Part shown: positions 1-33,947 of the stretch, piece after piece
Layout of the letters: the number at the start of each line of letters is the position of its first letter
Numbering within the stretch: position 1 is the first letter of the stretch
Translations under genes and position numbers: made by a program
Notes under the pieces: generated by a model
Told to the model about the DNA's origin: nothing
Database searches by the model: none
Seen by the model: only the letters and a program-made list of their open reading frames with translations
Source of the DNA: a virus
IMG/VR virus record: IMGVR_UViG_3300004457_000197
Span: 1 to 33,947 of that record
DNA: 33,947 nt
Strand: one strand, 5' to 3'

Positions 1-1185
1 TGAACTAAGTACACGTTTCCCAACACCAGAATCTCCATCCCCCTGAGAAGTACTAAATAGCTTGTCAATCTCGTCTATATAGACAACTGCTTTCCCTATT
101 TTAGATAGTGTTCTAAGGGCGGATTCTACTTTACCTTCTGACTCCCCTACGTATTTAGAATAAGATTTAGATACATTGAATTTAATTAGTGGGGCATTTA
201 ATTCATACGCTATAGCTTTAGCTGAAAGGCTCTTACCCGTTCCAGGGCTGCCCAATAGAAGAACACCTCTAGGGCGCTTGACTCCGAACTCTTTAGCCTC
301 GTTACTGAAGCAGTCTTTTCTCTTCTTAATCCATGCTTTTAATAAATCTAAGCCACCGATACAGTCAGCAGAATAGGATTGCATGATTTCAAGGTTATCG
401 GTCTTTCTAAGGACATCGGCTTTAACTTTACTAAGCTCTTCAACAAATAACTTCATATTAAGATTGTTAGGTAGATACTTTTCCATCTTATGTAGCACTC
501 TACTAACTGAGTTGATAGCTTCGTTATGGTTTAGACCTGCAAGGGCGTTAGCTATGTCAGCTATATCATCAGGGGACAAGCTAGGTAACTTATACTGCAT
601 GTCAGGGTTACTTCTAGCCGATGTGAATAGTTTGTTAGTTGTAGAGTCACTGGATAAAAGTAACTTAAAGTCATCTACTGAAGGGCCGTCATAAGATAGT
701 ACAGTTACGTGTCTTTCTATCTCTTCTGGTATCTCATAAGAGTGCGGGGCTAGGAAGATTATGCAGCTTCTACTTTCCCATAACTTATAAGCATAAACAA
801 ATAGGGTGTGTAGAATCTCTTTCTGCCCTTTAATTAATGACCATTGCGGCCAAGTAAAGATCCCTATCTCTTGTTTATTTTTAGAGGCATCAGGATTCAT
901 TACTTTAAGAGCATCCATAAACGACTTAGCTTCTGGATTGGGCTTTCTAGTTGTCAGTGTAGGCTCGCCCGTAGGCAGTTTAGCGGCTTCTAATATGTCC
1001 ATACCGTCTACAGTGTTCCATTTGTACATCTTAGGCGGCTTATCACCTAGTAGGATAGTTTTGTATGCGTTCTCGATAACTATATTAGGCTAGTCTGTTC
1101 TTATAAGTATTAGAGGGTTATTAGCTTTGATAGCTAGGGATAGTTCCTCCATCGTTCTCTGAATTCCTGTTTTGATTTGTGTCAT
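1..1185 (-). CDS. Ycf46-like AAA+ ATPase, partial, with in-frame amber codon
   Basis: This gene reads leftward out of the window, so its C-terminus is missing; 395 codons are visible. Residues 312-319 (GSPGTGKS) are a Walker A motif and 367-374 (VVYIDEID) a Walker B motif. The region between them, with SKYVGESEG at about 343-351, matches Ycf46-type AAA+ proteins, as does the N-terminal part (KANNPLILIRTD). Codon 32 (1090-1092) is TAG, inside this conserved N-terminal segment, while the frame stays open with good family similarity on both sides. The ATG at 1183-1185 has no clear Shine-Dalgarno; a second ATG at 1150-1152 has a weak AGAGA before it. Restarting after the stop would use ATG 1027-1029 and lose the N-terminus. 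It may be an amber-mutated gene, a sequencing error or a suppressed stop. The ATPase assignment is firm; its role in the phage is unknown. Confidence 0.8.
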
Positions 1186-1207
1186 ATACACTAATATACA
1201 CTGAGAG

Positions 1208-1223
1208 TTTCACCCAGGTCAAA
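1208..1223 (+). repeat. Dispersed palindrome, copy 1 (TTTCACCCAGGTCAAA)
   Basis: This copy of the 16-bp near-palindrome has one mismatch in the right arm (GGTCAAA instead of GGTGAAA). It is intergenic, 22 bp upstream of the ATPase start. It is the only intergenic copy whose CCCAGG orientation opposes the neighbouring gene. Its position ahead of a gene would suit an operator. Confidence 0.7.
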
Positions 1224-1242
1224 TTAAATATTGTTAAGTTTT

Positions 1243-1314
1243 AAAAAAGGCGGGCCGTCAGGGACAGAACACAATGAACAACTAATAAGCAAGAAAACGT
1301 CCCTTTGAGCCCGC
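1243..1314 (-). ncRNA. Candidate 72-nt small RNA ending in a terminator
   Basis: Read on the minus strand, the element starts with GCGGGC (1314-1309), which pairs with GCCCGC (1255-1250). A second stem follows inside, AGGGAC (1304-1299) with GTCCCT (1265-1260). The two stems are separated by a 4x4 internal loop and enclose a 33-nt U-rich, apparently unpaired loop (1298-1266). Six T residues (1248-1243) follow the closing strand, as in an intrinsic terminator. An extended -10 promoter lies 7 nt upstream of the first stem base. No ORF fits. It could instead act only as a terminator for leftward tail transcripts that run antisense through the lysozyme gene. Confidence 0.55.
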
Positions 1315-1320
1315 TACTCC

Positions 1321-1330
1321 ATCATACCAT
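1321..1330 (-). promoter_or_regulatory. Extended -10 promoter (CATGGTATGAT type) for the small RNA
   Basis: On the minus strand TATGAT (1326-1321) is preceded by TGG, giving an extended -10. The same CATGGTATGAT string occurs in the promoter at 33390-33400. No good -35 is visible, which extended -10 promoters tolerate. The expected start is near 1314, the first base of the stem. Confidence 0.45.
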
Positions 1331-1353
1331 GAAAAACGGCGTATTATTTAAGT

Positions 1354-1806
1354 ATGGTATATACATTATCGGAGAAGGGTAAAGCATTTATAAGAAAAGA
1401 AGAAGGCTTCAAAACAGAGGCTTATAAGGATGTTAGAGGTATACCGACTATAGGTATAGGCTTTACTGAAGTAAACGGTGTTCCTGTAAAAATGGGAGAC
1501 AAATTAACTGCTGAACAAGTGGATAAGTTATTCTTAGCCATATCTGCTCAGTATGAAGCGGCTGTTAATAATGCTTTAAAAGTAATAATAGAACAGTACC
1601 AGTATGACGCATTAGTAAGTATCTGCTATAACATAGGTTCTTGGGGTTTAACTACATCATCATTTATGAAATACCTTAATGCTGGTAATCTAGTAGCTGC
1701 TGGTGTTTGCATCCTTAAATGGCATAAGCCTTATGAAATTCTAGATCGTAGAGGTAGAGAAGCTATGCTTTTTGCTACAGGAGATTACGAAGCTAAATTC
1801 CCTTAA
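1354..1806 (+). CDS. Phage endolysin, T4-type lysozyme (GH24)
   Basis: A 150-aa muramidase that would cleave peptidoglycan at the end of infection. The GH24 signature is clear: E17 in RKEEGF, D26 in AYKD and T32 in GIPTIGIGF form the expected Glu-Asp-Thr arrangement, followed by the RRGREAMLF helix typical of the family C-terminus. There is no signal peptide or membrane anchor, so a holin is needed for release; the nearest candidate is the membrane protein at 10288. The start at MVYTLSEKG fits the usual family N-terminus, but no Shine-Dalgarno precedes it; a GGAGAAGGG lies just inside the gene. It is the only plus-strand gene at this end and converges on gene D with a 12-bp gap and no obvious terminator between them. 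Confidence 0.93.
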   Translation: MVYTLSEKGKAFIRKEEGFKTEAYKDVRGIPTIGIGFTEVNGVPVKMGDKLTAEQVDKLFLAISAQYEAAVNNALKVIIEQYQYDALVSICYNIGSWGLTTSSFMKYLNAGNLVAAGVCILKWHKPYEILDRRGREAMLFATGDYEAKFP

Positions 1807-1818
1807 CTGAAGGTTCCC

Positions 1819-3000
1819 TTAACCTATCTCAGCATCAGGGTCGCTTGGGTACTCTGCGTCAGGATCAGCTACCTCTCCGTATTCATCATCAGAGCTGTCT
1901 CCTGCATCAGTATCGCACTCAGTAGTATATCCTCCGCCTTTACTAAATTTATGAGTTACTTTATTCATTATCCATTCACCGTCTATTTCAGAAGATAGCT
2001 TAGTTACGTTAACTACTGATCCTGCATTTATTCTGGGGTTTCCTATAAGAGTTAAACTTAGCTCCTTACCCTTTCTAGCTTCATCAGCTAATTGTGATTT
2101 ACCTGCATCAACGGCTTTTTCTTTATCAGAGAAAACGTACGGCAAATGACCAAACTTCCCTATTTTTATCTCAAAAGCCGTTGGCAGGTTAACGGAAGGT
2201 TCTATTATTGGTGCAGTAAAAAACAAAGAATCCCCGCTAGAGGTTTGAACTGCTTTATTAGCCCCTAACGTGTAATTGGCTATTACTACTGTATTATCTC
2301 CATCCTCGTCTTTATAATTGACTCTAACTGCTGATGCTTGGGCTTGAGGTGTTACTACCAGCTCGTACCCTAGCACATCTTCACCTCCTGTCACGGTTAC
2401 TTGGCTTATAGCGTCACCATTTACGTCTGTTTTTTTAGAACGCTCTTTGAAATATAGAACTCCATCTTTAATCTTAAAAGTAGCATTATATCTTTTAGCT
2501 AACCCTGATAGGAATACTTGGTCGGTTGTATTTTGCTGTGCTTCGTAATCAATAACAACAGTAAAGTAATAGGCAGATACGTCAGCTACATAATTTGACT
2601 TAGCTGCTACGGCATTAACTATTTCACCAACAGATTTATTCTCATGGGCTTGATCTCTAGGCTGGGTTAAAGTCGAGTCTTGTGTTTTAGAGTTACATTT
2701 TATAGTTATAGTGTGCCCTGCGGATTTAGACCCTTTAAGAGAGTATTCTTCTAAAGAGAAAGTGCCCATGTTAACCATCTCAGTCTCTTTATACCCTAAG
2801 AATAAGGTGTAGGACGCGCCTACAGGTGGCCGTGTTATGCTAGGGCCAGGATTGATACAGGTTATTTCTAATTCATCATTATCGTCAGTTATATTATCAG
2901 TTAGCGATATTTCTTGAACAAAAGGAGCGTATATAGACGTAAGGTCGTCTTTGCTAGAGCTTCCAGATGATCCAAATAATAGTTTATATTGCGGGGTCAT
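1819..3000 (-). CDS. D: Tail/baseplate hub protein, P2 gpD-like
   Basis: A 393-aa protein, close to P2 gpD (387 aa), last in the P2-like order T-U-X-D. gpD forms the hub at the tail end of contractile particles, linking tube and spike. The N-terminal half has the family beta-barrel pattern (LEITCINPGPSI, residues about 44-55). The C-terminal part (about 305-350) carries the SLTLIGNPRINAGSVV and GEWIMNKVTHKFSKGGGY segments seen in late control D proteins. The last 25 residues are an acidic tail with two DPDAE units, which looks like an extra. The start is one base after the stop of X, so translation is probably coupled. The gene ends 12 bp from the convergent lysozyme gene. Confidence 0.9.
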   Translation of the reverse strand: MTPQYKLLFGSSGSSSKDDLTSIYAPFVQEISLTDNITDDNDELEITCINPGPSITRPPVGASYTLFLGYKETEMVNMGTFSLEEYSLKGSKSAGHTITIKCNSKTQDSTLTQPRDQAHENKSVGEIVNAVAAKSNYVADVSAYYFTVVIDYEAQQNTTDQVFLSGLAKRYNATFKIKDGVLYFKERSKKTDVNGDAISQVTVTGGEDVLGYELVVTPQAQASAVRVNYKDEDGDNTVVIANYTLGANKAVQTSSGDSLFFTAPIIEPSVNLPTAFEIKIGKFGHLPYVFSDKEKAVDAGKSQLADEARKGKELSLTLIGNPRINAGSVVNVTKLSSEIDGEWIMNKVTHKFSKGGGYTTECDTDAGDSSDDEYGEVADPDAEYPSDPDAEIG

Positions 3001-3001
3001 A

Positions 3002-3214
3002 TTACCAAGGGGTTACGAATCTATCTGCTGTAGGTATAGGATTATACGGTGTAAGTAATATCCTAACACCTGCTGGTAAAACATCATTATAAGCTTCTAG
3101 ACCAGGATTATTAGCATAGATATGCTCGGTAGGCCCTAGCGTTGAGCCGTAATATAATTGGGCTATCATATCGACCACATCACCTTCTTGACTTATATAA
3201 ATATTAGTTGCCAT
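3002..3214 (-). CDS. X: Small tail protein, P2 gpX-like (LysM-like)
   Basis: A 70-aa protein in the place of P2 gene X (67 aa), between U and D. It shows the gpX/LysM pattern: QEGDVVDMIAQLYYG near residues 9-23, NNPGLE at about 35-40, and LPAGVRILLTP near the end. Members of this family help tail assembly, probably by binding hub or tape measure; they are not assumed to bind glycan. The ATG follows the U stop after 2 bp and the gene ends 1 bp before D. Confidence 0.88.
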   Translation of the reverse strand: MATNIYISQEGDVVDMIAQLYYGSTLGPTEHIYANNPGLEAYNDVLPAGVRILLTPYNPIPTADRFVTPW

Positions 3215-3216
3215 GA

Positions 3217-4242
3217 TTATATTTTACCTTCTTCAAATCTAATATCATTTATTACGCTAGGCCTGCCTAAAACAGTTCCATCTGAATTATAGGAATCTAT
3301 TAAATCATCTAATAAATCGTTTTTAAGGCTGGTATCCCCTAGAATAGTACCTGTATTCGTTTTTGGTATAGATCCTCCGTAAGGAGAAGGTAGTATTACA
3401 TCGCGAGTAGTGCCGAAACCAAAATCAGTGCTATGCTGCTCTACTGTTTCAAATACTGCGCTGGAGGAAGGTACGCTTAAAGAGTTTATCCCTATACCTG
3501 GTGAGGCGTCTGAGGATACTGATATATTGTCCCACGGAGAGGTGGATTTATTAGAGTTACCGGCCTTTGAAGCTGCGCCGTTTACAGGCTTGGTGTCTTT
3601 ATAATCAGAACCATATTTCACCAGGGTGATATCAAATTCTTGTTTCTTTGGAGTGCCGTCAAAAAGGAAAACTGAGTCGGTCTCTTCTATGGACTCTATG
3701 CACCAATGTCCGTAGAACTTCCCTCTCCCATCTATTAAAGGAAGCGGTTTTCCTTGTCTTGCCATAGCCCTTAGTACAGTTGGATATTCGGCTCCTATGG
3801 CTTGTGAGGTTATGCCGTACCCTTGTATATCATTAGACGCTGATAGTCTAAAAGCTTGGCTGCCTATTTGTGGAGGGGGAGGGCCTTCTCTTTCTCTAAC
3901 ATCGAACGGCCCCATTTTTTCATCTTCAGGCGAGTTGGGTACTGGTGGGCCTAGCGGAACTAGTTCAAAGCCTCTTTCATATTGTTTTCTATTAAAATAG
4001 GCTTCGTCAGGATGAGCCAAGTATTGTATAGGCCCTCGTATATAGTGTGTAAATATTACGCCTGATAGTTTAATCTTAGGGACTTTTGGCCCAGTCCATT
4101 GATGTATGGAATCATTTCCGAGCCTCTCCATCTCAACCCAGCTATATTCGCTAGATATACTCATTTCATTAAAGGCAGCAGTATCTATACTAAATATGAA
4201 TTTGCCTAACTTCATTAAAATACTTTGCCCAGAAAAACCCAT
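3217..4242 (-). CDS. U: Tail protein, P2 gpU-like, enlarged
   Basis: A 341-aa protein, about twice the 159 aa of P2 gpU, which completes the head-proximal end of the tail. Two blocks match gpU: residues about 9-68 (KLGKFIFSIDT, IKLSGVIF) and about 153-214 (LRAMARQGKPLPLIDGRGKF, FLFDGTPKKQEFDITLVKYG). About 80 residues rich in Pro and charged residues (about 70-152) are inserted between them, and a Ser/Asn-rich extension of about 125 residues follows. The ATG overlaps the T stop in a TAATG junction. The core identity is secure; the added parts are not recognised. Confidence 0.87.
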   Translation of the reverse strand: MGFSGQSILMKLGKFIFSIDTAAFNEMSISSEYSWVEMERLGNDSIHQWTGPKVPKIKLSGVIFTHYIRGPIQYLAHPDEAYFNRKQYERGFELVPLGPPVPNSPEDEKMGPFDVREREGPPPPQIGSQAFRLSASNDIQGYGITSQAIGAEYPTVLRAMARQGKPLPLIDGRGKFYGHWCIESIEETDSVFLFDGTPKKQEFDITLVKYGSDYKDTKPVNGAASKAGNSNKSTSPWDNISVSSDASPGIGINSLSVPSSSAVFETVEQHSTDFGFGTTRDVILPSPYGGSIPKTNTGTILGDTSLKNDLLDDLIDSYNSDGTVLGRPSVINDIRFEEGKI

Positions 4243-6872
4243 TAAATAAATGCCCCTCTATTTGCTCTTCTATTTTGTGCTTCCATAGCTTTATTTATTT
4301 CTGCTGAAAGGAAAGCTGCCACTTCTTTAGATGTCTCACCGTTTAAACCTAGCCCTGCTGCATTTATAATTATAGTAGTGTCGCCTGTAGCGAGGCCGGC
4401 CATGGTTTGATCGTACATAGCCATTTTATCTGTGGAGATTGATCCTCCTACTGGTTGGTACCTAAAATCACTCGTGCTATTCCATCTTGGCAGCATGGCT
4501 TTATCTATATCTGCCTGAGACATCTTGCTTAGCTTAGCTTTTTCTACTGAAGTGTTTTCTTTTATAGCATCAGTATTTTCACCAAATAACTTACCCCATC
4601 CCCATATCGCTAATTGCCATACAGTCATTAGAGCATAAGCCGCCCCTACAACTTCCCCTAGGACAGGCAATAAAGATACGAATAGCCCTTTAGCCATATT
4701 ACCGCCTAACAGCTTTCCTACCACCTTAGAAGCTAAGAATCCACCACCAAAGCTATCTAGTGCCGCCTTAGCTCCTTTACCTGCCCTAGCAGCCTTCATT
4801 CCAAGTATTTTTCTCCCTCTAGGGCTTCCTAGCATCTGCCCATTACGCATCCCTCCTTTAAGGCCTCTAAAGCCTCCAGAAAGTAGATCTCCTGCTAAGT
4901 TGGACATCTGATCCATTTTAATAGCCATTAATATAGAGGCTAAAGCCCCCCATAGCCTAGAGAAACCTGATGTTAGAAGGCTTGTAATAGTTTTAACAGG
5001 TGCAAGAAGAATAGATACGCCTACAGCAACAGCCTTAGCTAATCCACCTCCAGGGGTAATGCCTTTAGCAGCCATCCATGTGCCCATTAACCCAGCCCCT
5101 TGTAGAAGCGCCATCTGAGTAGCTATAGCCTGTATAAACATTACGGCTCCGCCAGTTAAAAGGGCTATCCCTGTAGATATAGCTATTAACATAGCAGCTA
5201 GACCTCCTACCCCTAGCGCAAAAGATAGTATCCTGCCTATGAAGGGGATTTTTAGCATTTGATTTACTTGGCCGAGCACGGCTGAGATTGATTTTATAGC
5301 CACCATGAGTACAGGCTTAACTGACTCCATAATACTTATAGCTATACCCTTTACGTTATCCCATAAAATATCTAATTGTTGATTTACGTTCTCTAATCGC
5401 ATTTTGCTGATGAAGGCTGCATACCCTTTAGACTCAGTATTTAACTCTTTCATTGCCTGAGTAAAGTCGCCATCTACTAAGGCTTTTATTATTGCTCCAG
5501 CCGGGCCAGCAGCCCTAATATCAAAGAGTTTTTTCAATATCTCCATCTGCCTAGCCGTGCCCATTCCTTTCATCTTATCGCCAAGCTCAGCAAGTATAGT
5601 GGTGACTGGGAGCATGTCGCCGTTTATATCCATTCTATGAAGACCTACTTTGTCCATCTCTTTCTTAGCTTGAGAGGAAGGTGCCGCCATTTTAACGAAC
5701 ATTGCTCTAGTAGATGTACCTGCCATAGAAGATGTCAAGCCCTTGTCTCCCAAGATACCTATCATTGCAAGTAATTCTTTAACTGCATTAGGGTTTTTAT
5801 ATTGATCTGCGTTCATGCCAGCATATTTAATAGTCTCAGCTATTTCTGGAATATCTACTTTAGATTTGTTTGCTGTCCATGCAATTTGGTCTGATAATTC
5901 TTTAGTCAGGTTAATGGTTTCTTGTACGGTCTTCCCTTCTATGTTAAAGGTTTTCATTATCCCGGCCAATTTATCAGCCATGAATTCTACCTCTACCCCT
6001 CCTGCAGCCGCTAAGTCAACTATAGCCCCCATACTGCCTTTAATGCGGTCAGCAGAGAAGCCTGATTGGGCTAAGAATTTCATTGACTGAGCTATCTCGT
6101 CAGCGCTATATACCGACTCTATACCTAGGTTTTGAGCCTCATCACTAAGTGACTTTAGCTCTTTGCTGGTTAATTGACTAACGGCCCCTACCACAGTCAT
6201 AGCTTCATCAAAATCTAAAGCTGCTTTAACTGGCCCGGACAAGGCATAACCTACCGCCATGGCTCCGCCAAGTATTCCAGCCCCTGCCCCCATCATCCCA
6301 CTGGCTGTAGCTTGCTTCTTGCTTGACGATCCTGTAATAGCGTTATAGCGCCTCTGTTGTCTACCGTGCTGGATCTGTGTCCCTCGTACTGCTGCTGCTG
6401 AAGCTAATCTCTCATTCTGACTTCTAGCTTTTAGTTGGTTAGCTAAAGCATTTTCAGCTCTTGTTAGATTAGCTACGGCGTTGGCTTCTTGAGTTCTTAG
6501 CCTCATTAGATAGGCGGCATTACCTGCCATATCTTTTTCCCATTTACCTTTACCGCCTGGTATACTTTTTCTAAGTGTTCCGTCTTTTCTCAAAGCACGT
6601 GACATTATTCTCTGATCTTTAAGAAGAGCCTTAGCCATCAGATCTCTTGCTCTTGTTAGCTTATCTCTAAGACCTACTCTACCTACTCTCCCTGATAATT
6701 CCTTTGATATGGCTTTTATCATGGCCTTATTACCGACCATAGACCCGCCTATAGAAGCTCTAGCGCTCTTAAGAGCAGTCTTACCTAGCCCGCTTAATTG
6801 CTTACGTACTTTAGCTAAATCTTTAGGGTCTAGCCCTACGCCTATCTTAAAGAATAATTCTTCATCAGCCAT
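4242..6872 (-). CDS. T: Tail tape measure protein (P2 gpT-like, TP901 core)
   Basis: An 876-aa protein, somewhat longer than P2 gpT (815 aa). Tape measure proteins set tail length and are ejected with the DNA. It begins with basic helical sequence (about 1-185). A TP901-type core follows (about 190-510), with SVYSADEIAQSMKFLAQSGF and the LAAAGGVEVEFMADKLAGIM region. Several hydrophobic Gly/Ala-rich stretches come next (about 190-210, 548-590, 620-640, 735-770) that may insert into the host membrane. It starts on a TAATG overlap with the end of the E' frame and ends the same way with U. A weak AGGA lies 13 bp upstream, so coupling probably drives initiation. Confidence 0.93.
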   Translation of the reverse strand: MADEELFFKIGVGLDPKDLAKVRKQLSGLGKTALKSARASIGGSMVGNKAMIKAISKELSGRVGRVGLRDKLTRARDLMAKALLKDQRIMSRALRKDGTLRKSIPGGKGKWEKDMAGNAAYLMRLRTQEANAVANLTRAENALANQLKARSQNERLASAAAVRGTQIQHGRQQRRYNAITGSSSKKQATASGMMGAGAGILGGAMAVGYALSGPVKAALDFDEAMTVVGAVSQLTSKELKSLSDEAQNLGIESVYSADEIAQSMKFLAQSGFSADRIKGSMGAIVDLAAAGGVEVEFMADKLAGIMKTFNIEGKTVQETINLTKELSDQIAWTANKSKVDIPEIAETIKYAGMNADQYKNPNAVKELLAMIGILGDKGLTSSMAGTSTRAMFVKMAAPSSQAKKEMDKVGLHRMDINGDMLPVTTILAELGDKMKGMGTARQMEILKKLFDIRAAGPAGAIIKALVDGDFTQAMKELNTESKGYAAFISKMRLENVNQQLDILWDNVKGIAISIMESVKPVLMVAIKSISAVLGQVNQMLKIPFIGRILSFALGVGGLAAMLIAISTGIALLTGGAVMFIQAIATQMALLQGAGLMGTWMAAKGITPGGGLAKAVAVGVSILLAPVKTITSLLTSGFSRLWGALASILMAIKMDQMSNLAGDLLSGGFRGLKGGMRNGQMLGSPRGRKILGMKAARAGKGAKAALDSFGGGFLASKVVGKLLGGNMAKGLFVSLLPVLGEVVGAAYALMTVWQLAIWGWGKLFGENTDAIKENTSVEKAKLSKMSQADIDKAMLPRWNSTSDFRYQPVGGSISTDKMAMYDQTMAGLATGDTTIIINAAGLGLNGETSKEVAAFLSAEINKAMEAQNRRANRGAFI

Positions 6873-7335
6873 TACTTTTTACGCTTCCTAGTTTCTTTGT
6901 CGATGTGGGCTTTTTGAACCTCATACTCTTCTTCTTTAAGAGCCATAAACAATTCAAACCACTCGTAAAACTCTACCCATTCCATTGACATGATTTCGGT
7001 ATAAGTCCAGCTAAGTTTCTCTGAAATGACCAGTACTATTTTCCTGAGGGTATCTACATCTGGTCGCCCGCACCTAAAAAATCAGCTAGTACCTCGTTCA
7101 GCTTTTTATAGTCTGAAATACTGAGATTACCGATTTGATCAGGTGTTAGGTCTGTAAGATTAGCAAGGAACTTGACATTTACGTCTGAGTCACCTTTACC
7201 GCTTCTTTCTGCGCTAAGTAGGTCTTTGACTTTAGGCTTTCTAACCTCTAGAGAGAACACTAATGTCCCGTCTACATCTAAGCCATCATCTAACTTAACA
7301 TTTACCGATGCTTTACTTTCTTTTGCTTTTGCCAT
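6872..7335 (-). CDS. E': Tail assembly chaperone fusion E+E' made by -1 frameshift
   Basis: This is the frameshift product of the E region, as in P2. At 7081-7075 the minus strand reads TTTTTTA, a T_TTT_TTA heptamer in the E frame. Slipping back one base there (base 7075 read twice) bypasses the E stop at 7056-7054 and opens a 67-codon frame to the TAA at 6874-6872. The fusion would be 154 aa (P2 gpE+E' is 142). The added tail contains EIMSMEWVEFYEWFELFMAL and a basic end (ETRKRKK), the GpE' pattern. The extension is not preceded by its own ribosome-binding site and its stop overlaps the T start. The short and long products act as chaperones on the tape measure protein before tube assembly. 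Confidence 0.85.
7054..7335 (-). CDS. E: Tail assembly chaperone, P2 gpE-like
   Basis: A 93-aa protein (P2 gpE is 91 aa) between the tube gene FII and the tape measure T. The sequence has the usual chaperone features: a beta-rich start (DGTLVFSLEVRKPKVKDLL), then LANLTDLTPDQIGNLSISDYK and a short helix ending DFLGAGDQM. The ATG has a good AGGAG 9 bp upstream. It stops at TAG, one of only four TAG stops in the window, and a share of ribosomes should bypass it through the heptamer at 7081-7075. Confidence 0.9.
   Translation of the reverse strand: MAKAKESKASVNVKLDDGLDVDGTLVFSLEVRKPKVKDLLSAERSGKGDSDVNVKFLANLTDLTPDQIGNLSISDYKKLNEVLADFLGAGDQM
7075..7081 (-). promoter_or_regulatory. -1 ribosomal frameshift site TTTTTTA
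   Basis: A slippery heptamer of the X_XXY_YYZ type in the phase T_TTT_TTA, six codons before the E stop. It is in the position where P2 and relatives shift from E to E'. Slipping gives an open frame to the T start. No obvious downstream pseudoknot was identified. Confidence 0.8.
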
Positions 7336-7393
7336 TTCTATTTCTCCTAGTTTCTGTTTCCCGCTTGGGATACTAAATCCAGTCTTGTATCAA

Positions 7394-7936
7394 TTACAAG
7401 AAACTGCCGATGCTATTGAATACTTGTGTGCTTGATAGACCGATCGCATCTCTTTCAGCTTGCAACTCATCTATACCAGCGATAACGCGCTTCATATTAT
7501 CTACGTCAATCATAATTAATTGGATGTTATTTTCCATTATTTTTAGATAACGTAAAGAAAGTGTTACTGTCATGCTGTTTTTCTCGCCTACAGTTACATC
7601 ACCTAGTTCAAGGTTAGTAATCATTCCTCTAGCGACTATGACATATGGAGTAGTTACAGTGTCATTCTGCATTGCTGCTCTGAATATAAGCTGTACTCCG
7701 TTTTGAGCGTTTAAGCCAAATTGTCTTATAATGTCTGGGTTCTGCTCGGCTATTTCAAAGCTCATTTCTAAGCCTTCCATACCCATGTCTAACATAATAG
7801 GAGCGTCCATGCCGCCAGCTCTATGTTCATCAGTTACGATTGTCAAAGAAGGCAGAGTTACGTTAGTTACTAGGCCAACAAAGCCAACCCCTTGTACTGT
7901 TAGATTAAAATTCTTAATTACCTTTGGTGTTGCCAT
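7394..7936 (-). CDS. FII: Major tail tube protein, P2 gpFII-like
   Basis: A 180-aa protein, close to P2 FII (172 aa), directly after the sheath gene. It builds the inner tube through which DNA passes. Recognisable features are the N-terminal KNFNLTVQGVGFVG strand, the GGMDAPIMLDMGMEGLEMSF block (about 42-61), and the VGEKNSMTVTLSLRYLKI strand (about 116-133) typical of FII proteins. A strong AGGAG 9 bp before the ATG fits high expression. A 17-bp gap separates it from FI. Confidence 0.92.
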   Translation of the reverse strand: MATPKVIKNFNLTVQGVGFVGLVTNVTLPSLTIVTDEHRAGGMDAPIMLDMGMEGLEMSFEIAEQNPDIIRQFGLNAQNGVQLIFRAAMQNDTVTTPYVIVARGMITNLELGDVTVGEKNSMTVTLSLRYLKIMENNIQLIMIDVDNMKRVIAGIDELQAERDAIGLSSTQVFNSIGSFL

Positions 7937-7953
7937 TTTTTATATCTCCTTTA

Positions 7954-9159
7954 TTAGCCTGTAATGTCGCTTATAGAATAATCTCTAGAAAGATGTGATC
8001 TAAATGTGATTCTTTCAGCAGGAGTTGGAGGCAATAGATCTAAGTTGATATACAACTGACCTGCTGCTAAGCTCTCTGCAGTATTAAGTACCTTATCTGC
8101 GAACACTGTGCCGTCTATTAGAACGCCTTGAGAAATCAAAGATCTGACATAAGCATTTACTCGTTCTATAACTTCATTTACGAAATCAAGAGTGATGTTT
8201 TGGTCAATCGCCCAAGCATGAGCTTCTTTGATTGATTCGTTAACAATGTCATATATTCTTGAAACTGAAATGAATGAGAAATCAGAATCAGTAGTAGTAG
8301 ATCTGTTACCCCATAAGTAGAAGCTTGATCCTCTACGGATTATAGTAGCTACTCTATTAGAGTTTAATAGGTTTGCTGTAGAATCCTCATCACCTAGAGC
8401 TGAATCTATTGGAACTGCTGTACCTAAGATACCTCTGATAATTTTATTAGATGGCGATAATCTGTAGCCACCAGGAGCGTTATCAGCTTCCACTTTAGCT
8501 ACTAGTCCAGCAACTGCACCTGATGCAGGGCGAAGACTTACGTTACCTGCTGGATCAGTGTATTTAACCCACGGATAAACTACATAAACGCGCTTGTTAT
8601 CAAAGTCGTTAGCATAGTCTACTGCGTTAGCATAATTACCTTCATCATCAGTGGCATCAGCTACAACGAACGCTTTTAATTTAGCAAGAATATCTGTACC
8701 GTTTTCACCTGTAAGTTCAGAGATTACTAAGTTAGGATTACCTTCTGCTTTTGGATGAGTCCAACCAGGGGCACAAATTACTCTAGGCTTAACACCTAGT
8801 AAAGATTCGCAATCAAGAAGAGCGTATACGCCAGTTCTAGTAGTACCGTTAGTACCGCCTACAACATCAGTTATATCTACATCACCTGCAGCACCTACGT
8901 TAACTACTACGATTGTCGGGCTACCTTGATCATAGAGAGCATCAATAGCGCTAGGGATTGTATTGCCGTCAAGAGCAAATGCTCCGAATACTTCTACTCC
9001 TTCAGCTTTAGAGCTAATTAAAGTTGGTACGTTGATCGGGCCTTGAGCTGCTGAACCTACGATTGCTACTATTGAGCTTTCGATTGAGCGGATCGGGTCT
9101 GGCGCAGTAGTTAATTCTACTATCTCTGGGCCGTGTAAAAAGTTGTCTATAGCTGCCAT
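7954..9159 (-). CDS. FI: Contractile tail sheath protein, P2 gpFI-like
   Basis: A 401-aa sheath protein (P2 FI is 396 aa) whose contraction drives the tube into the host. The N-terminus has FLHGPEIVELTTAPDPIRSI followed by IVAIVGSAAQGP, and the C-terminal part has AHAWAIDQNITLDFVNEVIE and VNAYVRSLISQGVL, the conserved sheath core. The RRGSSFYLWGNRS segment around 278-290 is also typical. An AAGGAG lies 9 bp before the ATG. The 143-bp leader upstream holds one copy of the dispersed palindrome and a small CCCC/GGGG hairpin (9204-9218). Confidence 0.94.
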   Translation of the reverse strand: MAAIDNFLHGPEIVELTTAPDPIRSIESSIVAIVGSAAQGPINVPTLISSKAEGVEVFGAFALDGNTIPSAIDALYDQGSPTIVVVNVGAAGDVDITDVVGGTNGTTRTGVYALLDCESLLGVKPRVICAPGWTHPKAEGNPNLVISELTGENGTDILAKLKAFVVADATDDEGNYANAVDYANDFDNKRVYVVYPWVKYTDPAGNVSLRPASGAVAGLVAKVEADNAPGGYRLSPSNKIIRGILGTAVPIDSALGDEDSTANLLNSNRVATIIRRGSSFYLWGNRSTTTDSDFSFISVSRIYDIVNESIKEAHAWAIDQNITLDFVNEVIERVNAYVRSLISQGVLIDGTVFADKVLNTAESLAAGQLYINLDLLPPTPAERITFRSHLSRDYSISDITG

Positions 9160-9302
9160 GTATTAAGTCTCCTTGGTTTGGATTATTGACTTCATCTAAG
9201 TTTCCCCTTCTATTGGGGCATAATCCTATACGCGTCTATACTTATATTATTACAAGTTCGATAGTATCTTATACCTAATAGCTTCACCTGGGTGAAAATA
9301 GG
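9160..9302. other. Sheath leader region
   Basis: This gap between the 186-aa gene and FI is long for this compact operon. It holds the palindrome copy at 9282-9297, then AT-rich DNA with several possible -10 strings (for example GGTATAAGAT on the minus strand, about 9279-9270), and a small hairpin CCCC-TTCTATT-GGGG (9204-9218). A promoter for FI and the genes after it is likely here, but none of the candidates has a convincing -35. Confidence 0.4.
9282..9297 (-). repeat. Dispersed palindrome, copy 2 (TTTCACCCAGGTGAAG)
   Basis: This copy is identical on the minus strand to those at 18123 and 32939. It begins 5 bp after the stop codon of the 186-aa gene and lies 122 bp upstream of the sheath start, so it marks the edge between the accessory cassette and the P2-like tail core. 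Confidence 0.85.
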
Positions 9303-9863
9303 TTATTTTGAAGCAAAATCAATCTTATAGTCTTTAGCAGGCCCGATATACTCAGGTTTTACCCCTGCAGTTTTAAAGGCTTTACGTAAATACTCAGCCC
9401 CGTACCCTTTAGTATCTGGTAATAACTGTTTCATCTTCTCTCTAGAGACGATATTACTTGCTAAAAGTACGCGCCTTACCGCTTCGAAGCAATATAGTTT
9501 TTTACGAGGATCAACAAATCCAAACAAACCCACACCAAAGTAATCATACTCAGTTCCTTTTATCCATTGAAGCGCATAGTTAAATGCCTTGGAATCCTTA
9601 TCTGGGACATTATAAACCTCTATGCCTCTATCGCCCCATGTTCTAATGTCGTTATTCCAGTCGCAATCCCCTCTAGACTCTGAAGCATCGAATACCCAGT
9701 AACCGTTATTAGGGCCTAGAGAGTATCCATAATTATCGGTCATTTCCTCGCCCTTCTGTTCAGTAAATATAACGCCTGCATGGACGAACTTGCTCATTGT
9801 CCTGGCTATTATAATTGCGCTTAATAAGTTCCACGGACGATACTGGACTAAGACTATCTTCAT
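9303..9863 (-). CDS. Permuted NlpC/P60-like (papain-fold) hydrolase
   Basis: A 186-aa protein with the layout of circularly permuted NlpC/P60 (YiiX-type) cysteine peptidases. A histidine in a hydrophobic strand comes first (H28 in SKFVHAGVIF) and the candidate nucleophile Cys comes late, at the start of a helix (C125 in KKLYCFEAVRRVL). Proteins of this clan cleave peptide, amide or thioester bonds in cell-wall peptides or lipids. There is no signal peptide. An AGAGG lies 7 bp before the ATG. It lies between a small unknown gene and the sheath, not with the lysozyme, so it may be virion-associated or an accessory function. The family assignment rests on the His/Cys pattern only. Confidence 0.6.
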   Translation of the reverse strand: MKIVLVQYRPWNLLSAIIIARTMSKFVHAGVIFTEQKGEEMTDNYGYSLGPNNGYWVFDASESRGDCDWNNDIRTWGDRGIEVYNVPDKDSKAFNYALQWIKGTEYDYFGVGLFGFVDPRKKLYCFEAVRRVLLASNIVSREKMKQLLPDTKGYGAEYLRKAFKTAGVKPEYIGPAKDYKIDFASK

Positions 9864-9900
9864 GTTGATACCTCTTTATTTATTGCCTTAGCAAATACTA

Positions 9901-10239
9901 TTAGTAGCTTGTTTTGTAGTATCCCACTAGGCCTGCGGCAGCATTACTGGCTTTAGCCCAAATTGAGTTTCTAATTGATAAGTCTTCAGGGAAAGCCACA
10001 GACTCTTTAAGTATAGGGTTAGCCGCGTTTAAAAAGGCTATTGTTGTAGGGGTTTCATCTACCGCTAGATTCTCAGCATCATATGCTCTAATACCAATCT
10101 GTACATTATACGTGCTGATAGTAGTAGGGTCTACTTGGATAAAGATGGCGGTAGTATAGTTCTCTGCAGGTATAATCTCTACCCAATCAGTGTCATCAAA
10201 ATCTACAGTTATAGGTGTTAGGCCGTAATTCTTATCCAT
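9901..10239 (-). CDS. Small unknown protein, probably a beta-rich structural protein
   Basis: A 112-aa protein that I do not recognise. It has no signal peptide or membrane segment. Alternating hydrophobic residues (WVEIIPAENYTTAIFIQV, YNVQIGIRAY) suggest a beta-sandwich, and the C-terminal GLVGYYKTSY resembles the last strand of small phage decoration or fibre-attachment domains. It is followed after 37 bp by the hydrolase gene and starts 48 bp from the divergent plus-strand membrane gene. AAGG lies about 12 bp upstream of the ATG, a weak ribosome site. Confidence 0.55.
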   Translation of the reverse strand: MDKNYGLTPITVDFDDTDWVEIIPAENYTTAIFIQVDPTTISTYNVQIGIRAYDAENLAVDETPTTIAFLNAANPILKESVAFPEDLSIRNSIWAKASNAAAGLVGYYKTSY

Positions 10240-10287
10240 AAGTCTATAATACCTTATTTGTAATGACAGTAAGTGTAAACTATTAGT

Positions 10288-10572
10288 ATGGACATTACTT
10301 CAGCATTTAACATCATAAATTACCTATTCAACCACGGCAAGGAGCTTGGGGCTCTAGTGGTGGCTGTATCCGCACCTTTATCTATAACTATTTACTTCCA
10401 ATCTAAGCAGATAGAGTACCTTAAAGTGCTGATCACTGCTAAAGATGCTATGAATCTAGCCCTACACACCAAATTAGAGGGTATTTTAGATGCCTCTTTT
10501 GCTGAGGTTCTAGGTAAGCATAGGCCGTCTGGAGAGGATAATATTAACAGGGCTGATAGTAGCCTTACTTAA
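10288..10572 (+). CDS. Small membrane protein, possible holin or inner-membrane lysis factor
   Basis: A 94-aa protein with one clear membrane segment (about residues 20-37, ELGALVVAVSAPLSITIYF). A short N-terminal part precedes it, and a soluble, probably helical domain follows (QSKQIEYLKVLITAKDAMNLALH). Size and layout suit a single-span holin or an i-spanin-like protein, and the opposite strand to the tail genes is common for lysis genes. No family signature was recognised, and the endolysin is 9 kb away. A weak AAGTG is the only ribosome-site candidate. Confidence 0.55.
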   Translation: MDITSAFNIINYLFNHGKELGALVVAVSAPLSITIYFQSKQIEYLKVLITAKDAMNLALHTKLEGILDASFAEVLGKHRPSGEDNINRADSSLT

Positions 10573-10588
10573 TATGTATGTATGTATG
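10573..10588 (+). repeat. (TATG)x4 microsatellite
   Basis: Four perfect TATG units immediately precede GGTATAGT, which resembles an extended -10 (TATAGT at 10590-10595) for the gene at 10639. Gain or loss of units would change promoter spacing, though no strong -35 is seen upstream. Confidence 0.5.
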
Positions 10589-10638
10589 GTATAGTGGATT
10601 GTATGGTTAAAGAGGTACTTAACTAAAGGAACTTTCTT

Positions 10639-10821
10639 ATGGAATTTATTGCTCTCTGTGTAATCTTAATAGCTGGCTATCATATCGTTACTGACCCTAT
10701 AAAAGACTCTCTACACTGGAAGAATAAGAGCAAAGAGATGTTACTAGATGATACCGTTAAACTCTCTACTTTAGACAATAAGATTTATAAATTAACAGGT
10801 AAAACCCCTGCTCTAGTATAA
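10639..10821 (+). CDS. Very small membrane-anchored protein
   Basis: A 60-aa protein with a hydrophobic N-terminus (residues about 3-17, FIALCVILIAGYHIV) followed by a charged, probably cytoplasmic or periplasmic helix (DSLHWKNKSKEMLLDDTVK). It is the second plus-strand gene of a two-gene unit with the possible holin. AAAGGA 8 bp before the ATG is a good ribosome site, supporting a real gene. It might be a spanin partner or a lysis or exclusion peptide; nothing decides between these. A palindrome copy starts 4 bp after its stop. Confidence 0.55.
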   Translation: MEFIALCVILIAGYHIVTDPIKDSLHWKNKSKEMLLDDTVKLSTLDNKIYKLTGKTPALV

Positions 10822-10825
10822 AAGA

Positions 10826-10841
10826 TTTCACCCAGGTAAAA
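10826..10841 (+). repeat. Dispersed palindrome, copy 3 (TTTCACCCAGGTAAAA)
   Basis: This copy starts 4 bp after the stop of the 60-aa plus-strand gene, in the same orientation relative to that gene as the minus-strand copies have to theirs. Its right end overlaps the T-tract (read on the minus strand) of the terminator at 10838-10894. Confidence 0.8.
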
Positions 10842-10894
10842 AAATAGCCCTCTAAATTATAAGCGGTCGAATAGCGCCTATGGCCTTAGAGGGC
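10838..10894 (-). terminator. Intrinsic terminator (9-bp stem, T7 tract)
   Basis: GCCCTCTAA (10847-10855) pairs with TTAGAGGGC (10886-10894) around a 30-nt loop. On the minus strand the stem is followed by TATTTTTTT, a good U-tract. It would end leftward transcription from the interval around 11130 before it meets the plus-strand lysis-like genes. Confidence 0.75.
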
Positions 10895-11123
10895 AAGATC
10901 ATTACCAATAAGATCAATAACTAATATAGCAAATAAAGCTCTGCTTGTCTATTAACTTTTACTCATTTTAAAATTGACCCCCTTCACATTCTCATCCCTA
11001 TAGAGCTGTCAGAGCTAACTATAAGTACTTTGGGGGTTTAACCGCTGACTCCCGTTAGGGCCGGTGGGTTCGCTAGGTTCTCTTGTTCTAGACTCCAGAG
11101 GGGAACCTCATTAACCTCTTACC
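10838..11123 (-). ncRNA. Candidate structured non-coding RNA, about 285 nt
   Basis: This gene-free interval is rich in paired segments: GACCCCC (10976-10982) with GGGGGTT (11032-11038); a hairpin TATAG-AGCT / AGCT-AA-CTATA (10999-11023); CCC-GTTA-GGG (11051-11060); and AGGTTC (11075-11080) with GAACCT (11103-11108), which extends through G-U pairs to about 10 bp. It is GC-richer than its surroundings. A minus-strand extended -10 (TGATATAAT, 11130-11135) lies just upstream and a strong terminator downstream. No ORF of useful size and no tRNA cloverleaf was found. The RNA call is inference from structure and signals. Confidence 0.45.
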
Positions 11124-11129
11124 ATAGTA

Positions 11130-11138
11130 ATTATATCA
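11130..11138 (-). promoter_or_regulatory. Candidate extended -10 promoter (TGATATAAT)
   Basis: A consensus TATAAT (11135-11130 on the minus strand) is preceded by TGA, with only a weak -35 (CAATAA) at 17 bp. It sits between the terminator of the secreted-protein gene and the structured interval that follows leftward. Confidence 0.4.
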
Positions 11139-11162
11139 TAGAAAACCCATAGTTATTGGAGG

Positions 11163-11228
11163 CCAAAAAGAAAACCCCTAACTTTTTACTGAACATCCTT
11201 TATTGCAGGAGACTTCATTAGTTAGGGG
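11163..11228 (-). terminator. Intrinsic terminator of the secreted-protein gene
   Basis: CCCCTAACT (11175-11183) pairs perfectly with AGTTAGGGG (11220-11228). On the minus strand a TTTTCTTTTT tract follows. It lies 54 bp after the stop of the 152-aa gene. A further small hairpin (CAGGAG with CTCCCTG, about 11240-11264) lies between gene and terminator. Confidence 0.75.
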
Positions 11229-11281
11229 ATTCTTAGAGCGACAGGAGTTATTGGGCTCCCTGCTTTACATTGATACGTAAA

Positions 11282-11740
11282 TTAGCAAGAGAACCAAGCT
11301 GTGCCTGTTGAGCAGATAGCGTTAGCAGTCTTGTGTACTGTGATTACTTTAGTAGTTGCTCCGTCAATTAACTCAGAGCCATTAGCGTCTAGAGTTAGAC
11401 TTAGTGCAGTACCGTTGTTGATGAAATTGAAAGTTAGCTTAAGTCCTGGGTTAGGTGCAACAGGGGGGAGGTTTACTTTCTTGTTAGCTGAACCGCCGTT
11501 TACTAGGATGAGTTGGTCATTAACACTGGCTGTACCGTTAGCTGTTAGGGTTCTTACTGCTACAGTATTTACTTTGATGTACGCTTTACCGTTACCAGCA
11601 TCAAGCAAGTTACCATTAGATACTACTAATTCACTTACATTGTTATATTTAGGGCCGTTTTTCTCACTTACTGTGATTGTTCCAGCACTGGCAGACAAAG
11701 CTACGCAGACTAGACTTAAAATTGATAGATATTTGAACAT
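11282..11740 (-). CDS. Secreted small beta-domain protein with its own promoter (moron-like)
   Basis: A 152-aa protein with a typical Sec signal peptide (h-region ILSLVCVALSA, cleavage after SASA near residue 19). The mature part is beta-rich and ends in a module with GSELID (about 126-131) and TGTAWFSC. The same module closes the fibre proteins at 27585 and 25409. Two cysteines near the C-terminus (ICSTGTAWFSC) could form a disulphide in the periplasm. It has its own consensus promoter, a good AAGGAG 7 bp before the ATG, and its own terminator. That pattern is typical of morons, expressed independently of late genes, for example in a lysogen. Function unknown; cell-surface alteration or receptor blocking is possible. 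Confidence 0.75.
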   Translation of the reverse strand: MFKYLSILSLVCVALSASAGTITVSEKNGPKYNNVSELVVSNGNLLDAGNGKAYIKVNTVAVRTLTANGTASVNDQLILVNGGSANKKVNLPPVAPNPGLKLTFNFINNGTALSLTLDANGSELIDGATTKVITVHKTANAICSTGTAWFSC

Positions 11741-11777
11741 TGATTTTCTCCTTGGTTATTAGATTTCTACAGATTAT

Positions 11778-11806
11778 ATTATACTACTAGTTTAAGCTTC
11801 TGGCAA
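11778..11806 (-). promoter_or_regulatory. Sigma-70 promoter of the secreted-protein gene
   Basis: On the minus strand TTGCCA (11806-11801, 5 of 6 to consensus), a 17-bp spacer and a perfect TATAAT (11783-11778) form one of the best promoters in the window. The -35 lies inside the end of the upstream 127-aa gene. The ATG follows about 37 bp downstream. Confidence 0.8.
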
Positions 11807-12175
11807 AGGAGGCAAACTAGCTACGACTGATTCTAGGGTTGTGATAAAATACTGCCCATCCTCTACTGAAAGGGTTACATCTTCTGAATCTATCTCTTCC
11901 TGTATAAGACCAGTTAGTAGGGCGCAAAGTTCTCTATCTAGGGCTGAGTTCTGTCTGCCTATAATGGCTTTGAGGATGTCTTTATAATGGCTGGTATTTA
12001 CCCATGCTGTTAAAGCTTCTTTCTTAGTGAGGAATAGCTTAGAAGCTGCTAACTCATCTATTTTCACCTGGGTGACAACTTCTGGCACTAACTCAGCCGG
12101 GGCCGCCTGCTTGCCGTCTTCATCGTAAAAAGCTTTGTAAGTCTTGCCGTCTCTAATTTCAATTCTTTCTTCCAT
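11792..12175 (-). CDS. Unknown 127-aa protein after the Gly-rich adhesin, possibly a fibre-assembly factor
   Basis: A soluble, acidic protein with a short beta start (EERIEIRDGKTYKAFYDEDG), a helical middle (LTKKEALTAWVNTSHYKDIL) and an acidic end. I do not recognise the family. Its place directly after a receptor-binding-type protein (4-bp gap, AGGA 8 bp before the ATG) is where fibre-assembly chaperones are usually found, so that role is possible by position only. A copy of the dispersed palindrome (12062-12077) lies inside the gene and encodes VTQVK. Its last codons contain the -35 of the next gene's promoter. Confidence 0.55.
   Translation of the reverse strand: MEERIEIRDGKTYKAFYDEDGKQAAPAELVPEVVTQVKIDELAASKLFLTKKEALTAWVNTSHYKDILKAIIGRQNSALDRELCALLTGLIQEEIDSEDVTLSVEDGQYFITTLESVVASLPPLPEA
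12062..12077 (-). repeat. Dispersed palindrome, in-gene copy (TGTCACCCAGGTGAAA)
   Basis: This copy matches 15 of 16 positions and lies within the 127-aa gene, in the same orientation relative to transcription as the intergenic copies. Being constrained by coding, it may be coincidental, but the match is too long to ignore. Confidence 0.55.
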
Positions 12176-12179
12176 AATG

Positions 12180-14120
12180 TTATCCTACAAATACGCCTCT
12201 TACTATTTCATTCTTATTCTGAACTAAAGCATACGTAGCTCCAGAAGTAGAGGTACCCGCTTGTGCGCCAGCTCCGCCAGCACCGCCGTTTCTAGCAGAA
12301 CCAGTACCGCCTGCTCCTGCAGAACCTGCTGTCCCTCTAGTGCCTGCTGTAGATAAATAAGTTCTAGTTATTCCTGTAAGTGAGCCTGTTTGATATTCAA
12401 TCCAAAGTAAGCCAGGGTCTCCGCCAGCCCCTCCAGCACCCCCAGCCCCGCCACCGCCACCGCCAGACGCTACACTAGCAGAACCACCACCGCCGCCTGC
12501 ACCACCGTTTCCTCCGTTACCGCCATTTCCGCCTGCACCACCGGCAATAGACATAGTCATAGTAGCAGGAGTAATTTGTCTAACGATAATTATTAAGACA
12601 TCCGCATCAGCACCAGCACCGCCTTTACCGCCGCCACCGCCACCACCGCCGCCAGAAGAACCGTTGTTTTGAACAGATCCAGCAGAACCGTTACCGCCGT
12701 TAGTACCAGCAGTAGCATTAGAGCCAGTAATACTTATATTTCCTGAGTTAGTAAACACTATCGCGTCAGCAACTATAATTAACGTGTTCTCACTGTCGGC
12801 ACCATTAGAGCCATTTGAACCAGCAGAACCGCCAGCTCCGCCATTAATAGGGCCTGCGCCACCACTTCCGGGTCTACCTGTACCGCCATTGCCTCCGCCA
12901 CCACTAGGGCTACCAGCACCTCCGCTTCCAGCAGGCCATGTAGATCCGTCATAAGGGTTAGAACCAGCCCCGCCACCGCCACCTGCGCCTCTACCTGAAG
13001 TACCTACGTCACCTGCTCCGCCTGTAGGGTCGTTACTAAAGCCATTACCGGCACCGCCACCACCTCCAGAGCCACCAGAGCCGCCTAAAATGGAAACCCC
13101 TGAAGCATTAGATCCTGCCGAGCCGGCACCGCCATTATGGACAGTACTGTCTGAATAGTAAGTACCTGCCCCAGGGCCGGCAGAGCCGTTAGATGCTTGG
13201 CTGCCAGCATTTCTAGCAAAACCATCAGCAACTGTAGTAGCTGTACCAGTAGTACCGATAATTCCACCAGCCCCGATAGTTACAGTACCTGTGCAATGTA
13301 AATAAGTTATACCAGCACTTAAAGTCCACTGGTGAGTAGAGTTCATTGTAAAGTTACGATAATTAAAGTAACCTGCTCCTAGATTAAAGTTACCAGTAGA
13401 GCTATAGTCTGTTAAAACAGTAGAACCATTAACGCCCCCGTCTTGTACTGGAAGGCTTCTAGGGATGGCTAAAAATGGAGCAGGGTTAGAGCTTGGTATA
13501 AGTAATGTTCTTCCTGCCCCTAAGTAACTACCTGAATCAAAAGCGTTAGTGGCTATATATTGTATAGAGTAGCCGTAAGCTGTAGATACGTATGTAAATC
13601 TTAATGCTTGAACCCCTGTAAAAGTTCTAGTCCCTGTAGAGCCCTCTATTTTAATGCCTGTTCCTGGGTTTACGCTAAAGCCGTAAGAATTCCAATTAGT
13701 CACTGGTATAAAGGTATAAGACTTCTGAGTCACTACTGGCGAAGCGGTTAAGGTAGCTGTTACTGCTCCTGCGGAAGTATCTACTAGGTGAACCTTGCCA
13801 CTGACTGCTGAGAAGTTGGATGCGTTAGCTACTGAGTAGGTGTTATCCATCTCTGTACGAAGAGTGGCTATTCCTGCGCTGTTTACGTCAATATTATCTT
13901 GTAAAGTATCGTCTTCTGCTTGGATAGCCGTTATATCGCTCTGTGCAGTGGCTATGTCGGCTTCTGCAGCAATTAAACGAACGTCAATAGCTTCCACATC
14001 AGTGTCAATATCATCAAAGCCTGTGTTGATTCTCTCTTGCCAAAACGGTACTCTATTAACTGTAACGTCTCCTGGTTTTGTATATTCCCTGTTAGAGGTT
14101 ATTGGTGTTGAGTCATCCAT
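12180..14120 (-). CDS. Glycine-rich tail adhesin
   Basis: A 646-aa protein in three parts. Residues about 35-95 form a heptad-like coiled coil (DVEAIDVRLIAAEADIATAQ), probably a trimer stalk. Residues about 95-200 form a beta domain related to modules in the neighbouring fibres. From about 285 to 630 the protein is dominated by GG, GGAGG and GSGG blocks interrupted by short strands (NTLIIVADAIVF, ADVLIIIVRQITP). Such Gly-rich runs recall the polyglycine-II sandwich of T4-like gp38 adhesins, which carry receptor loops, so this is likely a host-recognition tip. No signal peptide. It overlaps the stop of the upstream gene by one base (TAATG). Confidence 0.72.
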   Translation of the reverse strand: MDDSTPITSNREYTKPGDVTVNRVPFWQERINTGFDDIDTDVEAIDVRLIAAEADIATAQSDITAIQAEDDTLQDNIDVNSAGIATLRTEMDNTYSVANASNFSAVSGKVHLVDTSAGAVTATLTASPVVTQKSYTFIPVTNWNSYGFSVNPGTGIKIEGSTGTRTFTGVQALRFTYVSTAYGYSIQYIATNAFDSGSYLGAGRTLLIPSSNPAPFLAIPRSLPVQDGGVNGSTVLTDYSSTGNFNLGAGYFNYRNFTMNSTHQWTLSAGITYLHCTGTVTIGAGGIIGTTGTATTVADGFARNAGSQASNGSAGPGAGTYYSDSTVHNGGAGSAGSNASGVSILGGSGGSGGGGGAGNGFSNDPTGGAGDVGTSGRGAGGGGGAGSNPYDGSTWPAGSGGAGSPSGGGGNGGTGRPGSGGAGPINGGAGGSAGSNGSNGADSENTLIIVADAIVFTNSGNISITGSNATAGTNGGNGSAGSVQNNGSSGGGGGGGGGKGGAGADADVLIIIVRQITPATMTMSIAGGAGGNGGNGGNGGAGGGGGSASVASGGGGGGAGGAGGAGGDPGLLWIEYQTGSLTGITRTYLSTAGTRGTAGSAGAGGTGSARNGGAGGAGAQAGTSTSGATYALVQNKNEIVRGVFVG

Positions 14121-15349
14121 TAGCTTTCAATCCCTGTTAATGATCTAATAAAAGGTCTAGCTGCAGTAGTAGCTGCTAATACTAATTTTATCTTAGTTTT
14201 AAGGATAGACCCTGTGTCTATAGCTGTTAGGCTAGTGCCTTTGTAAACCCTACGAATCCATCCATCTCTTAACGTCTTCGTCTTAGATGAATCTAAAGTT
14301 AGTTCCGTGTAATCGCCAGAGCCATCATCCTCTGCATAAACTGTTACTGTAGACCCTGACTCTATGTCGCTCTCGAAAGTAACAGTGAAGTCAAATGTGC
14401 CTGAGGTTACTTCGTGATCTACTGAATGGTAATAGGCCGTGCCATTTAGAACTCCTAGGACTAATTGAGTGTGAGCAAATAGTGTTGGAGATAGGGTGGC
14501 TGTGCCTGTTAAACGGGCCTGTAAGAGGAAATCTCCTGTAGCCGCTGAAGGTAATCTGGTAGGTTGGTTTTTATCTATTGTATAAACTGTTGTATCAGGG
14601 GCCGTGACTAAAAACTCTACTCTAGTGTCGCTAGAAGGTAGCTCATAGCCAGCAAGAACCATTATGTCGGTTACGCCTGTGCCTGCTATAGTACCAAGAG
14701 TTATTGTAGTAGTTGTTGCCGTATAGTTGGCTTGAAGTATTTTAAAAGAAAGATCTCTAGCTTGACCTACTGACCACGCTGTGCCGTTAGATGAAGTTAG
14801 AAAGACTCCCTGTCTATAAGATTGTTTAGTAACAGCCTCACCTGAGTCTTCGTCAACAGCACCCAATTCAGCATAAGCAAGTTGATGATTGACGTTATCA
14901 GAGAAAATACATATAGCATATTCGACTTCAGGAAGAGTATTAAAAGGGGTGAATTCAAAACGTACCCAGCCAGTAGCTAAGTCAGCATAGGCTTTAGTTG
15001 ATTCAGCGATAACTATTTTAGTTGGTATGCCAGCTTCAACTTCTCTTATTTGAACTACTATATCTCCATCAGACCCTTTGGTGCTTAAATATAGTTCTAC
15101 GCCACCTACAGCTATTTGTTCACTAAGGGCGAACGTCTGAGCTAAAGGGGCTAGTTGGCTATTAATCTTGGCTTTACGTCCTCGTCTAGCTGTATTAGAA
15201 ACTCCTGTTCCGTCAATGAAACGAGTTACGCAGCGAGTCCCTTCAGTGCCGATAACTTCTATTTCTTTCACCCCGGTAAAAAGACCATCAGGTATCTCGA
15301 TTGTACCTGTAGCATTTCCACTTCCGTCAACTGTAAATGATGTCGCCAT
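14120..15349 (-). CDS. Fibre/baseplate-attached structural protein
   Basis: A 409-aa beta-rich protein. The segment near residues 66-95 (LAPLAQTFALSEQIAVGGVE and a STKGSDGDIVVQIRE strand) resembles a domain that accompanies DUF4815 in large-phage tail structural proteins. A sandwich-like central region and a C-terminal jelly-roll-like part (GWIRRVYKGTSLTAIDTG) follow. It is coupled on both sides by TAATG overlaps with the DUF4815 protein upstream and the Gly-rich adhesin downstream, which suggests one assembly of baseplate connector, stalk and tip. Exact role unknown. A degenerate palindrome copy (15266-15281) lies in its N-terminal codons. Confidence 0.6.
   Translation of the reverse strand: MATSFTVDGSGNATGTIEIPDGLFTGVKEIEVIGTEGTRCVTRFIDGTGVSNTARRGRKAKINSQLAPLAQTFALSEQIAVGGVELYLSTKGSDGDIVVQIREVEAGIPTKIVIAESTKAYADLATGWVRFEFTPFNTLPEVEYAICIFSDNVNHQLAYAELGAVDEDSGEAVTKQSYRQGVFLTSSNGTAWSVGQARDLSFKILQANYTATTTTITLGTIAGTGVTDIMVLAGYELPSSDTRVEFLVTAPDTTVYTIDKNQPTRLPSAATGDFLLQARLTGTATLSPTLFAHTQLVLGVLNGTAYYHSVDHEVTSGTFDFTVTFESDIESGSTVTVYAEDDGSGDYTELTLDSSKTKTLRDGWIRRVYKGTSLTAIDTGSILKTKIKLVLAATTAARPFIRSLTGIES
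15266..15281 (+). repeat. Dispersed palindrome, degenerate in-gene copy (TTTCACCCCGGTAAAA)
   Basis: This copy differs from the main form at the centre (CCGG) and one arm position. It lies in coding sequence 27 codons from the ORF start at 15349. Confidence 0.4.
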
Positions 15350-17385
15350 TATGTTATAGGAACCTCCACGCCTCTTATACGTACTGTTTCAACGTCTTCG
15401 CCTGCAGCTAATTTAATTGCCGCATTTATAATCTTCGCGTTCTGCCTAGCATTAACTTTAGAACTGCCTAAGAAGTCTTTTACAACTCCTCTAATATCGT
15501 TATAAGCCTCTAGGAACGTAGGCGTAGGCGTTAAAGGTAAGTCTGGTTGTTCAGGCTTAGGATTCCTCATTATGTTAGTAGGGTCAGTATTATGAACATT
15601 TACTATAGCTTGTTGAGTATAGATCGGTACATGGTTATCTACACCTGTAAATAGAGTTATATAGCCAGGAATAGGGTCATAGCTGTTATAAGGGTTAATC
15701 TTAGTAGATCCTGTACGCTTAGATTGAACTACTACTTCTGACAATGTGTAAGCTAGGGATTTATCAACTATGTTGTTGGCCTCTTCTGAGGCTACTACAG
15801 TTAGAACTATATTATTAGTAAGAGCGTTAGTTACGGTAATAGCATCATTAGTAAGGCCATCATCTCTTTGAGAATCGTCTGAGAATGTATCAATGAATAC
15901 ACCTTTGTTAGCTGCCTCTTCAATAAACTTAGCGTTATTAGTTTGTACTAAAGATGAATACAATTCAAATAAGCCTTGTACTTGTTGTTGTAGTCTATTT
16001 AAATCACCGACAATAACTTTGAGAGGGCCTGAATCAGTCACGCCTGGGTCTGTATGCCAGTCATAGGTTATAGTAGCTATCTCTAAGGCATCTGGGGAGC
16101 TGGACGGCTTCTGTGGATTAGATCTATGAGGTATACCCTTAACGCGCCTAATTGCGCCACTCTCTGTCATCTCTAATAGATCAATTCGTTTAAGTTTATA
16201 AGAATAATCAAAGCTACTAGACCCGCCATCTACAAGAGTACCTACGCCGGATTGATCCTCTACGGTAATTGTCGTATCGGTAAAGTCCACTGTCCCTACT
16301 GGGATGCTGTAGGTAAAATTATAAGTAACTGAATAAGTAGTCCCTATTGAAGGCTCTGCTCCCCCTAGAGACCAGTCTACTGAAGATCCTGTTAGTTGGT
16401 AGTCAGTACCCTGTACATAAGTAGTCATCCCTTGAGTAACAGAGATTATAGTTGCTGCTCCTGATCTTAGAAGAGCATCTGAAGTGTTGATAACTGCGCC
16501 CCTAGAGACTGATTCAGTAGTTCTTAAAGTGACTCTTACAGCGTCTAGGTCTGAAATAGGAGAGTAGTTAGTAGTAATGACGGCTGTGCCAGTATCTACG
16601 TCCATAGTATGGTTTTCATTTTCTATGTCACTTAGCTCAGGGTCTTTCTCATAAGATAGTCTTTCTGAAGCTGTACGTTCAGTCTTATAACCGTTTACGT
16701 TACCAGTACCTTCAGTGATGTTGAATATGTAATTATCATTTTCGTCTGCTTCCTCGAACTCTACATGAAGGCCTGAAACACGGTATGAACCGTTAGCATC
16801 TTTGTCGTATTTAGCTACTAGGTCTTGTACTTTACTTAATTGAGGGGAGTCTTGTTTAATGATCAAAACACCATTTAAAACAGTGAAAGCAGGGTAAAAG
16901 GTATTGGTGTTACTTGTTGAGCTGGATTCAGCTTTATATCCCCAAACAACTTCTTTCTTTAGCCTATCTGAAGTTGGAACTTGGAGAGAGAACATTAAAG
17001 GGGTGTCATCTAATAAATCGGCATCATCTGTAGAAGTTATAATACTTTCTTGAAGGAAAACGCCTATTTGTACTTCTTCATCTAAAGGGATTGTTATGCC
17101 TGAAGTGACTTGGGCGAAAGGTATGATGTCCCCGCCTGCGTATACTTTACCGGCATCTATTTTGACTGCACCAGTTGAAGAGTTTACGTAAGGCTGACCG
17201 CCCTCAATAACCGCCCCTTCAGGGAATAAAGACCCGATTAGGTCAATGCGCTTATTGTCTATTAAAGATTGAAGCTCGTTTAACTCACGGTGAGTAAGGT
17301 ATTTATCAGATTTAAAAGCTATATGATAGAACTGTTTAGCGCTATCGTAAGGGTTTGAGTATTCATCTGGGTATGTGACTGACAT
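15349..17385 (-). CDS. DUF4815-type tail structural protein
   Basis: A 678-aa protein. Its first 100 residues match the DUF4815 pattern: a YDSAKQFYHIAFKSDKYL start, the ELNELQSLIDNKRIDLIG helix, then GAVIEGGQPYVNSSTGAVKI and a DAGKVYAGGDIIPF strand. This domain is common in baseplate or fibre-network proteins of contractile phages. The rest is beta-rich with a helical patch (LNRLQQQVQGLFELYSSLVQ, about 475-495). The ATG uses AGG of the palindrome copy at 17387-17402 as its ribosome site. It is coupled by TAATG to the next gene. Confidence 0.7.
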   Translation of the reverse strand: MSVTYPDEYSNPYDSAKQFYHIAFKSDKYLTHRELNELQSLIDNKRIDLIGSLFPEGAVIEGGQPYVNSSTGAVKIDAGKVYAGGDIIPFAQVTSGITIPLDEEVQIGVFLQESIITSTDDADLLDDTPLMFSLQVPTSDRLKKEVVWGYKAESSSTSNTNTFYPAFTVLNGVLIIKQDSPQLSKVQDLVAKYDKDANGSYRVSGLHVEFEEADENDNYIFNITEGTGNVNGYKTERTASERLSYEKDPELSDIENENHTMDVDTGTAVITTNYSPISDLDAVRVTLRTTESVSRGAVINTSDALLRSGAATIISVTQGMTTYVQGTDYQLTGSSVDWSLGGAEPSIGTTYSVTYNFTYSIPVGTVDFTDTTITVEDQSGVGTLVDGGSSSFDYSYKLKRIDLLEMTESGAIRRVKGIPHRSNPQKPSSSPDALEIATITYDWHTDPGVTDSGPLKVIVGDLNRLQQQVQGLFELYSSLVQTNNAKFIEEAANKGVFIDTFSDDSQRDDGLTNDAITVTNALTNNIVLTVVASEEANNIVDKSLAYTLSEVVVQSKRTGSTKINPYNSYDPIPGYITLFTGVDNHVPIYTQQAIVNVHNTDPTNIMRNPKPEQPDLPLTPTPTFLEAYNDIRGVVKDFLGSSKVNARQNAKIINAAIKLAAGEDVETVRIRGVEVPIT

Positions 17386-17386
17386 G

Positions 17387-17402
17387 TTTTACCTGGGTGA
17401 AA
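17387..17402 (-). repeat. Dispersed palindrome, copy (TTTCACCCAGGTAAAA), also a ribosome site
   Basis: The motif abuts the upstream stop codon (17405-17403) and ends one base before the next ATG, filling the 17-bp gap. Its AGG lies 6 bp before the ATG and is the only Shine-Dalgarno candidate for the DUF4815 gene. Confidence 0.88.
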
Positions 17403-18095
17403 TTAGAATGTTATGGTGAAGTTCCTTGAAAGCTCTCCGACATCGTTTTTAACTATGGCACTGGTTTTCTGCTTAAGCATCATATGCCCAACATCAACTA
17501 CATCGGCTAAGAGTACGTAGTTAGTTCCTTCTGAAACGCCTCCGTCAAGCTCTACATTGCTGAAAACCCCGAATTCACGGATAGTCTCATCTTCACCTTC
17601 TTCTAGTAGGAAAGTAGCTTGGAAAAGTACAGTATTAGTAGGCTCAGAAGACAAAGCCCAAGTATCAGAATCAGTAACAATATCACCGTCAACATCTGGT
17701 GTGACAAATCCAACAAAAGCACAGCGTTTTCTCCCTATCTCGTCATGTAATTCAGACTCACTTGTCAATACATCCGTAGATACAGTATAGGTAACGTGGA
17801 CTTGTTGTGTAGCGCCTATCCCTGAACCAACCCTAGTTATAATGCCTGTTGAGTAGTCTACTGAGTAGTCTGTAGTCTCCGTATAGGTAACAGAGTCAGT
17901 ATTGTTCTTCACAACTACATCTTCTATAGGGTAATCCGAAACATTCACAATATTGGAAGCAAAGGTTAAGGTTTTAGTCTGAGGATCTCCCCACTCTGTT
18001 GATCCGCGCCCTATAGCCACGAAAATGTTGTCCAGCCCTATTACGCCTTGAGCAATAGCCGTTTTGATCGTATTCACAACTGATATAGAAGCCAT
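17403..18095 (-). CDS. Tail-collar/fibre-connector type protein (DUF3751-like)
   Basis: A 230-aa protein with the pattern of proteins that join fibres to the P2-type baseplate: an early IFVAIGRGSTEWGDP segment (about 24-38), then LHDEIGRKRCAFVGFVTPD (about 117-135), and the FQATFLLEEGEDETIREFGVF motif (about 158-178). These resemble the N-terminal collar domain of P2 gpH-like fibres, here apparently a separate gene. No clear Shine-Dalgarno precedes the ATG. A palindrome copy (18123-18138) lies 27 bp upstream. Confidence 0.6.
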   Translation of the reverse strand: MASISVVNTIKTAIAQGVIGLDNIFVAIGRGSTEWGDPQTKTLTFASNIVNVSDYPIEDVVVKNNTDSVTYTETTDYSVDYSTGIITRVGSGIGATQQVHVTYTVSTDVLTSESELHDEIGRKRCAFVGFVTPDVDGDIVTDSDTWALSSEPTNTVLFQATFLLEEGEDETIREFGVFSNVELDGGVSEGTNYVLLADVVDVGHMMLKQKTSAIVKNDVGELSRNFTITF

Positions 18096-18122
18096 AGTCT
18101 ATATTGTAGTATGTTTTTAATG

Positions 18123-18138
18123 CTTCACCTGGGTGAAA
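18123..18138 (-). repeat. Dispersed palindrome, copy (TTTCACCCAGGTGAAG)
   Basis: This copy starts at the base after the TAA of the small 59-aa gene and is identical to those at 9282 and 32939. On the minus strand GCATTAAAAACAT follows; a near-identical GCATTAGAAACAC follows the copy at 32939. Confidence 0.88.
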
Positions 18139-18318
18139 TTAAACAGGAGTATGTATCCTTTTCTTCCACTCTAAAGGCCCGCCAAAAGGCTTAGTAGCCC
18201 CTAAAAGAACTTGTGTTTGCGCTGCAGGAGGCTTTACTTCATGGGCTCTACACCAGTTTACATAGTCCTTTACAGTTACTGGCTTTAAGAATCTAGTTAT
18301 AGCGTCTCCTGGTTTCAT
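18139..18318 (-). CDS. Small unknown protein, 59 aa
   Basis: A short gene in an operon position: its ATG lies 2 bp after the stop of the 112-aa gene, with AGGA 9 bp upstream, and its TAA directly abuts a palindrome copy. The protein is basic and soluble, starting MKPGDAITRFLKPVTVKDYV and containing NWCRAHEVKPP and GGPLEWKKRIHTPV. No family was recognised. The LKPVTVKDYVNWCRAH part could be a small helical domain. Coupling and spacing make it more likely real than chance. Confidence 0.6.
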   Translation of the reverse strand: MKPGDAITRFLKPVTVKDYVNWCRAHEVKPPAAQTQVLLGATKPFGGPLEWKKRIHTPV

Positions 18319-18320
18319 AA

Positions 18321-18659
18321 TTATATTCCTATAGAGTTACTTTCTAGTGATTCTGCCTTAGCTGCCTCGGCTGCTTCCTTAGCTGCTTTTTCTATTCTAT
18401 AAGCGTTCCTAACCTCTAAAGCATACTTAGCGATTTGCTTCTTAGTAAACTGAGCTGGGGTTTCAGGATTATCTACCGTTAAAGTTTCGCCATTTATTTC
18501 TTGGGTTACTGTAGGATTGTAATGGTAAGTATAAGCAAATGCCTCTACCATTTCAGGTATTAAAGCAGAATCCATAGACCAGCATATTGGCTGTGTGCTT
18601 GCGTTTACCGATATTACAGTTGCTGCGAGTGCTACTAGTATCCAGTGTTTGATTTTCAT
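18321..18659 (-). CDS. Small secreted protein, 112 aa
   Basis: A short protein with a Sec signal peptide: KIKHW n-region, ILVALAATVISV core, cleavage after VNA at about residue 20. The mature part is mainly helical (MDSALIPEMVEAFAYTYHYN, a long KYALEVRNAYRIEKAAKEAA helix) and has a single cysteine (C26). It follows the giant fibre gene at 18675 after 15 bp, and that fibre also has a signal peptide, so the two may be exported together. AGGA lies about 12 bp before the ATG. Function unknown. Confidence 0.62.
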   Translation of the reverse strand: MKIKHWILVALAATVISVNASTQPICWSMDSALIPEMVEAFAYTYHYNPTVTQEINGETLTVDNPETPAQFTKKQIAKYALEVRNAYRIEKAAKEAAEAAKAESLESNSIGI

Positions 18660-18674
18660 ATACTTATTATATCC

Positions 18675-21600
18675 TTAGAGAGATGTTACTGTCTCCCATG
18701 CTGAACCTGTGTACACAGAGAGCTTATGTAATGTGCTGTCATATACCATCATACCCTCAGTTGGGCTAGATATAGCGTTCTTCTGAGTAGTAGTCATACG
18801 TGGTGGCATGAAAGCTTTAGTTGTAGAAACTACGTCTAGGATAGCATTAGCGTTCGGAGACGACACATTAATACCTACGCTGCCAGTAGATGAAATAGTG
18901 AACCTATTTGTGCCTGTGATTGCCGTACCGCCAGTTCCAGAAGCTGCATTGTAGTAAGATGCCGAGCCCCCGCTCCCTACTTCAAACCAACCAGCAGAGT
19001 CCGTTGTAATGTAGTTTCTAGTGCTGCCAGCTCCAAATCCTACGTTAAATCCTATAGCTCCATAATCATTAGCACTACCGCCAATAGAAATACCATAACC
19101 ACTTAGAGCACCTGTACTATATATACCGAAAAACCCAGGGCCATTAACTGTAAGTTTTGAATTAGCAGATGTAGTGGCTGTATTTATATTTAGAGCCTTA
19201 TTAGTAGAATCGTAGAATAGTTTAGTATTGTCTTGACTCACCAACCCAGAAGTACCCGCATACAGTAAGCTTCCTGCTGTCATTGCGTTTATCGAAAGAC
19301 CCGAAGACGTAATTTTTACAGTCGGTGTTGCGCTGCTAAAGTTGAAGCCAATACTATTCCATGTGTAGCCGGTAGCACCGAAAACCAAGTTATTGCTTGT
19401 ATCCACGTAGAACATATCTCTGTCTGTTCCACCGCTATCGGCCGCTAAAAATCCATAGTTGTTTTTAACATATAGATTCGCATTAATCATTTTAAGAGCA
19501 CCGCTACTCCATATATATTTCTGGTTGCCGTTAATACTTAAAGACAATTCATTTGCTGCCGACCTATAGAACCCAGTGTTAGTGTTATCCCACATTGCAA
19601 GACCTGGCGCAGAAACGGAACCTGCAGGAAAACGATAAGCGCCAGCAGGAGTAATATCTGCAAGTCCCGTATTAGCACTATCTCTAAACTCAACAAGCGC
19701 ATTAACCTGAGAAGCTGCTCCCTTTATTATTTGCCCATATGTTGAAGCACTAGCTGGAACTATATCCAACATTGAAGTCGGAGCTGTTTGGTTTATTCCA
19801 GTCTTTCCTGCGAAATAGTTATAAGAGTTCGCGTCACTGTTGTAGAAACCCCAGGGTACATTTGTCTGAGTTCCTGTGGTGATATCACCGACATAGTAAC
19901 CGTAGAGAGTGCCGATTGTACCTGCGTTTGTTAAGTCGCCAGTAGTGAAATACTTGGCACTCGTAATTACTCCTGATGCGTTTGAGTTTGTTAGGACAGT
20001 ATCAATAATTGTGCCTGTCGAAATTGTACCAGTGCTACTATTACTAAGAGTTACACTAGCTCCCTGTCCAGTTGTGATTGTGCCAGAGCTTTGGTTATTA
20101 ACTTGGTATCTTAGTCCACGAACGCTAGAATAGGTCGCGGTTCCACCTATATTAACTTGGTTATCCATTCCAAATATAGAGTTAGTAACATTCTGAGCGT
20201 TACCAGAGGGTACTTGAACGATACTTCTATACCCATAAGTTTGGAAAGATGTAGAAGCTGTTGGAGCTAAAGTAACATTGTTTGCTATACCTACGCGTCT
20301 ATTAGTCGGAGCTACAGAATTGTCTGCTGTAAAGTTTAAAAAGAAAGGAGTATATATCGCTATGGCATCTGCCCCTGTAGACGTTGTAGCATCAAAGGTT
20401 TTAGCTTGATGGAACTGGGCTGTTGGGCTGCTTGTGCCTAAACCGAAGTAGTTGTTAGTATCGTCATAAAACAAATTGCTGTTGTCTTGGGTTACAGCGC
20501 TGCCGCTAGAGAATAATACTGAACCGGCCGTATAAGCAGAGCTGTTATTAGTACCACCATTAGCTATAGGTAGAACACCAGTCACGCCCGTAGTTAGCGG
20601 TAGTCCAGTTAAATTAGTTGCCACGCCAGAAGCCGGTGTACCTATAGCAGGAGTTGTAAATACAGGAGAAGTAGCAGTTAGTACACCTGTATTTGATATT
20701 GTTAATTGGTTACTAGTACCTGCTATAAATGACTCAGCGCCTAAAGCATACTTATTAGTCATAGTGACGTTAGTGCCGACTGTTGGGTCTTTAAAGAAAG
20801 CAGTAATATATTTTGTAAATGTTGTTGAGCTACTAGCAGCAATAGTGTTTCCACCTAACACATCTGTATAAGCGGCCGCTACTGTGCCTGTAGAAGTAGT
20901 ATCTGTTAGTGTGGCTGCTACACCTTTTAATCTCAAACCACTAGTAGTCCATGCTGCCGATGATATGTTTCCAGAAAGCGTGATTCTATCAGTAGTCAGG
21001 TTACTTACTGTAGGGGCTGTATCAAAAACTGCAAGCCCGCTACCTGTTTCATTGGTTATAACAGAGGCTAGATTAGCACTAGTTGGAGTCCCTAAGAATG
21101 TTGCAACACTAGTGCCTAAACCAGAGACACCAGTACTAATTGGTAAGCCAGTCGCGTTAGTTAATGTTACTGCTGATGGAGTTCCTAAGTTAGGAGTAGC
21201 TAATATAGGTGAACCGTTAAATACTAGTTTGCCTGTGCCTGACTCGTCTGTAACAAGACCAGCTAACACCGAAGAAGCAAAAGTATTTAAATCATCTACT
21301 GGGTCTAACTTTGTTCTAGTTATTACTTGACCAGATAAAGTTATATAGTCAGGAGTACCAGAAAGGGTTACATCTCCTGTATTTGTATTGGATAAATTAG
21401 AGCCAGTTACCGTGCCTGTAGAAGCCACTGATAGTGGAGTAATAGCGCCTAGTGTTAAAGCAAGGGTACCTGTGGTTGTTACTGGTGAGCCGCTATTAAT
21501 TACTATACCGTTATCACCAGAAGCAGCTACACTAGTCACCGTCCCAGTGTTGTTAGTCCAGCCTTGGTCATTGTTTATCTCTGAGCCTAATATAGTTCCT

Positions 21601-21905
21601 TTGTTTAAAGTTAGAGCTATAGTCCCGTTGGTAGTTACAGGAGAGCCAGTAGCTGCTAGTCCGTTATCCGTAGATATAGCCACTGATGTTACTGTTCCGT
21701 TTACTGGTGTTATGAACCCTAAAGTTGAACCATTTACATAAACATACTTTCCGCTTTGCCCCGAATAAGAATCAGGCGTATCACTTAGTTTTAGAAATGA
21801 GTTTGGCCCTCGCATAGCCTCATTAGTAGCTAAAGCCGACATAGGGCTTACTAGCAGTAATGTTACTAGCGCTGATTTTATTAGATTATTTATTTTGTTT
21901 TTCAT
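18675..21905 (-). CDS. Giant fibre-like protein with Sec signal peptide
   Basis: A 1076-aa Ser/Thr/Gly/Asn-rich protein. It opens with a signal peptide ([19 protein letters not shown], cleavage near residue 26), then the [20 protein letters not shown] motif common at the start of phage fibre-like proteins. Repeats of the GTVTSVA..DNG type (about 65-150) and [18 protein letters not shown]-type units follow, then a long beta-structured shaft. The C-terminus ([20 protein letters not shown] ... GSAWETV) is a domain found at the ends of many phage and Bacteroidetes fibres. No peptidase S74 chaperone was seen. The ATG uses the AGGT of the palindrome copy at 21908-21923. Secretion of a fibre is unusual; it may be a surface adhesin rather than a virion part. 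Confidence 0.72.
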
Positions 21906-21907
21906 TA

Positions 21908-21923
21908 TTTTACCTGGGTGAAA
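21908..21923 (-). repeat. Dispersed palindrome, copy (TTTCACCCAGGTAAAA), also a ribosome site
   Basis: The motif fills 16 of the 18 bases between the upstream TAA and the ATG of the 1076-aa gene; its AGG is 7 bp from the ATG. It is identical to the copies at 17387 and 10826. Confidence 0.88.
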
Positions 21924-24011
21924 TTAGAACATTAAAAATCCTTGGCTTTTATTGTAATAAGGCCTATTAGTAAAAGTCCAGTTTGTATTACTACCGCTAT
22001 CTGTAGAATGAGTCCCAGAATAGAACGGTACTGCCCTAGCGGCCGTTATACTATATACACTTACGTAGTCTATATCTACAGGGTAGGTGCAGCTAATAGT
22101 AGCTATACTAAATGTACTTCTGTAGTTTATTAAATTACCAGCAGTACCACTAGGTAAAGGGGAAGAACCTTTAAAAGTATGGGTACTGGTATCAAAACGG
22201 AGGTCAGCAGTGCCTGTACCTGTAACTGAGAGATTATTATAAGTGGCACCTCCTATAAACTGCAAAGCGCTGTAACTACCTAAAGTTACTCTCATGTCAT
22301 AAAAAACATTAGCACTATTTACCTCAAAACTTTTCAAAGCGGCTGTACTATTAGATATAACTATTGTAGAAGTTCCTGCGTTTAAAGTTAAACCAGTACT
22401 TGTAGTTGTGCTCCATATAGTACTAGTACCTGTTAAACTCCAAGTACCAGAACCCATTGTTAATGTTCTAGTATTACTGTTACTAGACGAAAACACACTA
22501 CAAGCTACATCGTAGTTATTAGCATCTAAAGTACCATTAGTTAAAGAAATAGAAGAACCAGAAGCAGTTAAATTATCCTGTAAAGTTAATGTACCACCTA
22601 TAGCGTCTAGGTTTATAGGGCCTGTGCTTTTACCGCAAGTAGTAATAGTATAAGAAGACCTGCCTTTAAAGGCCATAGATGAACTTTGGACATAGGAAAT
22701 ACCGGTTGCTAACTTTAATGACCCGTAGATATTAAAAGTGCCTGAACTGCCAGCTACATCACCACTTGCTCCTGTAAAATCTATATTTTTACCAAGACGC
22801 GGCATATCTAAATCCATAACACCGCCTGATAAAGAGCCAGTTATATTAGCATTATCCTGAGGTAAAGGGACTCTACCGCTCCACGGCGCAGTACTCCAAT
22901 CTTGACCACTTGAAGTTCCAGTTAAGGTTTGGGTTGCTGCTGTAGTAAATGTTATCCCTGAATTACCGCCACAATCACCAGAGGAGTCTATACTTTGTGC
23001 TGTTAGATTCCAGTTAGCTGCCCCTGCCCCGGTTATATCTTCAAAATCAGTGTAACTAGTTACGATAGTAGCCGCAGTTAAAGTCCTAGCAGTAGCAGAA
23101 ACATTACTACTGATTAGTAGTCTTTTAGTAACAGAGTTACCATTTATTGTTAGCGTGCCATTAATAGTTTGGTTGGCAGCAAAAGTATATTTGTTTACTT
23201 TATCAGCATAACCAGTGAGGGTTAAATTATTAAAAGTATTTGCCCCTGTTATAGCAATAGTGTTAGGGCAGGTAGTAAAAGTTACATCGTAGAATGTTTT
23301 ACCTCCCCCTGCTAATCCTGAACCGTTATTAGAGGAGAATGTTATAGTAGATGTCCCAGGTGTAAAAGTAAGGTTTGTAGTAGTAGCACCAAAATCCCAT
23401 ACCGCTGTACCAGTATTACCAGTAAGGGTAATTGCCGAGGCCCCCAATGTTAAAGAACGGACATTACTATTATTAGAATTAAGTGTGCCTACGCTAACTG
23501 CTTGCCCATTAGTATCTAAGGAGCCTTTAGTTAAAGTTAGTGTTGCAGTAGCTGCTACCGTTAAAGCAGAAGAAAGAATCCAACTGCCGTTACTTGTAGC
23601 ATTGAAAGTAATATTACTAGTAGTTTTACCGGCAGTATCAATAGTTTGTTGCGTGGCTGAGGTAGATACTAGACTAAGGGCTGATGTAATTGAACTCAGC
23701 TTAGTGTAAGTCATACCTGAGGATAGCTTTAGGGCTACGTTGCTTGCTCCTGCCGTAGCGTCCCCTATACTAAGGGTGAATCCTGCATTGTGTGTTAATG
23801 TGCCAGCGTAATTACCAGTGCCGCTAGTACAGTCTAATGACCTACATGCTGAATTAGCGTCTATCGTGACGTTACCAGAACCTGATTCTAAAATTATATT
23901 ATCGGCTGCTGTAGGAGGGCCAGAACTATCGCCGCCGCCAGAGCCAGTACTTGACCATGTACCCGCTGCTGACCAATTACCGCCTGCTGCTTTAGCGTAT
24001 AAAGTTGTCAT
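21924..24011 (-). CDS. Beta-helix fibre/adhesin protein with internal duplication
   Basis: A 695-aa Ser/Thr/Asn/Gly-rich protein without signal peptide. Regular short strands (SNITFNATSNGSWIL, LTLTKGSLDTNGQAVSVGTL) suggest a parallel beta-helix. The sequence is duplicated: NWSAAGTWSS ... PPTAADNIILESGSGNVTID (about 12-53) is mirrored near 375-415 by DWSTAPWSGRVPLPQDNANI, each followed by the same kind of helix with LTKGSLD or LTNGTLD turns. Two-module beta-helices suit a tail-spike or adhesin shaft; no enzymatic residues were recognised. It starts 3 bp after the stop of the previous gene, with AGGG about 10 bp upstream. Confidence 0.65.
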   Translation of the reverse strand: MTTLYAKAAGGNWSAAGTWSSTGSGGGDSSGPPTAADNIILESGSGNVTIDANSACRSLDCTSGTGNYAGTLTHNAGFTLSIGDATAGASNVALKLSSGMTYTKLSSITSALSLVSTSATQQTIDTAGKTTSNITFNATSNGSWILSSALTVAATATLTLTKGSLDTNGQAVSVGTLNSNNSNVRSLTLGASAITLTGNTGTAVWDFGATTTNLTFTPGTSTITFSSNNGSGLAGGGKTFYDVTFTTCPNTIAITGANTFNNLTLTGYADKVNKYTFAANQTINGTLTINGNSVTKRLLISSNVSATARTLTAATIVTSYTDFEDITGAGAANWNLTAQSIDSSGDCGGNSGITFTTAATQTLTGTSSGQDWSTAPWSGRVPLPQDNANITGSLSGGVMDLDMPRLGKNIDFTGASGDVAGSSGTFNIYGSLKLATGISYVQSSSMAFKGRSSYTITTCGKSTGPINLDAIGGTLTLQDNLTASGSSISLTNGTLDANNYDVACSVFSSSNSNTRTLTMGSGTWSLTGTSTIWSTTTSTGLTLNAGTSTIVISNSTAALKSFEVNSANVFYDMRVTLGSYSALQFIGGATYNNLSVTGTGTADLRFDTSTHTFKGSSPLPSGTAGNLINYRSTFSIATISCTYPVDIDYVSVYSITAARAVPFYSGTHSTDSGSNTNWTFTNRPYYNKSQGFLMF

Positions 24012-24014
24012 TTA

Positions 24015-25409
24015 TTAGAACCCTTTTATGACGGCTACAACGTCCCATTTACTGGCAGTGGAGTTATATATACAACCTATATAATCAGTTTTACCAGAAA
24101 CAGTAGTAGTAAGAGAAGTTATGTCTGTTCCAAATCTAAACCCGCCTGCGCCTGAGTTAAGAGACAATGTCCTATCTGCTCCACTGGCGGTATGCCTAAT
24201 GGTTATCCTTTTACCGTTTGCTGCATTAGTAGGGACTGCTATAGTTCTATCCCCTGCTGCGCTTAAAGTAAAAATTGTCCCTAACGAAGCATCAAGCGCA
24301 GGAGTAGCACCGTCAGTTAAAACAGATACTACAGAGCTTTGGTCTCCAAACTGTAAAGCCCCTGTACCTACTTCATCAGTTAAAGCCGCTGCTAAATTGG
24401 CTGACGTAGGAGTAGCTAAAAAGGTTGCAACCCCAGAAGCCAAACCAGATACGCCAGTACTAACAGGTAGGCCAGTACAATTAGTCAAAGTACCAGACGC
24501 AGGAGTACCTAATGCTGGCGTTACTAATGTTGGAGAGTTAGCAAATACTAAAGAGCCGGTACCAGTTTCATCAGTAATAGCGGCAGCCAAATTAGCACTA
24601 GTAGGTGTTGCCAATAACGTGGCTATCCCAGTACCAAGACCTGTTACGCCTGTACTTATTGGCAGGCCTGTACAACTAGTAAGAGTTCCAGAAGATGGGG
24701 TTCCTAAAACAGGGGTTGTTAAAGTAGGTGAGGTAAGAGTTTTATTAGTTAAAGTATCAGTTGTTGTTCTTCCTACATAAGTATCTGTACCTTGGAATGT
24801 AATTGTCGTAGAATCAGTTCCAGCTAAAGTTAAAGTATTACTTACGCTTAGTTTTTTACCACTAGTTACTACTTCTCCGTAATAAGAAGCAGACCATGAT
24901 GCTGTTCCAGTTCCTGAGGTTAAAATACAAGTAATAAGCATTGAGGTGCTGCCCGCAAGTATTTTAATTGCATTGCCGCCAGATGAGTTTACAGTTACTA
25001 GCCCTGAGCTATTGTTTACAATAAGGAATTGCTGCCCTAAAACTAAAGTAGAGGCTACTGGCATTACGACTGTCTGAGTAGTTGAGCCTGTGAAAAATTG
25101 AAGGAATGTACTGCCAACAGTTAATGTAGTAGTACCCGCTGCTGTAGCAGTAGTAGTGTATGACTCGATTAAATTATTAGAAGTTATATTCCCATTAGCA
25201 TCCCGTAAAGTAAGCGTACTAGCGGTAGCGGCTGTGGCTACTCCTGTGCCTGTAGGTGCGCCATTTAGTACTGGTGTTGCTATAGTAGGTGTTGTACCAA
25301 ATACGGCAGCACCCGAGCCCGTCTTGTCAGATAAAGTAGCGGCTAGTTTTGCGCTAGTAGGTGCTGCTAAAAAGGCTGCTGTTTCGGCTGTGGCTGTTAA
25401 ATTACTCAT
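24015..25409 (-). CDS. Repeat-containing fibre protein
   Basis: A 464-aa Thr/Ala/Gly-rich protein. The ATG at 25407-25409 is preferred: it overlaps the upstream stop as TAATG and has GGAG about 9 bp before it; a TTG start at 25424 would lose this arrangement. There is no signal peptide. It contains at least three units with the core [20 protein letters not shown], each with [15 protein letters not shown] and STGVTGLG segments, a repeat widespread in phage fibres. Between them (about 90-200) lies a beta module with IKIL and GTASW, and a related module ends the protein ([12 protein letters not shown]). Probably a fibre shaft component working with the proteins on either side. Confidence 0.65.
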
Positions 25410-27562
25410 TACAAGATACTCCAATTGGTTCCATTAGACACTACCATAAATACATTATATCTCGTACCTATTGATTGAGTCAGAGCATCATCTATAGTTT
25501 CGGAACCATTCCCATCTATAGTTACTAGGTTGCTAGAACTGTCTATCTTCTTAACGTAGTACTTTCTGCCTGTTATACCTACGGCTGTAGGCAGGACTAT
25601 AGTGACTGTACCGCTAGTAGCATCGACAAGTACAATCTCATACGTATCATCTAAAGTTGTATTAGTGCTAACACTATTCACCGGGGTGAAAGAATCCCTA
25701 TTTATAGTTAAAGCTATTGTTCCGCTAGTGGTTACAGGAGAACCGCTATTTATAGTTAGCCCGTTGTCCACGCTAATAGCAACAGAGGTTACAGTGCCAG
25801 AGCCGCCGCCACCAGAAACAAAAGGAGCCCCTAAAGTAGCTAAAACTGAACCGTTGGTTGCTTCTGGGAAAGTGACTACAAACTCATTTAAAGAAGTGTG
25901 GTTAATATTAGCGTAAACCTCTGCATCACCGTTAGTAGTAAGTACCTGTACTATAGGGCGCTTACCAAAGTTATGGGTTACTGTGACACTAGTTTGGTCT
26001 GTAAAAGCCTGCTCTAAATAGCCTGAGGTTGGAGGTAATTCTGCCCAGATAGACTCACCATTATTATCGTAGGTTAAAACATAACCGTTACTTGCTCCTG
26101 ATACTGTGTTAGGAAGCGCATAGGCTCCATTAACATTTAGAGTAGTTACCATTGCAGTACCTTGGACATCTAATGGGTAATCAGGAGTTGTATCATTAAC
26201 ACCTATATAACCGGCTACATAAGCATCACTACTAACACCTAAAGTACCTGTAACATCTAAATTATAGTTAGGCTCAGTAGTACCTATACCTACATTAGGG
26301 CCTGAGATAGTTAATCTATGTTCCGCAGAATTAGCTTCATATATGATGAATTTACCAGGGCCATAGAAAGAAGAAGCACCGGTAGAAATTAGTTTATAAG
26401 GTACGCCATTATCAGGCCCAGAGGAAGAAGTATTGTTTATGGTTATAGCTGTATCGTCAGAGGCGCTATCAGAAGATACTTCTAAAGTACTAGCTGGGGT
26501 GTTAGTCCCTATACCTAAAAAGTTATCAGTATTGTTATAGAATAAATGGCCGTTGTCTTGGGCTAAAGTATTGTCTGCTCCGACAAATAAAACAGCACCT
26601 ACTCCACCATTAGTAATCATAGTGCCGTTAATAGTTAAATCACTTGGAGGTATATCAGCATTTATAGTTAGAGTGTTAGTCCCAGAATCAGTAGTAATAG
26701 TTACTCCGTTACCTTCTATATTTAAAGTATCTGTTGAGCTATTAGCTGTTATAGAAGTTTGACCCGGAGAAGCTATAGTAACAAAGGTATCTTGGTCGCC
26801 AGTATTTACGCCAGATAAATTACTTAGATTAGTAATATCAGTTCCTGTTATTGAGTTAGCACTTGAAAAAGTAAACACCGGGTCTGTTTCATGCGCTGGG
26901 ACATCAGTACTTAAACTAGAGGATAACTCGTACCCACTTAAATCTTGGTCACCCGTATTAACACCGCTTAGGTTACTTAGATTGGTAATGTCCGTTCCAG
27001 TAATAGAGTAAGCACTAGACATACTAAATAATGGGTCAGTTTCATGCGCTGGGACATCTGTGCTTAGGCTAGAAGATAACTCATAACCACTTAGGTCTTG
27101 GTCGCCTGTATTTACGCCAGATAAATTATTAATATTAGTTATGTCAGTAGAATCTATATTAAAGGCTTCTGAGACAGAGTATACCGGGTCAGTTTCATTA
27201 GCCGGAACATCTGTAGCCATTCCTGAAATTAGTTGATAACCTGATAAGTCCTGGTCTCCTGTGTTAGTGCCGCTAAGATTAGATAGATTTGTTATATCAG
27301 TGCTAGTAATATCAAAGGCATCAGAAGCTATGAATACAGGATCAGTTTCTGTAATTATTCCTGATAAAGATGAGCTGTCCACAAACTCTATAACAGAGCC
27401 ATTTACTTGTAATAGATAACCATTAGAGCCTGAATAAGTATCAGGAGTATCATCTAGTCCTAAGAAAGTCTTTTTACCTACTAGTGTTGTTTTAGTAGCT
27501 ATTGCAGCCGAAGATGTTAGCAGGGTTATTAATAGTGTTAAGAGTATATGTTTATGTTTCAT
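25409..27562 (-). CDS. Large fibre-like protein with Sec signal peptide and 51-aa repeats
   Basis: A 717-aa protein. Residues 1-22 form a signal peptide ([21 protein letters not shown]). The [21 protein letters not shown] motif follows, as in the fibre at 18675. About 80-285 holds four tandem 51-aa repeats ending [16 protein letters not shown]. Middle segments are of the [20 protein letters not shown] type. A domain shared with the 1081-aa fibre follows ([19 protein letters not shown], near 535-555), and the C-terminal module contains GSETID and [12 protein letters not shown] of the palindrome copy at 27567-27582 lies 9 bp before the ATG. Confidence 0.7.
25676..25691 (-). repeat. Dispersed palindrome, in-gene copy (TTTCACCCCGGTGAAT)
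   Basis: A coding copy (DSFTPVNS) near the start of the C-terminal module of the 717-aa protein. The arms are well kept; the centre is CC instead of CA. Its position at a module boundary is notable. Confidence 0.45.
26790..27330 (-). repeat. Tandem 153-bp coding repeats, about 3.5-4 units
   Basis: Within the 717-aa gene the segment encoding [20 protein letters not shown] ... NTGDQD recurs with a period of 153 bp (51 codons). Equivalent GDQD codons lie near 26790, 26943, 27096 and 27249. The two middle units are almost identical in protein sequence, so unequal crossing-over could change fibre length. Confidence 0.75.
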
Positions 27563-27566
27563 TTTA

Positions 27567-27582
27567 TTTTACCTAGGTGAAA
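27567..27582 (-). repeat. Dispersed palindrome, copy (TTTCACCTAGGTAAAA), also a ribosome site
   Basis: The motif lies in the 22-bp gap between the TAG of the 1081-aa gene and the ATG of the 717-aa gene. Its centre is TA instead of CA. AGG is 9 bp from the ATG. Confidence 0.85.
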
Positions 27583-27584
27583 TC

Positions 27585-30500
27585 CTACAGGACAAACCAA
27601 GACACCCCATCTGTTTTTACCCTAACACTATTGTATTTGACGTTTATTACTTGCGTTAAAGAGTTGTCTATTAGCTCCGACCCAGCCGCGTCTAGTGTAA
27701 CTGTAGTAGAGTTGCTATCAACCATTTTAATGTTGTACTCCCTGCCTGCTATCCCAGAAACGCTTGGTAAAGTAACAGTTAAATCTCCTCCGTTAGCATC
27801 AGCTAGAATTACACAGTGAGTAGAGTTCAAAGTAGTATTTGAATATATAGTATTTATAGGGCACTCAGGTGTATATCTAGGGGAGCCTAAGGTAGCTAAG
27901 ATAGTACCGTTACTTTCTGAACTCATAGTTACTACAAACTCATCTACAGAAGTATGCTCTATGGTAGGTACTAGCTCCACATCTCCATTACTTAAAATTA
28001 CTTGCACTATAGGATAAGCACCGAAATTATGGGTAACAGTAACCGATGTTTGGTCAGTAAAATCCTGAGCTAAGTAGTTATAGTCAGTGGAACTAGAAGG
28101 TAAAGTCCAGATTGTCTCGCCATTACCGTCAGAGGCTAATACATAGCCGTTAAGTCCTGCTGTATGTGGTAAAGAATATTCTCCGTGTACATATAGAGCC
28201 GCTCCATTTATATCACCTACTGATGTTACAGAAAGAGGAGTAATGTTACCAAGAGTAGCTGTTATAGTTCCGCTTGTTGTTACTGGGCTGCCTGAAATAG
28301 TTATGCCGTTATCCCCTGATACAGCAACAGAAGTGACAGTGCCTAAGTTAGAGGTATAACCAGAGTCATTAGTAAAAGTTGAGATAGCTATAGTACCTAA
28401 GTCTGCAGCTAGAATTGTACCGTTTAGTATCTTGCCTGTGGTTATTAAGTTATTAGCTAAATCTGCTGTTGCAATAGTAGCGTCTAAAATCTTAGTTGAG
28501 GTTACTGAGCCTGATGCTATCGTTGCTGCAAAACTACCAGTACCCGAGCCAGTAACATCCCCAGTTAAAGTTATTGTTTGGTCGCCTGTATTTGTACCAG
28601 ATAGGTTAGAACCCGTGACTGTTCCTGTGGCTGCTACTGATAATGGGGTTAAAGCCCCTACAGTTAAAGCTATAGTCCCTGATCCTGTAATAGGTGAACC
28701 AGAGTTTATAGTAATACCATTATCGCCAGAAACTGCCACTGAACTTACAGTCCCTTTAGAATCTAGCTGTGTCTGTATATTAGACGTGACTCCATTTATA
28801 TAATTTAATTCGGTGTTAGATACTATACCTGTAGCTAATTTAGTAGCGTCAATATTTGCACTTGAACTAATATCTACGTTTAATATAGTACCGTTTGTTA
28901 TCGCTCCTGTAGTTATGTTTGTGAGTGTATTAGAGGAGCCACTTATAGATTTATTAATTAGAGTATCTGAGCTTGATGAAGTTATATAACCTGAATCATT
29001 AGTAAACGTACTATTAGCTATAGTGCTTAAGTCCACAGCCGTAATAGTGCCATTATTAATATCAGCACCTGTTACACTTCCGTCTATTATGGCGCTAGAG
29101 CCTATACCTGTAATAGTATTAGAACCTCCGTTTATAGCCTTATTGGTTAAAGTGTCTGAACTTGAAGCGGTAATAAACCCTGCTGTATTACTAAGAGAAC
29201 CAGTCCCTATAGAGGCTAAATCTAATGTGCCTGTTAAAGTGCCTGAACCAGTTATTGGTGAACCTGATTTTAAAGCAAAACCATTATCACCTGCTAAAGC
29301 TACTGATGTAACAGTGCCTACACCTTTAGCATCTAATTGTGTTTGTATGTTAGAAGTTACACCGTTAATATAATTAAGCTCAGTGTTAGATATAATACCT
29401 GTTCCTAGTTTAGAAGCATCTATGTTAGCTGCTGAGTTTATATCAATATTCAAAATAGTGCCGTTAGTAATAGCGCTAGAGGTTATTGCTGTAATTGTAT
29501 TAGCTGAGCCACTAATGGATTTGTTAGTTAAAGTATCACTAGACGAAGCAGTTATAAAATTACCAGTGTTGCTTAGTGACCCTGTTCCTATAGAAGCTAA
29601 GTTTAAAGTTAAAGCTAAAGTACCCGCACTAGTTATAGGAGAGCCAGTTAAAGCTATACCGTTATCACCTGTAGCTGCAACTGAGGTTACTGTCCCTGTG
29701 TTAGTAGTCCAGCCTGCGTCATTGTTTAAGCTTGATGTGTTGATAGCTGCTAGGTTTAAAGTACCTGTTAAAGTACCAGAGCTAGTAATAGGGCTTCCTG
29801 ATTTTAAAGCAAAACCGTTATCGCCCGCTAAAGCTACACTTGTTACAGTTCCAGTAGTTGTAGAATAACCAGCATCATTTGTAAAGGTAGATATCGCTAT
29901 TGTTCCTAAATCCGCAGCTAGGATAGTGCCATTTAAAATCTTAGAAGTGCTTACTGAGTTTCCTGCCAAATCTGCAAGAGCCACTGTGCCGTTAAGTATT
30001 TTACTTGTAGTTATAGAGTTAGCAGCCACTGTAGTTGCAAATGAGCCAGTGCCGCTTCCTGTTACGTCTCCTGTTAGAGATATGGTTTGGTCACCCGTAT
30101 TAGTACCACTTAAATTAGAGCCTGTAATAGTGCTAGATGCGGTAATAGTAGACCCGTTAATATGGCCTGTAGTTATTAAATGCTCAGATCCAAAGCTAAT
30201 AGAGGAGCCACTTGTTGTTATAGATCCGTTAGAAAGAGATAAGCCGTTGACTGCTAAAAGTTCTGTAGTTTTATTATAAGTAAAGCCAGAGTCTCCACCT
30301 AAAGCTGAGCCACCATTATTAAACTGGACTTGTGTATCCGTACCCCCTGGAGTAGACCCTCCGCTTATTGTCGCCCAAGCAGTTAGACCATTACCATCAT
30401 AAATAAGTGATTGACCATTTAACCCGGGTGAAACTGTTAGTGAGTAAGCTCCATTACTATTTAGAGTTTGAGCCATTAAAGTACCATTGACTTCTAGCTT

Positions 30501-30830
30501 ATAAGAGGGGGTAGTGTCGCCTATACCGATATTTCCACCGTTGTCGACATAGAGTTTAGAGCCGTTATTTGCCAGGATAGAAACACCGTATTGCCCTACA
30601 TTACCTATAAGCATATCCTCGCCATAATTGGTCTGGAAAAGTTCTTTAATCTGAAGCTTCTTAGTGGTACCAGTAGGCCCGTCAGTTGTATCTTTAAGAT
30701 CCTCTACGTATAAAACTGCTCCGTTATCTGGGGAGGCGTAGGCTGCTTTATCTTGTAATTTAAAAGCGTAAACAGGTAATACAGTAGTATGTATAAGTAT
30801 TAGCGATAAAAATAGGGTAATTAGTCTCAT
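27585..30830 (-). CDS. Giant fibre-like protein with Sec signal peptide
   Basis: A 1081-aa protein, first gene of the cassette after baseplate gene I (4-bp gap). Residues 1-22 form a signal peptide (LITLFLSLILIHTTVLPVYA). The shaft (about 150-900) is built from recurring GTVTSVALAGDNGFALKSGS, TASSSDTLTNKSISGS and NYINGVTSNIQTQLDAKG units, and DNA copies are similar enough to see by eye. The C-terminal 180 residues hold two modules shared with the 717-aa fibre: [20 protein letters not shown], then the module with GSELID and GVSWFVL. It stops with TAG. No clear Shine-Dalgarno precedes the ATG, so coupling to gene I is likely. It may be the main long fibre, but the signal peptide is hard to reconcile with cytoplasmic assembly. 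Confidence 0.72.
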   Translation of the reverse strand: MRLITLFLSLILIHTTVLPVYAFKLQDKAAYASPDNGAVLYVEDLKDTTDGPTGTTKKLQIKELFQTNYGEDMLIGNVGQYGVSILANNGSKLYVDNGGNIGIGDTTPSYKLEVNGTLMAQTLNSNGAYSLTVSPGLNGQSLIYDGNGLTAWATISGGSTPGGTDTQVQFNNGGSALGGDSGFTYNKTTELLAVNGLSLSNGSITTSGSSISFGSEHLITTGHINGSTITASSTITGSNLSGTNTGDQTISLTGDVTGSGTGSFATTVAANSITTSKILNGTVALADLAGNSVSTSKILNGTILAADLGTIAISTFTNDAGYSTTTGTVTSVALAGDNGFALKSGSPITSSGTLTGTLNLAAINTSSLNNDAGWTTNTGTVTSVAATGDNGIALTGSPITSAGTLALTLNLASIGTGSLSNTGNFITASSSDTLTNKSISGSANTITAITSSAITNGTILNIDINSAANIDASKLGTGIISNTELNYINGVTSNIQTQLDAKGVGTVTSVALAGDNGFALKSGSPITGSGTLTGTLDLASIGTGSLSNTAGFITASSSDTLTNKAINGGSNTITGIGSSAIIDGSVTGADINNGTITAVDLSTIANSTFTNDSGYITSSSSDTLINKSISGSSNTLTNITTGAITNGTILNVDISSSANIDATKLATGIVSNTELNYINGVTSNIQTQLDSKGTVSSVAVSGDNGITINSGSPITGSGTIALTVGALTPLSVAATGTVTGSNLSGTNTGDQTITLTGDVTGSGTGSFAATIASGSVTSTKILDATIATADLANNLITTGKILNGTILAADLGTIAISTFTNDSGYTSNLGTVTSVAVSGDNGITISGSPVTTSGTITATLGNITPLSVTSVGDINGAALYVHGEYSLPHTAGLNGYVLASDGNGETIWTLPSSSTDYNYLAQDFTDQTSVTVTHNFGAYPIVQVILSNGDVELVPTIEHTSVDEFVVTMSSESNGTILATLGSPRYTPECPINTIYSNTTLNSTHCVILADANGGDLTVTLPSVSGIAGREYNIKMVDSNSTTVTLDAAGSELIDNSLTQVINVKYNSVRVKTDGVSWFVL
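28430..30080 (-). repeat. Imperfect coding repeats in the 1081-aa fibre shaft
   Basis: Protein units NTELNYINGVTSNIQTQLD (at about 28760-28820 and 29335-29390), SSSDTLTNK (three copies) and GTVTSVA..GDNG (several copies) recur with diverged DNA. This fits growth by duplication followed by drift. Confidence 0.65.
30418..30433 (-). repeat. Dispersed palindrome, degenerate in-gene copy (TTTCACCCGGGTTAAA)
   Basis: A coding copy (VSPGLNG) in the N-terminal region of the 1081-aa fibre, with a fully palindromic CCCGGG centre and one arm mismatch. Confidence 0.4.
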
Positions 30831-30834
30831 ATAA

Positions 30835-31704
30835 TTAAGGAAGCTCTAATAACCCTCCCATAGTATCTTCTAATCCGTCCCCGTCTGTCCCCTGGAAGTA
30901 GAATGGGGAAACGTCAGATGAAGACACTATATATAGCATATCAGACCCTAGAACATCATCGGCTATATCGTCAGGAGTAGTAGCCCCTCTAGAGTACCAA
31001 ACCGAGTATCCTGTACAAGTGTATTCTCCGAAACCACAAACGGCAGAAAGCGAATCAGCATACGTTAATGAATGTCCAATTGTTGATCTGCCGCCGAATT
31101 CAACCTCAGGCTCTACTAAAGAGTCGTAACTTAAAGAAAACCCTTGGGTATCTCTAAAAGAAGTCCAAACCCCCAGCTCTTCTCTATACTGTCCCGAAGC
31201 TGCTTGAAGAAGTGAGTTGTTTAACTTAGCTTGATTAAGTATTAATGGAGGGCAGTTTATACCATGCCATAGACGAAGCAGTCTTGAGCGTGTTGGCTTT
31301 GCTAGGTTAGAAAGCTTGACTATGTTAACTAGTGTGTCGTAACTAGGGATACTAGCTAGCTCATATTGAAAGTCAGCCCAGTAAGTGTATACGCGTTCTT
31401 CTATCTCCGTAGGAGTGATATCTATCCACCCTAAAGCCATCTCAACAGCGTGTTTAGTACCTTGAATTCTTTGAAACTCTAATCCAGTACTAAATAGTTC
31501 TTCTGGGTCGGTTAACCATTCGGATACAGCACCTAAGTTAAACTCCCAAACTATATACGGACGAATACTATCAGTAGCTTCGCCACCATATTTCACCTTG
31601 GGTAAAACTGTTAAAGCGTCATTTAGATCACCATAGCCATCATAAAGGTCGGCTAAATCCTTTTCCAATTGTGAAGAGTTTGAGGGTAGAAGATTGCTAG
31701 ACAC
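30835..31704 (-). CDS. I: Baseplate protein, P2 gpI-like (tail protein I)
   Basis: A 289-aa protein following J, as in P2, but longer than P2 gpI (176 aa). The N-terminal 120 residues carry the family pattern: LLPSNSSQLEKDLADLYDGY, then IRPYIVWEFNLGAVSEWL, and FQRIQGTKHAVEMALGWI, where the GT is typical. The remaining 160 residues are an extension that could connect to the unusual fibre set. The start is GTG at 31702-31704, immediately after the TAG of J (TAGGTG), with AGGA 7 bp upstream. It ends 4 bp before the first giant fibre gene. Confidence 0.85.
   Translation of the reverse strand: MSSNLLPSNSSQLEKDLADLYDGYGDLNDALTVLPKVKYGGEATDSIRPYIVWEFNLGAVSEWLTDPEELFSTGLEFQRIQGTKHAVEMALGWIDITPTEIEERVYTYWADFQYELASIPSYDTLVNIVKLSNLAKPTRSRLLRLWHGINCPPLILNQAKLNNSLLQAASGQYREELGVWTSFRDTQGFSLSYDSLVEPEVEFGGRSTIGHSLTYADSLSAVCGFGEYTCTGYSVWYSRGATTPDDIADDVLGSDMLYIVSSSDVSPFYFQGTDGDGLEDTMGGLLELP
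31591..31607 (+). repeat. Dispersed palindrome, degenerate in-gene copy (17 bp)
   Basis: TTTCACCTTGGGTAAAA has one extra central base and one arm mismatch. It lies in gene I and may be chance. Confidence 0.3.
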
Positions 31705-32547
31705 CTAGATTCCTCTGTCTCCTTGAGTTAAAGTTATTGTTCCTAGGACGATAAACTCATTATCACTAGCAATAACATCACTGGTAGGGGCAGATAGGGT
31801 TACACTGTGTACACCGGCTACATGCAGTTGGCTTATTAGCCATGACTTAGTTAGATCTTTACCTAGCCCTCTATACTCTAGGTGAGCTGCAGCTAGGTTA
31901 GCTTGTAAAGTTGTAAACACACTTTGAGGGGTGTCTGGTAACAATGATACGGTCGCAGTAACTGCTTGTGTTATTTTAGTAGCTGGAACCACCGTAAGAA
32001 GGTCGGTCAATACACGGATACTGTCAGAGTTCACATAGGTATAAACAGTGTCTAAAAGTTCTTCAGAGGGGACACCGTCATTAACGCTAGAGGGGCCGAG
32101 GATTGCTATCTCGACTTCCCCCGGAGCAGGGCTATATACTCTGGCATCAACAACATCACTAGATGAAGATAAAGCGTGGAACTTATAAAGATTGGTAGGG
32201 CCTGCTGCTGAAGGTATTAAACCACGCTCTTGGATTCTAGTTCTAAAAGCTTCATCTGTCTCCCCTGATAGCCGTTCTATTAGGAAATTGGCTGCTATAT
32301 TATCCAAATTGTCCCCAGTAGCGTAAGCTAGGAGCATACCTTTTATAGCTGAATTGATTCTAAGCCTGACGATAAACTCCCTAAATACGTAGGTATCTAA
32401 AACTGTAACAGCAGGGTCGCTGGCTAATAGTGACTCGTATTCTGGCTCGGCCTCAATAAAATTGGTGAGTATTCTATCGCGTAAGTCTTTAAGCGTGATG
32501 CTATCAAGAATCTGTGGGGCCGGTAAACTTGTTAAGTCGAATGTCAT
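31705..32547 (-). CDS. J: Baseplate J-like protein (P2 gpJ)
   Basis: A 280-aa wedge protein (P2 gpJ is 302 aa), between W and I. It has the family layout: an N-terminal helical region (SITLKDLRDRILTNFIEAEP), the hydrophobic AIKGMLLAYATGDNLDNIAA block (about 69-88), LIERLSGETDEAFRTRIQER (about 93-112), and the SSSDVVDARVYSPAPGEVEI strand pair (about 127-146). Wedge proteins link hub to sheath and transmit the contraction signal. The start lies 6 bp after W; there is no good Shine-Dalgarno, so coupling is likely. It ends with TAG. Confidence 0.9.
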   Translation of the reverse strand: MTFDLTSLPAPQILDSITLKDLRDRILTNFIEAEPEYESLLASDPAVTVLDTYVFREFIVRLRINSAIKGMLLAYATGDNLDNIAANFLIERLSGETDEAFRTRIQERGLIPSAAGPTNLYKFHALSSSSDVVDARVYSPAPGEVEIAILGPSSVNDGVPSEELLDTVYTYVNSDSIRVLTDLLTVVPATKITQAVTATVSLLPDTPQSVFTTLQANLAAAHLEYRGLGKDLTKSWLISQLHVAGVHSVTLSAPTSDVIASDNEFIVLGTITLTQGDRGI

Positions 32548-32553
32548 AATATA

Positions 32554-32904
32554 TTAGGTTGTAGAGAACTCCAAATTATCTAGGGTGATTAATTCACCAT
32601 TAGGTATATAAACGCCCTGTATGCGAATCTGAATCTTACCTCTAGCTGAATCGAAGACAGGAACGTCTACTTTCTTGATTGCTATCCTAGGCTCGTACTT
32701 CTCTATAGCTTCTACAATAGAGGATCTTAAAGACAATAAAAAGGCACTGTTCATCGGGGCATCTAGTAAATCATACAAAGACGCGCCAAAATCTCTTAGG
32801 ATCACTCTAGACCCTATTGAAGTTGTTAATATAGTATTTATCGACTGGCGGAGATGTGCGTAGTCGCTTATGGTTTTGCCAGTGTACCGATCCATCAAGA
32901 CCAT
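32554..32904 (-). CDS. W: Baseplate wedge protein, P2 gpW-like (gp25 family)
   Basis: A 116-aa protein (P2 gpW is 115 aa). The gp25-type pattern is clear: MDRYTGKTISDYAHLRQSIN (4-23), then LTTSIGSRVILRDFG (about 26-40), a DLLDAPMN helix, and the EPRIAIKKVDV strand. gp25-like subunits seed sheath assembly at the baseplate. AAGAG lies about 5 bp before the chosen ATG; a second ATG three codons inside is possible. A palindrome copy ends 34 bp upstream. P2 gene V (spike) normally precedes W but is absent here. Confidence 0.9.
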   Translation of the reverse strand: MVLMDRYTGKTISDYAHLRQSINTILTTSIGSRVILRDFGASLYDLLDAPMNSAFLLSLRSSIVEAIEKYEPRIAIKKVDVPVFDSARGKIQIRIQGVYIPNGELITLDNLEFSTT

Positions 32905-32938
32905 GATACTCTTAGCTTAACGTGTTTCTAATGCAAAA

Positions 32939-32954
32939 CTTCACCTGGGTGAAA
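32939..32954 (-). repeat. Dispersed palindrome, copy (TTTCACCCAGGTGAAG)
   Basis: This copy starts 1 bp after the TAG of the 136-aa gene and is identical to those at 9282 and 18123. It separates the unknown gene from the baseplate operon. Confidence 0.88.
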
Positions 32955-32955
32955 T

Positions 32956-33366
32956 CTACTGGTTTACTCTGTAGTGATTTAAAAAGAAAGTTTCTAATTC
33001 AACCGCTTCTTCGTAAGTAAGAGCTAATATGTAGTTAAAATCTTCATTATCCAGATCTAAGAACAATAAGGGCTTCTCATAATCTGTAGTAACATACCTC
33101 TTCCAGATCTCTCTAGTTACAAAGCTACCTTGCTCGTCACCTTCTAAGATACCGATTGACCACTTCTGATAGCCTTCTAGGAAGATTATGTCACACGCTC
33201 TTTCGATTGTGCAGTTACCCATCTTAGTTATGTCTATACCTTTCTTACCTTTTCTAAGGTGTGTACTGGTTATTTTTCCACCTTCACCGATTATCAAAAC
33301 TTGATTCTTGTTAGTTATTGTTTTTGGTTTATTATCTTGTGTAATTATAGTGCTTTTATCGGTCAT
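32956..33366 (-). CDS. Unknown 136-aa protein at the head of the tail operon
   Basis: A soluble protein with a beta-rich start (TIITQDNKPKTITNKNQVLI), a basic stretch (THLRKGKKGIDITKMG), one cysteine pair (C52 and C58 in GNCTIERACDII) and an acidic helical end (LTYEEAVELETFFLNHY). No family was recognised. It has a strong GGAGG site before the ATG and a good promoter directly upstream, so it is probably the first gene of the leftward transcript, where P2 has the spike gene V; its sequence does not resemble a spike. It stops with TAG. Confidence 0.6.
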   Translation of the reverse strand: MTDKSTIITQDNKPKTITNKNQVLIIGEGGKITSTHLRKGKKGIDITKMGNCTIERACDIIFLEGYQKWSIGILEGDEQGSFVTREIWKRYVTTDYEKPLLFLDLDNEDFNYILALTYEEAVELETFFLNHYRVNQ

Positions 33367-33389
33367 TTATTCCTCCATTTCTTGATTAA

Positions 33390-33418
33390 ATCATACCATG
33401 TATAACGTAGAATGTACA
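33390..33418 (-). promoter_or_regulatory. Promoter for the leftward tail/baseplate operon
   Basis: On the minus strand TGTACA (33418-33413), a 17-bp spacer and TATGAT (33395-33390) with a TGG extended -10. It lies 24 bp from the ATG of the 136-aa gene. The CATGGTATGAT string is shared with the promoter at 1321. Confidence 0.6.
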
Positions 33419-33458
33419 CCTCTATAATGAAATCTTAATAATTCAAAACCAGCATATT

Positions 33459-33486
33459 TTCACACATTAATTAACCATGGTATAAT
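33459..33486 (+). promoter_or_regulatory. Rightward sigma-70 promoter of the non-coding region
   Basis: TTCACA (33459-33464, 5 of 6), a 16-bp spacer ending in TGG, and a perfect TATAAT (33481-33486). No convincing ORF follows, only a 12-codon frame from ATG 33516. The promoter is divergent from that of the tail operon. Confidence 0.7.
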
Positions 33487-33492
33487 TGCTAC

Positions 33493-33815
33493 TATATATG
33501 GGGATTCAGTTTTTATGCTTTTAACCATATATTCAAACTACCCTATAGACTAAGCTAACCAGACCTTAATTCTAAGTGGTCTACGCTTTGAAATCTGAGG
33601 AGAAAATAACCTCGGACGATACCTTTCCCATATAAGGATAAAAACTCTCGTCTAAAACGATTCTAGAGGGGTCTAGTGAAACTACGTTGATCTAGAGGGA
33701 TTCTAGGAAATCTCTTTCCTCCTCTTCTAGAAAAAATAGAGTTCTCGCTCTAGCGAGTTTTTAGAGAAAGGGTTTATTTTTTAAGAGAGATATCCTATAG
33801 GAATCTCTTTGTTTT
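33493..33815 (+). ncRNA. Candidate structured RNA upstream of the direct repeats
   Basis: This stretch without a useful ORF follows the promoter at 33459 and contains successive hairpins: AGACC/GGTCT (33561-33582), TCTGAGG/CCTCGGA (33594-33616, 7 bp, 9-nt loop), TCGT/ACGA (33648-33660), and two terminator-like hairpins. Six TCTAG elements lie in the second half (33662-33753). It ends next to iteron-like repeats, where control RNAs of plasmid-type replicons often lie. The RNA call is inferred from promoter, structure and terminators only. Confidence 0.45.
33744..33762 (+). terminator. Hairpin CTCGC-TCTA-GCGAG with T5 tract
   Basis: A perfect 5-bp GC-rich stem with a 4-nt loop, followed by TTTTT. 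An A-rich run before it (AAAAAATAGAG) makes partial function in both directions possible. Confidence 0.6.
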
Positions 33816-33816
33816 G
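33784..33816 (+). terminator. Second terminator-like hairpin before the repeats
   Basis: An AGAGAT...ATCTCT stem continues over a one-base bulge into TCC/GGA around TATA, followed by TTTGTTTTG. It is weaker than the first and would insulate the repeat array from rightward transcription. Confidence 0.5.
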
Positions 33817-33820
33817 TATT

Positions 33821-33947
33821 GATTACACTTTTCCGACATATGCTCTCGATTACACTTTTCCGACATATCCGTGATAGGCGATTACACTTTTCCGACATAC
33901 CTAGTTACGGTAATTTTATAGGGCTCTCGATTACACTTTTCCGACAT
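33821..33947. repeat. Four 20-bp direct repeats GATTACACTTTTCCGACATA (iteron-like)
   Basis: Perfect copies begin at 33821, 33848 and 33880, and a fourth at 33929 is cut by the window edge after 19 bases. Start-to-start distances are 27, 32 and 49 bp, so spacers vary (7, 12 and 29 bp). Copies 2 and 4 are preceded by GCTCTC. All point the same way. Such arrays occur at iteron origins and at the ends of some transposons (IS21- and Tn7-like), where outward-facing TGTCGG repeats bind transposase. Which applies cannot be settled from the window. Confidence 0.85.

Follow-up and report, generated by a model that had tools for sequence, protein, structure and literature searches.

Fibre-like proteins with predicted Sec signal peptides encoded in the tail operon of a P2-like phage

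Introduction

As a rule, the tail fibres of tailed phages are assembled in the cytoplasm. Both phage-encoded exported proteins and bacterial fibres bearing a signal peptide (SP) are already known. The mosaic adhesive trimer (MAT) fibres of Bdellovibrio are bacterial, SP-bearing and displayed on the cell surface, and one member binds glycans (PMC10769870). Members of the MAT superfamily have a conserved beta-rich domain of ~130 aa right behind the SP, and 13 out of 21 carry an S74 chaperone/protease domain, while the NS74 members do without it (PMC10769870). The locus described here resembles this system in that an SP is followed by a long, mosaic, phage-fibre-like protein. However, MAT fibres are encoded by a bacterium and often carry S74, whereas the present proteins are encoded by a phage, within a tail operon, and have no S74 domain.

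A second comparison is offered by PblA and PblB of S. mitis, which attach to other cells once phage-induced lysis has freed them (PMC4508584, PMC9917116). These phage tail proteins act on bacterial surfaces, and PblB of S. pneumoniae has a putative SP. PblB is encoded in a tail region, and the SP-bearing fibres described here are likewise encoded in a tail operon, but the sequences are different, the host of the Pbl proteins is Gram-positive and the S. mitis pair is released by lysis. Cor-type exclusion proteins, in turn, are phage-encoded envelope proteins that block phage receptors (PMC9311878). Cor is small, whereas the present locus encodes giant fibres and a free tip, and the lipobox found in lipoprotein exclusion factors of the Llp/Cor type is missing from its SPs. 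The cor gene is located close to tail genes.

Ordinary phage tail fibres and tailspikes have shaft repeats and a tip in common with the present proteins, but they lack the SP that the large fibres of this locus carry, which thereby differ from the cytoplasmic, SP-less fibres of the virion. Trimeric autotransporter adhesins, finally, have a C-terminal YadA-type anchor, for which no Pfam match was obtained in the proteins scanned here.

An inserted cassette in the tail operon

The window, which is the whole 33.9-kb stretch of DNA that was analysed, is an IMG/VR virus record representing a fragment. Its minus strand, which holds all the features given below unless stated otherwise, encodes a contractile, P2-like tail module, with the tape measure at 4242, the sheath at 7954, gp25/gpW at 32554, a gpJ-like baseplate protein (31705..32547) and a gpI-like tail protein (Tail_P2_I, 30835..31704). 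A phage lysozyme is encoded on the plus strand at 1354. The closest annotated relative of gpJ is found in Acidithiobacillus phage AcaML1, with 40% identity, and the matches of the sheath and gpJ come mostly from phages of Gram-negative bacteria. Searches of IMG/VR with the 717-aa protein and gpI revealed no close relatives, and phage records searched with the 1081-aa protein gave no match.

The next conserved gene past gpI encodes a BW3TFN baseplate/tail-fibre-network protein (17403..18095), followed by a DUF4815 tail protein (15349..17385). The gap between gpI and BW3TFN is 12.7 kb in the window. In 112 operons of IMG/VR relatives, taken as gpI followed by BW3TFN or DUF4815 and with some contigs counted twice, the corresponding gap has a median of 34 bp and a maximum of 3.5 kb. 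Since the gap is short in these related operons and in AcaML1, the 12.7-kb cassette is, on sequence comparison, an insertion between the gpI and BW3TFN/DUF4815 genes.

The first gene of the cassette begins 4 bp behind gpI and encodes a fibre-like protein of 1081 aa (27585..30830), predicted to be exported, with an SP (MRLITLFLSLILIHTTVLPVYA, 30765..30830, predicted cleavage after residue 22), shaft repeats and a phage-type tip; its C-terminal module and tip (27585..28190) resemble those of the next protein, of 717 aa (25409..27562). This second candidate exported fibre has an SP of 22 residues (27497..27562), a module with the motif DTPxxYxG, a shaft, and a C-terminal module with tip (25409..26134). 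It is followed by a 469-aa fibre fragment without SP (24015..25424), which begins mid-shaft and whose likely start codon, the ATG at 25409, overlaps with the stop of the 717-aa gene, and by a 695-aa fibre-like protein, also without SP (21924..24011, 7 Cys). The third large fibre-like protein with predicted export, of 1076 aa (18675..21905), has an SP of 26 residues (21828..21905), the DTPxxYxG module and shaft repeats, and a small SP-bearing protein of 112 aa (18321..18659) is encoded 15 bp behind it. Past the conserved tail genes lie a Gly-rich, SP-less protein of 646 aa (12180..14120), presumed to be a virion fibre, and, as the last gene of the tail-fibre operon, that of a 152-aa protein with an SP and a stand-alone copy of the tip (11282..11740). 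The latter gene sits outside the range 18321-30830 to which the original prediction was assigned.

The spacing of the cassette genes ranges from -16 to 22 bp, and only the last gap, of 225 bp ahead of BW3TFN, is wider. A scan for promoters and terminators around the cassette showed no excess over shuffled sequence. Given this absence of excess and the close gene spacing, late co-expression with the tail genes is the simplest reading.

Predicted signal peptides

Signal peptides were scored with a rule-based scorer of our own, which evaluates a basic n-region, a hydrophobic core of 8-12 residues and small residues at positions -1 and -3. On a stretch of the E. coli K-12 genome, it called four out of five known exported proteins, the fifth falling just below the threshold, with false calls for 0 of 15 cytoplasmic and 2 of 12 inner-membrane proteins. 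Exactly five of the 25 open reading frames (ORFs) tested in the window were positive, namely those of 1081, 717, 1076, 112 and 152 aa, with scores of 6.1-7.0, whereas the other 20 scored at most 3.9 or not at all. All five have a basic n-region, a hydrophobic core of 8-11 residues and an A-x-A-like site, and shuffled N-termini equalled the observed score in 0-0.4% of trials. The scorer typed all of them as SPase I-like, with no lipobox. Sec-type peptides on these five proteins, as proposed in the original prediction, were thus recovered, and so was the absence of such peptides from the neighbouring fibres at 24015, 21924 and 12180; the SPs are confined to some members of the cassette and are not a general property of it. 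Sec export of the five proteins is well supported as a prediction from sequence.

Among ORFs of at least 300 aa, an SP was called in 3 of 11 in the window, compared with 1 of 909 in related virus contigs, a background made up of virus contigs fetched for other purposes; the binomial probability of ~2e-6 overstates the significance, as one module is common to the 717- and 1076-aa proteins. Matches of 247 aa, of the L219/L222 type, with a nominal SP were judged to be false positives.

The possibility that wrong start codons, a chimeric contig or misassembly have produced these leaders is very remote: although the locus comes from one contig and no close relatives of it turned up in the collections searched, neither the 717- nor the 1081-aa ORF offers a plausible in-frame start near the mature N-terminus, the starts of the 717- and 1076-aa genes are immediately preceded by an SD-like AGGT, all the genes lie on one strand, tightly spaced between tail genes, and independent contigs show the same architecture.

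Fibre modules behind the signal peptides

The 717-, 1081- and 152-aa proteins have a C-terminal tip domain in common, with 42% identity between the 717- and 1081-aa proteins over 256 columns and ~29% to the 152-aa protein. The shaft repeats of the 1076-aa protein are 58% identical over 101 aa to the SP-less 469-aa fibre and also recur in the 1081-aa protein. As paralogues, the 717- and 1076-aa proteins have a post-SP module that is 46.5% identical over 43 aa; the sequences of their SPs differ, while the SP character is kept. Middle and tip modules are ~38-40% identical to the SP-less phage fibres L085, L086 and L088.

PDB sequence searches with the three large fibres gave no match. An AlphaFold model of the 717-aa tip region, of moderate quality (pLDDT 70, six sequences), matched, in the PDB, a tailspike depolymerase of an Acinetobacter phage (E 5e-5) and, in BFVD, many fibre-like phage proteins (best E 2.8e-16). 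Since their modules recur in SP-less phage fibres and the tip model has these matches, the large proteins are, on sequence and model comparison, phage-type fibres with an added leader, in agreement with the fibre-like nature first ascribed to them. By the same sequence comparison, the 152-aa protein is essentially leader and tip, a minimal form. The 112-aa protein had no supported homologue, and the idea that it represents a cytoplasmic phage family in SP-bearing form was set aside.

With regard to surface anchors, neither a lipobox nor a YadA-type anchor nor an S74 domain was found in the fibre proteins scanned, and the 717-, 1081- and 152-aa proteins each have a phage tip at the C-terminus. 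The three large SP-bearing fibres contain 2 Cys in 2804 residues, compared with 12 in 1810 in their SP-less neighbours (p 5e-4), but the contrast with all phage fibre homologues is weak (p 0.09). The low Cys content is therefore a modest extra hint of export; as a proof of export it was dropped, being significant within the window and weak beyond it.

The same layout in other phages

A degenerate DNA pattern, Met-Lys followed by DTPxxYxGxxG 35-44 residues into the protein, finds two genes in the window, precisely those of the 717- and 1076-aa proteins. In IMG/VR it occurs in 41 stretches, with an in-frame ATG at seven places and clear SPs in three (L321, L331 and L332). The first two, also numbered L350 and L351, respectively, are HK97-type phages, and L332 is T7-like, with genes for a major head protein and a tail tubular protein. 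In all three, the DTPxxYxG module begins at about residues 36-42 and the gene lies within a phage structural operon; the layout is that of the window, but the phages are of other types. As the architecture recurs in unrelated phages, the peptide is no isolated case. The pattern of SP and DTP motif was absent from all 694 cellular genomes sampled from two bacterial phyla, and among the sets searched here the exact layout occurs only in virus contigs.

In the HK97-type contigs, some neighbours of these genes also appear to be exported. In L351, the SP-bearing fibre is encoded between capsid and head-tail connector genes and adjoins both an SP-bearing protein of 241 aa and a LamG protein (E 3e-21), whose SP-like leader was seen by eye and left uncalled by the scorer. 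Small ORFs with Tat-like KRRDFLK/KRRDFMK leaders are found upstream of the terminase in both L350 and L351. Putatively exported LamG and Tat-like LamG proteins are neighbours in the HK97-type contigs. In addition, the P2-like relative L254 encodes an SP-bearing polysaccharide lyase (PF14099, E 3e-11) in its tail-fibre cassette. With some reserve, and at rather less than an even chance, several unrelated tailed-phage lineages may share a set of late Sec- and Tat-exported fibres, lectins and lyases, built partly from their own fibre modules, which would act outside the dying cell.

Of the 97 complete-5' ORFs of virus contigs that share the repeats, only one has an SP, which bears out that export from within a tail operon is unusual. 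This one, L023, is accompanied on its contig by genes for terminase, portal and capsid. The objection that homologues begin downstream of the peptide applies to most homologues of the shaft repeats, which have no SP, but not to the three whose N-terminal layout is that of the window proteins, which begin at the SP.

Possible roles of the exported fibres

The reading preferred here, to which we would give nearly an even chance from sequence and analogy, is that fibre-type proteins made late in infection are exported by Sec, remain outside the virion and occupy the receptors or glycans that the infected cell and its debris present. A P2-like phage would thus carry fibre-type genes inserted in its late tail operon, whose products are secreted and not built into the virion. 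These genes would be expressed late in infection together with those of the tail, as their close spacing suggests, and the N-terminal SPs would route the proteins, unfolded, via SecYEG before being removed by signal peptidase I. Folding outside the cytoplasm would then yield rods with a phage-fibre-type tip, and the tips, to judge by domain similarity, may bind glycans or receptors. With the receptors and glycans of the infected cell and debris occupied, superinfecting phages and fresh progeny would be spared unproductive binding; the 152-aa protein would be the smallest version, consisting of just the secreted tip. We infer this role from the domain type, the timing and the analogy with Cor. 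If the host is diderm, the proteins might be retained in the periplasm until lysis, since no outer-membrane anchor or route beyond Sec was recognised.

In the main rival reading, the exported fibres would be adhesins that stay attached to the surface of an infected cell or a lysogen, serving attachment, aggregation or biofilm formation instead of receptor blocking. In bacterial genomes, 24 of 52 ORFs with the same shaft repeats have an SP, mostly in Bacteroidota; these homologues are presumed to be surface or secreted proteins, in a set of 52 that may include prophage ORFs. MAT proteins, phage-fibre-like and surface displayed behind an SP (PMC10769870), and PblB of S. pneumoniae, a prophage tail protein that has a putative SP and is adhesive (PMC4508584), are precedents. 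However, the lack of a recognised anchor, YadA-type or other, and of an S74 domain in the window proteins, the tight spacing to gpI, which suggests late lytic and not lysogenic expression, and the absence of lysogeny genes from the 33.9-kb fragment make this role unlikely.

A place in the virion reached by an unusual route appears unlikelier still, whether the fibres wait in the periplasm and join particles at or after lysis or are tethered by an uncleaved peptide during assembly. The position directly behind gpI is the usual tail-fibre site and the shaft and tip are of phage type, but tailed phages are as a rule assembled in the cytoplasm, and the exported LamG and polysaccharide-lyase neighbours found elsewhere are not obvious virion parts. 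The membrane tether envisaged in the original prediction has become less likely, as the cores, of 8-11 residues, are too short to span a membrane and lead into A-x-A-like sites, and hence look cleaved rather than anchored.

It is improbable that the SPs are passengers, acquired when shafts and N-termini were taken from bacterial surface-protein genes and with no selected role in the phage. Modules are held in common with SP-bearing Bacteroidota proteins, and L022, from the same metagenome as L023, has a nearly identical shaft behind a non-SP N-terminus, the pair being, by sequence, a clear case of module swapping. Against this stand five intact SPs of differing sequence in one phage, as well as the presence of the SP and DTP layout in virus contigs and not in the cellular genomes sampled.

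Implications for phage biology

The open-licence literature searched contained no description of giant SP-bearing fibres in tail or head operons, which recur here in at least three phage types. Tail fibres are commonly taken to be cytoplasmic parts of the virion, and annotation reads such genes as encoding the particle's receptor-binding proteins. Should phages secrete fibre-type proteins as well, predictions of host range based on fibre genes would be misled. The secretion of such proteins would, if true, add a new layer to phage-phage and phage-host competition, through receptor occupancy, matrix binding or protection of the progeny. It would also offer a possible route for the exchange of modules between phage fibres and bacterial surface fibres such as MAT. 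Some phages may make secreted copies of their own receptor-binding machinery.

Repeated intergenic motif

The motif AATTTCACCCAGGTRAA, which is repeated and partly palindromic, lies in intergenic DNA of the window; 17 matches with up to three mismatches were found against 0.16 expected. Its sites include positions 17388, 18124, 21909, 27568, 32940 and 9283 on the minus strand, and 1206 and 10824 on the plus strand. Many copies are located directly 5' of gene starts, and the AGGT at these copies is a possible ribosome-binding site; the motif as a whole could possibly be an operator or a recombination element. An AAA+ ATPase gene (PF00004) occupies window positions 1-1029, bordering the tail module.

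Fibre genes and their N-termini

The 469-aa fibre gene (window 24015-25409) begins mid-shaft, with an ATG overlapping the stop codon of the 717-aa gene. No attachment domain is present in its product, which may be a fibre part that has split off.

In a P2-like phage contig, L254, the tail-fibre cassette contains a polysaccharide lyase (PF14099; 17103-17873) with a Sec-type signal peptide. Two HK97-type contigs carry small ORFs with the twin-arginine-like leaders KRRDFLK/KRRDFMK (L350:1735-2963 and L351:17368-17748), positioned upstream of the terminase gene, and two of these ORFs contain LamG-like sequence.

Two phage contigs from one metagenome encode nearly identical fibre shafts (L022:5335-7149 and L023:7072-8481) whose N-termini differ, one being long and devoid of a signal peptide while the other bears one. 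This pair shows a visible swap of the N-terminal module.
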